64,000 nucleotides of DNA from positions 1 through 64,000 of the forward strand of contig FOBR01000024.1 in the NCBI GenBank assembly GCA_900109895.1. The letters are read 5' to 3'. The stretch comes from a bacterium A37T11. GTDB taxonomy: Bacteria > Bacteroidota > Bacteroidia > Sphingobacteriales > Sphingobacteriaceae. Both the position numbers and the translations under genes were made by a program. Below, one piece after another: positions 1-64,000 of the stretch; position 1 is the stretch's first letter, and each line of letters begins with the position of its first letter. The notes under the pieces were generated by a model. It had not been told where the DNA came from. It did not search any database and saw only the letters and a program-made list of their open reading frames with translations.

Positions 1-289
1 TAAAAAATTCCTGTTGGGCCCGCTGCATCTCAATGATGAAATACTCCCCTTTATCACCCGTACAATACAGGTCAAAAATAACCCCAGCCTCATCCCTACC
101 TTCCCCAGTATGTTCGTTTTTGCCATACGTCAGGTCAACAATGGTTTTCCTGCCGCGGAATATGGCATTTAAAAATTTAATTAATAGGTCTTTGTTACTC
201 TCTCTGGAGAATATTTTTTTGAACCCTACATCCGTAAGCGGATCAATAAAAGGGCCCTGCACGGACTTTTTTGGTAATTTATCTGCCAT
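1..289 (-). CDS. Rpn family PD-(D/E)XK nuclease / putative transposase, 3' part outside window
   Basis: This gene reads leftward off the window edge, so only the first 96 residues are visible. The ATG is the complement of 287-289. The N-terminus has the family-typical FIDPLTDVGFKKIF (residues 14-27), then SNKDLLIKFLNAI, a VDLTYGKNE stretch, IFDLYC with D73 and the IIEMQ segment with E87 and Q89. D73, E87 and Q89 match the D...E-x-Q/K core of PD-(D/E)XK nucleases. Rpn proteins were described as recombination-promoting nucleases; in Bacteroidota they are common, often multicopy, and annotated as PDDEXK transposase-like proteins. A consensus promoter lies just upstream. No mobile-element ends are visible. 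The family call is strong; a role in transposition is only by annotation tradition. Confidence 0.85.
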   Translation of the reverse strand, partial: MADKLPKKSVQGPFIDPLTDVGFKKIFSRESNKDLLIKFLNAIFRGRKTIVDLTYGKNEHTGEGRDEAGVIFDLYCTGDKGEYFIIEMQRAQQEFF

Positions 290-313
290 ATGAGAAATTA
301 TTAATTAACTAAA

Positions 314-343
314 CAAAAATAGTTGAATGATATCAAAAACAAA
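314..343 (-). promoter_or_regulatory. Bacteroidetes-type promoter of the Rpn gene
   Basis: On the minus strand TTTG (340-343) is followed after 18 bp by TATTTTTG (314-321), a match to TTTG-N19-TAnnTTTG. The start codon lies 25 bp further on, giving a short leader. Confidence 0.6.
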
Positions 344-504
344 TCAATAAAGATGTTCATTTTATTCATTTTTAAAAAAAACAATCTTTTCAATGATTAA
401 GGCTATACAGAATTGGATATGGAATTAATTAGTTTATTAACTTATTAGTGCAGTTCTTCATTTGATATTTTAATCGGAGGTCAAATTTTAATCTCACTCA
501 AAAT

Positions 505-680
505 CAACTCAGCCGGTCAATCGAACGGCATGGGGATAATAGCGTAGCGGTTTTCCCCGCCGTGAGATGACCGGTTGAGTTATTAAGATGTAATAGTGAA
601 AGATGACCTCGGAGAGCCACAGGCGAACCGAGGCTCCTGTAGCGGTTTTCCCCGCCGTGAGATGACCGGTTGAGTTATTA
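505..680. repeat. Palindromic repeat cluster: two perfect 42-bp direct copies plus one degenerate inverted copy
   Basis: Positions 544-585 and 639-680 are identical over 42 bp, containing GGTTTTCCCCGCCGTGAGAT and then GACCGGTTGAGTTATTA. The stretch at about 505-545 is a degenerate inverted copy (ACTCAGCCGGTCA, then CGGCATGGGGATAA), so 505-585 forms a long imperfect hairpin. The 53 bp between the two direct copies carry a smaller stem, CCTCGG...CCGAGG. No protein is coded here. This resembles a REP/MITE-like intergenic element; I do not recognise the family. Confidence 0.7.
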
Positions 681-682
681 TA

Positions 683-725
683 AACAAAAAAAACCACCCG
701 CTGATTTGCAACGGATGGTTTTTTT
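683..725 (-). terminator. Intrinsic terminator of the AhpD-like gene
   Basis: AAACCACCCG (691-700) pairs with CGGATGGTTT (712-721) with one mismatch. It is flanked by an A run on the left (686-693) and a T run on the right, so it can work in both directions. It lies 18 bp past the stop of the gene ending at 743. Confidence 0.7.
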
Positions 726-742
726 ATGGTGCTCTAAAACGT

Positions 743-1279
743 TTAGTCTATTTCTGGTGCCAATGGCCAGTCTACGGGCACTTCCGTTAAATTGTGCAGG
801 TAATTGGTGATGATTTTATCACCAACAATGACGGCGGTATCGATCAGGTTGCCGTTGGTATACCCTGCGGCAAAGAAATTATCAACCGTTTCCTGCGAAG
901 CATTTCCCTTATTTTCGGTAAAACTTTTAACAAATTTTGCAAGAGCATCAAATTTGGGATCAAACGTTACATCAGCTTTACGGATTTCAATGATCTGCTC
1001 ATCGGTAAAACCGTTTATTTTGGCCAATTGCGTGTGCGCACTTAAACAATATTTGCACTGGTTTACCTGGCTAACCACCAAATTAATAATTTCACGCTCT
1101 TTGCCGCGCAAGGAACTTTTGGCATTTTGCAAAGCCAAGTATGTACCCAATGCGTGCTCTGAATGAGCAAAAATGGCATATAAATTGGGTACGAAACCAA
1201 CCATCTTATTCAGATTGTCAAAAATAGACTGATTACTTGCGGATACTTGTTCCTTTGTAGGAACCGGAAAATTTTCCAT
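743..1279 (-). CDS. Carboxymuconolactone decarboxylase / AhpD-like family protein
   Basis: 178 residues from the ATG at 1279, which has a purine-rich stretch upstream; a longer TTG start at 1303 is less likely. The AhpD-fold signature is plain: REIINLVVSQVNQCKYCLSAH with C75, C78 and H82, the proton-relay and redox-active CxxC-x3-H. The family includes alkylhydroperoxidase AhpD and many uncharacterised peroxidase-related proteins in which the CxxC pair reduces a peroxide or a partner protein. Length fits the single-domain forms. It lies 72 bp downstream of an AraC regulator on the same strand and ends in its own terminator. A role in peroxide defence is a family-level inference. Confidence 0.85.
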   Translation of the reverse strand: MENFPVPTKEQVSASNQSIFDNLNKMVGFVPNLYAIFAHSEHALGTYLALQNAKSSLRGKEREIINLVVSQVNQCKYCLSAHTQLAKINGFTDEQIIEIRKADVTFDPKFDALAKFVKSFTENKGNASQETVDNFFAAGYTNGNLIDTAVIVGDKIITNYLHNLTEVPVDWPLAPEID

Positions 1280-1351
1280 ATTCTTTCTTTTTTTATAGGA
1301 CAAAGTTCGGCTTAGTTTGCCGTGTGCGGAATGGAAGGAATTCCCGAAAGC

Positions 1352-2197
1352 TTATAAATTTTTCCTTTTGAAATTGGTCGGTGACAAACCGGCTTGCTTC
1401 TTAAAGAAGTTGCTGAAGTGTCCGGCATCATCATAGCCCAATTCATAAGCGATCTCTTTGGCTGATTTGTCGGTATACAAAAGTAGCCGTTTGGCTTCAA
1501 GAATGATACGTTCCTGAATGACAGCCAACGGTGATTTCTGATTGTATAGTGCAAAGTAATTGGCTAGTGTTTTAGGCGATTTATACAAACTATCTGCGTA
1601 GAATTTAACGGAATGTTCCTTTTTGAAGTTATTTTCTACCATAAGGTTATACTTGCGAAGGATGTCCAATTGCTCGTTGGGCAATTTGTTCATATCCAGG
1701 TTTTGTTGCTTGCCTAACCTGGTTACAATAATGATCAGTCTTTTTAACAACATTTGCAACATGTCTCGCTGTGCATGGTCGTGGGTATTTAGTTCTTCAA
1801 CAAAAACCTGCTGCAATAATTTGATTTTACGTTGATGGGATTTATCCAGCCGGGCAAACAATATGCCGCCGGAGCCGTAAAATAAAAAGCCTACGCAGCC
1901 GACTTCTTTATCGTGGTCCACAATGCAATAGAAATCGCGGTTAAACTGCCAGGCAACAATTTGCGCGGACTTTTCAAAAGTAAAACTTTGGTTGACCATC
2001 AAGGGCAGGACAGATTGGGCTGGAAAAACATAGTTAACCCCGTCAATGTTCACGTGCTGCTCATCGCCGTTGTTCCAGGCAATCGTCAGAAATTTATCTT
2101 GTCGGTCGCGTGGAAAGAAAAGACGGTCGAAACGTTCCTCTTTGAATGTAAGATGTAGTTCGCCTTTTGCTGAATGATCATAGTAATGCAGTTTCAT
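1352..2197 (-). CDS. AraC family transcriptional regulator
   Basis: 281 residues from ATG 2197 (the family-like start MKLHYYD); the open frame continues to a TTG at 2245. The N-terminal part looks like a cupin-type effector domain (QSVLPLMVNQSFTFEKSAQIVAWQ segments). The C-terminal ~100 residues are the double helix-turn-helix: KFYADSLYKSPKTLANYF for the first HTH and AKEIAYELGYDDAGHFSNFF for the second, ending near SPTNFKRKNL. It precedes the AhpD-like gene on the same strand and is divergent from dinB across 134 bp, so the AhpD-like gene is the natural candidate target. The ligand cannot be predicted. Confidence 0.88.
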   Translation of the reverse strand: MKLHYYDHSAKGELHLTFKEERFDRLFFPRDRQDKFLTIAWNNGDEQHVNIDGVNYVFPAQSVLPLMVNQSFTFEKSAQIVAWQFNRDFYCIVDHDKEVGCVGFLFYGSGGILFARLDKSHQRKIKLLQQVFVEELNTHDHAQRDMLQMLLKRLIIIVTRLGKQQNLDMNKLPNEQLDILRKYNLMVENNFKKEHSVKFYADSLYKSPKTLANYFALYNQKSPLAVIQERIILEAKRLLLYTDKSAKEIAYELGYDDAGHFSNFFKKQAGLSPTNFKRKNL

Positions 2198-2283
2198 GAA
2201 TATGTACTTTTGCCGACTAAAAATACACAATTTTCCTGTTATCAAGTAATTTGGCCTAAATAACGTAACAAATCAAAAAATTG

Positions 2284-2315
2284 TTTGGATGGAGCTGTTC
2301 ATAATACTACATTTG
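2284..2315 (+). promoter_or_regulatory. dinB promoter
   Basis: TTTG (2284-2287), a 20-bp spacer and TACATTTG (2308-2315) match the Bacteroidetes consensus. The start codon is 16 bp downstream, giving a leader of about 10 nt. No LexA-type palindrome was recognised. Confidence 0.65.
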
Positions 2316-2331
2316 TTAGCTTTATTAAGAC

Positions 2332-3504
2332 ATGGAACGGCAGATAGTGCATTGCGATTTGGATACTTTTTTTGTATCGGTGGAGAGGCTGCAAAACAGC
2401 AGTCTGGTGGGAAAACCTGTGCTGATTGGTGGTGGCAGCGATCGGGGAGTGGTGGCTTCCTGTAGCTATGAAGCCCGGAAATTTGGGGTGCACAGCGCGA
2501 TGCCCATGCACTTGGCGCGGCAACTGTGTCCGGAGGCGATACTGGTAAGGGGTGACCATGACTTGTATAGTAAATATTCTAACCAGGTCACCAAGATCAT
2601 TGAAGAGAAAGCGCCACTGGTGGAAAAGGCATCTATTGATGAGCATTACCTGGACATCACCGGTATGGACCGCTACTTTGGCTGCTGGAAATGGACGCAG
2701 GAACTGCGGCAGCGGATCATTCAGCAGACGGGTTTGCCGATCTCTTTTGGCTTATCGGTCAACAAAACGGTCAGCAAGATCGCCACTGGTGAAGCCAAAC
2801 CTTGTGGGGAAAAAATGGTGGACGATGGTACCGAAAAGAGATTCCTGGCCCCCTTGTCCATCCGGAAAATACCCATGGTAGGAGGGAAGACCTACACAAT
2901 GCTGCGCAACATCGGCATTAGCCGCATCCACACGATCCAGGAGATGCCGGTATTTACGATGCAGCGCATATTGGGTGAAAACGGCGTGTCGATTTGGAAG
3001 AAAGCGAATGGGGTGGATCTGAACCCGGTGGTGCCTTTTTCAGAACAGAAAAGCATGGGTAAAGAAACCACGTTTGAGGCCGATACCATCGACATACACC
3101 GGCTGCGGCAAGTACTCTATAATATGGTGGACGAATTAGCCTTTGACCTGCGGGAGGAAGGGAAGCTGACGGGATGTATTACCTTAAAGATACGCTACAG
3201 CAACTTTGATACGCACATCAAGCAAGTTTCTATAGGCTATACCAACTCAGAAAAAGGTATTTTTAAGGTGGTGATGCAGCTGTTTGAAAAGCTGTATTCC
3301 CGGCGTATGCTGATCCGGCTGATCGGTGTGCGTTTCAGCAAACTCATTCAGGGGAGCTATCAGGTGGACCTGTTTAACGATTCGGCCAACGATATCCAGC
3401 TAGCTGCAGCCATGGATCACATTAGGCACCGGTTTGGCAAGGAATTCATTATGCGGGGGATATCATACGAAAATGAGGAAAGGGAAAAACGAAAGCTTCC
3501 GTGA
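2332..3504 (+). CDS. dinB: DNA polymerase IV (Y-family translesion polymerase)
   Basis: 390 residues, ATG start. Catalytic carboxylates are visible in HCDLD (D9, D11) and SIDEHYLDIT (D103, E104). The FF pair at 13-14 contains the steric gate. Palm, finger and thumb segments follow in the usual order (VVASCSYEARKFGVHSAMP, GLSVNKTVSKIATGEAKP, KIPMVGGK, FGKEF). The C-terminal tail contains QVDLF (residues 344-348), a textbook beta-clamp binding motif, followed by about 40 further residues, so the protein is slightly longer than E. coli Pol IV. It copies past damaged bases without proofreading. It stands alone and divergent from the AraC gene, with a leader of about 10 nt. Confidence 0.95.
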   Translation: MERQIVHCDLDTFFVSVERLQNSSLVGKPVLIGGGSDRGVVASCSYEARKFGVHSAMPMHLARQLCPEAILVRGDHDLYSKYSNQVTKIIEEKAPLVEKASIDEHYLDITGMDRYFGCWKWTQELRQRIIQQTGLPISFGLSVNKTVSKIATGEAKPCGEKMVDDGTEKRFLAPLSIRKIPMVGGKTYTMLRNIGISRIHTIQEMPVFTMQRILGENGVSIWKKANGVDLNPVVPFSEQKSMGKETTFEADTIDIHRLRQVLYNMVDELAFDLREEGKLTGCITLKIRYSNFDTHIKQVSIGYTNSEKGIFKVVMQLFEKLYSRRMLIRLIGVRFSKLIQGSYQVDLFNDSANDIQLAAAMDHIRHRFGKEFIMRGISYENEEREKRKLP

Positions 3505-3507
3505 AAA

Positions 3508-3900
3508 TTAGTGCCGTAGGTTATTCTGAATCATGGGTAAATATTTCCGTCTATTTTCATAGATAACCCATAAATTGATAACGAGTAACCCCAGCGCTAT
3601 GGGTAAACCGGAAGGCACGGAGTAAATGTTGGCCAGTAGAACACCGATCATCACTGGAAAGATGACGATTGCCCCCAACGCCCTTGTCCTTGGAATGACA
3701 AATAGTATCCCTCCTATAATTTCAATAACACCCGTTAAAGGCATGAGCCAGGGTATTTGCATAAATGCGGCTCCCATTTTTTGCATTTCTGCCGGCATGT
3801 CTTTAGGAACAGGCATATAGTTAAAGAATTTATTAAGCCCGGCATTAATAAACATCAATCCGAATAGCACGCTTAATACAAAGATGATTTTCTGTTTCAT
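3508..3900 (-). CDS. DoxX family membrane protein
   Basis: 130 residues with four predicted hydrophobic segments: KIIFVLSVLFGLMFINAGLN, WLMPLTGVIEIIGGILFVIP, GAIVIFPVMIGVLLANIY and GLPIALGLLVINLWVIY. The N-terminal GLMFINAGLNKFF and the central TGVIEIIGGILFVIPRT are typical of small DoxX/DoxD-like inner-membrane proteins. It converges on dinB with 3 bp between stops. DoxX proteins are linked in some species to thiosulfate:quinone oxidation or oxidative stress membrane complexes, but the partners are not next to it here, so its job is unknown. Confidence 0.8.
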   Translation of the reverse strand: MKQKIIFVLSVLFGLMFINAGLNKFFNYMPVPKDMPAEMQKMGAAFMQIPWLMPLTGVIEIIGGILFVIPRTRALGAIVIFPVMIGVLLANIYSVPSGLPIALGLLVINLWVIYENRRKYLPMIQNNLRH

Positions 3901-3992
3901 AAGATGGTTTCATTTGTTAATTCGATACCGAAACTTGTGTAAATATAGTTGCAGTTGACTGGTTTTGCAAATTTATTTTAGTTAACTATATT

Positions 3993-4000
3993 TACTTTTG
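3993..4000 (+). promoter_or_regulatory. Possible -7 box of the DinB/YfiT-fold gene
   Basis: TACTTTTG fits TAnnTTTG and lies about 70 bp before the start codon. No good TTTG sits at the expected distance, so the call is weak. Confidence 0.35.
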
Positions 4001-4070
4001 TAGCCAAATGAATGCAGGATGAATATAAACCCGGAAGTGAACCAGTTTTTAGTAGAGAAATAATAACCGC

Positions 4071-4535
4071 ATGAATGCACGTGAAGACCAGTTGTTGGTC
4101 AAACTTTGGAAATATAATGACTGGGCCAACCGCTCTCTATTTTCCCAGTTTGGGGAAGATGGGTTTTGTGTGTCAGCAGACAGCCTTCGTTTGTTGAGCC
4201 ATATTGTAAATACGCAATGGGCTTGGCTTGGGCGTATTAACGCTGAGAAATCAGTTCTTGGAGCGTGGGAAATCCATGAGTTAAACCGTTGTGTAGAGAT
4301 CCATCAATTCTCTTCAGAAGGGTTGAAAGCGCATCTTGATCAGGATAGTGAATCTACAATTACCTATACCAATTTTCAAGGAGTTACTTATACAAATAGT
4401 ATCCAGGACATCCTGATCCATGTGTTTAATCATGGCTCCTACCACCGGGCACAGATAGCACGGGATTTGCGGGAAAATGGACTTGTACCCATCAATACAG
4501 ACTATATTACCTTTGTACGCTCATCTTATTCTTGA
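4071..4535 (+). CDS. DinB/YfiT-fold (four-helix) metalloprotein
   Basis: 154 residues. This is the helical DinB superfamily of Bacillus, unrelated to DNA polymerase IV. The metal-binding histidines are in place: H44 (LLSHIVNTQWAW) and H121/H125 (IHVFNHGSYHRAQIA). Members bind Ni or Zn and include thiol S-transferases such as BstA and mycothiol- or bacillithiol-dependent enzymes; most are uncharacterised. Its stop overlaps the convergent haemoglobin gene by 10 bp, so the two 3' ends are antisense to each other. The substrate is unknown. Confidence 0.8.
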   Translation: MNAREDQLLVKLWKYNDWANRSLFSQFGEDGFCVSADSLRLLSHIVNTQWAWLGRINAEKSVLGAWEIHELNRCVEIHQFSSEGLKAHLDQDSESTITYTNFQGVTYTNSIQDILIHVFNHGSYHRAQIARDLRENGLVPINTDYITFVRSSYS

Positions 4536-4906
4536 CTATTCTTTAAGTATTGTAACTTATTATAAAATACTTTGGCAATGCTGTTTGCTCGAAATTTGGC
4601 CTCTTCCGCAACAGGCCCTGCATAAAGTTCATCCACTGTAGTCTGAAATAAAGCAAGCCAACGTTCAAAGTGTTCTGTATTTATTGGAAGTTGGGCGTGG
4701 GGTGGGAAGGGACGTCCATTATAGGTTTGCTCGCCTAGTAAAATTCCCTGCCAAAACCGATACATTTTGTCTAAATGCTCCGGCCATTGATCCTGGATCC
4801 TGTTCTTAAAAATAGGACCAATCAGCGCATCGTCTTTAACTTTAGCGTAAAATGTGTTCACCAGTTGTACAATGTCGGCCAGGGTAATTATATCTGCACT
4901 TTCCAT
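4526..4906 (-). CDS. Group III truncated haemoglobin
   Basis: 126 residues, the usual size of a 2-on-2 globin. Key positions can be seen: Y20 (B10), H44 (E7), H70 as the likely proximal F8 histidine in PFPPHAQLPI, and the HFERWLALF motif with W83 (G8). FWQGILLGEQTYNG is typical of group III proteins. These haem proteins bind O2 and NO; Campylobacter Ctb influences respiration and nitrosative stress. It is on the same strand as mgtA, which ends 93 bp upstream. The gap holds a perfect 11-bp inverted repeat that may be a leader hairpin or operator. Confidence 0.88.
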   Translation of the reverse strand: MESADIITLADIVQLVNTFYAKVKDDALIGPIFKNRIQDQWPEHLDKMYRFWQGILLGEQTYNGRPFPPHAQLPINTEHFERWLALFQTTVDELYAGPVAEEAKFRANSIAKVFYNKLQYLKNSQE

Positions 4907-4929
4907 AAGATTATTGTTATAGGAAGCAT

Positions 4930-4971
4930 GAACATGGATATGGTTGAAATGGATGGTTTGTATCCATGTTC
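4930..4971 (-). promoter_or_regulatory. Perfect 11-bp inverted repeat upstream of the truncated haemoglobin gene
   Basis: GAACATGGATA (4930-4940) and TATCCATGTTC (4961-4971) are perfect inverted repeats around a 20-bp centre, 24-65 bp before the ATG. On the minus strand the sequence AAACTTTG just upstream resembles a -7 box, which would place the repeat inside the 5' leader as a hairpin. No T run follows, so it is not an ordinary terminator of mgtA. Confidence 0.5.
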
Positions 4972-4999
4972 TTACAAAGTTTGATAATGATAAAAAACA

Positions 5000-7516
5000 T
5001 CATGACGCGTTTTTGTTGTGTATGTAAAAGAATAATCGCTTTAGAAGGTCTGCGGTTATGACATAGACCAGCACGATGGACGCCACGATAAGTGTCTCTG
5101 TGCCATCTAGCGCGCAAAGCCCTAATGATTCAGCAAAGGGTGATGCCGGCAGCCAGAGCGTCAGTGCAAAACAGGCAATGCCGGCAATAAGCAGCCATTT
5201 TGCGGGCATACTTTTCAGAAAGAGTTTTTGAGTGCGCATGATGAACAGGATGAAAAGTTCGGTCAAAATCGATTCAACAAACCACCCCGTCCTGAAAGTG
5301 GCGCTTGTTAGGTGATAAACGTAGTAAAGCAGGTAAAAAGTCAGGAAGTCAAAGATGGAGCTATGAAGTCCAAATACGATCATGAAATTCCGGATCATCT
5401 TTAAGTCCCACTTACCTGGACTTTTTACCTGTTCAGGGTCTACATGATCACCAGAGACGGCTAAAAAGGGCATATCTGTCAGAAAATTGGTAAACAGGAT
5501 CTGTTTAGGCAGCATGGGTAAAAAAGGCAGGAGCAAGGATGCACCCGCCACGCTGAACATATTTCCAAACGTTGCACCGGTGGTGATAAGAATGTATTTG
5601 ACAGAATTGGCAAATGTCTTCCGGCCTTCTGCAATTCCGTCTGCCAATACAGAAAGGTCTTTTTCAAGCAACACAAAGTCGGCAGATTGCTTGGCGACAT
5701 CGACAGCGTTGCTGGTGGAGATGCCTGTATCTGCTGCGTGGATGGCTGCTACGTCGTTGATGCCGTCGCCCATGTAGGCCACTGTAAGGTGTGCCTGCTG
5801 CAGCGCTTTGATAATGCGTTCTTTTTGATGGGGCTCCACCTCAGCAAATATGTCTGTCTGGGCGGCCTTGACAACCAGCGCCTCCGGCAGTATTTGGTCC
5901 AGGTCTTTTCCGGTTAATATACGGGGTTGGGGTATAGCCAGTTGATGGGCGACATAGGAGGCTACATATGGGTTGTCACCAGTAATGATCTTTACTTGCA
6001 CATTTAGGCCACGAAGGCGCTCTATGGAGTCCAACACTCCCTCTTTGAGGGGGTCTTCCAAAACGACAAAGCCCAAAAACACCATTTCCTTTTCATCATC
6101 CCTGGTTACTTTGGGCCCGCTTGTTTCTTTGCTACATAATCCTAAAAGACGAAACCCTTCGCTGCAATATTTTTGGTATAGCGCCATGATATTGACGGTA
6201 TCAAGCTTAATTTGTACACCTTGGGGATTTTGTTGGTAGCTGCATATTTCAAGGATGTTTTCAACAGCACCTTTGGTAATTAATAAGTGATTTCCGGTGC
6301 TTTCTACGACCACGCTGAGCCGTTTGCGTATAAAATCGTAAGGGATCTCGTCTGTCTTTTGGAAGTCCCGTTCTTCTAGTTTCAATTGTTGTATAGCCAG
6401 GTCGATGGGATTCAAAAATCCATTTTGTAGGGTCGCATTTAAGTAAGCATAGTATTCTGCCATTTTGTCTGGTAGTCCAAGCGCGTTGACCACTTCTTTT
6501 ACTGCTACCGCGCCCTCGGTAATGGTACCCGTCTTGTCGGTACATAATACCTGGACTTCACCAAAATTGAAGATGGAGGATAGCTTTTTTACGATCACTT
6601 TTTTAGCTAGCATCCTTCGTGCACCTGCCGATAAAGAAAAAGTGATGATGGCTGGCAACAGTTCGGGTGCCATTCCTACCGCAATGGCCAAGGCAAATAG
6701 GATGGAATCAAAGACAGGCTTATGAAAATACAAGTTAATGCCCAGGATCGCCATAGATAGAACGATGGTGATCTGCATGAGGAAATATCCGAAATGCTTG
6801 ATCCCTTTTTCAAAGGACGTCTCCACTGTTTGGCTTAGGCTTCCCGTCATTTGCCCGAAAAGGGTATTAGCCGCCGTGTTTACGGCGATCGCTTTTGCCG
6901 TCCCGCTAATGACGCTCGTGCCTTGCCAAAGACAATTTAGCTTCCCGGCGAGCGGCGCATCATCGGCCACCCCAGCCGGATTTTTTTCAACAGGATACGA
7001 TTCGCCGGTCATACTGCTTTCATTTACATGAAGTTCGTTGCACGCCACTAAACGGCAGTCTGCAGGAATGATGTCACCAGCTCTTAATAAAAGCAGGTCG
7101 CCGGGTACCACCGCGTCTGTTTCGATATCCGTTTGTTTTCCCTCCCTGATCACCATGCAATGCAGACGGATCATGGCTTGCAATTTCTCAATGGCATTGC
7201 CGGCATTTAGCTCTTGTGCGAAGCCAAGGAAGCCGGTTATTAATAAGATCGAAAGCATGATCAGCGTATCTGTAGTTTCTCCCAGGATGGCAGAAAGGAT
7301 AACAGCCACTATGAGCAATATTACTAGCGGACTGGTAAATTGAGCGACTAGTAGTTTAAGATTCTGCATAAAACGGGAGGACGTGATGCTTTTGTTTTTA
7401 CCCTGATTGGCCAGCCGTTTTGCCGCTTCTGTTTCAGTAAGGCCTTGCTCAAGGGATGTATGTAAGCGTTCTGCCACCACGGCAGCCGGTAGTTGGGAAA
7501 AATGTTCAGGTATCAT
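5000..7516 (-). CDS. mgtA: Magnesium-translocating P-type ATPase (P3B)
   Basis: 838 residues, close to the usual 860-900 of MgtA. P-type ATPase motifs run in order: actuator TGES (170-173), the membrane motif GMAPELLPAI (near 282-290) characteristic of the P3B Mg2+ group, phosphorylation motif CTDKTGTITEG with D327, ITGDNPYVA and GDGINDVAAIHAADTG in the P domain. About ten transmembrane helices are arranged 2 + 2 + 6, with the last six near the C-terminus. It would import Mg2+ across the inner membrane at the cost of ATP. A TACTTTTG box sits only 17 bp before the ATG, so the mRNA has almost no leader, unlike the long regulatory leader of enterobacterial mgtA. Two stacked inverted repeats lie upstream. 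An MgtC-family gene is present 27 kb away. Confidence 0.93.
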   Translation of the reverse strand: MIPEHFSQLPAAVVAERLHTSLEQGLTETEAAKRLANQGKNKSITSSRFMQNLKLLVAQFTSPLVILLIVAVILSAILGETTDTLIMLSILLITGFLGFAQELNAGNAIEKLQAMIRLHCMVIREGKQTDIETDAVVPGDLLLLRAGDIIPADCRLVACNELHVNESSMTGESYPVEKNPAGVADDAPLAGKLNCLWQGTSVISGTAKAIAVNTAANTLFGQMTGSLSQTVETSFEKGIKHFGYFLMQITIVLSMAILGINLYFHKPVFDSILFALAIAVGMAPELLPAIITFSLSAGARRMLAKKVIVKKLSSIFNFGEVQVLCTDKTGTITEGAVAVKEVVNALGLPDKMAEYYAYLNATLQNGFLNPIDLAIQQLKLEERDFQKTDEIPYDFIRKRLSVVVESTGNHLLITKGAVENILEICSYQQNPQGVQIKLDTVNIMALYQKYCSEGFRLLGLCSKETSGPKVTRDDEKEMVFLGFVVLEDPLKEGVLDSIERLRGLNVQVKIITGDNPYVASYVAHQLAIPQPRILTGKDLDQILPEALVVKAAQTDIFAEVEPHQKERIIKALQQAHLTVAYMGDGINDVAAIHAADTGISTSNAVDVAKQSADFVLLEKDLSVLADGIAEGRKTFANSVKYILITTGATFGNMFSVAGASLLLPFLPMLPKQILFTNFLTDMPFLAVSGDHVDPEQVKSPGKWDLKMIRNFMIVFGLHSSIFDFLTFYLLYYVYHLTSATFRTGWFVESILTELFILFIMRTQKLFLKSMPAKWLLIAGIACFALTLWLPASPFAESLGLCALDGTETLIVASIVLVYVITADLLKRLFFYIHNKNAS

Positions 7517-7532
7517 TGCCAGATTGCTTTTT

Positions 7533-7622
7533 CAAAAGTACAGATTATCTAATCACCATTTATTAATATTTAGTTTTTATTATCATGGAGGAAACCATGA
7601 TGGTCATTCTGCTACCAGAATG
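7533..7622 (-). promoter_or_regulatory. mgtA promoter with two adjacent inverted repeats
   Basis: On the minus strand TACTTTTG (7533-7540) is a -7 box. Upstream of it are ATCATGG-6-CCATGAT (7582-7601) and CATTCTG-4-CAGAATG (7605-7622), both perfect. They lie about 40-90 bp before the -7 box and so are likely operators, not leader RNA hairpins. Nothing else was found in the 242-bp gap between mgtA and alkB. Confidence 0.45.
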
Positions 7623-7758
7623 GCAGGCGGATATAAGGAGACATTACCAAGTACTTAAGCGGAAATCCCGATAAATGTCACCTCAGGCATCCACAGCCTT
7701 ACCTCCCTATCCAAACTTTTAGCTTTTCAAACTGTTATTTAAACAAATAGCCGAAAAG

Positions 7759-8379
7759 ATGGCCGATCAGTTAAGCTTCTTTGATAATGGCCAAAGCCTC
7801 GTATTTCCGCAAAACCTGCTGGAATACTATCCGGATTTTCTGGACGCAAACGAGAGTGCTCAACTGTTGGATCGGTTTATCCGCACCGTGCCCTGGATGC
7901 AGCCAATGATCAAAATGTATGGTAAAAAATTGCTCACCCCCAGGCTGACCGCTTGGTTCGGTGATCCTAAAAGCCACTATAGCTATTCCGGCAGCAGATT
8001 TGACCCCATGCCTTGGACTGAAGAGCTTGCCTCCCTGCGTACTCGTATCCAACACCACACCGGCCTATCCTTTAATAGTGTATTGTTAAATTATTACCGC
8101 GACGGCAACGATTCCGTAGCCTGGCATGCCGATAATGAAAAGGAACTTGGCCCCAAACCAGACATTGCTTCTCTTAGCCTGGGCCAGCCAAGGTCTTTTG
8201 ATTTCCGTAACAAGGCCAACCACCAATTAAAATACGAACTCACCCTCCAATCAGGTTCGCTGCTCATCATGCGCGGCGACCTCCAAAACTATTGGGAACA
8301 CCGAATTCCTAAGTCCAACAAACCCATGCGACCCCGCATTAATCTTACCTTTCGCACTATCCGGGCTTACCTGAGTTAA
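7759..8379 (+). CDS. AlkB-like 2-oxoglutarate/Fe(II) oxygenase (DNA alkylation repair)
   Basis: 206 residues, ATG start. The jelly-roll active site is complete: NYYRDGNDSVAWHADNE with H123 and D125 as the HxD iron ligands, distal H181 (YWEHRIPK), and RPRINLTFR with R193 and R199 for 2-oxoglutarate and substrate contacts. The overall pattern is closer to ALKBH2/3-like bacterial AlkB proteins than to E. coli AlkB. The expected reaction is oxidative demethylation of 1-methyladenine and 3-methylcytosine. It is a single gene next to mgtA with no Ada partner visible. Confidence 0.9.
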   Translation: MADQLSFFDNGQSLVFPQNLLEYYPDFLDANESAQLLDRFIRTVPWMQPMIKMYGKKLLTPRLTAWFGDPKSHYSYSGSRFDPMPWTEELASLRTRIQHHTGLSFNSVLLNYYRDGNDSVAWHADNEKELGPKPDIASLSLGQPRSFDFRNKANHQLKYELTLQSGSLLIMRGDLQNYWEHRIPKSNKPMRPRINLTFRTIRAYLS

Positions 8380-8467
8380 CTCGTTCATACTCCATAGCAT
8401 GGCTATAAGCTGGTGCTATACTGTGTTGGATTAAATGTTTTGTATGAGTCTGCCTTCGTGACAATAT

Positions 8468-9007
8468 TCACCTCCCATTTGCCCCGTTCAATCTTTTTAG
8501 CAGCATCACACCAGGTATCACATTTAAAAAACAGGTGTAAATTCCCGGGAAGTAACCATGTGCGGCAAGGCAAAACGCGACGTGGCCAACAGCATTACCC
8601 AGCATTCCATAAACAATAAAAAATATCCCGATAAACATCAATGGCCTTATCGAATTCAAAAATCCAATAGCACCCAGAATAAAAAGGAAATAAGCACACA
8701 TATTAAAGGTGACGAACAAGTTGTGGTTGTAAGGATGGCCGTGGAAAAGCAACCCGAACTTTTTATCAAAACCAAATGCATGCTCTTCGGCAAAATGCAA
8801 TAATTGGAATCCAAGGCCAAGTAAGTAAAGAACAATGATCTGGCCTGAGGCTGGGAGGTGCTTGTAACAGGTTTTATAATAGAACCAAAGTGAAATAGGT
8901 ATGGCCGGCACAAATGTGACGATCAAAGATAGCCCTTCAGAAAGCATGGAAAATAGAACAGTCATGCTTATAGCCATGATGCATGGGATGATGAGATTCT
9001 TCTTCAT
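8468..9007 (-). CDS. HXXEE domain membrane protein
   Basis: 179 residues with about five hydrophobic helices (NLIIPCIMAISMTVLF, LIVTFVPAIPISLWFYY, GQIIVLYLLGLGF, LFVTFNMCAYFLFILGAIGF, PLMFIGIFFIVYGMLGNAVG). The family signature HFAEE is at residues 71-75, followed by HAFGFD. Additional conserved-looking polar residues occur in the helices (HNLFVTFN, GNAVGHVAF). HXXEE proteins have no established function; the conserved His and Glu suggest a metal or membrane-embedded hydrolase-type site, but this is speculation. It is divergent from a Crp/Fnr regulator, with the two -7 boxes only 11 bp apart. Confidence 0.75.
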   Translation of the reverse strand: MKKNLIIPCIMAISMTVLFSMLSEGLSLIVTFVPAIPISLWFYYKTCYKHLPASGQIIVLYLLGLGFQLLHFAEEHAFGFDKKFGLLFHGHPYNHNLFVTFNMCAYFLFILGAIGFLNSIRPLMFIGIFFIVYGMLGNAVGHVAFCLAAHGYFPGIYTCFLNVIPGVMLLKRLNGANGR

Positions 9008-9027
9008 ATTTCGTAATCATTATTCTC

Positions 9028-9054
9028 CAAAAGTACACAGGCTTGTTAACTTTG
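9028..9054. promoter_or_regulatory. Back-to-back -7 boxes of the HXXEE and Crp/Fnr genes
   Basis: TACTTTTG on the minus strand (9028-9035) serves the HXXEE gene and TAACTTTG on the plus strand (9047-9054) serves the regulator. Each fits TAnnTTTG. They are 11 bp apart, so the two promoters overlap and polymerase binding is probably mutually exclusive. No clear TTTG was found at the ideal distance for either. Confidence 0.5.
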
Positions 9055-9078
9055 CTTTTTACAAATGACAAAAAAGGA

Positions 9079-9645
9079 ATGAGCGCAAACCTCTTATCTG
9101 CATTCCGGCAATTTGGTCCGGTTACACCTGAAGCAATGGCCGAATTAGAACAATCATGTGTAGAGAGAAGATACCAAAAAGGAAATTGGGTAATTCGTCA
9201 GGGAAAAATTTGTCATCATATCTATTTTGTTCAGCTAGGCCTACTAAAGCTGTTCTCACAAGGGCTCCAGCAGCAATTTATTATGCGCTTCGCCCCCGAA
9301 AATTCTTTTATAACCATATTGGATAGCTTTTGGGATGAAAAACCCACCAAATACGAGCTAATGGCCCTGGAAGAAACAACCCTTTTTTCTATCGATAAAA
9401 AAGCAATGGACCGCTTGTGTTCCCAGCATCATTGTCTGGATCGCCTGTTCAGAAATATCATCGCTTTGGCCTCCGTTAATATGATGAATCGCATTAACGA
9501 AATGTTGGAAGATGACGCAACTGTGCGCTACCACAATTTCTTAAAACAGCAGGCAGTGATTATCCAACGTATTAAATTGGGTGATCTGGCGGCATACTTA
9601 GGTGTGACGCAAACAACAATTAGTAGGATAAGGGCTAAGAAATGA
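9079..9645 (+). CDS. Crp/Fnr family transcriptional regulator
   Basis: 188 residues from ATG 9079, which has AAAGGA immediately upstream; the frame also allows a TTG at 9043, but that would lie inside the promoter. The cyclic-nucleotide-binding fold spans roughly 25-120 (KGNWVIRQGKICHHIYFV, GLLKLF, FAPENSFI). The C-terminal HTH is KLGDLAAYLGVTQTTISRIR, in the position of the Crp recognition helix. The canonical cAMP-binding RS pair is not visible and there is no FNR-like Cys cluster, so the signal is unknown. The divergent HXXEE gene is the obvious target candidate. Confidence 0.85.
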   Translation: MSANLLSAFRQFGPVTPEAMAELEQSCVERRYQKGNWVIRQGKICHHIYFVQLGLLKLFSQGLQQQFIMRFAPENSFITILDSFWDEKPTKYELMALEETTLFSIDKKAMDRLCSQHHCLDRLFRNIIALASVNMMNRINEMLEDDATVRYHNFLKQQAVIIQRIKLGDLAAYLGVTQTTISRIRAKK

Positions 9646-9698
9646 AAATATTGCATTAGGCGATATCCACGGTGCAGCCAAGCGTCAGCCCCTCCCAA

Positions 9699-10175
9699 TT
9701 AGGATTTGTTCACCTTTATCAGCCTGCTATCTATTGGCAGGCTTTCTACGGCGTTGACCTTCACGAGGTCATGATAACCCGGAAATAGCGGATTAAGCAG
9801 GTAATTATATTCTTTGGTATTTACGGCCGAACGCACTTTGATACCCAGGAATGCCTTTTCGTTTATCCAGCGGTCGCCTTGCTCCTGGGCTTTCCGGTTT
9901 CCGATCTGTTGCCAGTTTTTTGGATAGTCTTTATCGGATAAGGTATGGATCAACTTTGGTTTGTCCGGAATTTCCAGTACGGAAATATAAAGGGACGGTG
10001 GAATTAAATGCGCCTCAAAATGCATCAGGCTCTCCAAATAGGCCAATGAGCTGTTCTCGCTGGTATACAACATATAGGTGCCGGCGCTATTCCATCGTCC
10101 TCCAAATTTATAAGCACCCATACCCGAAAGGTCGGTGCTGCGCGCCTCCGTTTTGGCAATTCGGTAAAGCAGCAT
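9699..10175 (-). CDS. RES domain toxin of an Xre-RES toxin-antitoxin pair
   Basis: 158 residues. The residues that name the family are present: R27 in GGRWN, Y46 and E48 in LAYLESL, and S116 in VRSAV. RES toxins studied in Pseudomonas, Mycobacterium (MbcT) and Photorhabdus consume NAD+, by hydrolysis or phosphorolysis, and have a fold related to ADP-ribosyltransferases. The ATG overlaps the antitoxin stop by one base (TGATG), so translation is probably coupled and the antitoxin is made first. Family and pairing are clear; activity is inferred from homologues. Confidence 0.9.
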   Translation of the reverse strand: MLLYRIAKTEARSTDLSGMGAYKFGGRWNSAGTYMLYTSENSSLAYLESLMHFEAHLIPPSLYISVLEIPDKPKLIHTLSDKDYPKNWQQIGNRKAQEQGDRWINEKAFLGIKVRSAVNTKEYNYLLNPLFPGYHDLVKVNAVESLPIDSRLIKVNKS

Positions 10176-10645
10176 CAGGAATATACGCCTTCTTCCATCC
10201 TACCTAATACCTGGTCAACCATGGCCAGCCCGGTAGGGATATAGAAAAGATCGATCGGTTTCATCTGGTTAAGTGCCCGGTTTGGGGTATTGAGCCAGCT
10301 TTTAACCTTCTCGGCATCCTCAAATACTTTGAAAGCGTGTTCAACCACTTTGGCCACTTCGATGATATGGGAGGAGGTATGCCTGTCCAACGTATCGTCG
10401 CTTTTCTTGCGTTCGAGGGTCTTGACCGATATATCCAGGATGTGCTCGGCAAAATACTTTTTGGTCATACCCATAAAGCCAATCAGGGCATCCAATGATG
10501 CCTTTTTCAATCCCTGATTGCTCAAGGCAATCAGGTCAAAATCCGAATCGATGCTGGCCTGGATGGCACTGGACCCTCCCAGGAGCATTTCCATACGGAA
10601 CATCGTTTGTTTTTTATTGACAGTTAATAATGACATAGCCGACAT
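10175..10645 (-). CDS. Xre/MbcA/ParS-type antitoxin (DUF2384)
   Basis: About 156 residues from ATG 10645; a second ATG at 10636 fits the transcription start slightly better. The N-terminal half is a helical DNA-binding-like region (LIGFMGMTKKYFAEHILDISVKTLERKK). The C-terminal ~55 residues are the toxin-binding domain, with AFKVFEDAEKVKSWLNTPNRALN and the terminal LGRMEEGVYS, where a conserved tail plugs the RES active site in known complexes. It is the upstream gene of the two-gene operon, and its own promoter overlaps the start, which suits autorepression. Confidence 0.9.
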   Translation of the reverse strand: MSAMSLLTVNKKQTMFRMEMLLGGSSAIQASIDSDFDLIALSNQGLKKASLDALIGFMGMTKKYFAEHILDISVKTLERKKSDDTLDRHTSSHIIEVAKVVEHAFKVFEDAEKVKSWLNTPNRALNQMKPIDLFYIPTGLAMVDQVLGRMEEGVYS

Positions 10646-10651
10646 TTTCAC

Positions 10652-10682
10652 CAAAAATAAGGATAATTTGTCGTATTTGCAA
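10652..10682 (-). promoter_or_regulatory. Promoter of the Xre-RES operon
   Basis: On the minus strand TTG (10680-10682), a 20-bp spacer and TATTTTTG (10652-10659) form a near-perfect Bacteroidetes promoter. Transcription should start at or within a few bases of the antitoxin ATG, so the message is leaderless or nearly so. Between here and the tRNA-Phe terminator (10683-10910) I see no gene. Confidence 0.6.
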
Positions 10683-10910
10683 GTCCAACCCCCTCTATTG
10701 ATATTGCTCCGGTTTACTTATTGGTTTCTACCTATGCGGCATGAGATCTCTGTACTAAAGTTCTTCGAGGGGGGTCATTAATTTGTAGCAGGACATCGGC
10801 GATCCATTTTTGGAGATCGATAATCATTTCTTAAACATTTTCGGGGAAGTTTAACACAAATTGTTGCTTAACTCGCGTTAACCATGGCTTAAACTGCTGC
10901 AGATATAACG

Positions 10911-10946
10911 AAAAAAGCCCGTTTACACACAGTAAACGGGCTTTTT
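10911..10946 (-). terminator. Terminator after tRNA-Phe
   Basis: AAAAAGCCCGTTTAC (from 10912) and GTAAACGGGCTTTTT (to 10946) are perfect complements around a short loop, with A and T runs on either side. On the minus strand it ends the tRNA transcript 8 bp after the tRNA. Confidence 0.9.
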
Positions 10947-10953
10947 GGGTTTG

Positions 10954-11026
10954 TGGTACCACCTGGGTTCGAACCAGGGACACAAGGATTTTCAGTCCTT
11001 TGCTCTACCAGCTGAGCTATGGTACC
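10954..11026 (-). tRNA. tRNA-Phe (anticodon GAA)
   Basis: Acceptor GGTACCA pairs with TGGTACC, discriminator A. D-arm AGCTCAGCTGGTAGAGC, anticodon loop CTGAAAA in the AGGA/TCCT context, and T-arm CTGGTTCGAACCCAG are all normal. 73 nt; CCA is not encoded. Confidence 0.97.
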
Positions 11027-11120
11027 CTCCGCCTCAAAACACTTGGATTGTTTTGGGACTGCAAATGTAGCGTCTTTTTTCAGGAATGAAAATATTTTTG
11101 AAAAAATATTTTTATGCGCT

Positions 11121-11154
11121 TTTGTCTGTATTGAAAGATATCTTCTTAAGTTTG
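11121..11154 (+). promoter_or_regulatory. Promoter of the His-rich protein / TonB receptor operon
   Basis: TTTG (11121-11124), a 22-bp spacer and TAAGTTTG (11147-11154). The proposed TTG start at 11162 is only 8 bp beyond, which would make the transcript leaderless. Confidence 0.5.
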
Positions 11155-11161
11155 CCTGGAG

Positions 11162-11458
11162 TTGAACAAAAAGCTACATATCGCTATTGCCAGACTGTTG
11201 CTATTATACTTTGTGACAGCCATTGTTCCGCTTGATTTTTATCACCATCACGCCGTTCAGCACCAAAGTAGCAAGCAAGACCCTTGCCTCATTTGTCATT
11301 TTCATTTAGATGCACAAAGTTGTCCACCGACGGCCTATCATCATCTGATGGTGCCGGAAACAGCCCACATCCAATTTTTCACGGGATATGAGCTAAAAAC
11401 CTTTACAATTGTACCTGCCTATTTCAATCTGCGTGGGCCCCCTATGGTTTTTGCCTAA
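11162..11458 (+). CDS. Small His/Cys-rich exported protein ahead of a TonB receptor
   Basis: 98 residues if the TTG at 11162 is used; no ATG fits. The N-terminus (NKKLHIAIARLLLLYFVTAI) is a signal peptide or single membrane anchor. The body is rich in metal-liganding residues: FYHHHAVQHQ, a CLICHFH motif (C-x2-C-x-H-x-H), a further Cys and YHH. It ends 44 bp before the TonB receptor gene and is probably cotranscribed. Small His-rich proteins next to TonB receptors are frequent in Bacteroidota and are suspected to bind metal in the periplasm. No family name is recalled. Function by composition and context only. Confidence 0.65.
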   Translation: MNKKLHIAIARLLLLYFVTAIVPLDFYHHHAVQHQSSKQDPCLICHFHLDAQSCPPTAYHHLMVPETAHIQFFTGYELKTFTIVPAYFNLRGPPMVFA

Positions 11459-11502
11459 GGTTACTTTCACACATTAAATAAAAATACTAAAATCAGATTG
11501 AA

Positions 11503-13821
11503 ATGAACATTCCATATAGGGTGTTTTCCCTATTTTTTGCCCTGTTGTATGCAGCGCAGTTAACTGCCAGCGTAGCCTCCGGACTGAGAGGTACGATCTC
11601 AGACCTACAGGACAACCGGCCATTGACTGGCGCTACGGTTTCTATTCCAGACCTGAAAAGAACGGTAAATACCGATAATCAGGGAAGATTTGAATTTAAA
11701 AATTTGCCCAATCGGGGTCATTATATTATTGAGGTTAGCTATATAGGTTACAAAAGCTATACACAAGACATTAATATAGCATCGCCACCATCCCTCATTA
11801 TTAAACTAGAGCGTGCCACTATCGAGACGCAGGAAGTAGTGGTAACAGGCACGGCCATATCCGGTAATAACCGGCGAAACAGCACAGCCACCACACTGGT
11901 TGACAAAAATGCCCTGCTGCGGCCGGCTGGTAATTTAATCGACGCGTTATCCAATGTGCCCGGCGTGTCGCAGGTAACCACCGGCCTGGCCATTTCCAAA
12001 CCAGTGATCCGCGGTCTCGGATATAACCGTGTCGTGACCCTGGATAATGGCATAAAACAGGAAGGTCAGCAATGGGGAGATGAACACGGTATCGAGATAG
12101 ACCAATATAAAGCCGATAGGGTAGAAGTGTTGCGCGGTGCAGCATCGCTGATCTATGGATCTGATGCGCTTGGTGGCGTGATCAACTTGCTGGAACCACT
12201 ACCCGTGCCGGAGGGGGGTATCAGGGGAGAAGTGTTGACTAATTATTCCAGTAACAATGGCGAAACTGCCAGTTCATTGATGCTGACTGGCAACGAGAAT
12301 GGCTTTGTATGGATGGGTAGGGGTACCTATAAAAATGCCTATTCCTTTAAAACACCTATTGGCTACTTTCCCAATTCCGGGTTTAACGAAACCGACTTCA
12401 ATGCCATGTTGGGTCTCAATAAGTCCTGGGGCTACAGTCACCTCAATTTTTCCAGCTTCCGTAATAACATCGGTTTTTACGATCCGGCACTCGACGAAAA
12501 CGGTAACTATGTGGACGAAGACGGCAACGGGTTCAGAAAAGACCAGCTAAAAAGCAGGGACCTAGATTATCCGAAGCAGGACATCCGGCATTATAAGCTT
12601 TCCCTGAATAACAATTTCGTCCTGGGTGAAAGCAATCTTAAGGTAGATCTGGCCTTTCAGCAGAACCAGCGACGCGAGCTGGAGGACGGCCCGGATCCTT
12701 CCCTCTATTTCAACCTAAATACCTATACCGGCGACGTGAAGTATTACCTGGCGCAAAAGAATGGCTGGCAAACCGTTTTCGGGCTAAGCGGAGAGATCGG
12801 TAATAGTGAGAACCGTGGCACCGAATTCCTGATCCCGGCTTACGACACCTATGGGGCCGGGGCTTTCGCCTACATAAAAAAATCGTGGGAGAACAGCACG
12901 TTAAACGGTGGTATCCGTTATGACTACCGCAAGAACAAGGGCCACTTGGGAATGGATGGTGATGAAGTACTTTTTGAGCCCTTTGAAAATAAATTTTTCA
13001 ACTTGAGCGGAGCCCTGGGCTTTACCCATCAATTCAGCGATGCATTGAATTTCAAGGCCAATGCAGGTACGGCCTTCCGGGCCCCCAACCCAGCTGAACT
13101 CGGCTCCAACGGCCGTCATGAGGGCACCTTCCGCTATGAAGTAGGCAATCCGAACCTCTCGCCCGAACGCAGTTATCAGGCTGATGCCTCGTTGGACTTT
13201 GACAACAAATGGGTGCATGCCGGGTTGAGCATTTATAATAATTATATCCACAATTTTATCTATGCTTCCAATAATCATGAATTTATGGAGGACGAAGGGG
13301 ATAACCTTCCGGTGTATCGATACGGTCAGGTTAATGCCAACCTTTATGGGGCTGAGGCAAGCCTCATTCTACACCCGGTATCGTTTATCCATTTTGAAAA
13401 TACCTTCGGATATACACATGCCCAGAATGCCACGCTTGGCAGGCCGCTTTCATTTATACCTGCTGCAGTATTGCGCAATGAATTGCGTTATGAACCAACC
13501 ATCGGCAGGCTGCAGGAGCCCTATGTTTCCGTTGGTATTGCCAATTACTTTGCTCAGAATAGGGTAGACGAGGTTTTTGAAACGCCTACCAACGGTTATA
13601 CCCTACTAAATGCTGGTATTGGCACTACGGTCAATATTGGCCATCAGCCTTTAAAACTATACATCGCTGGCAACAACTTGTTAAACAAGAAATATTACGA
13701 TGCACTGAGCCGTTTCAAACCCGGCCGCCTGGATCAAACCCAGCCTGGCTTTGGTATTTACAATCCTGGAAGGAACATCTCCTTGGGGTTGTATGTACCA
13801 CTGCTCATAAAAAAAGGGTAG
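11503..13821 (+). CDS. TonB-dependent receptor with N-terminal carboxypeptidase-like domain, likely metal or metal-chelate uptake
   Basis: 772 residues. After the signal peptide (PYRVFSLFFALLYAAQLTAS) comes a CarboxypepD_reg-like beta-sandwich (about 25-105, GLRGTISD...TDNQGRFEFKNL), then the plug (about 110-235: EVVVTGTAI, IDALSNVPGV, VIRGLGYNRVVTLDNGI, VEVLRGAASLIYGSDALGGVIN) and a 22-strand-type barrel ending in NPGRNISLGLYVPLL. It is much shorter than SusC and has no SusD partner, so it imports a small ligand. A His-rich small protein directly upstream points to a transition metal such as zinc or copper. A strong terminator follows. Confidence 0.88.
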   Translation: MNIPYRVFSLFFALLYAAQLTASVASGLRGTISDLQDNRPLTGATVSIPDLKRTVNTDNQGRFEFKNLPNRGHYIIEVSYIGYKSYTQDINIASPPSLIIKLERATIETQEVVVTGTAISGNNRRNSTATTLVDKNALLRPAGNLIDALSNVPGVSQVTTGLAISKPVIRGLGYNRVVTLDNGIKQEGQQWGDEHGIEIDQYKADRVEVLRGAASLIYGSDALGGVINLLEPLPVPEGGIRGEVLTNYSSNNGETASSLMLTGNENGFVWMGRGTYKNAYSFKTPIGYFPNSGFNETDFNAMLGLNKSWGYSHLNFSSFRNNIGFYDPALDENGNYVDEDGNGFRKDQLKSRDLDYPKQDIRHYKLSLNNNFVLGESNLKVDLAFQQNQRRELEDGPDPSLYFNLNTYTGDVKYYLAQKNGWQTVFGLSGEIGNSENRGTEFLIPAYDTYGAGAFAYIKKSWENSTLNGGIRYDYRKNKGHLGMDGDEVLFEPFENKFFNLSGALGFTHQFSDALNFKANAGTAFRAPNPAELGSNGRHEGTFRYEVGNPNLSPERSYQADASLDFDNKWVHAGLSIYNNYIHNFIYASNNHEFMEDEGDNLPVYRYGQVNANLYGAEASLILHPVSFIHFENTFGYTHAQNATLGRPLSFIPAAVLRNELRYEPTIGRLQEPYVSVGIANYFAQNRVDEVFETPTNGYTLLNAGIGTTVNIGHQPLKLYIAGNNLLNKKYYDALSRFKPGRLDQTQPGFGIYNPGRNISLGLYVPLLIKKG

Positions 13822-13922
13822 TACTTTAGAAATCTCAAAGTTTTAATGCTATAGTAATCGATTTTTCAAGACATGCTATATTCAGCAAAATTCTAAATGC
13901 GTTCCCAGCATCTTTAAAAAGC

Positions 13923-13958
13923 AAAAGCCCTATTTTTGATTGAAAATAGGGCTTTTTT
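13923..13958. terminator. Bidirectional terminator between the TonB receptor and PUL 1
   Basis: AAAAGCCCTATTTT (13923-13936) pairs perfectly with AAAATAGGGCTTTT (from 13943), followed by more T. It serves the plus-strand receptor gene and the minus-strand PUL 1 operon, whose last stop is at 13966. Confidence 0.9.
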
Positions 13959-13965
13959 CAGCGAT

Positions 13966-15534
13966 TTAATGCACTTCTACCCCAAGTAATTTTACCCAGC
14001 CATCTCTTGTGATTTCCCCGTTAATAGCCAATTTAATACCGGGGGTGTTATCTTTTGTGGTATCAACAATGGCTACAGCCCAAGAATAAGATCCCGCAGG
14101 TACATCTACCTTGGTTTTGAAGTCATAGACTACCGGATTATCTTTAAGCCAATCAGAAGGTTCGCTATCTTCATTTACGAGAACTTTTTTTACATTGTCT
14201 TCACCATCCAATAGTGCAAAAGCAACTTTATACTTATGATTCCACTGCGGGATGTTATTTGGTAGATATCCCCATCCCATGTTTCTCCAACGATGGGTTA
14301 TGGTTACCTCGTCACTGCTTTTGATGTTTTCTGGCAGATACACTTGGTCGGGATATAAGCGATATCCGCCTTCAGAAACAAACCTTTGTACCAGGGTATA
14401 GGCATCTTCAAACCAGGAGGAGGTTTCTTCTCCTGCACGGAAATCCATCATATTTACGTGTGCCTCGGCCGATGCATCGAACTCTCCCTGGCGTACATCT
14501 TCGGGATGCCCTTCTCTATACTTACCGCTTGGATCGTTCCAATAGCTATGCTGGCTTACTATCCATCCTCCTTCCATAACTATTGGACGTTTATTATTCC
14601 AGGTTTTTGCAAATTGCTTTTCCCAGGTTTGATAATACCCCGTCATGCCAAATGCATCATGACGTAAACTATAGCCTTTATTAATCGCTTCTGTTAATAA
14701 GCGATCAGTGTTTGGATCAACAGCTCCGTCACTGGCGGGATTACCTATTACACGGTGATAGTTTATCAATACGGGCACTTTGGTGAATGTCTGTGTATAC
14801 AAATCGGTAATCCAGTCCCACACCTCTTCTTTTAGTGTTTCGGTATTGGCACCAGTTGAAGTATTGGGATCTTCATAGATGACACCATGCCCTTCTCCCC
14901 ATTTTCCCAATCCATAACCATCAATAAAGGCCATGCGATCCGAATTATTAAAATCTTCTGCTAAAGCCTGAATAAATTTGGTGTAATATTTTTGAAAAAT
15001 AGGATCTTGTGGGTAAGGACTTAGCCGTTCAGGAAATTTACTATTGGTTACATAATATTTAGCCCCGGCATCAATGACAAACCTGGGGGTATTTAACCCC
15101 TGATCCTGTCCGTCTACCACGAAACGGAAAGCAATAGGCAAACCTCTATCCTCAGCGCCTTTGATTAGCTTGCCAAGTTGTGAATTCGGATCGCGCCAGG
15201 TGTATACGCCCTCTTCAGGATTCATAGAAGCCCAGCTAGTACGGATATAACAAGCGGATGCATAATCGATGGCTTTCACTTTTTTGCCTAAGTCCGATAC
15301 ATAGTATTCCGTGTCCCAATAGGATACATCACTTGTACGTCCTGCATACATAACCCACCCATTCATTGGGTTTTTTATCACGGGGGTTCTGCTATATTTC
15401 GGTTTAACCAATGTATTATTTCCATGTCCAGTATTCGCAACGGTGTCATCTTTGGACGAACAAGCCGTGGTGTTAAAATAGATACAACACATCAAGACAA
15501 CTTTAATTATGGTCTTAAAATTAAATTTTTTCAT
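13966..15534 (-). CDS. DUF4832 (and DUF4874-like) lipoprotein, glycoside-hydrolase-like, PUL 1
   Basis: 522 residues from ATG 15534; the frame extends to 15576 without a better start. A lipoprotein signal ends at FNTTACSS. The central part looks like a TIM-barrel glycosidase (RTSWASMNPEEGVYTW, LPIAFRFVVDG, GYGLGKWGEGHG, PIVMEGGW); the glutamates in GEGHG and MEGGW are plausible catalytic residues. The C-terminal ~150 residues match DUF4832: HRWRNMGWGYLPNN, an 'N-x-G-x-A/Y-P' element, and the final PAGSYSWAVAI and GIKLAINGE beta-sandwich. It is the last gene of the PUL and the only enzyme candidate in it. The substrate is not predictable. Confidence 0.75.
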   Translation of the reverse strand: MKKFNFKTIIKVVLMCCIYFNTTACSSKDDTVANTGHGNNTLVKPKYSRTPVIKNPMNGWVMYAGRTSDVSYWDTEYYVSDLGKKVKAIDYASACYIRTSWASMNPEEGVYTWRDPNSQLGKLIKGAEDRGLPIAFRFVVDGQDQGLNTPRFVIDAGAKYYVTNSKFPERLSPYPQDPIFQKYYTKFIQALAEDFNNSDRMAFIDGYGLGKWGEGHGVIYEDPNTSTGANTETLKEEVWDWITDLYTQTFTKVPVLINYHRVIGNPASDGAVDPNTDRLLTEAINKGYSLRHDAFGMTGYYQTWEKQFAKTWNNKRPIVMEGGWIVSQHSYWNDPSGKYREGHPEDVRQGEFDASAEAHVNMMDFRAGEETSSWFEDAYTLVQRFVSEGGYRLYPDQVYLPENIKSSDEVTITHRWRNMGWGYLPNNIPQWNHKYKVAFALLDGEDNVKKVLVNEDSEPSDWLKDNPVVYDFKTKVDVPAGSYSWAVAIVDTTKDNTPGIKLAINGEITRDGWVKLLGVEVH

Positions 15535-15578
15535 ACTAATTATCAAAAATTTATAATTGATAGATACATTATTCAAAT

Positions 15579-16802
15579 TTATCGCTTTTCAGCAAGAATA
15601 GTCATATTTCGTAAGTCAAGTACTATTATATTCGTCCCTGTAGGAATGGTATAATAGGAGTTGCGCTGAGCACTTGAGTATCCACCAGACAGATCGGCCA
15701 CTTTTCCTAACCTGAGCGTTTGGTCTTGTTGGGTGCCGGTAGCCGTCAACGGACAGCTAAATGCATATGCCAAATTTTTGTTATTGTCATTCCCTCCGTA
15801 GACTGTAAACTTAGTTTTTCCTGTCTTTCCACCTGTATATACAAGCACTTGCGGATCGGCCAAGCTTACCGTGCACTCCATTTTAATTGGAGTACCCCAA
15901 CTGTTGATCGCTCCATGCATCCACAATTCTGTTATTTCGGTGGTCATGGCAACACTTTGGTCACCAACCCACTGGACCACTTTTGGTGTCAGCGCTTTAT
16001 TGGGCGAATAAATGGCTACTGTAGCTTTCGACATATTAACTACGATACGGTATTGTCCCGGAGTAGAGATTTTCCAAGAAATTGGGTTTTCGCGCATCAC
16101 CACGCCTTCGGCCTCACCGTCTTGTAATGTTCCACTGTTATTGGCAGGGCATATATAGTTGGTTTCATTATTAAATTCCACTGGAATCTGTAGTTCTCCG
16201 GCTTGCAGATCGATCAAATACGCGTACTGATTTTCATTTTCCAATGTTTTGCTGATTTCTACTTTAGTTAATCCTGGTATTGCAGTGCCATCCAGAAATA
16301 TCTTATCTGCACCAAAAATCACCGTTTTGATAGGCTGTACATTTATAGTCACTGTACGAACTTCCGGCGCCTCGAATGTAGCGCCACCTTCAAATTGAGC
16401 CACTACCCGAAACTCTAACGTGAAAGATTTATTGGGAGGTAGCTTCCATTTTTCGTTCGCCCAATTTTGTAATTGCTCAGATGAAAAGCTTCGGCTGTAT
16501 ATCCCTTCATCCTCATAGTTCACAATTGCGGTAGATGAGCCAAAGTTGTTGCCTACTACATCCAGTTTGGTGGTGTATGAAATAATATGATTTTCAGATA
16601 CGGGCCTCGCTTCCGTCCATTTGAAGGTAAGGATGTCGTCGGTTATATGCTCTTCATCCAACGTTATATCAGCAGCTGAAGCAGAGAGTTGCAATTGTTC
16701 CTGAATCTTTGCAATATCTTCAATTTCGTATTTGCAAGCATTCAGGCACAACCCATATATTAATAATAGTCCCGTTTTAAAAAAATATGTTATCCTTTTC
16801 AT
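15579..16802 (-). CDS. SusE-like outer-membrane glycan-binding lipoprotein, PUL 1
   Basis: 407 residues, ATG start, lipobox GLCLNAC. The N-terminal 150 residues match the SusE Ig-like domain (LTFKWTEA, ISYTTKLDVVGNNFG, SSEQLQNWANEKWKLPP, LEFRVVAQF...APEVRTVTINV). Two later modules resemble SusE/SusF-type starch-binding folds, with repeated aromatic and GQYRIVVNMSKATVAIYSP segments. Proteins of this type sit on the cell surface and help capture glycan for SusCD. It lies 25 bp after susD and 44 bp before the DUF4832 gene, in the same operon. Confidence 0.82.
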   Translation of the reverse strand: MKRITYFFKTGLLLIYGLCLNACKYEIEDIAKIQEQLQLSASAADITLDEEHITDDILTFKWTEARPVSENHIISYTTKLDVVGNNFGSSTAIVNYEDEGIYSRSFSSEQLQNWANEKWKLPPNKSFTLEFRVVAQFEGGATFEAPEVRTVTINVQPIKTVIFGADKIFLDGTAIPGLTKVEISKTLENENQYAYLIDLQAGELQIPVEFNNETNYICPANNSGTLQDGEAEGVVMRENPISWKISTPGQYRIVVNMSKATVAIYSPNKALTPKVVQWVGDQSVAMTTEITELWMHGAINSWGTPIKMECTVSLADPQVLVYTGGKTGKTKFTVYGGNDNNKNLAYAFSCPLTATGTQQDQTLRLGKVADLSGGYSSAQRNSYYTIPTGTNIIVLDLRNMTILAEKR

Positions 16803-16827
16803 AAAAATGTTGATTTATACTATTATT

Positions 16828-18480
16828 TCACTTACCATACCCTGGATTCTGAGGAAACTCTGCATCCCGGTTGGCATCAATAATCGTTTGTGGAATAGGC
16901 CATAGCGCATCACGATCCTGTATTTTATCTTTGATAGCATTGTTGTACTTTTTCACCCTTTCTATCAGTTTATTGGTGCGTACCAATGTAAACCTTCTGC
17001 TTTCTTCTCCGGCTAATTCGCGGATACGCTCATCGAGCAGAAAATCCATGGTCACATCAGCCGAAGTTATAGGCGAGGCACCTGCCCTTCTGCGCACCTC
17101 ATTGATTGCTTCGGCGGCACTGGATGTTTTACCTTGACCTAAATCAGCTTCTGCCAGCAAGAGGTATGTTTCAGCCAACCTGAACTTCATACGGTCTTTA
17201 TAACTTCCAGTTAGGCTTAAGTTCTCGCCACGACCGTAAAAGAATTTTGTTGGGGTAGGGTACAGCGTCTTTGTGGAAAGCCAGGTTTGGTCTGTGATAT
17301 TTGATTTTTTACCGTTTAAGGATACATTATCGATATTGTTGTAATACCAATTCCGTTTAATATTGTAGTTAGAATTACGAATATCTGTTGCATCAAAAAT
17401 ACCCGCTATATCGCCAGTTGCATTGGTGCCTTTGGTGCCTACCCACCATTTCATCGGCACGATTTGGGCCAATCCCCGACCGCCCAATGTGTCTGCAAGC
17501 ACAAATCCGGATATTTCATTATACTTAGGAATCCAGGCCCTTCGTGTCCAATCGTCCGAATTGGTACCGCCACCTACTGTATTAAACTCAAATTGTAACA
17601 CCCAGATACTTTCCTTGTTGCCATGACTCTGTCTGTTTTGGTTATTTTCTATGAAAAGGTCACTAAAAACATCTCCCGGATTATCCTTATTCACGCCATA
17701 ACGAGTTTTCATTAATGAATAATAACCACTATTGATAACCGCCAAGGCAGCTTGTTCTGCCAAGGCATTTTCTCCTTTCGAAAGATACATTTCGCTTAAT
17801 AAATGATAGGCGGCCCACTTAGTCAATTTTCCATCTTTTACTTCATCTGGGTTTTCTGGGAGGTGTTCTGAAGCAAATTTAAGGTCCTCAATAATATGAC
17901 CTACTACTTCAGTCTTGGGGGTACGGGTGAAATTAAGTTGGAAATCATATAATATAGTCTCCACATAGGGAACATCCCCAAAGAGATAAACCAACGTACG
18001 GTAAGCATAGGCACGGAAAAAACGGGCCTCAGCCTGAAAACGTTCTTTATCGGATGGCTCATCCCAGTTTTTATTATTTTCTGCATATATCAATATTTCA
18101 TTTGCAGAGGAGATTAGGCTATATGCCCAATTCCAATAAGAGGCTACAAATTTTTCCTCAGAAGTTAAAGTTAGATTGGCGAATGCCGTTAAAGATGCGT
18201 CGCTGTTTATTACCTCAACCAGATCAGTGGCTGCCTGCAATGCTTCGTAAGGGCAAGCCCCGTTATGAATGTATGCCCCACCTTCACCAAAGGTATTATA
18301 TTCGGAACGTGTTATGGCATATAGCCCAGCACTTCCAACCTCAAATCCGTAGGTACTGGTAAAGGTATTGGTTGGGGCCAGCTGAGATTTTAAATCTTCT
18401 TTAAGAAAGTCTTTGCAAGCAGTTGCGAAGGGCATTAATATAGTTACTATCCCTATATGTATGATGTTTTTTCTTTTCAT
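16828..18480 (-). CDS. SusD/RagB family glycan-binding lipoprotein, PUL 1
   Basis: 550 residues, lipobox PFATACKDF. It shows the SusD tetratricopeptide-like helical scaffold: EARFFRAYAYRTLVYLFGDVPYVE is the family hallmark, followed by KWAAYHLLSEMYLSKGE, and the C-terminal RLAETYLLLAEADLGQGK, EAINEVRRRAGA and FLLDERIRELAGEESRRF. It caps the SusC barrel and binds oligosaccharide at the surface. It starts 13 bp after susC, the usual coupling. Confidence 0.95.
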   Translation of the reverse strand: MKRKNIIHIGIVTILMPFATACKDFLKEDLKSQLAPTNTFTSTYGFEVGSAGLYAITRSEYNTFGEGGAYIHNGACPYEALQAATDLVEVINSDASLTAFANLTLTSEEKFVASYWNWAYSLISSANEILIYAENNKNWDEPSDKERFQAEARFFRAYAYRTLVYLFGDVPYVETILYDFQLNFTRTPKTEVVGHIIEDLKFASEHLPENPDEVKDGKLTKWAAYHLLSEMYLSKGENALAEQAALAVINSGYYSLMKTRYGVNKDNPGDVFSDLFIENNQNRQSHGNKESIWVLQFEFNTVGGGTNSDDWTRRAWIPKYNEISGFVLADTLGGRGLAQIVPMKWWVGTKGTNATGDIAGIFDATDIRNSNYNIKRNWYYNNIDNVSLNGKKSNITDQTWLSTKTLYPTPTKFFYGRGENLSLTGSYKDRMKFRLAETYLLLAEADLGQGKTSSAAEAINEVRRRAGASPITSADVTMDFLLDERIRELAGEESRRFTLVRTNKLIERVKKYNNAIKDKIQDRDALWPIPQTIIDANRDAEFPQNPGYGK

Positions 18481-18493
18481 ATCGTATATTGCA

Positions 18494-21400
18494 TTAGAAA
18501 GTTAAATTTAATCCTAGCATGTAGGATCGTGCAGTAGGGTAGGAAGCCATCCAGCTATTGTCATAGTTAAGCACTTGCCTGACATTGGAGAACGTGTGTA
18601 GATTGTTTACGCTCAGATTTACGTCAATTGCGCTTAAACCTATTTTTCCGGCAATTTTTTGTCCTATCTTGTAGCCAAAGGTTATATTCTTGACTTGTAA
18701 ATAAGATACTTTTTTGTAGTAGCTATGCCCGAAATTATTGGTATAACCCGGTGAGACAATGTCGGCATTAGGGTTTTCAGGTGTCCAATAATTGGCATTA
18801 TGTATATAATTAGTTACGCCATATGTCCAAGATCCAATATTAGCCACATTGTCTTCGCGCCAGACGCCAAAAACGCCATTTATTAAACATGATAAGTAAA
18901 AATCTTTAAAGGCTATACGGTTGCCCAGAGAGGCTGTAAAGCTTGGCATTTTAGAGCCAATTATTTTTTTATCACTCGCATTTATATATCCATTCCCATC
19001 TACATCTTCCAACTTGGCCGCTCCAGGTGCTGCTCCAGCTTGAATTTCACGTTCATTGCCATTAGCATCCTTAACGAAATATTCATCGTCCTTTTGCCAG
19101 ATACCTACCATATTATAGTCGTAATAGACTCTTAGGGGCCTGCCAATAAACCATAAGTTATTTATGTCATCAATATGATCACCCCTTAATTCAATGATTT
19201 TATCACGATTAACGGAGAAGTTGGCATTTGAAGACCAACGAAAGTTATGTTTATCTACATTAATGGAGTTGAGGGATATTTCAATGCCTTTATTGCGGGT
19301 TTGGCCGATATTGTCCCAAATCTTGTTGTACCCGTTCATGATAGGCACCGTCCGTGTCATTAGCAGATCATGTGTATTGGATTGGTAAACATCGATTGTT
19401 CCACTAAGTCGGCTATTAAAAATTTGAAAATCCAAGCCAATATTCGTTCTATAAGTAGTTTCCCATTTCAGATTTGGGTTTCCAATGCCATCACCAGCCA
19501 AATAGGCCGTATTGACAGCTGTGCCGCCATCACCCCATATATATTTGACATTAGAATAGAGACGGTCCAGTGTTTGGTATGGGCTGATGGCCTGGTTGCC
19601 ATTAGCGCCATATGATGCTCTCAGTTTAAGCGAATTTATCCAAGTTACATGGTTTTTTACAAAGTCTTCATCACCTATTTGCCATGCTAAGGCCCCGGAA
19701 GGAAAAAAAGCATATTTATTGTTTTCTCCGAACACAGATGAGCCGTCTGAACGGCCTGTGAATGTTAACATATATTTACTTTTATAGGCATAATTTAATC
19801 GAAACATGTAAGATAACATAGCCGTTTCAGACAGAGATGAAGAAATTACTTGATTTCGAGCTGCAGTACCTATCATATTATAGCCTGCGTCGTCCGTCAC
19901 AAATCCATCTCCACTTTCTGAAGAGGAAATAGTTTTCGTCTTTTGCATGCTGAACAAACCTGTTGCATCAAATCGATGGCTCCCTATCTCGCGTTCATAC
20001 TTGAATACATTCTCCCAGGTATAATCGGTATAATGTCCATTACTGATACTGGCTTTACCACCCACTTGCCCACCTTGCTCTCTTCCCTCAAAGGTATTAC
20101 GTCCATAGTAGGTGCCGGTAAAACTGCTGCGATAGTCATAGCCATAGTTAGACCTAAATGTTAAGCCTGTAATTGGGAGTAGTATATTTACATAACCATT
20201 AAGGAAAAAGTTTCGGTTAGTTCTATCTTGGTCGGCATTGACATTGAGCATTGGATTGGTCATTAGCGAATACTCCATAGGTTCCTCCACATAATTGCCG
20301 GAATCATCTTTATATTTTCCATATGGGCTCTGTTTGATGGCGTGTTCAATATTGGGAGTGATGCCACCATCATTACGTTGTATGAATTGAGTCCCTATAC
20401 CCGTAGTCAACCACTTGTTAAAAACCTGGTCAATATTGACAGAAATATTGGTGCGCTTGAGTTTAGAGTTGTAAACCACACCATTCTGATCCAGGGAAGC
20501 AATTGCAGCTGCATATTTGGTGTTTTCTGTCCCTCCAGATATGCTTAATTGGTGATCCATCGTAAAGGCTTCTTGAAAGATATAGTCCTGCCAATTGTTG
20601 GTGACGCCATTTTGGTAATTCTCACGTTCCGTTAGACTGATAATGTTTCCCGCAATAGGATCGAGTAAATCTCCCGAGTACCCTTCTTTTAACCGGCCGA
20701 TGTCTTGTTGAAAACGGATATATTCATTAGGCCCCATTACCTGTATCCATTGCATAGGCTCTGCAAATCCAAGTTGCCCTTTGTAATTAACCTGCGGTTT
20801 TCCATTCATACCTCTTTTGGTCTGAATCAGAATAACTCCGTTTGATCCACGTGAGCCGTAAATTGCCACGGCAGAAGCGTCTTTTAAAATAGTTAGATTG
20901 TCAATGTTATTTGGATCAAGATCAACTAGCGAACCGCTATATGGAATTCCATCCAGCACAATCAAGGGTGAATTGTTAGCTGATAAAGAATTTTCACCTC
21001 TTATGAGCAGAGATTGGTCCTGGCCTGGAGCCGCATTGGTAGTTGTTATGCTAAAACCAGAAACCTGTCCAACCAGTCGGTCCATCACATTAGGGGTAGA
21101 TACCATTTCCAGTTGTTCTTTGCCAACCACCGATAAACCACCCGTCAAATCTTTTTTTCGCTTTGTACCATAGCCCACTACCACTACCTCATCCAAGCCG
21201 CTGACCGATGATTTCAGCTTGATATTGATGGTTGGATTTTCTGTAATCACTGATTCGGCCGGTTCAAATCCTAAAATAGAATAACTCAGCGTATGTTCTC
21301 CTTCTGAAACAGTTATTGAGTATCTACCCTCAGCATTGGTAGCTACGGTTTTGTTCTTACCTTTCACATTAACTGTGACACCTTCCAATGCTTTCCCATT

Positions 21401-21817
21401 TTCATCTGTCACTTGGCCGGAGATTACACGTTGCTGGGCAGGTGTTGAAAAGTTTGAGGTTTCAGAATGCCGCTTAATGACAATTGTTCCATTATTGAGG
21501 GACCACTCCAGCCCACTTCCAGCCAGAATAATAGCCATCGCTTGCTGCAGATTGATGTTTTGGATATTGGCAGTGACGGGGATAGACGCGATCTGCATAC
21601 CACGAAAGAAGTAAGGATATCCTTGCTGCTTCTGAATTTCTTTCATGACCTCACCAAGTTTGGTGTTTTCTGCCTTTAAAGTAATGTTTTGCGCTATACT
21701 TGTCGCAAATACCTGTATGGAAAACACAAGGGTTAATAAAATTGTTAATTTCATCACGAATAATAATTGTATTGCTAAAGGCCGTAATTTGCCATTAGCA
21801 TAAAATATAAAAACCAT
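18494..21817 (-). CDS. SusC/RagA TonB-linked outer-membrane transporter with STN signalling domain, PUL 1
   Basis: 1107 residues from ATG 21817; a second ATG at 21754 (MKLTILLTL) would shorten the signal peptide. Domains in order: signal region, STN domain (about 50-115: ITLKAENTKLGEVMKEIQKQ, ANIQNINLQQAMAIILAGSG), CarboxypepD_reg (about 130-205), the SusC linker VVVGYGTKRKKDLTGG, plug (TPNVMDRLVGQVSGF, SLLIRGENSLSANNSPLIVLDGIPYSG) and the long barrel with a C-terminal LGLNLTF. The STN domain couples ligand import to FecR, encoded just upstream with its sigma factor. The ligand is unknown. Confidence 0.95.
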   Translation of the reverse strand: MVFIFYANGKLRPLAIQLLFVMKLTILLTLVFSIQVFATSIAQNITLKAENTKLGEVMKEIQKQQGYPYFFRGMQIASIPVTANIQNINLQQAMAIILAGSGLEWSLNNGTIVIKRHSETSNFSTPAQQRVISGQVTDENGKALEGVTVNVKGKNKTVATNAEGRYSITVSEGEHTLSYSILGFEPAESVITENPTINIKLKSSVSGLDEVVVVGYGTKRKKDLTGGLSVVGKEQLEMVSTPNVMDRLVGQVSGFSITTTNAAPGQDQSLLIRGENSLSANNSPLIVLDGIPYSGSLVDLDPNNIDNLTILKDASAVAIYGSRGSNGVILIQTKRGMNGKPQVNYKGQLGFAEPMQWIQVMGPNEYIRFQQDIGRLKEGYSGDLLDPIAGNIISLTERENYQNGVTNNWQDYIFQEAFTMDHQLSISGGTENTKYAAAIASLDQNGVVYNSKLKRTNISVNIDQVFNKWLTTGIGTQFIQRNDGGITPNIEHAIKQSPYGKYKDDSGNYVEEPMEYSLMTNPMLNVNADQDRTNRNFFLNGYVNILLPITGLTFRSNYGYDYRSSFTGTYYGRNTFEGREQGGQVGGKASISNGHYTDYTWENVFKYEREIGSHRFDATGLFSMQKTKTISSSESGDGFVTDDAGYNMIGTAARNQVISSSLSETAMLSYMFRLNYAYKSKYMLTFTGRSDGSSVFGENNKYAFFPSGALAWQIGDEDFVKNHVTWINSLKLRASYGANGNQAISPYQTLDRLYSNVKYIWGDGGTAVNTAYLAGDGIGNPNLKWETTYRTNIGLDFQIFNSRLSGTIDVYQSNTHDLLMTRTVPIMNGYNKIWDNIGQTRNKGIEISLNSINVDKHNFRWSSNANFSVNRDKIIELRGDHIDDINNLWFIGRPLRVYYDYNMVGIWQKDDEYFVKDANGNEREIQAGAAPGAAKLEDVDGNGYINASDKKIIGSKMPSFTASLGNRIAFKDFYLSCLINGVFGVWREDNVANIGSWTYGVTNYIHNANYWTPENPNADIVSPGYTNNFGHSYYKKVSYLQVKNITFGYKIGQKIAGKIGLSAIDVNLSVNNLHTFSNVRQVLNYDNSWMASYPTARSYMLGLNLTF

Positions 21818-21829
21818 ATATTTGTCCTG

Positions 21830-21936
21830 TTTGGATCGTTTAAAAATTTGGTCATAGCCTTAGTCGCATGACTAGGCAAGAATGAGATTATCCAACCATC
21901 TTGTCCGGATTGGTGTACCAGCACTATCCGGATTTT
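21830..21936 (+). ncRNA. Weak candidate antisense RNA in the susC leader of PUL 1
   Basis: In the FecR-SusC gap the plus strand has TATATTTG (21817-21824), with a TTTG 25 bp before it (too far for a good promoter). Downstream is a perfect stem TCCGGAT (21904-21910) / ATCCGGA (21926-21932) followed by four T. The layout resembles the better candidate in PUL 2. A second, bulged hairpin (GCCTTAGTC...GACTAGGC) lies near 21858-21877. Confidence 0.25.
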
Positions 21937-22051
21937 AGTTTGGCTTTATGCCAATGGATTCAGTAAATTTATGTTTGTATGCTCATCATTTAATTCGCTG
22001 TAATCGGTTTATCATAATATAGTTACTTACTTTTATTTTTCCTCTATTGGG

Positions 22052-23278
22052 TTACTCATTTGTGACAATCAATTTGTTTTTATTGTTCGTTTTTTCGATT
22101 TTAAAATTTAGTCCACTTTCCTTCAAGATTTCAAGTACGGCATTGAGACTTTTATCCCTGCTGATCATACCATAAAAGCGGACAGTAGGAACCCTACCCT
22201 TAAACTCCAAAACCAGGTCATACCATCGACTCAACTGGTTAAATGCATCCATGGGCACTGTGCCATCAAATTGGAAGAATCCGTTCTTCCAAGCAGTAAC
22301 CACTTCCACATCGGTTTTCTTTTTTTGCAAGATATCCCCAGACAAGAGAGATTGCTCTCCGGGGCTTAATAATAAAGTTTGCGTTGTCATTCCAGGTTGT
22401 GTGGGTTTGTCGATGTTAGTTACTTGTATGGCACCCTGAACCAAGGTGGTTTTGATAGTGGCTTCATCCCCATAGGCACTGAGGTTAAATGAAGTGCCCA
22501 AAACCAAAATCTCCTGATTTTTGCTTTGAACCCTGAAAGGCTTCATTTTATCTTGCTTAATTTCAAAATATGCCTCACCTTCTAAATACACAACCCTACT
22601 GTCGCCATTAAATTGGTTAGGATATGTTAGTTTACTTGCCGAGTTAAGCCATATTTTAGTCCCATCTCCCAAAACAACATGGTATTGGCCACCTTTAGGT
22701 GTTGTTAAGGTATTATATGTTGTGAAGGATGACTGATGAATTGGCGCTTCAATTTTGGTCCCATCATTATAATTTAAAATGCCATCTTTTATCTGGATTC
22801 CGGCTTTGGAGCTGTCAAGATTTATTTTTGTACCATCAGCCAAGGTGAGTATTGCTTGGTTAGATCCGGGGGCGATATCGTTTAAACTGACAGTAGTTGG
22901 TAACCGGTTTACCTGTTGACCTTGATAAAAAAATAGCCCTGTTACTATTGAAACAATCAATATAGCGGCAGCTACCAAATACCAGGGGTTAATTAAGAAA
23001 CGTATTGATGTTTTGCGATTGGCGGCTTTTTGCAAGTTTTTGCCCACGCGTTCGGTAAAAGCATCTACTTTTTTCACCAATGTATCATCGTGAGGCTTAC
23101 TGCTGTCAAGCGCTTTGCAGATTAGCTCCCTTAACTCCTCTTCATTGCCTGCATTATTAAAATACAGGTAAAGAGCGGCTATTTCAGCATCATTACAATA
23201 GCCGTTCAGGTATTGTTGAAAAAGGTGGTTTATACCATTATTTGGTTCCAATTGTGCATCGCTTTCCCCATAATACAA
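22052..23278 (-). CDS. FecR family anti-sigma factor, PUL 1
   Basis: 408 residues; only a TTG (23278) fits the start. The cytoplasmic N-terminal part (about 1-90) binds sigma, followed by one transmembrane helix (NPWYLVAAAILIVSIVTGLFFY, about 96-117). The periplasmic part has the FecR domain (ANTLTTPKGGQYHVVLGDGT, VWLNSASKLTYP, RVVYLEGEAYFEI, VLGTSFNLSAY) and ends in a secretin/STN-like module, VPTVRFYGMISRDKSLNAVL. It is the usual second gene of a sigma/anti-sigma pair. It transmits the SusC signal to the ECF factor encoded 44 bp upstream. Confidence 0.92.
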   Translation of the reverse strand: MYYGESDAQLEPNNGINHLFQQYLNGYCNDAEIAALYLYFNNAGNEEELRELICKALDSSKPHDDTLVKKVDAFTERVGKNLQKAANRKTSIRFLINPWYLVAAAILIVSIVTGLFFYQGQQVNRLPTTVSLNDIAPGSNQAILTLADGTKINLDSSKAGIQIKDGILNYNDGTKIEAPIHQSSFTTYNTLTTPKGGQYHVVLGDGTKIWLNSASKLTYPNQFNGDSRVVYLEGEAYFEIKQDKMKPFRVQSKNQEILVLGTSFNLSAYGDEATIKTTLVQGAIQVTNIDKPTQPGMTTQTLLLSPGEQSLLSGDILQKKKTDVEVVTAWKNGFFQFDGTVPMDAFNQLSRWYDLVLEFKGRVPTVRFYGMISRDKSLNAVLEILKESGLNFKIEKTNNKNKLIVTNE

Positions 23279-23322
23279 ATAAGCTTAAAAAAGTCATGGC
23301 TGGAATTGAAAAAAAATATGAA

Positions 23323-23919
23323 TTATTGAAAAAAAAATAAAATCAATGCAGAAAAATAAGCTTCTGGATGATTTTTTAGCTGTTCTTTCAAAAACTTCCC
23401 CGCTTTTTGAAGGTGGTCGTTTACTGTATTAACAGATATATGAAAAGCCTGGGCCGCTTCCTGATAGGTTTTACCATCTATTTTGCAATAAAGAAACACC
23501 TGTTGCCGTTGCTTCGGCAACTGACCAATGAGGTGGTATAAAAGTGTTTCGTTTTCTTTTTTATAAATCTGTTCCTCAACATGGCTGTAAAGCTCTGTAT
23601 TAGCAGCCATGATATTTAACAGGATGGCTTTTTCACGTGCTGCCCTTGCCATAAGATTAAAGCACAGGTTTTCTGCTATGCGGTATAAGTATGCTTTAAA
23701 AGATTTTTCAGGATCCACTTGTTCCCGTTGCTCCCAAAGCTTCATGAAAAGGTCCTGCAAGACCTCCTCGGCTAGTTCCTCAGACTTAAGAAGCTGAAGA
23801 ATGCGGTAGCCCAAAGGCCGGCGATAATATTCATAGATTTGACCAAAGGCCCTTTGGTCACCAGCCCGTAACTTTAATAAAAGTTCGTTCTCATCTGCTA
23901 GAAGGGGAGTAGAGGTCAT
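23323..23919 (-). CDS. ECF RNA polymerase sigma factor (FecI-like, Bacteroidetes group), PUL 1
   Basis: 198 residues from ATG 23919; a TTG at 23946 would add nine residues. Region 2 is in DQRAFGQIYEYYRRPLGYRI, SEELAEEVLQDLFMKLWEQR and SFKAYLYRIAENLCFN. Region 4 is in LPKQRQQVFLYCKIDGKTYQ and AQAFHISVNTVNDHLQKAGK. It should recognise promoters of the PUL 1 operon once FecR releases it. No housekeeping promoter with a TAnnTTTG box was found in front of it. Confidence 0.93.
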   Translation of the reverse strand: MTSTPLLADENELLLKLRAGDQRAFGQIYEYYRRPLGYRILQLLKSEELAEEVLQDLFMKLWEQREQVDPEKSFKAYLYRIAENLCFNLMARAAREKAILLNIMAANTELYSHVEEQIYKKENETLLYHLIGQLPKQRQQVFLYCKIDGKTYQEAAQAFHISVNTVNDHLQKAGKFLKEQLKNHPEAYFSALILFFFQ

Positions 23920-24237
23920 TTTAATCAGATTTATATCTGAGGGCAATATTAAGGATATTTATATTCAAATCAAAAAATGTTCTATTCAGTGAAGAATTAT
24001 CACTTGGTTACGTCAATGTATACTCAATCGCCGGAATTTCTATCGATGGTTTTTTTTGGAAAATCCGATTTAATCGTAATTGTTATTGCTTGCCTATTGC
24101 CCATCAGGATCTTGGTCCTCCTATAATTGATTGAACACATCCTCAGCTCCGCCATCAAATATTGCGTTGATGAAAAAGCTTGGCGAGCCATTGCGTATTC
24201 TGTAACACATTCTTTACTGCACTCAATCATCTACCAT

Positions 24238-24269
24238 GTTTGCTCATTAAAACATAGGGTTTGCTCATT
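24238..24269 (+). promoter_or_regulatory. 11-bp direct repeats 21 bp apart upstream of the giant-protein operon
   Basis: GTTTGCTCATT occurs at 24238-24248 and again at 24259-24269, in phase with two DNA helical turns. A near-consensus -7 box, TACTTTCG, lies at 24298-24305, so the repeats are where an activator would bind. The rest of the gap between the PUL 1 sigma gene and this operon (23920-24237) shows no convincing gene. Confidence 0.4.
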
Positions 24270-24341
24270 GCCATCCAATGCTAAAAATTATAAATTCTAC
24301 TTTCGGACTCATAATGTGACACTTTTATGATCTGCCAGTAG

Positions 24342-26072
24342 ATGAAAAGAAAAAATAACCATATTGCAAAACATACCTGTAAAATAGCTTTGGTACTGGT
24401 TTGCCTGATTCCCGGCATTATACCTTCCTCCGCACAAGACCTTTCGAGCTTTGTAAATCAAAAACCAATAGCATTTAATGGTGGTTTGGAGCTGCGGGGT
24501 ATTTTTTACAACGCTAGCGGCATAGCTGTTCGGCGTGAGCCGTTTACCTATCTGCTAAGCGGCAGCCCTACCGTAAGCCTGTATGGATGGAGCATCCCTT
24601 TTAGTTTTACCTTAAGCAAAGACGACCGTTCCTTCCGCCAACCATTTAACCAGTTTGGGCTAAGTCCCACTTATAAATGGATCACGGTGCATGCCGGCTA
24701 CCGCAACGTTACCTTTTCGCCCTACACCCTTGCCGGTCACACCATGTTGGGTGGAGGATTTGAGCTCAACCCCGGCAAGCTACGGGTTGGTTTTATAGTT
24801 GGCCGGCTGAACAGGGCCACCGTTATAGACACCACCACACAGGCCCTAGTGCCCTTCTCCTTTAGCCGCAAGGGCTATGCCGCCAAGTTGGGGTACGGTA
24901 CGCAGGCCAATTACTTTGACCTTAATTTCTTTCAGGCTAAGGATGATAGTACCTCGCGGCCGGACATCCGCATTCCAGACAGTACCAATGTACTGGCAGA
25001 AGCCAACACCTCCATGGGTTACAGTACCCGCTGGACAATCAAAAACTTTTTTATAGAAAGCAACGCTGCTATCAGCATCTATACCCGCGATATAAATTCT
25101 CCAATCAAGCTTGATTCTATTGACAGCGACCTATTGCAACGCGTCAAAGGATTCTTTAATATCAACGGAACCTCCGAATGGTTTCTGGCAGTAGATGCCG
25201 CTGCTGGCTACAAAGCCAAAACCTACGGGCTGAAAGTAAATTACCGGCGCATCGACCCGGACTTTAAAACCATGGGCTCCTACTTCTTTTCAAATGATGT
25301 AGAAAACTGGACCATAGCACCCGACTTTAGCCTTCCAAACGGGAAGCTGCGCATGAACGCTAGTGTTGGCATACAGCACGACAATGTGCGCAACCAAAAG
25401 CAGGCCACCAACCGGCGGTTCATCGGCTCAGGAGTACTGAGCGCAGAGATCACCAAACAGCTGGGGCTGGACATCAACTACAGCAATTTCTCAAACAACC
25501 AAAAGCCCAACACGCTCAAATTTGCCGACTCCCTCAAGATCGTACAAACCACTCAGGTCATTAGCCTGATGCCGCGCTACCTCATCCAGGGCACGCAAAC
25601 CAGCCAGATGATTATGCTTTCCGTCAATATCAGTACGATGGATGACTATAATAGTTACTATGGCTCGGAGGCCGCCAGCCGCAACATCAGCACGGGCCAA
25701 TACTTTCTGAACTACACCATCTCCATCCCGGCCAAACGGCTCAGTCTGTTCGGCAACCTTAGCTATACCTCGCTCAAAAGCACCGATGTAAAGAACAGCT
25801 ACCAGGGTTTGAGTGCGGGGGGCAACTACACCCTAAAAAACAACAGCCTCCAGGCCGGCCTGAACACCAGCGTGATGCAGGGTGATGATGGAACCGGTAA
25901 CAAAAGTCTGATCATTAACGGCACCGCCAATCTCAACTACCGGTTCAATAAAATCCAGACCCTTCGCTTCTCTTTTTACATAACCAACAATAACCCGGGC
26001 AGTGCAATAACGGGGGTTAACCCCGCATTTACAGAAACCCGGGGCGAGCTGGCCTACCAATTAAATTTTTGA
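24342..26072 (+). CDS. Outer-membrane beta-barrel protein, first gene of the three-gene giant-protein operon
   Basis: 576 residues with a signal peptide (IALVLVCLIPGIIPSSAQ) and a mature part made almost entirely of alternating beta-strands with aromatic girdle residues: PFTYLLSGSPTVSLYGWSIP, LRVGFIVGRLNRATV, GYAAKLGYGTQANYFDLNFF, YGLKVNYRRI, GLDINYSNFSN. It ends with the terminal strand GELAYQLNF, whose last residue is the Phe typical of barrels assembled by BamA. No plug or TonB box is seen, so it is not a TonB receptor. I do not recognise a named family. Its stop is 2 bp from the ATG of the giant gene, so a joint function, such as anchor or export pore, is the natural inference. Confidence 0.7.
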   Translation: MKRKNNHIAKHTCKIALVLVCLIPGIIPSSAQDLSSFVNQKPIAFNGGLELRGIFYNASGIAVRREPFTYLLSGSPTVSLYGWSIPFSFTLSKDDRSFRQPFNQFGLSPTYKWITVHAGYRNVTFSPYTLAGHTMLGGGFELNPGKLRVGFIVGRLNRATVIDTTTQALVPFSFSRKGYAAKLGYGTQANYFDLNFFQAKDDSTSRPDIRIPDSTNVLAEANTSMGYSTRWTIKNFFIESNAAISIYTRDINSPIKLDSIDSDLLQRVKGFFNINGTSEWFLAVDAAAGYKAKTYGLKVNYRRIDPDFKTMGSYFFSNDVENWTIAPDFSLPNGKLRMNASVGIQHDNVRNQKQATNRRFIGSGVLSAEITKQLGLDINYSNFSNNQKPNTLKFADSLKIVQTTQVISLMPRYLIQGTQTSQMIMLSVNISTMDDYNSYYGSEAASRNISTGQYFLNYTISIPAKRLSLFGNLSYTSLKSTDVKNSYQGLSAGGNYTLKNNSLQAGLNTSVMQGDDGTGNKSLIINGTANLNYRFNKIQTLRFSFYITNNNPGSAITGVNPAFTETRGELAYQLNF

Positions 26073-26074
26073 TT

Positions 26075-29000
26075 ATGAAAACTTGTACCATGTACGCATT
26101 TAAATTTATTCCAGGTTTTTGTTTACTGCTGTTGCTGGCTATGCAGCAACTTGCACAGGCACAGATAAACGTGCAGATACGCATCGTTCCCCCTTACCTA
26201 AGTCGGGTAAGCGACTATGCCTCCAGGCCAGACCTAATGATGCTCACGCTGACCAACACTAGCCGAAATACCCTCCAGTTACAGCTGCATGGCAGCATCA
26301 CCGGCGACAATGGAGTTTCAGCCATAGTCAAGGACAGTTATCGCAGCCCCCGGCCCGTTGAATTGGGACCCCTGGAAACCAAAAATCTCAATGCGAATGA
26401 CATTGTCAGCTTGTTTAATCCCAATACCATTACTTATACGGGCATCAGCGCTGCAGATATAAACAGGGGTTTTATTCTGCCTGAAGGCACTTACAGCATT
26501 TGTGTGCGCGCGCTCGATTATGACACCCATGAGCCCTTGAGCCCCGAGGAACCAATTGGCTGCACCCAGTTCAACATCAGCAACGTAGAGCCGCCGACCA
26601 TCATCTCACCGGCCAATGAGCAGGAGTTGAGCAGCCTGGGGCCACAGGCCTTCCCAATTACCTGGAGCACCCCACCGGGTGCCTCACCAGCCACCCAATA
26701 CCATGTGCGTATTGTGGAAATGCTTACACCGCGTAACCCGAACGATGCCATGCAGTCGGCCACAACGCCACCTTTCTTTGAACGTACCGTTCAAGGCAAT
26801 ACCCTTTTGTATGGCCCAGCCGACCCGCAACTCACTCCCGGTCGTCAATACGCACTGATGGTACAAGCCGATGACCCTTTTAATAGCGTTACTTATCGTA
26901 ATGGGGGGAAGAGTGAAGTATATACTTTTACCTATAGTACAACAGCCTCTGGCACTGCCATAGCTGGAGAGGTTGATAACAAAAAGGCTCCAAAGAAAAA
27001 TGAAGAAACCACTAAGCAATATACAACCAATAAAATCACCGGAAAACTCTCCTGGGCTTTCAAAGCTTCGGAGCAAAACTATCGGCAAAATCCGACGTTG
27101 CAATTTGCTGCAGCCTCGCAGGGAATGCAGCAAATGAGCCCCGCGGTCACTCCTATACAAGGCGCCCAAGCTTTGGTAAAAAGCGGTGGCCAAACGAACA
27201 TCCACTACATGAACATTCCTGGAGGCACTCCAGCGAGTTACTATCTAGGTCAAAATCCCCTCCAGGCAGCGAAAAGCGTAGCTTTAGCGCAGGCAGATCC
27301 TACATTAAATGTATCGACGGTGTTTGCTATGTTCACAGGAAGTATCCCTGTAAAGGTTCCCGTAAACCAGTCTGTCAGTCCTTCGGGTGTGATTAGTACA
27401 TCCGGCGCATCGTCTTTAGACATAAGCTATACGACGGTAAAAGTCGATACAGGCACACAGCGTTATCCGCTGGCCAATATCACCGTGACCATTCGCGGTG
27501 AAGAGTCAGGTATACCCTCTTTAAACTTACCCTCACCGATTGGTGCGCCTGGCAAGACGACAGTGATCCGGGAACAGGATATTCAGAACGCTGGTTTGCG
27601 GACCTCTGGTAGCTTGGAAAACTTGCTGATCGGTCAGCAAGTCCCTAATCAAAAAAAAGAACTGACAGCGTCTGCTTCTATTGAGGCAAACAACGTAAAT
27701 AATCCTGCTTCAGCGCCAGTTAGTTCTTCTTTAGGTATGGAGCCGACATCCAATGTATTGGCAACAGCAAAAACAGATGCGGAAGGCAATTTTACCTTTC
27801 AGTTGGTCAACCCGCAATATCAAGGCAAAAGTCCTTATAAAAACGTCCTTGTTACCGTAAATGCAGATGGGTTTGAGCCTTTTGAATATAAGCTGCCCGA
27901 ACAGCGACTAAATGACCTGACCCAGATTGACCTGGGCGAACAAACGTTGCTCGCAAAAACCTATCGCCTTAACCCTGTGGTTACGATTGCCGGCGATGAC
28001 AAGGGCGCCTTGGGGAATCCGGGTATGCGTATACGGGTATATCGCGAAGCGAATGAGGCTGAGCGATACCCCTATCTGCAACAGGAAGGCAATATAGCCG
28101 CCGAAGACAAAATTCCCGTAAGTATCCAGGGCAGGCGTTATATACCTGTAGCACAAGACAGCGTGCCAGCCGGCGGTAACCCGGTCAAGTCATACCAGTT
28201 TGCTATGGGACGGCTGTTTTACCAAGGCAGTTTATACGTCGAAGTAGACGGATTGTCCGGCAATGTCAACAAGAAAGCAACCACTGTGCGTATCATCGAT
28301 CAGAAAGTAGCGCCCTCCAGCATATTGCAGGCCAAGCCCGGATATCAATGCAGCCTTAAAAATCCCGCGGTTAGCGGGCAGGTCATATTAAGCGCCGGTG
28401 AGAACCTTCAGCCCATTGAAGGGGCGGTGTTGCAGGTTACGTTTAATGAGGAAGACCGCTTGCCAGTTATGACAGGAGCTGTCGTCATGATGCCTCTGCA
28501 ACAGGGTGGCAGCCAGACTCACAATGTTTCCATGGTTTCCGCGGTGCTTGGCAACAGCTCATTTGGCAAGGCAAACTATGCCGTGAACTCTTCGTTTAAC
28601 CTGGTCAATGTAGCAGCCGCCAAACCATTAAATGGTGTAGCGCAGCCTTTCGCCGTAACATCCGCATCGGCGCTGGTAAGTTCAAATGTGATGAACAACA
28701 CAAGCCCATCCTTCAGCTTCCAGTCAGTATATGCACAAGATGGTACCATGAGTGAAGCCCAGATACAGAATAAATATGGGTTGTATGCCGTTAAAACAGA
28801 CGCATCGGGTAACTACTATATTGGTGATCTGCCTATCCTCAAGGGAGGAGCCAGTTATACGGTAAAAATTGTTAGCTTGCCTTATAACTATCAGGACATG
28901 GAGGTCGTCCCCGGCAATGAGCAGACGTTCATTGCTGATAAAGGCGTGACCGAGACCCGGTCATTTTCCATTAGTCCGGAAGTCTTCAACCTGGTAGGGC

Positions 29001-32000
29001 GCGTAGTAGATGACAAGGGGCAGGGTCTCCCGTATGCACGCTTACATTTTAAAGAAAGTTCTACCTATTTTGATGCAGGAGAAGCAGGCCTCTTTCAAAC
29101 CAGTTATTACGCAGGCGACCATATATTGGTCATTGAAAAAGAAGGATATATCGCCAAAGAGGTGCGTGTGAAGCTTGGTGGACCGGCCATAGATCAACAG
29201 ACCAAAGACAAACTCGCAGAAAAAGGAAAGAAATGGACACAAAAGAATCCGGTAAATCCCGGTGAGGAAGTGATGAACTTGCAGTATCCGGGCGAATGGG
29301 TAATGAGCATGCAGCACACCAATACCGTGCAACAGGCCGTAAACGCTGGATACAGCTTTTCACCCGCCATGTTTGGCAATGCCGGCAGCTCACCACTCAT
29401 TGCCGATGGAGGCATCCAGGCGCCTCAGCTTCCCGGAGGTATGCGCGGGCCGTCGGCCCCAGGTGAAACTGGTTTGGAAAATACCATACCCATACCACTC
29501 ACCACGGTCTTTGCCGCACAGATCACGCAAACGTTCCATGCCAATACATTGGCCTTCGCCCAAACCAACTCGGTTGATCTGGGTGATGTAGGGCCGCTGC
29601 TTCCACGCCAAGGTAAGGTAAGCTTTACCATCATGGAAAAAAACACCACCCATCGCATAGAAGGAGCAGAAATCCAATTGTTTGATACAACCCATGTCAC
29701 AGACGCCGCAGGGCAATGGCTGTACGAAGGGTTTGGAGGGCAGGCAACCGTTACAGTGCGTACGCCCGTAGGGCAAGGATACGTCAGTTTGCAGCAAACC
29801 GTACAGATCATGGAAACCGGAGAGCAGACAGAAGTGCTTCTGTACCTTGAGAAAGGCACCCGTGTACATGGCCAGGTAAAAGGAGAAGGCCAGCCGCTTG
29901 CGGGAGCCAATATTAACATCGAAGGCCGGCCCTATTTATCGGCTGTCACCGGCGACGACGGCTCTTATGAAATCTTTCTTCCCGCCGGAGAGCAAACCAT
30001 CCGGGCAGCAAAAACAGGATTCTTCAGTAAGCAGCAGAACAAAACTGTACAAGGTGCTGACCTTTTGCTTGATTTTGACCTCGAAGGTGGAGGGAACAAG
30101 AATATTTCTACGCTATTAGGATTTGATATTGAGCTTGATAAAGCCTTGCCTGACGGCAATGGAGAGCAATGGAGCGGACGGTTTGTGCATTTGACACCCG
30201 CATCCGATATGGTTGGTAACGTGGCAGATCAAAGCCTGTCGTTTGCAAATATCTACGTAAATTTTGATGCAGACGGTAACGCCATCCCGCAGGGAAATCA
30301 GGTGGCCACGGATGCTACCTCTTTATCGCTTAAGCTTTTCGGCTTTCTTCCAGTCACCTTCAAGGGCGATCCACAGATCGTCGTCAAGAAAAATGCAGCC
30401 GGTAAGGGCAGTATCAGTGGTCAACTGCAACTGGCTGTTGATCAGATGCAGGGCAGCCGCGGTTTCTCCTTCCCCACAGACAACCCCATTTATATAGCTC
30501 TCGCTAACGGGGCAGGTGCCGAAGATATCGAAGTTTTTCGGGAGGCTGGCAGCACAGGGGCGACTGAAATTAGCCTAAAGCTGTCTAAATTGGGGTCCAA
30601 TGATGTCAGCATGAAACTATACGGCTTTTTACTGAGCGTTGACCTGGATAAATCACGCATAAGCAACACAGGGCTTAGCCTGGCAGGAACCATCCATACA
30701 CCCGCACTGGGCCCCATTTCATCGGCCGATATCACCATTGAAACCTTCAGCATCAGTAAAGACTTGCGCATACAAACCATCCAGATAAAAAACGACAACC
30801 TGCCGTCTATCGGCATAGGCAATTGGTCTGCTGCGTTAACCAATGTACTTTTCAATGAAAACGGATTCAAACTTGGCGGTAAATTTAAAGTGACCATACC
30901 GCAGTCGGGTGAGTCCAATGTAGATTTCAGCAATCTTAGCCTGGGCATCGATGCCTTGTATGGGGGTCAGTTCAGTTTTCCAGGCGAAGGCATTAATGTA
31001 TACAATATTGTAAAGCTCACTACTGGTAATACGCCCCTCAGTTTTGGCCGGGTTGGCAACACCCAGGTATACAGCCTGGCCGGAAGTGCCAATATAAAAT
31101 TTGATAAACTAATCACTAAGGAAATTAAGATACCGTCGTTCCAGCTGCAGACAGACGGGCGGTTTCTCATTGAGGCTCCCATTAACTATAGTGCAGACCT
31201 GTCGTTCGCCAAGTTCAAGATTGCTAATCTCACCGTGAGCACCCTTTCCGGACAAGTGCCCTTCATCAGCGTTCAGGGAGAATTTGTAGTTACGCTACCA
31301 GGCCTCAAATTTAATGTGGCCGACATCCGGTTTAAGGCAGCGGCCAATGGAGGGGCTGAATTTTCTGTAGTGACCATCAGTGGTGAACTGGAAGTGGCCG
31401 TTATGAAAGTAGGTGTAAGTGTAGGACTTAAGGAAAATGGTTTTGAAGGTGGTGGGAAATTAGGCATTCCAGGTATACCTTTTAGTGCAGATGTAGACTT
31501 TCATTATTATAAAGTATCCGGAGGGGTAGACATTGGGGCCAGTTTCAAAGCCGGGGTTGTCATACCCATCGGTATCGTGACAATTACTAAAATTGGCGGT
31601 GGATTTAGCTACAACAGCGGCAACGGCAAATTTATGATCAACATTAATGGTGGGGCTTCCATTACTGGTTTTAGTACTGTGGTCAGCCTTGATCCCATTA
31701 GCCTTACGGTTACAGACGGGCCGGTTATTGTGGGAGAGGTTGGCATCAAGATAGCCAATGCCTTTGCGCTGGCGAACGCGCGGATAGAGCTTAATGTACC
31801 CGGAAAATTTTTCAGCATCGGCGTTAACGCACAAATAGACCCCTTAAAAGGAGTGGCTACGGCAAAGGTGAACGGACTATTGCGCATAAAATGGGATCCT
31901 CAGGAAAGCTATATTTTCCTTGGATCTAATATAGACGTTAATTTATTTGGCTTCTTCCATAGTTACGGCGAGTATGCGCTAGGTATCAACATTGACAACC

Positions 32001-32560
32001 CAAAATACCGGAATGACGATATTGCACCATTCTTTGCTCATTTGGACAACGACCTTTACCAGCAGGGCCAGCAATATAAATTTTCGGGTGTTTACCTGCA
32101 TTCCATAACTAGTTTAGGTATGCCAAAAGAAAGGGCTGCCAGCATTGATCTGAAAATAGTAAGCGGAAAAGCCTGGTTTTATTCCTATTCAGACGTTATG
32201 TTGTTGTTAAATTTTGCAGCCAATGATTACCGATTCCGGCTAGCAGGCGGGCTCACTGCCGGAGCAGAAGGGTGTATAGGGCCGGGATGCATTGGGGCAG
32301 AATTCAGCACATGCTATTCCTTTACAGGAGGTAACAGCAACACGAAAGGCTGGTTTCTGAACGGAAGTGCGGCAGGCTCATTCGAAGGACAAATCGGATG
32401 CCATGCAGATTGCAATAGTATTGGATGGAAGTGGATATTTCCCTGTGGAGGTCGTATCTGTATCGGAGCACATGCTTCTGTTGATGTCAGTACAGTCCAA
32501 GGAGTACACTTTGGTGTTGGGCTAGGTTCCAGCAGCGCGAATAATGGTTGTTCAAATTAA
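26075..32560 (+). CDS. Giant exported multidomain protein (TANFOR-like N-terminus, carboxypeptidase-like repeats, Cys-rich end)
   Basis: 2161 residues from ATG 26075 (a TTG at 26069 overlaps the previous stop). Signal peptide 1-30 (CLLLLLAMQQLAQAQ). Residues about 31-150 (INVQIRIVPPYLSRVSDYAS, LTLTNTSRNTLQLQLHGSI, FILPEGTYSICVRALDY) resemble the Bacteroidota TANFOR domain; an FN3-like module follows (about 170-290). At least four carboxypeptidase-regulatory-like beta-sandwiches occur near 440-640, 770-960, 970-1040 and 1180-1340 (TDAEGNFTF, TDASGNYYIGDL, GRVVDDKGQGLPYARL, GDDGSYEIFLPAG). About 1345-2060 is a long beta-rich region with glycine-rich repeats. The last 97 residues hold eight Cys. 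No T9SS sorting tail is seen. Probably a very large surface or periplasmic beta-structured protein; function unknown. Confidence 0.72.
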   Translation: MKTCTMYAFKFIPGFCLLLLLAMQQLAQAQINVQIRIVPPYLSRVSDYASRPDLMMLTLTNTSRNTLQLQLHGSITGDNGVSAIVKDSYRSPRPVELGPLETKNLNANDIVSLFNPNTITYTGISAADINRGFILPEGTYSICVRALDYDTHEPLSPEEPIGCTQFNISNVEPPTIISPANEQELSSLGPQAFPITWSTPPGASPATQYHVRIVEMLTPRNPNDAMQSATTPPFFERTVQGNTLLYGPADPQLTPGRQYALMVQADDPFNSVTYRNGGKSEVYTFTYSTTASGTAIAGEVDNKKAPKKNEETTKQYTTNKITGKLSWAFKASEQNYRQNPTLQFAAASQGMQQMSPAVTPIQGAQALVKSGGQTNIHYMNIPGGTPASYYLGQNPLQAAKSVALAQADPTLNVSTVFAMFTGSIPVKVPVNQSVSPSGVISTSGASSLDISYTTVKVDTGTQRYPLANITVTIRGEESGIPSLNLPSPIGAPGKTTVIREQDIQNAGLRTSGSLENLLIGQQVPNQKKELTASASIEANNVNNPASAPVSSSLGMEPTSNVLATAKTDAEGNFTFQLVNPQYQGKSPYKNVLVTVNADGFEPFEYKLPEQRLNDLTQIDLGEQTLLAKTYRLNPVVTIAGDDKGALGNPGMRIRVYREANEAERYPYLQQEGNIAAEDKIPVSIQGRRYIPVAQDSVPAGGNPVKSYQFAMGRLFYQGSLYVEVDGLSGNVNKKATTVRIIDQKVAPSSILQAKPGYQCSLKNPAVSGQVILSAGENLQPIEGAVLQVTFNEEDRLPVMTGAVVMMPLQQGGSQTHNVSMVSAVLGNSSFGKANYAVNSSFNLVNVAAAKPLNGVAQPFAVTSASALVSSNVMNNTSPSFSFQSVYAQDGTMSEAQIQNKYGLYAVKTDASGNYYIGDLPILKGGASYTVKIVSLPYNYQDMEVVPGNEQTFIADKGVTETRSFSISPEVFNLVGRVVDDKGQGLPYARLHFKESSTYFDAGEAGLFQTSYYAGDHILVIEKEGYIAKEVRVKLGGPAIDQQTKDKLAEKGKKWTQKNPVNPGEEVMNLQYPGEWVMSMQHTNTVQQAVNAGYSFSPAMFGNAGSSPLIADGGIQAPQLPGGMRGPSAPGETGLENTIPIPLTTVFAAQITQTFHANTLAFAQTNSVDLGDVGPLLPRQGKVSFTIMEKNTTHRIEGAEIQLFDTTHVTDAAGQWLYEGFGGQATVTVRTPVGQGYVSLQQTVQIMETGEQTEVLLYLEKGTRVHGQVKGEGQPLAGANINIEGRPYLSAVTGDDGSYEIFLPAGEQTIRAAKTGFFSKQQNKTVQGADLLLDFDLEGGGNKNISTLLGFDIELDKALPDGNGEQWSGRFVHLTPASDMVGNVADQSLSFANIYVNFDADGNAIPQGNQVATDATSLSLKLFGFLPVTFKGDPQIVVKKNAAGKGSISGQLQLAVDQMQGSRGFSFPTDNPIYIALANGAGAEDIEVFREAGSTGATEISLKLSKLGSNDVSMKLYGFLLSVDLDKSRISNTGLSLAGTIHTPALGPISSADITIETFSISKDLRIQTIQIKNDNLPSIGIGNWSAALTNVLFNENGFKLGGKFKVTIPQSGESNVDFSNLSLGIDALYGGQFSFPGEGINVYNIVKLTTGNTPLSFGRVGNTQVYSLAGSANIKFDKLITKEIKIPSFQLQTDGRFLIEAPINYSADLSFAKFKIANLTVSTLSGQVPFISVQGEFVVTLPGLKFNVADIRFKAAANGGAEFSVVTISGELEVAVMKVGVSVGLKENGFEGGGKLGIPGIPFSADVDFHYYKVSGGVDIGASFKAGVVIPIGIVTITKIGGGFSYNSGNGKFMININGGASITGFSTVVSLDPISLTVTDGPVIVGEVGIKIANAFALANARIELNVPGKFFSIGVNAQIDPLKGVATAKVNGLLRIKWDPQESYIFLGSNIDVNLFGFFHSYGEYALGINIDNPKYRNDDIAPFFAHLDNDLYQQGQQYKFSGVYLHSITSLGMPKERAASIDLKIVSGKAWFYSYSDVMLLLNFAANDYRFRLAGGLTAGAEGCIGPGCIGAEFSTCYSFTGGNSNTKGWFLNGSAAGSFEGQIGCHADCNSIGWKWIFPCGGRICIGAHASVDVSTVQGVHFGVGLGSSSANNGCSN

Positions 32561-32563
32561 TTT

Positions 32564-34597
32564 ATGAAAACAAAAATGAGAAGATTGTTTTTTATAGCCC
32601 TCATAGGCTTTATCATCACAGGTCAGTGCAAGGCGCAGGAGCAACCTGGCCAGCGTATCCTGCCCGGACCCCACTATACGATGCTCCTGTTGCAGAGTAT
32701 TGCAGAAACATCTGATAAAGCCGGGCCGCCCGCATTTCCCAAAGCCGGCGAGCATTTTGATATTTTCCGCGCAGATGGTGACCAGGGCAAAGAAAAAAAG
32801 GTGGGTAGTGTTTCCTTTCCAGGTTCGGCCGAAGGACTTAAAAAGAGGCTGGGAGAAAGCCTTACGGCTGACGTATTGAACCGTTTGCAGGTAAAGAATC
32901 TGGATGAGGCTTATCGGTTACTATTACAAAAAGGCCCAGACACCCTGGGATTGACCCTCCTGTCGCCCGGCCTGCTTGAAGCTTTTGGCATGGTGTACCT
33001 TGACCATGATCGTAACCCCGCAGTCACTTCGCTTTATCGCGTGGATCAGGTGGCTGATGAAGGGGCAGTCATTAAAAGCGGAACAGCTCGTATAGCGGGA
33101 AAGCTGCCCGTTTATCCTGAACGGTATCGCGTTCATTCTTTTCTGGTGACAGACAGTTCGGCCATGGTTAAATGGGCCAATCCAACAGATAATGGCAGTG
33201 GGGGCATGCCGTTGTTTGCCAATATTTACCGGCGAACTACCAGCCGCGGATCTTTTGAGCAGGTGCAAAAATTGTTCATTCTTTCTAATACGACTTCTGA
33301 CAGCAGTTACGTATCTTTCAGTGAACAGGTAGAACCAGGCGTGCAGCTTTCTTATTATATGCAGTTGGAAGATTTAGCCGGAAACCTGGGGCCGGTATCA
33401 GATACACTGAGTGCGCTGGCCATCGATGTGTCAAAGTTAAGTAGTATTCAGAACCTGCAAGTAGCAGACAGCACAACCGGTCTTTTGCTCACCTGGGATC
33501 CACTTCCTAGGCAGGCTATATATACGGGCATACAAATCCTCAAATCGCGGCAACCAGGGTCAGACTATGTCGTGGTAGATACTATACCCGCTACAGATAC
33601 CGCTTACCTGGATGAAAAAGTGATCGCCGCATCCTCCTATTACTATAAGGTAAGGCCGCTTATTTATAACCTTCCCGGGCGAGACCCTTTAATGTTCGCC
33701 GAAGCAAGTGGCCACAAAAGTGAAGGTGAAAATGCCACTCGGCCCGTCGCCCCCCGCGAAGTGCGTGTCGAAGCAACACAAGGCGGCGTGAAAATAAATT
33801 GGCAACATGGTGATGAGCTCAACCTGTTTGGCTATTTTGTATTGCGGGGAACCAGTGCCAGCAATCTGGAGATCGTATCCCGCCCAGTTAAAGATACCGT
33901 ATATATAGACAGTACCTTTTCTCCGGGCTTTTCAGGCCAACTTCAGTATGCTGTTCAGGTGATGAACCTCAGCCAAGCTATGAGCGATACCTCCGAAATC
34001 GCATCCGTTACCTTACGCCAACCAGTGGTCCTTAGTGCTCCGGGCGGTATACAATCCAAACGCACGGTTGATGGCGTCGCCTTGCAATGGGAACAAACCA
34101 GTGATCGTGACAACAATGTGCAGGGATATATTCTTTATAGACGTTCCAGCAGCGATTCATCCTATAAAACTCTTAATAAAGCATCTTTGGTACGTTTGCC
34201 TTTTTATACAGACAGTACCGCCTTTGCAGACAGCAGCTATACCTATGCCGTTTCTTCTGCCGATACGTGGGGCAATCAAAGCATCCTTTCGCCACTCACA
34301 TCAATCGGTCCTGACGATAGTGCCAACCTGCCGCCGGCATCTATCTACGTTCGAAATCTAACTGAAGGTATTGAAATATCCTGGCCACAAGATTATGGAA
34401 AAACAAGCCGTCAATACGTCGTTTATCGCCGTCAGGTAGGTGAGAAAGAATTTGTCAGCCTTGGAAGTGGCGATGCTACCAATACCTTTATTGATAAAAA
34501 AAGCCAGAAAGGTACCTTATATGAATACGCCGTAGCTGTCAAAACCGGTATTACCGAAGGTTCCAAAAGCGCCGCCCAGTCTATAAGGCGCCAATAA
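32564..34597 (+). CDS. Exported protein of tandem fibronectin type III-like domains
   Basis: 677 residues, ATG 3 bp after the giant gene's stop. Signal peptide about 1-24 (MRRLFFIALIGFIITGQCKAQ). After a unique N-terminal region (about 30-175) come five FN3-like repeats near 180-280, 285-385, 400-490, 495-590 and 597-677, each with the W/Y signature: VKWANPTDNG, LLLTWDPLPR, VKINWQHGDE, VALQWEQTSDRD, IEISWPQDYG, and a matching YxYxV near its end. No catalytic residues are evident. Such proteins usually act as adhesins or scaffolds. The 3-bp spacing implies the product works with the giant protein. Confidence 0.75.
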   Translation: MKTKMRRLFFIALIGFIITGQCKAQEQPGQRILPGPHYTMLLLQSIAETSDKAGPPAFPKAGEHFDIFRADGDQGKEKKVGSVSFPGSAEGLKKRLGESLTADVLNRLQVKNLDEAYRLLLQKGPDTLGLTLLSPGLLEAFGMVYLDHDRNPAVTSLYRVDQVADEGAVIKSGTARIAGKLPVYPERYRVHSFLVTDSSAMVKWANPTDNGSGGMPLFANIYRRTTSRGSFEQVQKLFILSNTTSDSSYVSFSEQVEPGVQLSYYMQLEDLAGNLGPVSDTLSALAIDVSKLSSIQNLQVADSTTGLLLTWDPLPRQAIYTGIQILKSRQPGSDYVVVDTIPATDTAYLDEKVIAASSYYYKVRPLIYNLPGRDPLMFAEASGHKSEGENATRPVAPREVRVEATQGGVKINWQHGDELNLFGYFVLRGTSASNLEIVSRPVKDTVYIDSTFSPGFSGQLQYAVQVMNLSQAMSDTSEIASVTLRQPVVLSAPGGIQSKRTVDGVALQWEQTSDRDNNVQGYILYRRSSSDSSYKTLNKASLVRLPFYTDSTAFADSSYTYAVSSADTWGNQSILSPLTSIGPDDSANLPPASIYVRNLTEGIEISWPQDYGKTSRQYVVYRRQVGEKEFVSLGSGDATNTFIDKKSQKGTLYEYAVAVKTGITEGSKSAAQSIRRQ

Positions 34598-34600
34598 TGC

Positions 34601-35272
34601 TTATTTCCCCCAATACAGTTCTTTAAGCTGGGGGTTACTTTGCATGGCATGGGTAATCTCCAGCACGGTTTCTGGCTTAAGGTCTGTAAATTTTAGTTCC
34701 AATGACCAGCTGGTGTCATTCTTACTAAGTTGAAATCCGCTGATGTTTACTTTTTCCATGGCAGACACCTCCCGCACAATTTCCGCCGCGTCGGTATCGG
34801 CCTTTAAGGAGATAAATAACGTGCGTTTTACGTATCGCCTGGCGATAACTGCTTCAAGCGGTTGTACCGCGTAAAGAATGGTGAGCGCAACCACCGTGGT
34901 CACCACGGCGGCAAAATACATGCCGCCACCCGTAGCCAGGCCGATGGCCGCCACGGTCCACATGCCCGATGCGGTCGTCAGTCCGCGGATGATGCCCTGC
35001 CTTAAAAATACAATGGTACCTGCCCCTATGAAACCAATACCGCTCACCACCTGGGCAGCTACGCGCGAAGGGTCCAGGCTCACATGATCGGAGCCCAGAA
35101 TATCCGAAAAGCCAAAGGCAGAAACCATCATAAATAGGGAAGATCCGACGCAAACCATCATGTGCGTTCGCATGCCGGCAGTCCAATTTTTACGTTCACG
35201 TTCCAGGCCTACGGTAGCGCCTAGCAGTGCTGCCACTACGATGCGGATCAGTATATCTTGTTGAGAAAGCAT
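34601..35272 (-). CDS. MgtC/SapB family membrane protein
   Basis: 223 residues from ATG 35272; a TTG at 35290 is possible. The hydrophobic N-terminal half carries the family motifs ALLGATVGLERERKNW, RTHMMVCVGSSLFMM, VVSGIGFIGAGTIV and IRGLTTASGMWTVAAIG (about 25-110). The C-terminal ~75 residues form an ACT-like cytoplasmic domain (TLFISLKADTDAAEIVREV). MgtC proteins inhibit the F-ATP synthase or modulate phosphate and Mg2+ homeostasis in pathogens, while the SapB-like environmental forms are poorly known. It converges on the FN3 gene with 3 bp between stops. mgtA is also in the window, but not linked. Confidence 0.88.
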   Translation of the reverse strand: MLSQQDILIRIVVAALLGATVGLERERKNWTAGMRTHMMVCVGSSLFMMVSAFGFSDILGSDHVSLDPSRVAAQVVSGIGFIGAGTIVFLRQGIIRGLTTASGMWTVAAIGLATGGGMYFAAVVTTVVALTILYAVQPLEAVIARRYVKRTLFISLKADTDAAEIVREVSAMEKVNISGFQLSKNDTSWSLELKFTDLKPETVLEITHAMQSNPQLKELYWGK

Positions 35273-35297
35273 ATTATTTAAGTTGCACAACTACCCT

Positions 35298-36131
35298 TTA
35301 ATGAACAAAAATATCTTCATGGCTAATGTAGCTTTCCGGATAGACTTTCTGGTAAACATCAAGCATGGTGTCCACCGCTTTGTATCCTTTTGTTCCTAAA
35401 GCGCGCGAATATTCATTGACATATAAATTAATGTGCTGGTACATGACCGATTCTTCCATTTCCTGCGCGTTATTTTTGACAAAATCGGTCAGGTGGTCTT
35501 TATGGTGGGCAAAGGAGTAATCAACACTTTGGCGTATCAGGGAATCAATTTTATCCAATACTTCTGCTCCCAGGCTGCGTTTTCCGATGATGCCGCCAAG
35601 TGGAATGGGGGCCCCGGTTGTTTTTTCCCAGTAATCTCCCAAATCCATCAATTTTACCAGTCCTTTTTTTTGATAAGTAAAGCGGCCCTCGTGTATGATC
35701 ACGCCAAGGCCCTTTCCTTGTTTAACAAAATCCTCAATTTCGTTAAAAACTTTGAATACCTTTTTTTTGGCTTTTGGGAAGGCCAAAGAAAAAAGCATAT
35801 GGGCGGTGGTATTTTCGCCTGGGATGGCGATGGTCATTTCGGAGACATTTTCAATTTCTTCGGGTTGTAAACCAATAAGCAGGGGACCTACGCCAATCCC
35901 GAGAGCCCCGCCACTGTTTAGCACCGAATATTCTTTGCTAAGCAGCGGCAAAGCTCCGTAGCTGATCTTTGAAAAGTCCAGTTTTCCGTACTTTGCCCAA
36001 TTGTTCAGCGTTTGCACGTCTTCCATCACTACATCAAATTCAAACACTCCGGTATCTATATCGCCATTGACCAAGGCATCAAAAATAAATGTGTCATTGG
36101 GGCAAGGGCTAAATCCTAACGTAAATTTCAT
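35298..36131 (-). CDS. mqnD: 1,4-dihydroxy-6-naphthoate synthase (menaquinone, futalosine pathway)
   Basis: 277 residues from ATG 36131 (MKFTLGFSPCPNDTFIF), the normal MqnD length; the open frame runs further upstream without a better start. Signature segments: SPCPNDTFIFDALVNG, FSKISYGALPLL, LNSGGALGIGVGPLLI, TIAIPGENTTAHMLF, GLGVIIHEGRFTY and APIPLGGIIGKR. The histidine in IIHEGR matches the catalytic His of MqnD. The enzyme converts cyclic dehypoxanthine futalosine to 1,4-dihydroxy-6-naphthoate. So this organism uses the alternative route to menaquinone. Other mqn genes are not in the window. Confidence 0.93.
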   Translation of the reverse strand: MKFTLGFSPCPNDTFIFDALVNGDIDTGVFEFDVVMEDVQTLNNWAKYGKLDFSKISYGALPLLSKEYSVLNSGGALGIGVGPLLIGLQPEEIENVSEMTIAIPGENTTAHMLFSLAFPKAKKKVFKVFNEIEDFVKQGKGLGVIIHEGRFTYQKKGLVKLMDLGDYWEKTTGAPIPLGGIIGKRSLGAEVLDKIDSLIRQSVDYSFAHHKDHLTDFVKNNAQEMEESVMYQHINLYVNEYSRALGTKGYKAVDTMLDVYQKVYPESYISHEDIFVH

Positions 36132-36151
36132 TTTTGTGATTTTATAAGATA

Positions 36152-36159
36152 CAAATATA
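36152..36159 (-). promoter_or_regulatory. Possible -7 box of mqnD
   Basis: TATATTTG on the minus strand, 20 bp before the mqnD ATG, fits TAnnTTTG. No TTTG was found at the expected upstream distance. Confidence 0.4.
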
Positions 36160-36283
36160 CTGGAAGTAATTGGAACTCGGAAACGAGAAGCCCGCACCGG
36201 TAAAAGCCTACATCGATATCGGGGTATATGCCCAGAATGCAAAGACCGGTTACCGAAGATATCCGTGCGGTGGTGAGCGTAAC

Positions 36284-36574
36284 TCAGAACTGAATAATAA
36301 CTACCACCACCGCTGGATTAAAAAAAGAAGGTTCAAAGGACGAAATGAGGCCTTTTCGTTCGTAAACACGTAGTTCGTGGTATACCCGTTCCTTTAAAGT
36401 GCCTTTGCCATGGCCGTGTATAAAACGGATTTCTTTTATTCCCTTATCCATAGCTTTGTCCAATTCTTTGCGCATATGCCGGATGCTCAGATCCACCATT
36501 TCTTCCGCATTGAGTCCGGCCGTATTAGGGTGAAAAGCCTTTAAATGCAGGTCTATTTCCAGAAAACTAGCCAT
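36284..36574 (-). CDS. Small Smr-domain protein (MutS2 C-terminal-like nuclease domain)
   Basis: 96 residues consisting of just an Smr domain. The LDLH-type motif is EIDLHLKAF (residues 6-14) and the second motif is FIHGHGKGTLKERV, HGxG being the family core. Smr domains are endonuclease modules found at the end of MutS2 and in stand-alone proteins, where they cut branched DNA or stalled-ribosome mRNA. Free-standing short forms are common in Bacteroidota. It lies 152 bp upstream of mqnD on the same strand. Confidence 0.85.
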   Translation of the reverse strand: MASFLEIDLHLKAFHPNTAGLNAEEMVDLSIRHMRKELDKAMDKGIKEIRFIHGHGKGTLKERVYHELRVYERKGLISSFEPSFFNPAVVVVIIQF

Positions 36575-36674
36575 CTATTGATCTATTTTTGCGTGATAAA
36601 GGTACGATTTTAGTACGTATCCTGCAATAGTAATAGCGGTACACCGGTTTTTGACCAGTTTTGGTTAAACGTGA

Positions 36675-38684
36675 TTAGCGATCAGCCACACACCTGAAAC
36701 CTATCGTACCCGCCCTGTCTATGCCCGGAGACATTAACAGATATTTCCCATATTCATTAAGGTCATGTACCTGCGGAAAGTACCACTTGGAGCCTTTTGC
36801 TACATAACTGCTACCACCCTTTAAAATAGCTGCACGGGTGTGTTCATCCTGGTATTCGTCCGTCCATTGCCAAACCTTACCAGTCATGTCCATCACCTCA
36901 TGGTTCTGAGCAGTATATTGCCATTCCCATTCATGAGGCAACCTCTTACCAGCCCAAGCGGCATAGGCCCTGGCATCTTCCAGGGAAACCCAAGTAACAG
37001 GCTTTTCTTCCCAACCATCGGGGAAGCTCTCATTTTTCCAGTCTGATAAAAAATTAATGGTATCTTTTGGTTGATAATGGCTGGAATCCATGAATTCTTT
37101 AAACTGTCTGTTTGTCACCGGAAATTGGTCCATATAAAATGAATCAATGTCCATCACATGCTTTTGTGATCGGGCAGGATGTTTTTCCCAAGGATGCTGT
37201 ATGCCGACAGATTCAGGAAGCTCATCGCCTTCTATCATGATGCCTTTTGACTCAAAGTTATAACCTTTTACTGCTGGGATGAGTACCATTCCCTCAGGAA
37301 CCTGTTTTTTGGATGCTGTTTTAGGAATGTCTATCAGGTGCTGGCTTAGCGGCAAAGAAGATGCAGAAAGGCTATTAATTGAGATTTTTGATAATATCTG
37401 TAGCTGAGTTAAAACCGCCCTTATACTGTCATTTACGTTTCGGGACGGGATCGATAATACCGCTCCAAACCCATTCCCCACAATAGGAAATCCTAATAAA
37501 ACCTTATTCCCCTTTTTATATGGAGTCAGTTTGGAGCCATTCCACAAATCATAATAGGACATCCCCTTTTGGTACGGCAAAATCAACTGTTTGCCAAATT
37601 TATTTAAACTGTCGCGGTTTACCAGCGTATATACCGTTAGTTGACTGGCAGGAAATGCGGTGGCAAATATACCCTCTTGTACAGTGGGAAAAAAGGGAGT
37701 CCAAGATGAACTGCTCCAAACCTGGGGAAATGCCCGGTATATAGCTACCATCCTTTTAATGATGGCCGCATATCGGTCAGGAATCTGGTTCCATATTCCC
37801 CAAATATTTTCCCAAGTATTGTACCCAACACCGTTAAAGAAGGCATATTGAAGGTCGTCTGTTTTATTGACGGCCCACCGGTTGGTCACATGTACTTGAT
37901 GGCGAGGCTCCATCCATTTATAGATGCTCACTCCCGGCTTATATGCGTAATTCCAGAAATAACCCCAACTTAAATGATTCCACGCAACCATCTTTAGGTC
38001 ACTTATATTATTTTCAGGCTGTAAAGCCACAGGGTAACCGAGACTGTCGTAAGCATTTTTAAAATTTTCAGTGACACCAAGCATAGTGTCTCCGTTCAAA
38101 CCATCAGCCCCAATTGTTTTCATTTCTGCTACCAACGCTTCCGGCATAGCTTGCGCAATGGGTCTCGTACCCGTATCCCAAAACATAATTGGAAAAAAAA
38201 CGCGTACACCTCTCTTTTTAAAATCTTGAACCATTTGTCGGACCCCCTCCAAACCTCCGGGCATAGCCGCCACCAGATCATATTGATTGCGATCATCTAT
38301 TCCCATATTAGGATATGTTGGCCAAACCATTACCGCATCCAGCCCACCATACCTGTTTTTTACATCATTCAAATACCGGTCTACCGTATATGATCCAGCT
38401 ACCGGATCATACAGATACCGGTCGTGAGCCATTACCTGCGCATAGATAAAGGCCGTTTTTACCCAGCTTAGCTCAGGCCGTAAATATTCAGTATCTGTAT
38501 ATTCCAGTTTTTTTCTTTCTTCGGATCTCCAATGCTTCATGCGGTTCAGCCAATTTTCATAGTCAGCCAGATGGGTTGGACCAGCAAATAACTCTTTTAG
38601 GTTTCCTTGCAAAGGCATATCCTGAGCAAAGTTTTTGTGAACGAATAGTAGCAGGCAAATAGCAGCAAGACCAATTTTCTTCAT
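36675..38684 (-). CDS. TIM-barrel-like domain fused to a SUMF1/FGE-type domain, PUL 2
   Basis: 669 residues with signal peptide (IGLAAICLLLFVHKNFAQ). The first ~450 residues look like an (alpha/beta)8 glycosidase: YGGLDAVMVWPTYPNMGIDD, GVRVFFPIMFWDTGTRPI, ADGLNGDTMLGV, HVTNRWAVNKTDDLQYAFFN, with a beta-sandwich after it. The last ~200 residues are a formylglycine-generating-enzyme-like domain: MVLIPAVKGYNFE, MDQFPVTNRQFKEFM, VTWVSLEDARAYAAWAGKRL, EWEWQYTAQ, TGKVWQWTDEY, LKGGSSYVA and GTIGFRC. The Cys pair of true FGE is not obvious, so the domain is probably structural or lectin-like. It is 25 bp after the GH20 gene, at the end of the PUL operon. It may act on the same glycan as GH20. Confidence 0.72.
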   Translation of the reverse strand: MKKIGLAAICLLLFVHKNFAQDMPLQGNLKELFAGPTHLADYENWLNRMKHWRSEERKKLEYTDTEYLRPELSWVKTAFIYAQVMAHDRYLYDPVAGSYTVDRYLNDVKNRYGGLDAVMVWPTYPNMGIDDRNQYDLVAAMPGGLEGVRQMVQDFKKRGVRVFFPIMFWDTGTRPIAQAMPEALVAEMKTIGADGLNGDTMLGVTENFKNAYDSLGYPVALQPENNISDLKMVAWNHLSWGYFWNYAYKPGVSIYKWMEPRHQVHVTNRWAVNKTDDLQYAFFNGVGYNTWENIWGIWNQIPDRYAAIIKRMVAIYRAFPQVWSSSSWTPFFPTVQEGIFATAFPASQLTVYTLVNRDSLNKFGKQLILPYQKGMSYYDLWNGSKLTPYKKGNKVLLGFPIVGNGFGAVLSIPSRNVNDSIRAVLTQLQILSKISINSLSASSLPLSQHLIDIPKTASKKQVPEGMVLIPAVKGYNFESKGIMIEGDELPESVGIQHPWEKHPARSQKHVMDIDSFYMDQFPVTNRQFKEFMDSSHYQPKDTINFLSDWKNESFPDGWEEKPVTWVSLEDARAYAAWAGKRLPHEWEWQYTAQNHEVMDMTGKVWQWTDEYQDEHTRAAILKGGSSYVAKGSKWYFPQVHDLNEYGKYLLMSPGIDRAGTIGFRCVADR

Positions 38685-38709
38685 ATTTTAATGAGTTTTT
38701 ATGCGGAGG

Positions 38710-40998
38710 CTAGTTAACAGTTATCTCATCCACAAAAAATTGTTTTTTTACTTCTTCTGTTTTAACGTTTGGAATAAAATGGATGCATACATACCTTGCC
38801 TGGCCACTATGAGTGCCGGTATGGATATGTTCCATATGCCTGAGCGGATTTAACCTTTTTTTTGGGAAATTTTTATTCAGTAAAGTTTCATAGTGCGTTG
38901 AGTCTGTAGATATCCCAATTTCTATATGTTCGGGCAGGCTAATATTGCCCACTTGATCTACCATCATGCACAATGAGACCTTACTGATAGGTTTTAAACT
39001 GCCAAGATCAATCAGCAAACTAACCGAACTATCGGGCATAGCAACCCACCGCCCGTCATAAGGCTCTATGCTTCCCGCAATACCATCACATAATTTGTTA
39101 GTAATTTCTGACAAAAGACCTGCATCATTGCGAATGGTTTTCCCCATGGCTATGTGGTGGTAGATGGTATCTTTGGTTTCTTTTCCCAACAAAACTTCAT
39201 TCCGGAATGTGGCTACACGAATGCGGGCAGGTTGGGTAAGTTTGATGGGGCCCTTGTATAATAACGATTGGCTGTTGGGTATGGTGCCGTCAAGACTATA
39301 CCGAATTTCGTCCCGCTTAGCCTGGTTGGTCATCGTTACATTTACAGTGCCGGCTACATTGTCATAAGCAGCACTGAGGTGAACATTATACAGACTTTTT
39401 GAATAGTTGATGCCCAATTTGTCAAACCATCCAAACTGCTGTTCTACCGCTGATATAAAACGGGTGTAATTCTTTTTGCCTGTAGGAGTCCATAAAGCTT
39501 CAGAAAGTGCTAGCAAACGGGGCAATAACATATATTCCGCATGAGACGTGCTTGCAATGTTTTCGGTCCACAGGCAGGCCTGTCCTCCCAAAATATAGGA
39601 AGCTGCTTGTTGGTTTAAACTGCTATCCACCGGTTCAAAGGCATACACAGCGTCCAGCCAAACAGGAGCATAGGTGTAAAAAGGCTCTAAGGCTGCATCC
39701 GATTGGTAAAGGTCAAAGTAGCAGTGGCGGTAAGGGGCCATGACTACTTGATGCCCTTTAGCCGCCGCGGCTAAACCACCTTCCTTTCCGCGCCAGGACA
39801 TGACCGTGGCATTGGGGGAGATGCCCGCTTCGAGAATCTCGTCCCAACCAATCAGCTGTTTCCCATGAGCCGTCACAAATTGGTCAATCTGATGGGTAAA
39901 CCAGGCCTGCAATCCTTTTTCATTGCCCAATTTTTCGGTAGCAATGCGCTTCTGGCACAAGGGGCAATGTTCCCAGGGTTCTTTTCTCACCTCATCGCCC
40001 CCGATGTGAATGTATTTGGAAGGGAACAACTCCATGACCTCCTTTAGTATGTCCTCCAGAAATAGCAGGGTTGAGTCGTTGCCTACGCAAAAATTATGCT
40101 GCAGGTCGCCAGGATACCCACAGGGGATTTTCAAGGGAGGTCCGCCGGGACAGGCAAACTGCGGGTAGGCAACTAATGCCGCCGTGCAGTGCCCAGGCAT
40201 CTCAATTTCAGGAATAACCGTAATAAAGCGTTCTGCAGCATATTGGATAACCTCCCGTATATCCTCTTTTGTGTAAAAACCACCATAGGTAGCAGGCTCT
40301 TTAGGATCAGTAGGGGGGGCTACCGTAAAATCAATACCGCTTCTGTCTGCCCGCCAACCACCTACACTGGTAAGTTTTGGATATTTGTCTATTTGCATGC
40401 GCCATCCGTGGCTGTCTGTCAGATGCCAATGAAAGACATTTAGCTTATACCTGGCCAAAAAATCCAGATATCGCTTAATGAAAGCCACGTCAAAAAAATG
40501 ACGGCTCACATCTAAATGCATGCCTCGATACCCATATTGAGGAAAATCAAGAATATAGCCACACGGTACCCGCCAGTCAGGAGTTAATGGTAATAATTGC
40601 GTAAGCGTTTGTAACGCATAGAAGACCCTCGCCGGGGAAGCAGCATTTATTTTTATCTTATCCTGTTGTATATCCAGCGAATACCCCTCAGGAGGAATGG
40701 TCCCATGCTGGTCCATATCAATCCACAACGTCCCTCCGCGCTCCCGGCTCTGTTGACTAACCGTATCCAGGTCAAAGCCACTTGTTTGTTGAAAAGCTTC
40801 TATAAAATGAAGCACAGCCTGGTGGACAACAACATTACTTACACGCTCGATAAGTCGGGTATCTTTTGTAAATACAAAAGCACCCGCTTGTTTTTGATAT
40901 ACGGCTGGTTCCGGAATGATCAGGCGTTCCTGCTGGGCACAAAGCTGATCGCATCCCGCAAGAAGAAAAAAAACGACCAATAGTTTTTTAGTAGTCAT
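38710..40998 (-). CDS. GH20 beta-N-acetylhexosaminidase, PUL 2
   Basis: 762 residues from ATG 40998, which is preceded by AAAGGGA; upstream in-frame codons to 41037 are ignored. A signal ending FFLLAGCDQL gives either a lipoprotein or a cleaved signal. The GH20b domain precedes the catalytic barrel (YGYRGMHLDVSRHFF, LNVFHWHLTDSHGWRM, VIPEIEMPGHCTAAL, HIGGDEVRKEPWEHC). The adjacent D-E in GGDEV (near 330) is the catalytic pair that works with the substrate acetamido group. It removes terminal GlcNAc or GalNAc. A C-terminal chitobiase-like region (YSLDGTIPNSQSLLYKGPI) and an F5/8-type carbohydrate-binding domain follow. Confidence 0.93.
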   Translation of the reverse strand: MTTKKLLVVFFLLAGCDQLCAQQERLIIPEPAVYQKQAGAFVFTKDTRLIERVSNVVVHQAVLHFIEAFQQTSGFDLDTVSQQSRERGGTLWIDMDQHGTIPPEGYSLDIQQDKIKINAASPARVFYALQTLTQLLPLTPDWRVPCGYILDFPQYGYRGMHLDVSRHFFDVAFIKRYLDFLARYKLNVFHWHLTDSHGWRMQIDKYPKLTSVGGWRADRSGIDFTVAPPTDPKEPATYGGFYTKEDIREVIQYAAERFITVIPEIEMPGHCTAALVAYPQFACPGGPPLKIPCGYPGDLQHNFCVGNDSTLLFLEDILKEVMELFPSKYIHIGGDEVRKEPWEHCPLCQKRIATEKLGNEKGLQAWFTHQIDQFVTAHGKQLIGWDEILEAGISPNATVMSWRGKEGGLAAAAKGHQVVMAPYRHCYFDLYQSDAALEPFYTYAPVWLDAVYAFEPVDSSLNQQAASYILGGQACLWTENIASTSHAEYMLLPRLLALSEALWTPTGKKNYTRFISAVEQQFGWFDKLGINYSKSLYNVHLSAAYDNVAGTVNVTMTNQAKRDEIRYSLDGTIPNSQSLLYKGPIKLTQPARIRVATFRNEVLLGKETKDTIYHHIAMGKTIRNDAGLLSEITNKLCDGIAGSIEPYDGRWVAMPDSSVSLLIDLGSLKPISKVSLCMMVDQVGNISLPEHIEIGISTDSTHYETLLNKNFPKKRLNPLRHMEHIHTGTHSGQARYVCIHFIPNVKTEEVKKQFFVDEITVN

Positions 40999-41021
40999 GA
41001 TGTCCCTTTTGTAGTTATTAC

Positions 41022-42554
41022 TTAAGGATTCCACCATAGCCTGGTAGTTGGTTTGTCAGGGCCGCCAAGCAGTTCCACACCTTTTTGTTCCGCCAGTGCA
41101 TTGGTTTGCTTTTCGTAGTCCAGGTAAGGAAAACGCCTGATGAGCTCCGTGGCAGCAATATCCGGATTGTCAGAATTAACTACAGGATACAGCTTGGGGT
41201 AACCCGTACGCCTCACTTCTGCCCATGCTTCTATGCCGTCCGGATAGATGGACAGCCACTTTTGGGTGCCAATTTGCTGACGTTGCTGTTCTTCTATAGC
41301 TGCAAATTTTACAGGGATATCACTCACGGCCGGAGATTTCAGGTAATCACTGAGCGCAATTGGCTTGCTTGTTCCATTTATATAAGCATCAATCTTTGAC
41401 TGGTCGGTAATGCCCCATTGCTCCATGGAGGTCTGGATGCCCTGCCGGTACAGATCTTCGGCTGTACCGCCCATGTTCCAGCCGTTAACAGCACCTTCTG
41501 CCCGCAAGAAGAAACTTTCGGCCGCATACATTACAAATAACGGATTAGTAGTTTGCTGATCTGCCAAAAACCGGGGCCCTAAGTTGGAGGCCGCCCCAGC
41601 AGCATTCAATGGGCTGCTATTCATTTGTTCGGCCGTCAATCCATTGCGAATACCCCTATACACTCCACTTACACGACCCGGGCTAAAATAAACAGGCATC
41701 CGTGGATCCTTAAAGCCTCTTAAATAGCTCTCCATCGTTGCACTCATTACGAAACCCTCTCCCCAGTCCGTTATAACATTTAGCCCATTGACAGTATTGG
41801 CGTTAACCTTCATAAAAGCACTGTGCAGATTGGTTACCATCACGCCTGCTGCTACCGCTTTCTCAGCCTCTTCCTTTGCTTTTTGCGGGTCTATTTTTGA
41901 AATGCGTAGCGCCAACCTGAGGCGCAAAGAATTGGCAAAACGGCGCCATTGGCCTATATCACCATGAAAGATGAGATCGTTATCGCCAAAGGGTTTTTTC
42001 GTCTGGTCTGCCGCAGCCAAACTGGCCGTGGCTTCGTCCAGAAGGGTGAAAAAATCGTAATAAATATCGTGCTGACTGTCATAGGGTATCGATACTTCCC
42101 CTTTGCCGGCTTGCGAATAAGGAATGGGTCCATAGAAATCAGTATTAGAATGAAATACAAAAACCTTCCAAATTTTGGCCAGGGCATTGGCTTCCGTATC
42201 CGTCTTGGCGGTTAATTCCAATATTTGTTTCAGCGTAGGCCAGGTTACCGTATACATGCAGTTCCATTGAGATATAATCCAATCCTGTACGATGACGTAA
42301 CGGTCTGAGCGAATGCCGGCATCCCTGACTGCAAAAAGCTGGCTGTAATAGTCAGCAAAAAGGTTGCGTGCCAGTTGATATAAACCAGGGTCGCCATAAA
42401 GCCCACGGTATATGGTCAACGCAAACGCGTTGCCAACAGTAGCGGAGGTCATTTCACTAAGTTTAGTAGGGTCTGTATTGGTGTTGTCAAAATTTTTGGT
42501 ACACCCGGCCATTAAACAGGCTATTATTAGTAAGGTACATACGTTCTTTTTCAT
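41022..42554 (-). CDS. SusD/RagB-like (SusD-like_2 type) nutrient-binding lipoprotein, PUL 2
   Basis: 510 residues, lipobox ACLMAGCTKNF followed by NTDPTKLSEM, typical of the second SusD subgroup. Helical scaffold segments include TDTEANALAKIWKVFVFHSN, TDFYGPIPYSQAG, WRRFANSLRLRLALRIS and the C-terminal AEVRRTGYPKLYP. It is 18 bp downstream of susC and 23 bp upstream of GH20. This subgroup is often found with GH18 or GH20 enzymes in loci for N-glycans or chitin-type glycans, which fits here. Confidence 0.93.
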   Translation of the reverse strand: MKKNVCTLLIIACLMAGCTKNFDNTNTDPTKLSEMTSATVGNAFALTIYRGLYGDPGLYQLARNLFADYYSQLFAVRDAGIRSDRYVIVQDWIISQWNCMYTVTWPTLKQILELTAKTDTEANALAKIWKVFVFHSNTDFYGPIPYSQAGKGEVSIPYDSQHDIYYDFFTLLDEATASLAAADQTKKPFGDNDLIFHGDIGQWRRFANSLRLRLALRISKIDPQKAKEEAEKAVAAGVMVTNLHSAFMKVNANTVNGLNVITDWGEGFVMSATMESYLRGFKDPRMPVYFSPGRVSGVYRGIRNGLTAEQMNSSPLNAAGAASNLGPRFLADQQTTNPLFVMYAAESFFLRAEGAVNGWNMGGTAEDLYRQGIQTSMEQWGITDQSKIDAYINGTSKPIALSDYLKSPAVSDIPVKFAAIEEQQRQQIGTQKWLSIYPDGIEAWAEVRRTGYPKLYPVVNSDNPDIAATELIRRFPYLDYEKQTNALAEQKGVELLGGPDKPTTRLWWNP

Positions 42555-42572
42555 GATCTTCCTGTCAAAGGG

Positions 42573-45500
42573 TTAAAAATCTACTTTTAAATGAATACCA
42601 TAATTTCGGGTGGACGGCATGGAGGTATATTCAATCCCCTGGTTATTTCCCGTTCCCAATGCAGACTCCGGATCAAAACCATCTGCGTCATTATGGAAGA
42701 AAAAAAGATTTCTTCCTATGAGCGACAACGAAGCGTGCTTAATAACTGTACCTATAAACCACTTTGTAGGCAGGCTATACGTTAGTGAAATTTCACGCAT
42801 CCGGATGTTGGTGCCATCATAGATAAACAATTCACCCACTGGATCACTGGCCCCACCTACATAAGACCAGTAATTCTCGGGCGTGATGCCCGTTACATTG
42901 GTCGTACCATCCTCATATACCGAATTGGGTATAACAAAGGTTTCTCCACGACTTTTGACAGTCTGTTCAGCAACCCCAGCTCCAGCCATTAGTGCCTGCG
43001 TGTGCGACACAATGGTGCCCCCTTTGCGCATATCGATCAAAAATGACAAACTGAGGTCTTTGTAAGAAAACGTGTTTGAAATGCCCGCTGTCCACGAAGG
43101 GTTGTAATTACCGGCGTAAAAATCCTTATCGGTAATTAACGGCAGGCCATTAGCCCCGACCAGTATCTGCCCGGCCTCATTTCGTTGGAACCCTCTGGTA
43201 TAAATGTCTCCAAAACCGCCACCCTCCTCGGCCACGATGACAGCGATGCGGTCTGGAGAGGAGAGGTATGGTTTCTTTTGAAGGGAATCCAATTTTAGTA
43301 CTTTGTTTTTGTTGCTTCCGAATTGACCAATTAGATCCCATTTAAAATCAGTGGCCTGCACTGGTACCGCGTTGACCTGTATTTCAACGCCTTTATTCTG
43401 TATATTACCCGCATTAATGATTCTGGAAGCATATCCGGAAGGGTTGGGCAGATCGATGGTGAGAATTTGGTTAATGGTATTTGACTTATACAACGTAGCC
43501 GATACCGAAAGTCGGTTTTGCCATAAACCCAAGTCGATGCCCCCTTCGATAGACTTCGTTTGTTCTGGCTTTAAGTCGTTATTATATAAGGTGCGGTCTA
43601 TCAACAAAAAACCAGAATAACCGCCTGGCACAATTTCGTAGGATGGTTTTAGGTTATTAAACTGGGTGCCATTACCCACATAGGCATATGAAAACCGTGT
43701 TTTCAGCATATTTATTGACGCTGGGAGTTTTAGCAAGCTATTCCAAAGTACGTTGGCGCCAAATGAAGGGAAGAAATAAGACCTGTTTCCGGCTGGTAAG
43801 GTAGAATTCCAGTCATTCCTAGCGCTGACGTCCAAGTAAATAAAATCCCGATAGCCCAGGTTAGCGGAAGCATATACCGATTGCTTTTCTATTTTTTGAA
43901 GGGATGAAGAAGCCACTTGCGACAAGGCATTCCCTAGTGAAAATAAATTGGGAACACTCAGTCCTTGATTGTCGGTATAGGTTCCCTCAAACTTAAATTG
44001 CTCTAAGCTGGCCCCAGCATTGATGCTCATGTGCAAATCTTCACTAAGATCGGTTGAGTAGTGATATAATAGATCGTTATTAAACTGTCGTGTAGATTCC
44101 TTACCCGTTATAAAATCACCTTTTCCTGGTGTCTCGAGCCAATACGTGTCATTATAGTCGCGCTCTTCCGTTTGGTCTGTATAGTAATCCAGGCTGCTCC
44201 GGTATTGCACATACATGTTGTGAGTGATGTCATATTTTAACGAAATTAATCCGATCAGCCGGTTCCTTAGCCGGTCATATAAATTACGGTTGATACTCCA
44301 GTACGGGTTTTGCATGCTGGGAGAACCAGGCTTCCAGTAGTTTTGGGTGAGAGTGCCATCCTCATTTAAGGTTTCAAAATCTTTCATATCATCCAGCCGG
44401 ATATTGCGCGGCACACGAAACAAGGTTGAAACAGCCCTGTTTGCTTCTCCGGTGGGTTGCCGATTGATCACATGTTCATTGATGTAGTTGATCTTGGCAT
44501 CTGCAGTCAGTTTGCTGCCGATCATTGTCGTTTGTCGGAGATTAATATTATTCCGTTTGAAATCATTTCCAGGGATGATCCCTTTGCTATACGTATTGGT
44601 GTATGAGAGATACGTTTGGGAAAGCTCATTTCCTGCCGATAGTGTCAAGGTATTAATGGCCTCCCCGCCGATTCTGAAAAAATCCCTGAAATTGTTTGGT
44701 TGCGGAGTAAAAGCCTCTGATTTGCCTGTCCATGAATCGAGCATTTGACCATCCATGGCAGGCCCCCAGCTCTGGTCACTTTCAGCAGAATAGAGGCCAC
44801 CTTCTCCTTGTCCATACGTGTTTTGGAATTTGGGGTAAATCATCGGATTCTCCAGCATATAAGAGGATGATAATCCTATTCCAACCCGACGATCTTTCCT
44901 GCCACTTTTCGTTGTAATGATGATCGCTCCATTGGAAGCATCAGATCCATATAATGCAGCAGCTGAAGGACCGGTCAGCACGTTCATTGACTCAATATCT
45001 TCAGCATTTATGTTGGATATCCCATCCCCATTGTCCCTAGCCCCAAATAAGGTAACGTCGGCCAATGCCTTGGGCGTATTGTCTATACGAACTCCATCTA
45101 CCACAATCAGCGGTTGGTTGTTGCCAGTAATAGACCGGTTTCCCCTAAAAACAATCCGGTTAGAGCTGCCCGGTCCTGAATTCGTTTTATTGATGGTCAG
45201 TCCGGCCACACGTCCGTTTAGGGCACTGGTCACATTGGTTTCGCGTGCATCGCTCAGGGTTCCCCCTTTTAAGGTCTGAGTGGCATACGTAAGGCTTCGC
45301 TTTTCGCGCGGGATGCCCAGTGCTGTGATCACCACGTCTTCCAATTGTTCGGCATAAGGTTCAAGCACTACTTCCAGTGTACGTTGACTGCTAATCGTTA
45401 CACGCTGAGTGGTATATCCCATATAGGCTATTTCCAGTTCTGTTGTTGCCCTGGGTATACGAATACTGAAATGCCCATTTTCATCCGTTACGACCGCTTG

Positions 45501-46004
45501 TTTCAGTGAAACCGTTCTCACAGAAACCCCTGCTGATGTAAATAATTTTCCGTTATTGTCTCGCAGGCTCACCCTACCTGTCATTAAGCTGTCTTGTTGT
45601 TTCGAAGCAGGATCAGGTAAGATGACCATGAGTTTATCGTTCACCTGCCTGTACATCAATCCCCTTGGCTGCAGGATGTTTACTAATAGTTCAGAAACGA
45701 GGTAATTTTTAACGTTTACATCCTGCACATCCGTTATAGGCAGCAGGTCGTCGTTATAAATAAACCGGCAATCTGTGGATTCTGAAATTTGTGTTAATAT
45801 TTGCTTGACCGATGCATTTTTTAGATGCAGGGTTACTCTGGCCTGCGAGTAAGATGCGGCTGCATAAACCTGGATACTGAAAAGCGTCAATAGGTAAGCA
45901 ATTTTCATAATAACAAGAATCCTCAACGATTTTTTTGCCCTGGCAAAAAATTTGCGCATACGCAATTTTTTCATACTTTTGAAATTGAAAGGTGAGACCA
46001 TCAT
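42573..46004 (-). CDS. SusC/RagA TonB-linked transporter with STN domain, PUL 2
   Basis: 1143 residues from ATG 46004, chosen because GGAGGAGGG lies just upstream, one of the few strong Shine-Dalgarno sequences in the window. Order: long N-terminal signal region, STN domain (about 65-125: RVTLHLKNASVKQILTQI, VKNYLVSELLVNIL), CarboxypepD_reg (about 150-215), linker EDVVITALGIPREKRSL, plug (TSALNGRVAGLTINKTN, NRIVFRGNRSITGNNQPLIV, DIESMNVLTGPSAAALYGSD) and a barrel ending YGIHLKVDF. It pairs with the SusD-like protein for TonB-driven glycan import and signals through STN to FecR. A predicted antisense RNA covers its translation start. Confidence 0.95.
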   Translation of the reverse strand: MMVSPFNFKSMKKLRMRKFFARAKKSLRILVIMKIAYLLTLFSIQVYAAASYSQARVTLHLKNASVKQILTQISESTDCRFIYNDDLLPITDVQDVNVKNYLVSELLVNILQPRGLMYRQVNDKLMVILPDPASKQQDSLMTGRVSLRDNNGKLFTSAGVSVRTVSLKQAVVTDENGHFSIRIPRATTELEIAYMGYTTQRVTISSQRTLEVVLEPYAEQLEDVVITALGIPREKRSLTYATQTLKGGTLSDARETNVTSALNGRVAGLTINKTNSGPGSSNRIVFRGNRSITGNNQPLIVVDGVRIDNTPKALADVTLFGARDNGDGISNINAEDIESMNVLTGPSAAALYGSDASNGAIIITTKSGRKDRRVGIGLSSSYMLENPMIYPKFQNTYGQGEGGLYSAESDQSWGPAMDGQMLDSWTGKSEAFTPQPNNFRDFFRIGGEAINTLTLSAGNELSQTYLSYTNTYSKGIIPGNDFKRNNINLRQTTMIGSKLTADAKINYINEHVINRQPTGEANRAVSTLFRVPRNIRLDDMKDFETLNEDGTLTQNYWKPGSPSMQNPYWSINRNLYDRLRNRLIGLISLKYDITHNMYVQYRSSLDYYTDQTEERDYNDTYWLETPGKGDFITGKESTRQFNNDLLYHYSTDLSEDLHMSINAGASLEQFKFEGTYTDNQGLSVPNLFSLGNALSQVASSSLQKIEKQSVYASANLGYRDFIYLDVSARNDWNSTLPAGNRSYFFPSFGANVLWNSLLKLPASINMLKTRFSYAYVGNGTQFNNLKPSYEIVPGGYSGFLLIDRTLYNNDLKPEQTKSIEGGIDLGLWQNRLSVSATLYKSNTINQILTIDLPNPSGYASRIINAGNIQNKGVEIQVNAVPVQATDFKWDLIGQFGSNKNKVLKLDSLQKKPYLSSPDRIAVIVAEEGGGFGDIYTRGFQRNEAGQILVGANGLPLITDKDFYAGNYNPSWTAGISNTFSYKDLSLSFLIDMRKGGTIVSHTQALMAGAGVAEQTVKSRGETFVIPNSVYEDGTTNVTGITPENYWSYVGGASDPVGELFIYDGTNIRMREISLTYSLPTKWFIGTVIKHASLSLIGRNLFFFHNDADGFDPESALGTGNNQGIEYTSMPSTRNYGIHLKVDF
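45951..45981 (+). promoter_or_regulatory. Promoter antisense to the susC start of PUL 2
   Basis: TTTG (45951-45954), exactly 19 bp, then TACTTTTG (45974-45981): an ideal Bacteroidetes promoter, located inside the susC coding region and facing out of it. Confidence 0.6.
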
Positions 46005-46081
46005 ATACCCTCCTCCGTCCAAAGATGCAGGGTATATACATTTACTTTTTAAGGGGGATGGTTTACGCTATCCCCTTTTTT
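45987..46081 (+). ncRNA. Predicted ~95-nt antisense small RNA over the susC start (DonS-like)
   Basis: Transcription from the consensus promoter at 45951-45981 should start near 45987. It should stop at the hairpin AAGGGGGAT (46051-46059) / ATCCCCTT (46070-46077), which has one bulged G and runs into six T. The RNA would be complementary to the susC start codon (46002-46004), the GGAGGAGGG ribosome site and the whole proximal leader. DonS-type cis-antisense RNAs that repress susC are known in Bacteroides. No coding potential. Confidence 0.5.
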
Positions 46082-46088
46082 AATTACC

Positions 46089-46125
46089 TGTTTTTCTCTC
46101 TGTTTTTTCTTTGTTTTTCTCTCTG
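46089..46125. repeat. 14-bp direct repeat upstream of susC, PUL 2
   Basis: TGTTTTTCTCTCTG occurs at 46089-46102 and 46112-46125, 23 bp apart, in the FecR-susC gap. It is purine-rich on the coding strand and could bind a regulator or lie in the leader RNA. Confidence 0.45.
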
Positions 46126-46134
46126 GATATCGAA

Positions 46135-47100
46135 TTAATATGGTGCAACATTTTTTGTATTTGGTTTATTCCCTATGGAAACTTTTCCTATACCCTGCTC
46201 CTTCGTTAAAGAATAGTTAAAAGGCGCAGAAAGTTTCATGGCTTCCAGCGTTTGCTGAAGGGTCTCTTGCTCTATCACCGCAGAAAAACGCAGTTTTTTA
46301 ACCCCATAATCCTCAAAGGAGATCTTTACATTAAACCAGCGTTCTAATTTGGGAGCCAACTCTTCAAAAGGCTCATTATCAAAGATTAGTTGTTTGTTCA
46401 TCCAGAGGATTTCGAGCGGGGGGGTGCTCGCATTAGTCGCTACTTTACCAAGCTGGTAGGTCCATTCTGAAGCTTTCTTTGCTGACGAAGTGGTCACCTT
46501 CTGGCTGGGGGATAGCGCGATCTTTCGGGTAGGATTATCCGTTAGATACACTTCCACTGCTCCGCGGATAAGGGAAGTTTCCACTTCACCCTTTCCATTC
46601 AATGATTTCACGTTGAATGTCGTTCCCAGTACCTTAATACCTACGTTTCCAGCGTAGACGGTCATTGGTACATTTTTATCCTTATGTACATCAAAAAAGG
46701 CTTCCCCGCTTATATATACTTTGCGGTCGTCTTTTCCAAAATTTTTCTTATCATAACGTATGGTGCTGTGCTGATGAAGCCATACATGGGTGCCGTCTGG
46801 CAAAATAAGTTGAGTCTTGAGCGAATTCAACGAACGGACCATTTCGTTATTTCTGTTATTAAGGAAAAAGAATAGGGCAGCGCCCGCTACCAAAACGATT
46901 GCAGCGGCCATTGGAAACAGGGAAAAGCGTTTCTTTCGCACGGGCATATACCATATGTTATCCAATAGATCCAAGTCTATTTTTGGCGCATCAGGCCTGC
47001 TTAGCAGGTCATTCAGCTCTTCCGCTTCCGATTGATTGGTTTCACCGCTTTTTTGTTTTGCCAGCAAAACCCACAACCTGTCTTCTTTATCTTTTCTCAC
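46135..47100 (-). CDS. FecR family anti-sigma factor, PUL 2
   Basis: 321 residues; GTG start at 47100 (MRKDKEDRLWVLLA), no ATG fits. N-terminal sigma-binding part, one membrane helix (FSLFPMAAAIVLVAGAALFFFL, about 60-80) and a periplasmic FecR domain (TQLILPDGTHVWLHQHSTI, RKVYISGEAFFDVHKD, IKVLGTTFNVKSL, ETSLIRGAVEVYL). The end, FEDYGVKKLRFSAVIEQETL, is the STN-contacting module. It is shorter than the PUL 1 copy, mainly in the N-terminal part. It sits between the sigma factor and susC of PUL 2 and should relay the glycan signal. Confidence 0.92.
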   Translation of the reverse strand: MRKDKEDRLWVLLAKQKSGETNQSEAEELNDLLSRPDAPKIDLDLLDNIWYMPVRKKRFSLFPMAAAIVLVAGAALFFFLNNRNNEMVRSLNSLKTQLILPDGTHVWLHQHSTIRYDKKNFGKDDRKVYISGEAFFDVHKDKNVPMTVYAGNVGIKVLGTTFNVKSLNGKGEVETSLIRGAVEVYLTDNPTRKIALSPSQKVTTSSAKKASEWTYQLGKVATNASTPPLEILWMNKQLIFDNEPFEELAPKLERWFNVKISFEDYGVKKLRFSAVIEQETLQQTLEAMKLSAPFNYSLTKEQGIGKVSIGNKPNTKNVAPY

Positions 47101-47173
47101 AATAAATCGGGTATTCTTTAATAGTAAGACACGGTTTTAGGCCATTTACCCCCAAAGAAGTTTAAAAAATATT

Positions 47174-47716
47174 TTAGCTGGATTTGGTTAGTGCCTGGTA
47201 TATTTTCTTTAAGGCAATACCCATTTGATTTTCAACAGTTTTTATGTTTATCTGCAATAACTCCGCTACCTGGCTATATTTTAGTTGTTCCTCTTTTACC
47301 AGTATAAATATCTGCCTGCATTTGGGAGGCAGTGCATTTATGGCCCTATTGATCCTTTGTACATTTTCTGCAGAAATCAATAGATCTTCCGGGCTGCATT
47401 CTGGTATCACCTGAACTTCTATATCATCCATATCTACAAATGGTCTTGTTTTGGTAGATCGCAGTTGATTGAGGCATTTATTTTTGACAATAGTATGCAG
47501 ATACCAATTCATATGGTTGATTTCAGGCAGCTTATGGCGGTTTTCCCAAATATTAATGAATGTATCCATCACCATCTCTTCTGCAATCTGATGGTTATGG
47601 AGAAATTGATTAGCTAATTGTATCAATTTCACATTAAAATGCTGGATGAGCTCACTTAATGCTTGTTCGTCATCCACTTTAAGCCTGGAAAGGAGATTTT
47701 TTTCATCAATTCGCAT
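47174..47716 (-). CDS. ECF RNA polymerase sigma factor (FecI-like), PUL 2
   Basis: 180 residues from ATG 47716; TTG 47740 would add eight. Region 2: DEQALSELIQHFNVKLIQLA, HQIAEEMVMDTFINIWENRH, MNWYLHTIVKNKCLNQLRST. Region 4: LPPKCRQIFILVKEEQLKYS and VAELLQINIKTVENQMGIAL. Likely activates the PUL 2 operon when released by the FecR encoded 73 bp downstream. It is clearly different in sequence from the PUL 1 sigma factor, so the two circuits should be separate. Confidence 0.93.
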   Translation of the reverse strand: MRIDEKNLLSRLKVDDEQALSELIQHFNVKLIQLANQFLHNHQIAEEMVMDTFINIWENRHKLPEINHMNWYLHTIVKNKCLNQLRSTKTRPFVDMDDIEVQVIPECSPEDLLISAENVQRINRAINALPPKCRQIFILVKEEQLKYSQVAELLQINIKTVENQMGIALKKIYQALTKSS

Positions 47717-47783
47717 ATCGGGCTGAAAAATCGATTGCAAGTTAATGTAAAATTATAATAATTGCAAAAAAAGCAATGAAAAA

Positions 47784-49706
47784 TTAACTTAAATCTTGAG
47801 AACCCATTTCCCAAGCACTTTTATAACTATTTAACTGAGCTGCATATTCTATAAAACCCGAATAAAACGGGTGTTTACCCAGGGTAGGGCTGTCGCCTAT
47901 TACCACCAGTTTTTTACGGGCACGGGTCATGGCAACGTTCATCCGGCGGATGTCGGCCAGAAATCCGATGGATTGCTGCGGGTTGCTGCGCGTCATGCTG
48001 ATGAAGACCACGTCGCGCTCCTGGCCCTGAAAACTATCCACGCTGTTGATGGCGATGTCTGCCTGCCTAAGCACATCCGCTTCCACAGATGATAATACCT
48101 CCTTTAATAACAGCACCTGCTCTTTATAAGGAGCGATGATGGCTATGCTGGGGGATGAAAGCCCGGGATGTTGTGCTAGTTCGTGCAGCAAGCTGTTCAC
48201 TTGTTTCACCACAAACAAGGCCTCATCCGGATTGCGGATGCTGGTGCCCTCAGCCTGCTCCTCATAGCCGCAGCCAGCCGTATCAATAAATAGGAGAGGA
48301 CTATCGTCTGTAAAAAGTCGCTGCGTAGCCACCGAATGGTGGGCATGTACTAAGCCTTTATAAAAAACTTGGGACGAGTAACCCATTATTTCCTCATTCA
48401 TACGGTACTGCTCGTCGAGCAGCGTCACAGCATCAGGATGCAGTAACACACTTTTTTCCAGCAGCGTATTATTCAGTCCTTCGCGGGCAGCTTTTTCTGA
48501 TTTAATAGTCGGGGGAAGCTGCAGGTGATCACCCGCCAGCACCAATTTTTGAGTTTTTAAGATGGGTATCCAGCAGGCAGGCTCTAATGCCTGGCCCGCC
48601 TCGTCAATGATGGCTGCTTTATAGTTGCGGTTTTTTATCGTGTAGTGGTTGGCTCCAACTAGCGTAGCCGTAATGACCTGAGCCTTATCCAGAATGCTGT
48701 CCATTAGGTATTGCTCTGTTTTATCAGCATCCTTAATAATTTTGCGCGCTTCATTGAACAGCGCCTTGCGCTGCTCCCGCTCCGCCGCCCCAAAGTTTCG
48801 TTTGTATTTGCCGGCCATCTGCCTGAAATCATTGGCCTGTTTCTTTAGCTGCTTAACCAGCTTCATCTCCGGATGGTCGCTTAGCTGTTCATCCAGTGTG
48901 AGATGCATGAGCTTGGCAGATACACGGATCGGGTTGCCAATCCGCACCACCCTTAAACCTTCGTCGGCGAGTTTTTCGGTCAGCAAGTCAACCGCTGTAT
49001 TGCTGGGAGCAACTGCCAGGATCTGTCCGGGATGTTCCTGGTGGGTAAGAGCTTTGATTGCCTGGACAATTGTAGTCGTTTTTCCGGTACCCGGCGGGCC
49101 ATGTACAATGGCTAAATCTTCGGCATCAAGGATGCGCTGTACCGCCGCTTGTTGAGAGGGGTTAAGGGAAGGGACCGTAGGCGCTAAATTCTTTTGTTCA
49201 AATCGCGTGGGTTGGCAGCCGGTCAGTACCTGAACCAAATGGCCCTCTTTCGGGTTCTCAACCAGGTCATTTGCCTGCTTCAGGGCATTTTCCATTTCTT
49301 TATAGCTGGTATGGTCAAACAGCAGGTCAACACCCAGTTTGCCATCATTAGCCCAATCAGGAAACTCATCCACCCGCAGGCTTATACTAAGTTGGTTACC
49401 CTGGATATAGCAAACTGTGCCCTCTATCCGATCTTTGGCATCCTGTAGGTTTGAAAAGAGGGCTGCCGATCCCCCAAAGCGGAACTGGTGAGGGATTTCA
49501 TGATGGGTGGTTCGTTCAACAGTTACTGTAAGGTAGTCACCCCGGCCAATACTGGTATCTCGGATAGCAATGGGGTACCAGCATTGGCCATTGGCCCTGC
49601 GTGCTGCAACCGATTGTTGGCCACTTTCTCGCTCGTAAAGCGCAAGGTCTGCGGCTTGCTCTATGCGAAGTAGTTGCTGCTGATTTTCAAAATAAGGGTA
49701 TGCCAA
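47784..49706 (-). CDS. SF1 (Upf1/SMUBP2-like) DNA/RNA helicase
   Basis: 640 residues; TTG is the only start that fits the N-terminus (AYPYFENQQQLLRIEQAADL), with a stop four codons upstream. Helicase motifs: Walker A GPPGTGKTTT (203-212), DEXX motif IIDEAGQALEPA, LAGDHLQLPP (III), LLDEQYRMNEEIMG (IV region), SVDSFQGQERDVVFISMTRS (V) and NVAMTRARKKLVVIG (VI). The beta-barrel insert (YPIAIRDTSIGRGDYLTVTV) matches SMUBP2/IGHMBP2-type proteins. Widespread in Bacteroidota, with likely roles in nucleic-acid remodelling; the precise role is unknown. Its end lies 68 bp past the FecI gene start, and it is not obviously part of the PUL. Confidence 0.9.
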   Translation of the reverse strand: MAYPYFENQQQLLRIEQAADLALYERESGQQSVAARRANGQCWYPIAIRDTSIGRGDYLTVTVERTTHHEIPHQFRFGGSAALFSNLQDAKDRIEGTVCYIQGNQLSISLRVDEFPDWANDGKLGVDLLFDHTSYKEMENALKQANDLVENPKEGHLVQVLTGCQPTRFEQKNLAPTVPSLNPSQQAAVQRILDAEDLAIVHGPPGTGKTTTIVQAIKALTHQEHPGQILAVAPSNTAVDLLTEKLADEGLRVVRIGNPIRVSAKLMHLTLDEQLSDHPEMKLVKQLKKQANDFRQMAGKYKRNFGAAEREQRKALFNEARKIIKDADKTEQYLMDSILDKAQVITATLVGANHYTIKNRNYKAAIIDEAGQALEPACWIPILKTQKLVLAGDHLQLPPTIKSEKAAREGLNNTLLEKSVLLHPDAVTLLDEQYRMNEEIMGYSSQVFYKGLVHAHHSVATQRLFTDDSPLLFIDTAGCGYEEQAEGTSIRNPDEALFVVKQVNSLLHELAQHPGLSSPSIAIIAPYKEQVLLLKEVLSSVEADVLRQADIAINSVDSFQGQERDVVFISMTRSNPQQSIGFLADIRRMNVAMTRARKKLVVIGDSPTLGKHPFYSGFIEYAAQLNSYKSAWEMGSQDLS

Positions 49707-49758
49707 GAGTAAAAGTTAAATAAATTAAAGGCGAAGGTACTTTTTTATAATGTTCCAC

Positions 49759-49791
49759 TGTCATAGTATTGTCATAGTATTGTCATAGTAA
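49759..49791. repeat. Three tandem 11-bp repeats upstream of the helicase gene
   Basis: TGTCATAGTAT is repeated three times without a gap (last base of copy three differs). The 11-bp period is one helical turn. A near-consensus -7 box for the helicase (TACCTTCG on the minus strand, 49732-49739) lies 20 bp away, so the repeats sit where the upstream promoter element would be. The helicase and DUF6157 genes are divergent around this region. Confidence 0.5.
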
Positions 49792-49877
49792 AATATAGTA
49801 GTTGCTGCTTATGAAATCCTATTTATTTTTAAAAAAAACTTATCGGTATTATTTTTAAATCCTTTTATATGGAGACC

Positions 49878-50294
49878 ATGAAAGTGCACACAACCAATTA
49901 TTTCAATACGCTGATCGAAGTTGCAGATGATTGCCCGTTAAATAAGGCGGAGATCCCTCCTATGAAACAGACAGGTAAAACGGTCGCTAACTTACATTTT
50001 GAACTGCTAAACGACTCGCCGTACAAATTCACTTCAGACGATGTAATCTTCTCGACTTATGCCGCCAGGCAAGATATTCCTGAGTTTGAATGGAAACAGG
50101 AAAGACAGCGTTTTTTTTCAAAAGGGCAAGCGTGTTTGCGGAGCTCCCCGCTTACGAAGCGTTATGGATGGGGCATCCATTGCAATGAAGATGCCCGGGT
50201 GGCAATCTACCCGATGGAATCTGAAGAATACCAACGCTTGCTAAGTGATATGTTGCTTAAGAAAGTGAAGGCCATGCGGTCTAAAAGGGTTTAA
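49878..50294 (+). CDS. DUF6157 family protein
   Basis: 138 residues from ATG 49878, which has GGAG four bases upstream and the family-like start MKVHTTNYFNTLIEVADDCP; ATG 49869 would add METM-type residues. Conserved stretches: NLHFELLNDSPYKFTSDDVI, RQRFFSKGQACLRSSPLTKR and YGWGIHCNEDARVAIYPMES. A small soluble cytoplasmic protein with no known activity. Single gene, divergent from the helicase. Confidence 0.8.
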   Translation: MKVHTTNYFNTLIEVADDCPLNKAEIPPMKQTGKTVANLHFELLNDSPYKFTSDDVIFSTYAARQDIPEFEWKQERQRFFSKGQACLRSSPLTKRYGWGIHCNEDARVAIYPMESEEYQRLLSDMLLKKVKAMRSKRV

Positions 50295-50469
50295 GCTGCG
50301 CCTTTAGCTATGCAGGACAATGACAATGTCGCTAGTATAACAAAATAGGTTGATCCATAAAAGGATCTGCCTATAAGCCTATTATTAAATTAAATTGATC
50401 TCTTATTATTCAATTTAAATATCCTACAGTGGTCTATTTCAGGGCGCGGTATCTTAGTCTTAAATTTTA

Positions 50470-50500
50470 TTTGCAAATCCAAATTTTTTCCTCACCTTTG
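50470..50500 (+). promoter_or_regulatory. rpsU promoter
   Basis: TTTG (50470-50473), 19-bp spacer, CACCTTTG (50493-50500), close to TAnnTTTG. Transcription should begin about 35 nt before the rpsU ATG. The rest of the 246-bp gap after DUF6157 shows only a weak imperfect hairpin near 50348-50380. Confidence 0.6.
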
Positions 50501-50540
50501 CAGTCCTAAAATTTCAGTACGAAAGGGGGTATATAAAAAC

Positions 50541-50732
50541 ATGATCATAGTTAATGTAAAAGACGGCGAATCGTTAGACAAAGCGTTAAAACGTTTCAAG
50601 AAGAAATTTGAAAAGACCGGTGTACTTCGTGAGTTGCGTTCTCGCCAGGCTTATGAAAAAAGATCTGTTACCCGTCGCACGCAAGTGAAGAAAGCAATTT
50701 ACAAACAAGGCCTAAATCAAGAGATTGTTTAG
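50541..50732 (+). CDS. rpsU: 30S ribosomal protein S21
   Basis: 63 residues, the full length of bacterial S21: [20 protein letters not shown], then [19 protein letters not shown] and a basic tail. S21 binds near the anti-Shine-Dalgarno region of 16S rRNA; in Bacteroidota, S21 with S18 and S6 hides that sequence, which explains the weak use of Shine-Dalgarno sites seen in this window. It leads an rpsU-xerC-hpf cluster. Confidence 0.97.
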
Positions 50733-50804
50733 TTTTTGTTAAAAAATATTTTCATTTCAGGAAACTATTTGTATATTCACCGTTTGAATATATAAATAGT
50801 TTTT

Positions 50805-51686
50805 ATGTTTATAGACCGTTTTAGAAGTTATCTGCAATTTGAGAAACGCTATTCTGCACATACGGTAAGTGCTTATGTTACCGATTTGCAGCGATACCAT
50901 ACGTATCTTGCTAATCATGGTCTGACAGATGCTGATGCAGATCATCGGGATGTGCGTAGTTATTTTGCTGACCTGATTGAGGCCGGGCAAAGCCCATCGA
51001 GTGTAAACCGCCATATATCGGCCTTAAGAACCTATTATAAATTCCTTAACCGTGAGGAATTGATTCATAACAATCCGATGCCGAAGGTAAGGGTGCTCAA
51101 AACTCCAAAAAAACTACCTGTTGTTATTAATGAGGAAAAGTTAATCAGTTTACTGGATAGCCGTGAATTATTTCCAGAAGGTTTTGAAGGTTTGCGTGAC
51201 TTGTTAGTTCTGGAATTCCTGTTTGGAACAGGTGCCCGGCGTGCTGAGTTGGTTTCCATTGAGGAGAAGGATGTAGATCTTTACAATAAAACGGTCCGTG
51301 TGCTGGGTAAGCGCAATAAAGAGCGGTTAATTCCATTGAACCGCTCGTTGTTATTGCTGCTCAAAGAATACCTGGAAGAAAAAAAAGCCCAGCCTTTTGA
51401 AAATAAAACATCTTTTCTGATCGTTACTAATAGTGGGAAACAGGCTTACCCTGATTTGGTCTATCTGATCGTGAAAAAGTACCTTTCGCTGATCACGTCC
51501 CAGCAAAAGAAAAGTCCGCATGTATTGCGTCACACCTTTGCTACGTCGATGCTTAACCATGGGGCTGAATTAAATGATATTAAGGAATTACTTGGGCATG
51601 CGGGATTGGCCGCTACCCAAATTTATACGCATAATACAGTTGAGAGGTTAAAATTGATTTATAAACAAGCCCATCCAAAGGCTTAA
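50805..51686 (+). CDS. xerC: Tyrosine recombinase XerC-type (dif chromosome-dimer resolution)
   Basis: 293 residues. SAM-like N-terminal domain 1-85 and catalytic domain with R145 (GTGARRAEL), K169 (LGKRNKER), H239 and R242 (SPHVLRHTFA), H265 (LLGHAGL) and nucleophile Y274 (TQIYTHNT), all present. Length and its place beside rpsU and hpf indicate the housekeeping Xer, not a phage integrase. It would resolve chromosome dimers at dif together with a second Xer. The dif site is not visible here. Confidence 0.92.
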   Translation: MFIDRFRSYLQFEKRYSAHTVSAYVTDLQRYHTYLANHGLTDADADHRDVRSYFADLIEAGQSPSSVNRHISALRTYYKFLNREELIHNNPMPKVRVLKTPKKLPVVINEEKLISLLDSRELFPEGFEGLRDLLVLEFLFGTGARRAELVSIEEKDVDLYNKTVRVLGKRNKERLIPLNRSLLLLLKEYLEEKKAQPFENKTSFLIVTNSGKQAYPDLVYLIVKKYLSLITSQQKKSPHVLRHTFATSMLNHGAELNDIKELLGHAGLAATQIYTHNTVERLKLIYKQAHPKA

Positions 51687-51701
51687 AAAAAAGGAGGAAT
51701 C

Positions 51702-52049
51702 ATGAATATTACGTTGCAATCCATTCACTTTGATGCAGACCGCAAGTTGATTGATTTTATACAGAGGAAGGCCGATAAGCTCGATCAGTTCTTTGACCAC
51801 ATCATCGGAGGTGAGTGCTATTTAAAACTGGAAAATGTGGAGAATGAGGTCAACAAAATTACCGAGTTTAAGCTCAATATTCCCGGTAATCAGTTGTTTG
51901 CAAAAGGTCAGGGAAAAAGTTTTGAAGAAGCGACTGATCTGGCCATTGAATCACTGCGAAGACAAATCAATAAACATAAGACAAAAACAAGGACCAAGGC
52001 CAGCAACCACAAAGAGGTACTGACTGAACCTGAAACTAACGTGGCCTGA
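51702..52049 (+). CDS. hpf: Ribosome hibernation-promoting factor, short form
   Basis: 115 residues, HPF/RaiA fold: MNITLQSIHFDADRKLIDFI, RKADKLDQFFDHIIGGECYL, NKITEFKLNIPGNQLFAKGQ and SFEEATDLAIESLRRQI. It lacks the C-terminal dimerisation domain of long HPF, so it is the short type that binds the decoding site of the 30S subunit in idle ribosomes. The start is preceded by AAGGAGG, a strong ribosome site. It closes the rpsU-xerC-hpf cluster, ahead of a strong terminator. Confidence 0.92.
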   Translation: MNITLQSIHFDADRKLIDFIQRKADKLDQFFDHIIGGECYLKLENVENEVNKITEFKLNIPGNQLFAKGQGKSFEEATDLAIESLRRQINKHKTKTRTKASNHKEVLTEPETNVA

Positions 52050-52097
52050 ACATTTGCCGGCATCACGTAAGGGGATATCGTGTAGTTTATTTCTTTT

Positions 52098-52130
52098 AAG
52101 GAGCATGAACGTAAAAATCATGCTCCTTTT
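52098..52130 (+). terminator. Terminator after hpf
   Basis: AAGGAGCATGA (52098-52108) and TCATGCTCCTT (52118-52128) are perfect complements around a 9-nt loop, followed by T. Confidence 0.9.
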
Positions 52131-52158
52131 ATATTAAATCCGATTTTTTTTATTTTTT

Positions 52159-52188
52159 TTTGTTTTATTACAAGTTTGTATATCTTTG
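52159..52188 (+). promoter_or_regulatory. Promoter of the tRNA-tuf operon
   Basis: TTTG (52159-52162), 18-bp spacer, TATCTTTG (52181-52188). It drives the four tRNAs and probably tuf, since no other promoter was found before tuf. Confidence 0.65.
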
Positions 52189-52240
52189 CAGTCCCTAAAG
52201 AGAGGGGGGTATATTTTGCCTCATTCATAATGGATCTTTA

Positions 52241-52265
52241 AGGTCGCTGGTTCTGCGAGAGAACC
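52241..52265 (+). other. Leader hairpin sharing 13 bp with the following tRNA-Thr
   Basis: AGGTCGCTGGTTC (52241-52253) recurs exactly at 52332-52344 inside tRNA-Thr (variable loop and T-stem). The leader copy continues as the perfect hairpin GGTTCT-GCGAG-AGAACC (52249-52265). It may be a decayed tRNA fragment or a processing signal. Confidence 0.5.
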
Positions 52266-52288
52266 GGTTTGTTTATAAAGAATTGATT

Positions 52289-52361
52289 GCCTCCTTAGCT
52301 CAGCTGGTAGAGCGACTGACTTGTAATCAGTAGGTCGCTGGTTCGATCCCGGCAGGAGGCT
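52289..52361 (+). tRNA. tRNA-Thr (anticodon TGT)
   Basis: Acceptor GCCTCCT/AGGAGGC, D-arm GCTCAGCTGGTAGAGC, anticodon arm ACTGACTTGTAATCAGT with TGT, T-arm GCTGGTTCGATCCCGGC. CCA is not encoded. Confidence 0.97.
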
Positions 52362-52371
52362 CAATAAAGTT

Positions 52372-52452
52372 GGGGGGATACCAGAGCGGTCAAATGGGAC
52401 GGACTGTAAATCCGTTGCTTCGGCTTCGAAGGTTCGAATCCTTCTCCCCCCA
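52372..52452 (+). tRNA. tRNA-Tyr (anticodon GTA)
   Basis: Acceptor GGGGGGA/TCCCCCC, discriminator A, anticodon loop CTGTAAA with GTA, a long variable arm (TGCTTCGGCTTC region) as expected of tRNA-Tyr, and T-arm GAAGGTTCGAATCCTTC. Confidence 0.96.
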
Positions 52453-52464
52453 CTTTTTTTAAAA

Positions 52465-52537
52465 GCGGAAGTAGCTCAATTGGTAGAGCGATAGCCTTCC
52501 AAGCTATAGGTTGCGGGTTCGAGACCCGTCTTCCGCT
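52465..52537 (+). tRNA. tRNA-Gly (anticodon TCC)
   Basis: Acceptor GCGGAAG/CTTCCGC, D-arm GCTCAATTGGTAGAGC, anticodon TCC in ATAGCCTTCCAAGCTAT, T-arm GCGGGTTCGAGACCCGT. CCA is not encoded. Confidence 0.97.
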
Positions 52538-52591
52538 CTTGACGGTGAAAAGTTGATTCAGTTTGGATTGGCTTTTTGCCTGTTCAAACAA

Positions 52592-52663
<72 letters not shown>

Positions 52664-52726
52664 CGTAAGTGTAAATAATGATTAAACAACAATAAAAATT
52701 TACTTACTAATTTTAGCATAAAAACA

Positions 52727-53914
52727 ATGGCAAAAGAGAAATTTGACCGCAGTAAACCCCACTTAAATATTGGTACAATTGGTCACGTTGACCACGGTAA
52801 AACAACGTTAACTGCAGCTATTACCAAGGTATTGGCTGATGCAGGTTTATCAGAAGCCCGTTCATTTGATTCTATTGACTCTGCTCCTGAAGAAAAAGAG
52901 CGTGGTATTACCATTAATACAGCACACGTTGAATATTCAACGGCTTCACGTCACTATGCACACGTTGACTGTCCTGGACACGCTGACTATGTTAAAAACA
53001 TGGTTACGGGTGCTGCACAAATGGACGGTGCGATCATCGTGGTAGCAGCAACAGACGGACCTATGCCTCAAACGCGTGAGCACATCCTGCTTGCCCGCCA
53101 GGTAGGTGTACCTGCACTGGTTGTATTCATGAACAAAGTGGATTTGGTAGACGATCCTGAATTGTTGGATTTGGTTGAGATGGAAATCCGTGAACTGTTA
53201 TCTTTTTACGAATATCCTGGTGATGATATCCCTGTTATCCGCGGTTCTGCCCTTGGTGGTTTGAACGGTGATGCAACTTGGGTACCTAAAATTATGGAAT
53301 TGATGGACGCAGTTGATGCAAACATTCCTATTCCTCCACGTTTGACCGATCTTCCATTCCTAATGCCGATTGAAGACGTATTCTCCATTACTGGCCGTGG
53401 TACAGTAGCTACTGGTCGTATTGAACGCGGTGTGATCAACTCAGGTGATCCGGTTGAGATTTTGGGTATGGGTGCTGAAAACTTGAAATCAACCGTAACA
53501 GGTGTGGAAATGTTCCGCAAGATTCTTGACTACGGTGAAGCTGGTGACAACGTAGGTTTGTTGCTGCGTGGTATTGAAAAGACCGATATCCGTCGTGGAA
53601 TGGTTATCTGTAAACCAGGTACCGTTACTCCTCACACCGATTTCAAGGCAGAAGTATACGTATTGTCTAAGGCTGAAGGTGGCCGTCACACGCCTTTCTT
53701 CAATAAATACCGTCCTCAGTTCTACTTCCGTACGACTGACGTAACTGGCGAAATTTCTTTGCCTGAAGGTGTAGAAATGGTGATGCCTGGTGATAACGTA
53801 ACCATCAATGTAAAATTGATCAACGCTATTGCTATGGAAAAAGGTCTTCGTTTTGCTATCCGCGAAGGTGGCCGTACGGTAGGTGCTGGCCAAGTAACTG
53901 AGATTGTTGCTTAG
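52727..53914 (+). CDS. tuf: Elongation factor Tu
   Basis: 395 residues, ATG start. G-domain motifs GHVDHGKTT (P loop, about 19-27), DCPGHADY (about 81-88) and NKVD (about 136-139), then domains II and III ending [18 protein letters not shown]. It carries aminoacyl-tRNA to the ribosome. It follows four tRNA genes and precedes tRNA-Trp and secE-nusG, the conserved tRNA-tuf-secE-nusG-rplK order. Confidence 0.98.
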
Positions 53915-53932
53915 GACCTATTAATTTATTAT

Positions 53933-53973
53933 ACAATTAGCTAATTGGTTTGTTAGACCGGTTAGCTAATTGT
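53933..53973 (+). promoter_or_regulatory. Strong hairpin between tuf and tRNA-Trp
   Basis: ACAATTAGCTAATTGG and CCGGTTAGCTAATTGT form a 16-bp stem with two G-U pairs around a 9-nt loop. No T run follows, so it is more like a processing or pausing site than a terminator. Confidence 0.55.
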
Positions 53974-53981
53974 TTATGCAC

Positions 53982-54052
53982 ACGGGAATAGTTCAATGGT
54001 AGAATAGAGGTCTCCAAAACCTTTGATCAGGGTTCGAATCCTTGTTCCCGTG
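53982..54052 (+). tRNA. tRNA-Trp (anticodon CCA)
   Basis: Acceptor ACGGGAA/TTCCCGT, discriminator G, anticodon CCA in the AGGTCTCCAAAACCTTT arm, T-arm CAGGGTTCGAATCCTTG. CCA follows at 54053-54055 and is therefore encoded, unlike the other tRNAs here. Confidence 0.94.
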
Positions 54053-54107
54053 CCATGTTTTTAACAGTTTAGAAAGCTTTTATTTTTAGTTAGAAGACAA
54101 ACAATTT

Positions 54108-54302
54108 ATGGCAGCATTATTCGATTTTATATCAGATTCGTATAAAGAAATGACTCAAAAGGTCTCTTGGCCTAATTGGTCTTCTTTGCAAAGTTCCGCT
54201 GTTGTGGTGCTCATTGCTTCTTTGATCATTGCCTTATTGATTCTGGCAATGGATGAATCATCCGGAAGGATCATAGATCTGATTTATAAATCAGCAATCT
54301 AA
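54108..54302 (+). CDS. secE: Preprotein translocase subunit SecE
   Basis: 64 residues, single-helix form. Cytoplasmic FDFISDSYKEMTQKVSWPNW, with the conserved KVSWP, then one transmembrane helix SAVVVLIASLIIALLILAM. It is the essential small subunit of SecYEG. It is 13 bp upstream of nusG. Confidence 0.95.
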   Translation: MAALFDFISDSYKEMTQKVSWPNWSSLQSSAVVVLIASLIIALLILAMDESSGRIIDLIYKSAI

Positions 54303-54315
54303 GCAAAAATATTTT

Positions 54316-54861
54316 ATGGCAGATCAACAGTTGAGATGGTACGTGGTACGTGCCGTAAGTGGTAAAGAAAAGAAGGTTAAACAATATATCGATGCTGAGA
54401 TTGCCCGTCTTGGTATTTCGCATTTAGTTCCGCAAGTTTTAATACCGATGGAAAAATATTACCAAATGCGGGATGGTAAGAAAATAGCCAAGGAACGTAA
54501 TTTTTACCCGGGTTATGTATTGCTGGAGGCTGGTTTGGATGGCGAGCTTGAGCACATCATAAAAAACATTAACAGCGTTATCGGTTTCCTCGGCGATAAG
54601 GATGGTACGCCACAACCTTTGAGGCCTGCTGAAGTAAATCGTATCCTAGGAAAGGTTGATGAAATGGCCGAACAAGGTGAATCGATGAATGTGCCTTATT
54701 ATGTGGGTGAAAACGTCAAAGTAACAGATGGTCCTTTTAATGGATTCACTGGAGAAATTGAAGAGGTTAACGAAGAAAAGAAGAAACTGAAAGTTATGGT
54801 AAAGGTCTTCGGCCGTAAGACACCGCTTGAGCTAAACTATATGCAAGTAGAGAAAGAGTAG
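54316..54861 (+). CDS. nusG: Transcription termination/antitermination factor NusG
   Basis: 181 residues. NGN domain 1-115 (RWYVVRAVSGKEKKVKQYID, FYPGYVLLEAGLDG, NSVIGFLGDKDG) and C-terminal KOW domain (VGENVKVTDGPFNGFTGEIE). It binds RNA polymerase and links it to Rho or ribosomes. A weak terminator follows. Confidence 0.97.
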   Translation: MADQQLRWYVVRAVSGKEKKVKQYIDAEIARLGISHLVPQVLIPMEKYYQMRDGKKIAKERNFYPGYVLLEAGLDGELEHIIKNINSVIGFLGDKDGTPQPLRPAEVNRILGKVDEMAEQGESMNVPYYVGENVKVTDGPFNGFTGEIEEVNEEKKKLKVMVKVFGRKTPLELNYMQVEKE

Positions 54862-54879
54862 CGACTATTAGTAATTCAT

Positions 54880-54903
54880 AATTGGCTAATCAACCAATTT
54901 TTG
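54880..54903 (+). terminator. Weak terminator-like hairpin after nusG
   Basis: AATTGG (54880-54885) and CCAATT (54894-54899) form a short stem followed by T. The stem is short and AT-rich, so read-through into rplK is likely. Confidence 0.4.
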
Positions 54904-54935
54904 TATTTAAATTACTTTTATAAGTATTTTTTCCT

Positions 54936-54943
54936 TACCTTTG
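54936..54943 (+). promoter_or_regulatory. -7 box of the rplKAJL-rpoBC operon
   Basis: TACCTTTG followed by GCACTCCC fits the -7 consensus and the pattern seen before other ribosomal genes here (compare CACCTTTGCAGTCC before rpsU). No TTTG at -33; TTTT is in that place. The leader would be about 80 nt and begins with CCCTTTTAGGG, a small hairpin. Confidence 0.55.
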
Positions 54944-55028
54944 CACTCCCTTTTAGGGAAATAAATGTTACGTTATATTGCTTCCAACTTACTAACAAAC
55001 ATTTAGTAATTTTAATTATCATTCAAAA

Positions 55029-55472
55029 ATGGCAAAAGAAGTCAGTGCGTTAGTGAAATTACAAGTAAAGGGCGGCGCTGCAAATCCGTCACCTCCAGTT
55101 GGCCCTGCATTGGGTGCAAAGGGGGTGAACATTATGGAATTTTGCAAGCAGTTCAATGCCCGTACCCAGGATAAAGCTGGTAAGGTATGCCCGGTTGTGA
55201 TCACTGTTTATGCTGATAAGTCGTTTGAATTTATTATCAAAACCCCTCCCGTAGCCATCCAATTATTGGAAGTTTCGGGTTTAAAAGGTGGTTCTGGCGA
55301 ACCTAACCGTAAAAAAGTAGGTAAGGTAACCTGGGAACAGGTAGAAACCATCGCTAAGGATAAATTAGTCGATTTAAACGCTTTTACTGTAGAGAGCGCT
55401 ATGAAAATGGTCGCTGGAACAGCGCGTAGTATGGGGATTACCGTAAGTGGTGATGCACCCTGGAACAATTAA
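55029..55472 (+). CDS. rplK: 50S ribosomal protein L11
   Basis: 147 residues. N-terminal [20 protein letters not shown] and [21 protein letters not shown]-terminal rRNA-binding [18 protein letters not shown] and [12 protein letters not shown]. It forms the GTPase-associated centre with 23S rRNA and the L10-L7/L12 stalk encoded downstream. Confidence 0.98.
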
Positions 55473-55495
55473 TTAACAGAAATCAGTTTAAGAAA

Positions 55496-56194
55496 GTGGC
55501 TAGATTAACAAAAAATCAAAAGGTAGCACATTCCAAAATTGAGGCTGGTAAGGTATATACTTTACAAGATGCAACGGCATTAGTAAAAGATATTACCATC
55601 GCTAAATTTGATGCTTCTGTCGACATTGATGTACGCTTAGGTGTAGATCCGCGGAAAGCAAACCAAATGGTGCGTGGTATCGCAACCTTGCCGCATGGTA
55701 CAGGCAAAACAGTACGTGTATTGGCTTTAGTAACTCCTGATAAGGAGGAAGAAGCTAAAGCTGCTGGGGCCGACTATGTGGGTTTGGACGAGTTTATCAG
55801 CAAAATTGAAGGAGGGTGGACCGATATTGATATCATCATCACGATGCCCAGTGTCATGGCTAAAGTAGGTAAACTTGGCCGTATTTTAGGGCCTCGCAAC
55901 CTGATGCCTAACCCAAAATCTGGTACAGTTACCACGGATGTGGCTAAGGCTGTTACCGAGGTGAAGGCAGGTAAGATCGATTTTAAGGTGGATAAGACTG
56001 GGATCGTTCATGCTTCCATTGGGAAAGTTTCTTTTGCCCCTGAGAAGATTTATGAGAATGCGTTGGAGATACTCCAGACTATTTCAAAATTGAAACCTTC
56101 CTCGGCAAAAGGTACGTATTTTAAAAGCATTCATATCTCATCGACGATGAGCCCTGGTTTGCCAGTTGAAACTAAATCAGTAGCAGGGATCTAA
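55496..56194 (+). CDS. rplA: 50S ribosomal protein L1
   Basis: 232 residues with a GTG start. Conserved [59 protein letters not shown] and [11 protein letters not shown]1 forms the mobile stalk at the E site and in other bacteria represses its own operon by binding the leader. It starts 23 bp after rplK. Confidence 0.98.
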
Positions 56195-56196
56195 TC

Positions 56197-56715
56197 ATGA
56201 GAAAAGAAGAAAAACAAGAGATTGTTCAAGCTTTGACTGATCGGATCCAGGCTTTTGGCAATTTTTACATTGCTGACACGGCCAATTTGTCAGTCGCTAA
56301 GGTTAACACCATTCGTCGTAAATGTTTTGAAGACGGTATTCAAATTCAAGTAGCTAAAAATTCCCTTATCCGTAAGGCTTTGGAAGCTGCTGGTGTTGAT
56401 TCGCCGGAATTAGTGGGTGTACTAAAAGGTTCTTCAACCCTGTTATTCTCTGAGGTTGGGAATGCACCAGCTAAACTGATCAAGAATTTACGCAAAACAA
56501 ATGATAAGCCTCTTTTAAAAGGTGCATTTATAGATTCAGCTATCTTTGTTGGAGATAATCAGCTGGATGCATTAGTGAACCTTAAATCCAAAAATGAGCT
56601 TATTGGTGACATTATTGGTCTGTTGCAATCACCTGCTAAAAATGTCATCTCAGCGCTTCAGTCTGGTGGCAATAAGTTAGCGGGCATTGTAAAAACTTTA
56701 CAGGAAAGAGGCTAG
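56197..56715 (+). CDS. rplJ: 50S ribosomal protein L10
   Basis: 172 residues. It starts 2 bp after the rplA stop, so there is no separate leader. RKEEKQEIVQALTDRIQAFG, NSLIRKALEAAG and the C-terminal helix that carries L7/L12 dimers (VISALQSGGNKLAGIVKTLQ). Confidence 0.97.
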   Translation: MRKEEKQEIVQALTDRIQAFGNFYIADTANLSVAKVNTIRRKCFEDGIQIQVAKNSLIRKALEAAGVDSPELVGVLKGSSTLLFSEVGNAPAKLIKNLRKTNDKPLLKGAFIDSAIFVGDNQLDALVNLKSKNELIGDIIGLLQSPAKNVISALQSGGNKLAGIVKTLQERG

Positions 56716-56735
56716 TCGAACGCCTGATAGTTCGA
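56716..56735 (+). promoter_or_regulatory. Small hairpin between rplJ and rplL
   Basis: TCGAAC-8-GTTCGA, perfect, starting right after the rplJ stop. Without a T run; possibly a stability or pausing element that helps the higher dose of L7/L12. Confidence 0.35.
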
Positions 56736-56784
56736 GCAAAATAATTAACAAGAATTTTAAAATACAGTAAAAATTAAAAATAAA

Positions 56785-57165
56785 ATGGCAGATTTAAAAG
56801 CGTTTGCTGAGCAGTTGGTAAACTTGACAGTAAAGGAAGTTAACGAGTTAGCTCAAATCTTAAAAGATGAGTATGGTATTGAGCCTGCTGCAGCAGCAGT
56901 TGCGGTTGCTGGTCCTGCTGCTGGTGGCGATGCCCCTGCTGCTGTGGAAGAAAAAACAGCATTTGATGTTATTTTGAAAGAAGCAGGTGGCTCAAAGCTA
57001 GCTGTGGTTAAGTTGGTAAAAGACTTGACTGGTCTGGGCTTAAAAGAAGCAAAAGACTTAGTTGACGGAGCTCCTAAAGAAGTGAAAACAGGTGTAACCA
57101 AAGAAGAAGCTGAGTCTTTGAAGAAACAGCTTGAAGAAGCAGGGGCTGTAGTTGAGGTTAAATAA
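56785..57165 (+). CDS. rplL: 50S ribosomal protein L7/L12
   Basis: 126 residues: N-terminal dimerisation helices ([20 protein letters not shown]), Ala/Pro-rich hinge ([20 protein letters not shown]) and the C-terminal factor-binding domain ([20 protein letters not shown]). It recruits translational GTPases. Confidence 0.98.
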
Positions 57166-57191
57166 TTGCCCTTAAATACAGTTCAACGATT

Positions 57192-57222
57192 TAGACTCCG
57201 GCATGGTTATTGCTGGAGTCTA
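57192..57222 (+). promoter_or_regulatory. Attenuator-like hairpin between rplL and rpoB
   Basis: TAGACTCCGGCA (57192-57203) and TGCTGGAGTCTA (57211-57222) give a 12-bp stem with one G-U pair and a 7-nt loop, with only a weak T stretch after. E. coli also has an attenuator at this place, which lowers rpoBC relative to ribosomal proteins. Confidence 0.55.
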
Positions 57223-57324
57223 TTGTCGTATATGTATATTTCCCCTTACATGTTTTACTGTACATGCTCCAGTCTTCTGGTTGGAAACAGTTACGCAGTT
57301 TAATTAAACTAAATTCTTAATCCC

Positions 57325-60300
57325 TTGGCAAACAAAGATATTCGTACCGAAAGAGTAAACTTTGCGACCAGTAAAAAGGTTTTGGACTATCCGGACTTTT
57401 TGGACGTGCAATTACAATCTTTCAGGGAGTTTTTCCAATTGGAGACAACTTCTGACAACCGCCATCAGGAAGGGTTGTATAAGGTATTTTCTGAAAACTT
57501 TCCTATTTCTGATTCGAGAAACATTTTCGTGCTTGAATTTTTGGACTATTTTATCGATCCGCCTCGTTATGATATACAGGAATGTATAGAGCGGGGCTTG
57601 ACGTATAGTGTCCCATTAAAAGCAAAATTACGGTTATCATGTAATGATGAAGAGCACGAGGATTTCGAGACGATTGTGCAGGATGTTTATTTAGGAACCA
57701 TTCCATATATGACGCCGAAAGGCACATTTGTGATTAATGGGGCAGAACGTGTTATTGTTTCACAACTTCACCGTTCACCCGGTGTTTTCTTCGGACAAAG
57801 TCGTCATACTAATGGTACCAAGCTGTATTCAGCGAGGGTTATTCCTTTTAAAGGCTCTTGGATTGAATTTGCTACGGACGTTAATAACGTGATGTATGCT
57901 TATATTGACCGGAAAAAGAAATTCCCACTGACGACACTGTTGCGTGCCATCGGTTACGATTCCGACAAGGACATTCTAGAACTTTTCGAATTGGCCGACG
58001 AAGTAAAGGTAAGCAAATCTGGGCTTAAAAAATATGTAGGCCGGAAACTTGCCGCCCGTGTGCTCAAAAAATGGGTAGAAGATTTTGTGGACGAAGATAC
58101 AGGTGAAGTAGTATCTATTGACCGGAATGAAATTATCCTGGAACGGGAAACTGTACTCGAAGATGATCACATTGATCAAATCATTGATGCTGGGGTAAAA
58201 TCCATCATCCTAACCAAAGAGGATTCAGTAAATAATGCCGATTATTCGATTATTTACAACACGCTTCAGAAGGATACATCGAACTCTGAAAAAGAAGCGG
58301 TTGAACATATATACAGGCAGCTGCGCAACGCAGAACCACCTGACGAAGAAACTGCCCGTGGAATTATTGAACGGTTGTTTTTCTCTGATAAACGCTATGA
58401 CTTGGGTGATGTAGGTCGTTACCGCATTAACCGTAAGCTTCAATTAGATACGCCGGATGAAACCAGGGTATTGACAAAAATGGACATCATTGCCATTGTT
58501 AAGTACCTGATCAACCTGATCAATTCCAAAGCTGAAGTGGATGATATTGACCACTTGTCCAACCGTCGTGTACGGACGGTAGGTGAGCAATTATATTCAC
58601 AGTTTGGTGTAGGGCTTTCGCGTATGGCGCGTACGATCCGCGAACGGATGAACATTCGCGATAATGAGGTGTTCACCCCAACTGATTTAATTAACGCACG
58701 TACATTGTCGTCTGTGATCAATTCGTTCTTTGGAACGAACCAGTTGTCACAGTTTATGGATCAGGCCAATCCTTTGGCTGAGATTACGCACAAGCGTCGT
58801 CTTTCAGCTCTGGGACCTGGTGGTTTGTCACGCGAACGTGCCGGCTTTGAAGTTCGTGACGTTCACTACACGCACTATGGTCGGTTGTGTACCATTGAAA
58901 CGCCTGAAGGGCCAAACATTGGTTTGATCTCTTCATTGGCTGTGCATGCCAAGATCAATAACCTGGGCTTTATCGAAACACCTTATCGTAAGGTGCGGGA
59001 TGGTCGGGTTGTGGTAGAAGAACCTGTTGTGTATCTATCTGCTGAGGATGAAGATGGAAAGACCATTGCCCAAGCCAATGCAGAATATGATGAAAAAGGC
59101 AATTTTGCCACGCCTAAAGTAAAAGCACGTTTTGAAGGTGACTTTCCGGTTATTGAACCTGAAAGATTGGATTTGATGGACATTGCGCCGAACCAAATTA
59201 CTTCTATAGCTGCTTCACTTATTCCATTTTTGGAACACGATGATGCCAACCGTGCGTTGATGGGATCGAACATGCAACGCCAGGCTGTGCCGCTTTTGCG
59301 CCCGCAGGCGCCTATTGTAGGTACGGGTTTGGAAGGACGTGTGGCACGCGATTCCCGCACGCTGATTAATGCAGAAGCTGACGGGGTGGTTGAATATGTG
59401 GATGCCAATGAAATCAAGATCCGTTATGAAAGAAGCGAAGATGAAACGTTGGTTTCTTTTGATGATGAGATCAAAACGTACAAACTGATCAAGTTTAAGA
59501 AAACGAATCAGAGTACTTGTATCAACTTGAAACCCATTGTTAAAAAAGGCCAGAAAGTTGAAAAAGGACAAGTGCTTTGCGAAGGTTATGCTACTGAGAA
59601 TGGTGAGCTGGCGCTTGGCCGTAACCTGAAGGTAGCGTTTATGCCTTGGCAAGGATATAACTTTGAGGATGCCATCGTAATTTCTGAACGGGTGGTAAGC
59701 CAGGATATCTTTACCTCTCTTCATATTGAGGAGTTTGAGTTGGAAGTCCGCGATACCAAACGGGGTGAGGAAGAACTGACGGCAGATATTCCCAATGTTT
59801 CCGAAGAAGCGACCAAAGACCTGGACGATAATGGTATTATCCGTATAGGTGCCGATGTGCGTGAAGGAGATATCCTAATTGGTAAGATTACGCCGAAAGG
59901 TGAATCAGATCCTTCACCGGAAGAAAAATTGTTGCGGGCTATCTTTGGTGATAAAGCAGGGGATGTAAAAGATGCATCTTTGAAAACCCCTCCATCCATC
60001 CAAGGCGTTGTCATTGATACCAAATTGTTCTCGAGAGCTAAAAAAGTAGAGAAGAAGGAGGAGAAAGCTGCGCTGGATAAATTGGATACAGATCACAATA
60101 GGGCCGTAAAAAACTTGAAGGATAAATTGGTTGACAAACTGTTTATTATCCTGAATGGGAAAACGTCGCAGGGTGTGTACAATGTATACAAGGAACTGTT
60201 AATTCCGAAAGGAGCGAAGTTTACCCAAAAGATGTTGGCTGACCTGGAATATGCAAACATTAACCCTTCTAAGTGGAGTACGGATGATGATAAAAATGAA

Positions 60301-61134
60301 TTGGTGAAACAAGCCTTGCATTTTTACAACATCAAAATGAACGAGGAACTTGGGGCTTATAAGCGCGATAAGTTTGCGATCAGCGTAGGTGACGAATTGC
60401 CTTCGGGTATTGTGCAGATGGCCAAAGTATACGTAGCCAAAAAGCGTAAGCTGAAAGTGGGTGATAAAATGGCAGGCCGTCACGGTAATAAAGGGATCGT
60501 AGCCCGCATCGTTCGCGATGAGGATATGCCTTTCTTAGAAGACGGAACACCTGTTGATATCGTATTGAACCCACTTGGGGTTCCATCACGTATGAACCTT
60601 GGACAGATCTACGAAACGGTGTTGGGTTGGGCCGGTCAAAAGTTGGGGATGAAATTTGCAACCCCGATCTTTGATGGTGCTACTACTGAAGAGGTGGAAG
60701 GCTGGATTGAAAAAGCTGGCTTGCCTGAATCCGGACGTACTTATCTTTACAATGGTTTAACGGGTGAGCGTTTTGATCAGCCAACAACCGTTGGGGTAAT
60801 CTACATGCTGAAGTTAGGACACATGGTTGATGATAAGATGCACGCCAGGTCTATTGGACCTTACTCGCTTATCACGCAACAACCCCTGGGTGGTAAAGCT
60901 CAGTTTGGTGGTCAGCGTTTTGGTGAAATGGAAGTTTGGGCATTGGAAGCTTTTGGTGCAGCCAACATCCTGCAGGAAATCCTGACCGTCAAATCTGACG
61001 ACGTGGTAGGCCGGGCCAAAACGTATGAAGCCATCGTTAAGGGAGACAATCTTCCGACACCTTCAGTGCCTGAATCATTCAACGTATTGGTTCATGAACT
61101 ACGCGGTTTAGGTTTGGATATTACATTGGAATAA
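57325..61134 (+). CDS. rpoB: RNA polymerase beta subunit
   Basis: 1269 residues; TTG start ([16 protein letters not shown]). The rifampicin-binding cluster (about 472-500) reads [20 protein letters not shown] then [10 protein letters not shown], with Asp, His and Ser at the three main resistance positions, so it looks rifampicin-sensitive. Other conserved parts: [47 protein letters not shown] and the C-terminal [20 protein letters not shown]. Confidence 0.98.
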
Positions 61135-61147
61135 AGTTTTAAGTCTT

Positions 61148-61181
61148 AAGTTGTACGTTGTTAGTAAGCAACGTACAACTT
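61148..61181 (+). promoter_or_regulatory. Perfect 13-bp hairpin between rpoB and rpoC
   Basis: AAGTTGTACGTTG (61148-61160) and CAACGTACAACTT (61169-61181) pair perfectly around an 8-nt loop. It is followed by short direct repeats of TATAAC up to about 61200. No T run. It lies between the rpoB stop and the rpoC start, which are 77 bp apart. Confidence 0.6.
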
Positions 61182-61211
61182 ATAACGTATAACTTATAAC
61201 TCAAAAGAGCT

Positions 61212-64000
61212 ATGTCTTACAAAAAGGAAAATAAAATAAAGAGCAACTTCACCTCCATTACCATTAGCTTGTCTTCTCCGGAAATCATTCTGGAGCGATC
61301 AAGTGGGGAGGTGCTGAAGCCTGAGACCATCAACTATCGCACGTACAAACCCGAGCGTGATGGTTTGTTTTGCGAACGTATTTTCGGGCCCGTAAAAGAT
61401 TACGAATGCCACTGCGGTAAGTACAAACGTATCCGCTATAAAGGTATTGTTTGTGATCGTTGCGGGGTGGAAGTTACCGAGAAAAAAGTGCGTCGTGAAC
61501 GTATGGGACACATCAGTTTGGTAGTTCCTGTTGCGCATATCTGGTATTTTAGGTCTTTGCCCAATAAAATTGGATACTTGCTGGGTCTTCCGACGAAGCG
61601 TCTGGACATGATCATCTACTATGAACGGTATGTAGTAATTCAGGCAGGTATCAAGGAAGATGATGGTATCAATTACATGGATTTCCTGACGGAAGAAGAA
61701 TACCTGGACATCCTTGACACCCTTCCGAAAGAAAATCAATTCCTGGATGACAAGGATCCGCAAAAGTTCGTTGCCAAGATGGGGGCAGAAGCATTAGAAG
61801 ATTTGCTGGCACGCCTTGATCTGGACACCTTGTCATATGATCTACGTCACCAGGCAGCTAATGAAACTTCACAACAACGTAAAAACGAAGCTTTAAAACG
61901 CTTGCAGGTGGTTGAGGCTTTCCGCGGTTCTAAAGGTCGTATCGAAAATCGTCCTGAATGGATGATCGTAAAGATTGTTCCGGTCATCCCGCCTGAATTG
62001 CGCCCGTTGGTACCGTTGGAAGGTGGTCGTTTTGCTACTTCTGACTTAAATGATCTGTACCGCCGTGTCATCATCCGCAACAATCGTTTAAAACGGTTGA
62101 TCGAAATCCGTGCACCGGAAGTGATATTGCGTAATGAGAAGCGTATGCTGCAGGAAGCTGTGGACTCTTTGTTTGACAATTCCCGTAAGGTGAATGCTGT
62201 TAAGACAGAAGGTAACCGTGCGCTCAAATCCCTTTCAGATATTTTGAAAGGTAAACAAGGACGTTTCCGTCAGAACTTGCTGGGTAAACGGGTCGATTAT
62301 TCTGCGCGTTCAGTCATTGTTGTAGGGCCAAATTTAAAATTACATGAATGTGGTCTGCCCAAGGATATGGCCGCAGAACTCTATAAGCCGTTCATCATCC
62401 GCAAAATGATTGAACGTGGGGTAGTTAAGACGGTTAAGTCTGCCAAGAAGATTGTGGACCGGAAGGATCCTATCGTTTGGGACATTCTTGAAAATGTATT
62501 AAAAGGTCACCCGGTATTACTTAACCGCGCGCCAACATTGCACCGTTTAGGTATCCAATCTTTCCAGCCAAAGTTGGTAGAAGGAAAGGCTATCCAATTA
62601 CACCCATTAGTCTGTAGCGCATTCAATGCTGACTTTGACGGTGACCAGATGGCCGTGCATTTGCCACTAGGCAACGCAGCTGTTTTGGAAGCCCAAGTAT
62701 TGATGCTGGCCTCGCATAATATTCTGAACCCTGCCAATGGGGCTCCTATTACGGTGCCTTCTCAGGACATGGTGCTTGGTTTGTACTACATAACCAAAGG
62801 TCGTAAGACCGACGAAGGCCGTGTCATTAAGGGTGAGGGAATGACCTTTTACTCTGCGGAGGAAGTCATTATTGCCTACAATGAAAAAATGGTAGACCTG
62901 CACGCTTTTATTAAGGTGAAAGCGAAAGTGAAGGAAAAAGATGGCAGCATTGTTAGCAAAGTGATAGATACCACTGTTGGGCGCGTATTGTTTAATCAAA
63001 TGGTACCCGAAGAGGTTGGCTATATTAATGAGTTGCTCACTAAAAAATCCCTGCGTGACGTTATCGGAGAAGTGGTAAAGAACACAGGTATGGCTCGTGC
63101 TGCCCAGTTCCTGGACGACATCAAGGAACTTGGGTTCCAAATGGCTTTCCGTGGTGGTTTATCCTTCAACCTGAAAGATTTAAATATTCCGGATGCGAAG
63201 GCAGGGCTCATTGAGCTGGCAACGAAAGAAGTGGAAGAGGTAATGGCCAACTATAATATGGGTTTCATTACGAATAACGAGCGTTACAACCAAATCATTG
63301 ACATCTGGACTCGTATTAACAACCGGTTAACGGCCAATGTGATGGATATTTTATCCAATGATAACCAAGGTTTCAACTCGGTATATATGATGCTTGATTC
63401 CGGTGCACGTGGTTCTAAGGAGCAGATTCGTCAGCTTTGCGGGATGCGTGGATTGATGGCCAAGCCTCAAAAGTCTGGTTCTTCTGGTGGGGAAATCATT
63501 GAAAATCCCATTCTTTCCAACTTTAAGGAAGGTTTGTCCGTATTAGAATATTTTATTTCTACGCACGGTGCTCGTAAAGGTTTGGCGGATACTGCCCTTA
63601 AAACTGCCGATGCGGGTTACTTAACCCGTCGTTTGCACGATGTGGCGCAGGACATGATCATTACTGAATACGATTGCGGTACCTTAAGGGGAATTTACAC
63701 CACTGCGTTAAAGGATAATGAAGACATTATTGAACCGTTGTATGACCGTATCCTTGGCCGTACCTCTTTACATGATGTATATGATCCATTAACCGGTGAA
63801 CTATTGGTTCCTGCAAACGGTGATATTACGGAAGAAGTGGCTCAGCGGATTGAAAATTCTCCGGTGGATGGATTGGAAATTCGTTCTGTATTGACCTGCG
63901 AAAGTCGTCGCGGTGTTTGTGCCTACTGTTATGGACGTAACCTGGCAACAGGCAAGCGCGTGCAGATGGGTGAAGCCGTTGGTGTGATTGCAGCACAATC
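61212..64000 (+). CDS. rpoC: RNA polymerase beta' subunit, 3' part outside window
   Basis: ATG at 61212 and 929 complete codons visible; the gene runs off the right edge. Zinc-binding cysteines C66, C68, C81 and C84 ([15 protein letters not shown]). The catalytic NADFDGDQM, whose three Asp bind the active-site Mg2+, is near residues 472-480. The bridge-helix and trigger-loop regions follow ([20 protein letters not shown] and the zinc motif [13 protein letters not shown]). Coupled in the operon with rpoB. Confidence 0.98.

What the first reader, a model, noticed from the sequence alone, without database searches (positions are those of the whole stretch)
24342..34597. Three-gene operon for a barrel, a 2161-residue multidomain protein and an FN3 protein: candidate undescribed surface system
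Seen: three exported proteins with 2-bp and 3-bp spacings and no other genes between. The first is an outer-membrane barrel without plug, the second a giant chain of beta-sandwich domains, the third five FN3-like repeats. They lack SusCD, TonB boxes, enzymes and T9SS sorting tails. Known: TANFOR-like domains and carboxypeptidase-regulatory repeats occur in Bacteroidota surface proteins of unknown role. Inference: the barrel anchors or exports the giant protein and the FN3 protein is a partner, forming a large extracellular or periplasm-spanning structure.
Basis: partly seen in the sequence, partly recalled or inferred. Interest (0 to 1): 0.75.

Follow-up and report, generated by a model that had tools for sequence, protein, structure and literature searches.

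The report
Outer-membrane barrel paired with TANFOR giants
Three neighbouring genes encode a large outer-membrane barrel, a giant exported protein and a helper protein; comparing many bacteria suggests the barrel is the dedicated exporter or anchor for a family of giant surface proteins and toxins whose export route was unknown.

Summary
The operon is real, at the stated coordinates and spacings, and its order is conserved. The giant carries an N-terminal TANFOR module, the trafficking domain of a described class of Bacteroidota polymorphic toxins (Jana 2020, PMC7073777), so the system is not wholly undescribed. Four results were not found in the papers I searched. (1) The barrel (24 strands in AlphaFold2, no Pfam/NCBIfam family) co-occurs with TANFOR: all 85 barrel genomes of 395 are among the 89 TANFOR genomes. 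Six genomes fuse TANFOR and barrel in one open frame. (2) The operon is two reassorting modules: barrel tracks TANFOR (rho 0.82), giant body and C-terminus track the FN3 protein (0.59, 0.54), cross-pairs are below 0.1. (3) Seven of 16 TANFOR-bearing Sphingobacterium genomes have no detectable SprA, so the type IX translocon looks dispensable, against the published guess; GldM, a type IX motor gene, remains in six of the seven. (4) A period-21 tandem repeat, as expected for a LytTR regulator, precedes this and some related operons. Best reading: a two-component export/anchoring system, like two-partner secretion in logic but unrelated in family, displaying an exchangeable giant cargo with its cognate FN3 partner. 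Export itself is inferred. No toxin domain is recognised in the window's giant.

The parts
24238..24269 (+). Tandem direct repeat GTTTGCTCATT x2, period 21, upstream of the operon; candidate LytTR response-regulator site
   Evidence: exact 11-mer repeat; no such repeat upstream of the second operon of the same genome; a degenerate form, GTTYRCTCA at period 21, lies upstream of 13 of 77 named loci with <=2 mismatches against 0.1 expected from base shuffles, and of 21 of 77 with <=3 against 0.4; the pattern was drawn from the window and from one locus (L039) that is also among the 77 as L116, and some loci are close sisters. LytTR regulator and histidine-kinase genes lie beside two related operons scanned. 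That LytTR regulators bind direct repeats about 21 bp apart is recalled.
24342..26072 (+). Outer-membrane barrel gene, 576 aa, 24 strands in the model, no Pfam/NCBIfam family; proposed export/anchor partner of the TANFOR module
24435..26941 (+). Cassette shared with the second operon of the same genome: mature barrel plus TANFOR module as one alignment of 2512 columns at 78.9% DNA identity, stopping at the end of the TANFOR module
26075..32560 (+). Giant exported protein, 2161 aa
26126..26944 (+). TANFOR + FN3-like N-terminal module (aa 18-290), proposed address for the barrel
29864..30082 (+). CarboxypepD_reg domain (aa 1264-1336), best of three stretches
30095..31549 (+). Beta-rich body domain (aa 1341 to about 1825), found by an iterated profile in 58 ORFs of the fetched loci, some of them the same locus fetched twice
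   Evidence: AlphaFold2 model poor
31550..32557 (+). C-terminal region (aa about 1826-2161) with conserved cysteines; replaced by other sequence in many relatives that keep the body domain
   Evidence: by single linkage it falls in the largest C-terminal group, 61 of 143 giants
32564..34597 (+). FN3-repeat exported protein (677 aa), proposed cognate partner of the giant's body

Best explanation
The operon is a two-module export/display system of the TANFOR class. Module 1 (delivery) is the outer-membrane barrel plus the N-terminal TANFOR/FN3 module of the giant. After Sec export the TANFOR module docks on the barrel from the periplasm, and the barrel exports and/or holds the giant at the surface with its body and C-terminus outside. 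Module 2 (cargo) is the giant's beta-rich body and C-terminus plus the exported FN3 protein, which folds, caps or co-assembles with that body. Cargo modules are swapped between delivery modules; in distant relatives the TANFOR module instead carries polymorphic C-termini, some of them known toxin domains, with small downstream immunity-like genes. The operon is probably switched on by a LytTR two-component system. Shown by computation: gene order, co-occurrence, fusions, module co-variation, no detectable SprA in some carriers, the promoter repeat. Inferred: docking, direction of export, topology, role of the FN3 protein, regulation.
For: Co-occurrence: barrel in 85 and TANFOR in 89 of the same 395 phylum genomes, all 85 shared (Fisher 2e-82, not corrected for relatedness). 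105 of 118 barrel hits have TANFOR on the same contig, the nearest always on the same strand, 72 within 1 kb, six of these being fusions. Barrel directly upstream of TANFOR in 78 of 79 named loci. TANFOR-barrel fusions in six genomes (L217-L222). Distance-matrix correlation over 57 dereplicated loci: barrel~TANFOR 0.82, mid-body~FN3 protein 0.59, C-terminus~FN3 protein 0.54 (0 of 2000 permutations each); TANFOR~adjacent segment of its own chain 0.01, barrel~FN3 protein 0.02. Second operon in the host genome shares only mature barrel + TANFOR at DNA level. SprA not detected in 7 of 16 TANFOR+ Sphingobacterium genomes, by the family model (which finds it in 33 of 93) or by a Sphingobacterium SprA query, which finds the one independent SprA+ control given (G574) and its own genome; all 16 keep the barrel, and the three SprA-less loci fetched hold barrel, 2759-2775-aa giant and FN3 protein. 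In four loci (L053, L233, L235, L271) a separate body-like protein is followed by the FN3 protein.
Against: No experiment shows export. In the phylum draw all 89 TANFOR genomes also have SprA, as the T9SS hypothesis predicts; within Sphingobacterium TANFOR is also somewhat commoner with SprA (9 of 33) than without (7 of 60; p = 0.08). Six of the seven SprA-less genomes still have GldM, and S. chuzhouense shows ORFs that read as GldK/L/N beside it, so a partial T9SS could still help. Four of 89 TANFOR genomes have no barrel hit, and in L052 a TANFOR protein has none within the fetched stretch. SprA itself is among the barrel's structural matches (6h3i_A, Z 15.1, rmsd 10.1, 435 aligned). By Pearson and before dereplication the correlations of barrel with the cargo parts are 0.46-0.48, since close relatives share everything. 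The barrel has no POTRA-like domain, so a mechanism of translocation is missing. The link between the window's body and the separate body-like proteins is weak (hhalign probability 17.5%). The second operon of the same genome lacks the promoter repeat.
Confidence: 0.6

Rival explanations
1. T9SS route: TANFOR giants cross the outer membrane through SprA; the barrel is only a shuttle/anchor that takes the giant from the translocon, as PorP/SprF proteins do for type B CTD substrates.
For: All 89 TANFOR genomes in the phylum draw have SprA, against 214 of 306 others. Jana 2020 reports >95% of TANFOR genomes with T9SS and T9SS substrates in the neighbourhood. PorP/SprF shuttles show that genetically linked barrel-cargo pairs exist in T9SS.
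Against: SprA not detected in 7 of 16 TANFOR+ Sphingobacterium genomes, six of them 99% complete, with barrel and TANFOR gene present. No CTD on the window's proteins. No NCBIfam match of the barrel at E<=1. Of the SprA-negative phylum genomes, 14 of the 20 shown are one family, f18 (72 more were not listed), so the phylum-level association is at least partly descent.
Confidence: 0.23
2. The window's giant is itself an antibacterial polymorphic toxin whose immunity protein is the FN3 protein.
For: 143 giants have C-termini in 37 single-linkage homology groups, 25 of them singletons; the FN3 protein co-varies with body and C-terminus, as immunity proteins do; a few relatives carry recognised toxin domains.
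Against: No toxin domain in the window's giant and few among 127 C-termini. The window's C-terminus lies in the largest group, 61 of 143. The FN3 protein is exported, is conserved as one family, and occurs in loci that already have a small immunity-like gene after the TANFOR gene (L053, L233, L235, L271). It tracks the mid-body at least as well as the C-terminus.
Confidence: 0.1
3. Nutrient or adhesion receptor: the barrel is a porin-like uptake channel and the giant plus FN3 protein a surface capture or adhesion complex; no protein export by the barrel.
For: Best structural matches of the barrel are the Mtr-complex barrel (6r2q_B) and, tied with it, porins. One of 127 C-termini matches a collagen-like adhesin (Lcl) model. 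SusCD-like pairs lie close by in the window (recognised by eye, not scanned).
Against: Barrel co-varies with the TANFOR module and not with the body; fusions are TANFOR-barrel; the same barrel family sits beside toxin-like TANFOR genes. Porin-like matches are expected for any large barrel.
Confidence: 0.05
4. The operon is a chance neighbourhood without functional link.
For: None found.
Against: Conserved order, fusions, co-variation.
Confidence: 0.01

Closest known systems
TANFOR polymorphic toxins of Bacteroidetes (Jana, Salomon, Bosis 2020, PMC7073777)
   Same: N-terminal TANFOR (TIGR02542) plus FN3 on a large Sec-exported protein; differing C-termini; FN3 genes enriched in the neighbourhood (Table 1).
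   Different: 'barrel' occurs 0 times in its main text and T9SS export is proposed; its supplements were not seen. The window's giant has no recognised toxin domain or small immunity gene, and SprA is undetected in some Sphingobacterium carriers.
T9SS type B CTD substrates with PorP/SprF shuttles (PMC12618676, PMC12635249)
   Same: Dedicated shuttle encoded beside a large surface protein and needed for its secretion (passages seen).
   Different: Recognition there is by a C-terminal domain and runs through SprA; here the co-varying part is N-terminal, no CTD is present, and the barrel matches no NCBIfam family.
Two-partner secretion / CDI (CdiB-CdiA-CdiI)
   Same: Logic: barrel gene, giant with conserved N-terminal trafficking domain and variable C-terminus, then a cognate partner gene (CDI features recalled).
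   Different: No POTRA or TPS family hit; predicted barrel of 24 strands against 16 in TpsB (recalled); third gene is a 677-aa exported FN3 protein.
Chaperone-usher outer-membrane ushers (FimD, PapC)
   Same: 24-strand barrel size (recalled for ushers); Foldseek lists PapC and FimD chains among the 50 rows shown.
   Different: TM-scores of 0.37-0.45 by query length only; no usher family in Pfam; no pilin-like cargo.

Membership tests
TANFOR polymorphic toxin class | N-terminal TANFOR domain | tested here: met
   TIGR02542 E 2.1e-7 but 31 bits, under the curated cut-off of 67; aligns as one family with members of polymorphic-toxin layout, which also score under that cut-off
TANFOR polymorphic toxin class | C-terminal toxin domain | tested here: inconclusive
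   No toxin family in the window's giant; an unknown toxin is not excluded
TANFOR polymorphic toxin class | Small immunity gene directly downstream | tested here: not met
   Downstream gene is a 677-aa exported FN3 protein
T9SS substrate | C-terminal sorting domain type A (TIGR04183) or B (TIGR04131) | tested here: not met
   No such hit at E<=1 in any of the three proteins
T9SS substrate | Depends on SprA translocon | tested here: inconclusive
   Host genome has SprA, but it is undetected in 7 of 16 TANFOR+ Sphingobacterium genomes; no mutant data
PorP/SprF shuttle | Match to the family model | tested here: not met
   Barrel has no NCBIfam hit at E<=1
Two-partner secretion | TpsB with POTRA domains and 16-strand barrel | tested here: not met
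   No Pfam hit at E<=1; AlphaFold2 gives 24 strands and no separate N-terminal domain
Two-partner secretion | N-terminal TPS (haemagglutination-activity) domain on the cargo | tested here: not met
   Giant has TANFOR and no such Pfam domain
Chaperone-usher | Usher family with plug and periplasmic domains | tested here: not met
   No Pfam usher family at E<=1; model is barrel only; fold similarity alone is inconclusive
SusCD / TonB-dependent transporter | TonB-dependent receptor domains | tested here: not met
   No Pfam hit of the barrel at E<=1

The most novel reading that the evidence does not exclude
The barrel is itself the translocon of a distinct Bacteroidota secretion system: a two-component, SprA-independent export route in which an N-terminal TANFOR address is read by a dedicated barrel of about 24 strands, serving both antibacterial polymorphic toxins and giant surface assemblies, with cargo and its FN3 partner swapped as a cassette.
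Probability: 0.35. Interest if true: 0.92.

Novelty: new variant of a known kind. Interest (0 to 1): 0.77.

Why it matters
TANFOR toxins were reported in 2020 with the export route left open and T9SS as the guess (PMC7073777). This work names a specific gene, the neighbouring barrel, that can be deleted to test the route, supplies named hosts without detectable SprA where the T9SS guess can be tested without making a mutant, and indicates that the FN3 proteins belong to the cargo and not to the delivery part. If the barrel exports the cargo, Bacteroidota have a further secretion route used in competition and surface display.

Tried and rejected
Direct Pfam/NCBIfam naming of the barrel: no hit. 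PDB sequence search with barrel and TANFOR profiles: no relatives at E<=0.1. AlphaFold2 of giant residues 1341-2161: too poor to interpret; its matches to LptD, FimD and porins are not used. PorV test in the 16 Sphingobacterium genomes: no match over the cut-off in SprA+ or SprA- genomes, uninformative. Sharing of the window's giant body with the separate body-like proteins: not established. Toxin reading of the window's own giant: no support. No excess of sigma-70-like promoter sites by consensus scan (17 found, 15.6 expected). PorV and PorP/SprF did not appear among the structural matches shown for the barrel; this does not exclude kinship.

Selection caveats: (35 of 151 genomes with a match) I fetched 19 places in 17 genomes besides the host; dropped were matches confined to the CarboxypepD_reg stretches and one fragment at a contig end (G066). 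The 79 named loci were fetched with the barrel profile (best 80 of 375 candidates), so their TANFOR and FN3 content is informative but their barrel content is not. The 58 phylum stretches were picked by me from places where barrel and TANFOR hits lay on one contig; counts from them are conditional. The correlation used 57 of 79 named loci: 11 were dropped for a missing or cut component and 11 for barrels 90% or more identical. Besides the pairs quoted, mid-body~C-terminus is 0.30 (0 of 2000), barrel~C-terminus 0.08 (88 of 2000) and TANFOR~C-terminus 0.09 (65 of 2000). In the table the figure printed as 'E' for the FN3 protein is a bit score. In one search one of the two SprA+ controls (G101) is the query's own genome. 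In one search the null was a simple base shuffle. For some searches I retyped coordinate tables and handle lists by hand; the retyped totals agree with the tools' tallies.
Full report
OBSERVATION. The barrel has no Pfam or NCBIfam match at E<=1. The giant matches TANFOR (TIGR02542) near its start, under the curated cut-off, and CarboxypepD_reg domains further on. In the third protein fn3 is the one Pfam family over its cut-off. No T9SS sorting tail is found. AlphaFold2 on an alignment of 75 barrels gives 24 strands of 7 or more residues (pLDDT 82, pTM 0.70); 73 of the 75 end in F or L. VIA-align lists the Mtr-complex barrel first (6r2q_B, Z 17.8, rmsd 5.9, 445 aligned), tied with porins (2y0k, Z 17.4); SprA is further down (6h3i_A, Z 15.1, rmsd 10.1, 435 aligned).

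SECOND OPERON IN THE SAME GENOME. The host genome carries a second full operon on another contig: barrel 570 aa, giant 2511 aa, FN3 protein 663 aa. By BLASTP the barrels are 88% identical, giant residues 1-340 are 75% identical, and the FN3 proteins are 23% identical. At DNA level there is one alignment, window 24435-26941, 2512 columns at 78.9%. It starts at the mature barrel and stops at the end of the TANFOR module. No other DNA alignment at E<=1e-3 was reported, although the two giants' bodies and C-termini are distant homologues by profile and linkage.

CONSERVATION. In 19 neighbourhoods from 17 genomes of the same family, chosen for a TANFOR giant, the barrel is present in 18 and the FN3 protein in 16; the barrel is missing in L052, and the FN3 protein in L050-L052. 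In an even draw of 395 phylum genomes the barrel profile hits 85 and the TANFOR profile 89 at E<=1e-10, the 85 being a subset; TANFOR-only genomes are G341, G375, G445 and G453. Of 118 barrel hits, 105 have a TANFOR hit on the same contig, the nearest one always on the same strand; 72 are within 1 kb, six of these being fusions. In 79 named loci (Sphingobacterium, Pedobacter, Mucilaginibacter, Parapedobacter, Spirosoma, Hymenobacter, Larkinella, Runella and others) the barrel is directly upstream of TANFOR in 78, and the FN3 protein lies within 8 kb in 74 (62 directly downstream). In 58 hand-picked phylum stretches barrel and TANFOR are adjacent in 44 (barrel upstream in 40), and the FN3 protein is within 8 kb in 42.

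FUSIONS. Six genomes carry one open frame with an N-terminal TANFOR module followed by the barrel (863-1016 aa, loci L217-L222). In five of the six a further TANFOR protein lies in the same stretch; in the sixth (L222) an FN3 protein does. This argues for contact between module and barrel. Since a domain between signal peptide and barrel normally lies on the periplasmic side (general knowledge), docking from the periplasm is the simplest picture; that step is inferred.

TWO MODULES. Pairwise distances over 57 dereplicated loci give Spearman 0.82 for barrel against TANFOR, 0.59 for giant mid-body against FN3 protein and 0.54 for giant C-terminus against FN3 protein (0 of 2000 label permutations reach each). 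The cross-pairs tested lie between 0.01 and 0.09, including TANFOR against the next segment of its own chain (0.01). Before dereplication, with 68 loci, Spearman gives the same picture (0.82; cross-pairs 0.06-0.14), while Pearson gives 0.95 for barrel~TANFOR and 0.46-0.48 for barrel against the cargo parts, since close relatives share everything. Distances of barely alignable segments saturate, which weakens the test for the variable parts but cannot by itself create the strong pairs. So barrel and TANFOR travel together, and body and FN3 protein travel together.

TOXIN RELATIVES. Distant members of the same barrel-TANFOR family look like polymorphic toxins: five proteins align over about 920-1020 aa (TANFOR, fn3 and a stretch with a HExxH motif read by eye), mostly end in different C-termini, and are each followed by a small gene. 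L050 and L053 share a C-terminus (56% over 182 aa), and their small downstream genes look alike by eye. Among 127 C-termini of 300 aa, toxin families are few: AHH in 2 members (best E 8.8e-12; the one identified, L271, is under the cut-off), colicin/pyocin DNase and LHH on one protein (L234) and TNT on one (L237, under the cut-off); one member matches the collagen-like adhesin Lcl. In L233, L235, L271 and L053 the order is barrel, TANFOR protein, one or two small genes, a separate body-like protein of 1548-1688 aa, FN3 protein. These body-like proteins are homologous to the bodies of other TANFOR giants such as L263, L261 and L240 (E down to 7e-156). Their link to the window's own body is only suggestive.

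TYPE IX SECRETION. Jana et al. 2020 (PMC7073777; I read the abstract, parts 1-2 of 6 of the text, section 9 and search passages) report that TANFOR proteins are polymorphic toxins and guess T9SS export; 'barrel' does not occur in the main text. Their T9SS call needs four of five core genes (passage), so a genome with GldK, L, M, N but no SprA would count as positive. In my phylum draw all 89 TANFOR genomes have SprA, against 214 of 306 others, which agrees with them but is at least partly descent. Within Sphingobacterium, 33 of 93 genomes have SprA and 16 have TANFOR; 7 of the 16 have no SprA hit (TANFOR in 9 of 33 with and 7 of 60 without SprA, p = 0.08). A Sphingobacterium SprA query finds its own genome and the one other SprA+ control given (G574), and none of the seven. 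All 16 have the barrel. GldM is present in 15 of 16, missing only in the 85%-complete G601, and every genome has 1-3 CTD matches. Three of the seven correspond to S. chuzhouense, S. athyrii and S. phlebotomi (a 200-base stretch is identical to the named loci), and each fetched stretch holds open barrel, giant and FN3 frames. SprA thus looks dispensable; a role for the remaining motor genes is open.

REGULATION. An exact 11-bp repeat at period 21 lies at 24238-24269; the second operon of the genome has none. A degenerate form at the same period lies upstream of 13 of 77 named operons with at most two mismatches, against 0.1 expected, and of 21 of 77 with at most three, against 0.4; all 21 have period 21 although 20 and 22 were allowed. 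The pattern was drawn from the window and one locus that is itself among the 77, and some of the 77 are sister loci. LytTR response regulators and Reg_prop/Y_Y_Y histidine kinases sit beside the two related operons whose neighbours I scanned, L035 and L041. The window's own neighbours are a divergent ECF sigma/FecR pair, which more likely belongs to the Sus-like genes on that strand.

LITERATURE AND NOVELTY. 'TANFOR domain' occurs in one paper of the library. PMC11796102 lists TANFOR as a trafficking domain (one passage); PMC7948796 holds the word twice (listing only). Searches for T9SS with polymorphic toxins, interbacterial toxins and SprF/PorP (listings) and the passages seen of PMC12618676 and PMC12635249 name no such barrel for TANFOR. 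Subscription papers, preprints and supplementary files were not searched.

VERDICT. A real and conserved system. The cargo class is known; the barrel pairing, the two-module structure, the fusions, the carriers without detectable SprA and the shared promoter repeat appear new within the papers searched. Export through the barrel is the best reading but is unproven.

Noticed in passing
L212 (genome G547, Sphingobacterium chuzhouense), 4853-9825: GldM (family hit) with neighbours that read as GldK, GldN and GldL are kept although SprA is not detected; what a type IX motor does without its translocon is unexplained.
   Followed up: partly
L038, L041, L042, L045-L048 and L035, L039, L040, directly upstream of the barrel: A lipoprotein-like gene with collagen-type Gly-X-Y repeats (about 220-700 aa) precedes the barrel there (Pfam Collagen over its cut-off in L039, under it in L038 and L042); none lies upstream of the barrel in the window or in the second operon of its genome.
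   Followed up: partly
window 24238-24269 and upstream regions of 21 of 77 named loci: Tandem GTTYRCTCA-like repeat at period 21, a candidate LytTR regulon site.
   Followed up: yes
L233, L235-L237, L267, L268, L270-L272: Barrel frames there are about 815-850 aa, so these barrels carry an extra stretch that was not analysed.
   Followed up: no
L114-L116, L118-L124, L126, L136 (mostly Sphingobacterium and Parapedobacter) and L243, L244, L252, L253, L258, L259, L278, L279: TANFOR giants reach about 2650-2780 aa in the first group and about 3950-4140 aa in the second; three hits lie in open frames of about 6400 aa.
   Followed up: no
window 36675-38684 (-): 669-aa ORF whose C-terminal half reads like a formylglycine-generating/sulfatase-modifying domain behind a glycosidase-like N-terminal part; read by eye, not scanned.
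   Followed up: no
window 22052-23946 (-): ECF sigma factor and FecR anti-sigma pair in front of a SusC-like gene (by eye), divergent from the operon.
   Followed up: partly
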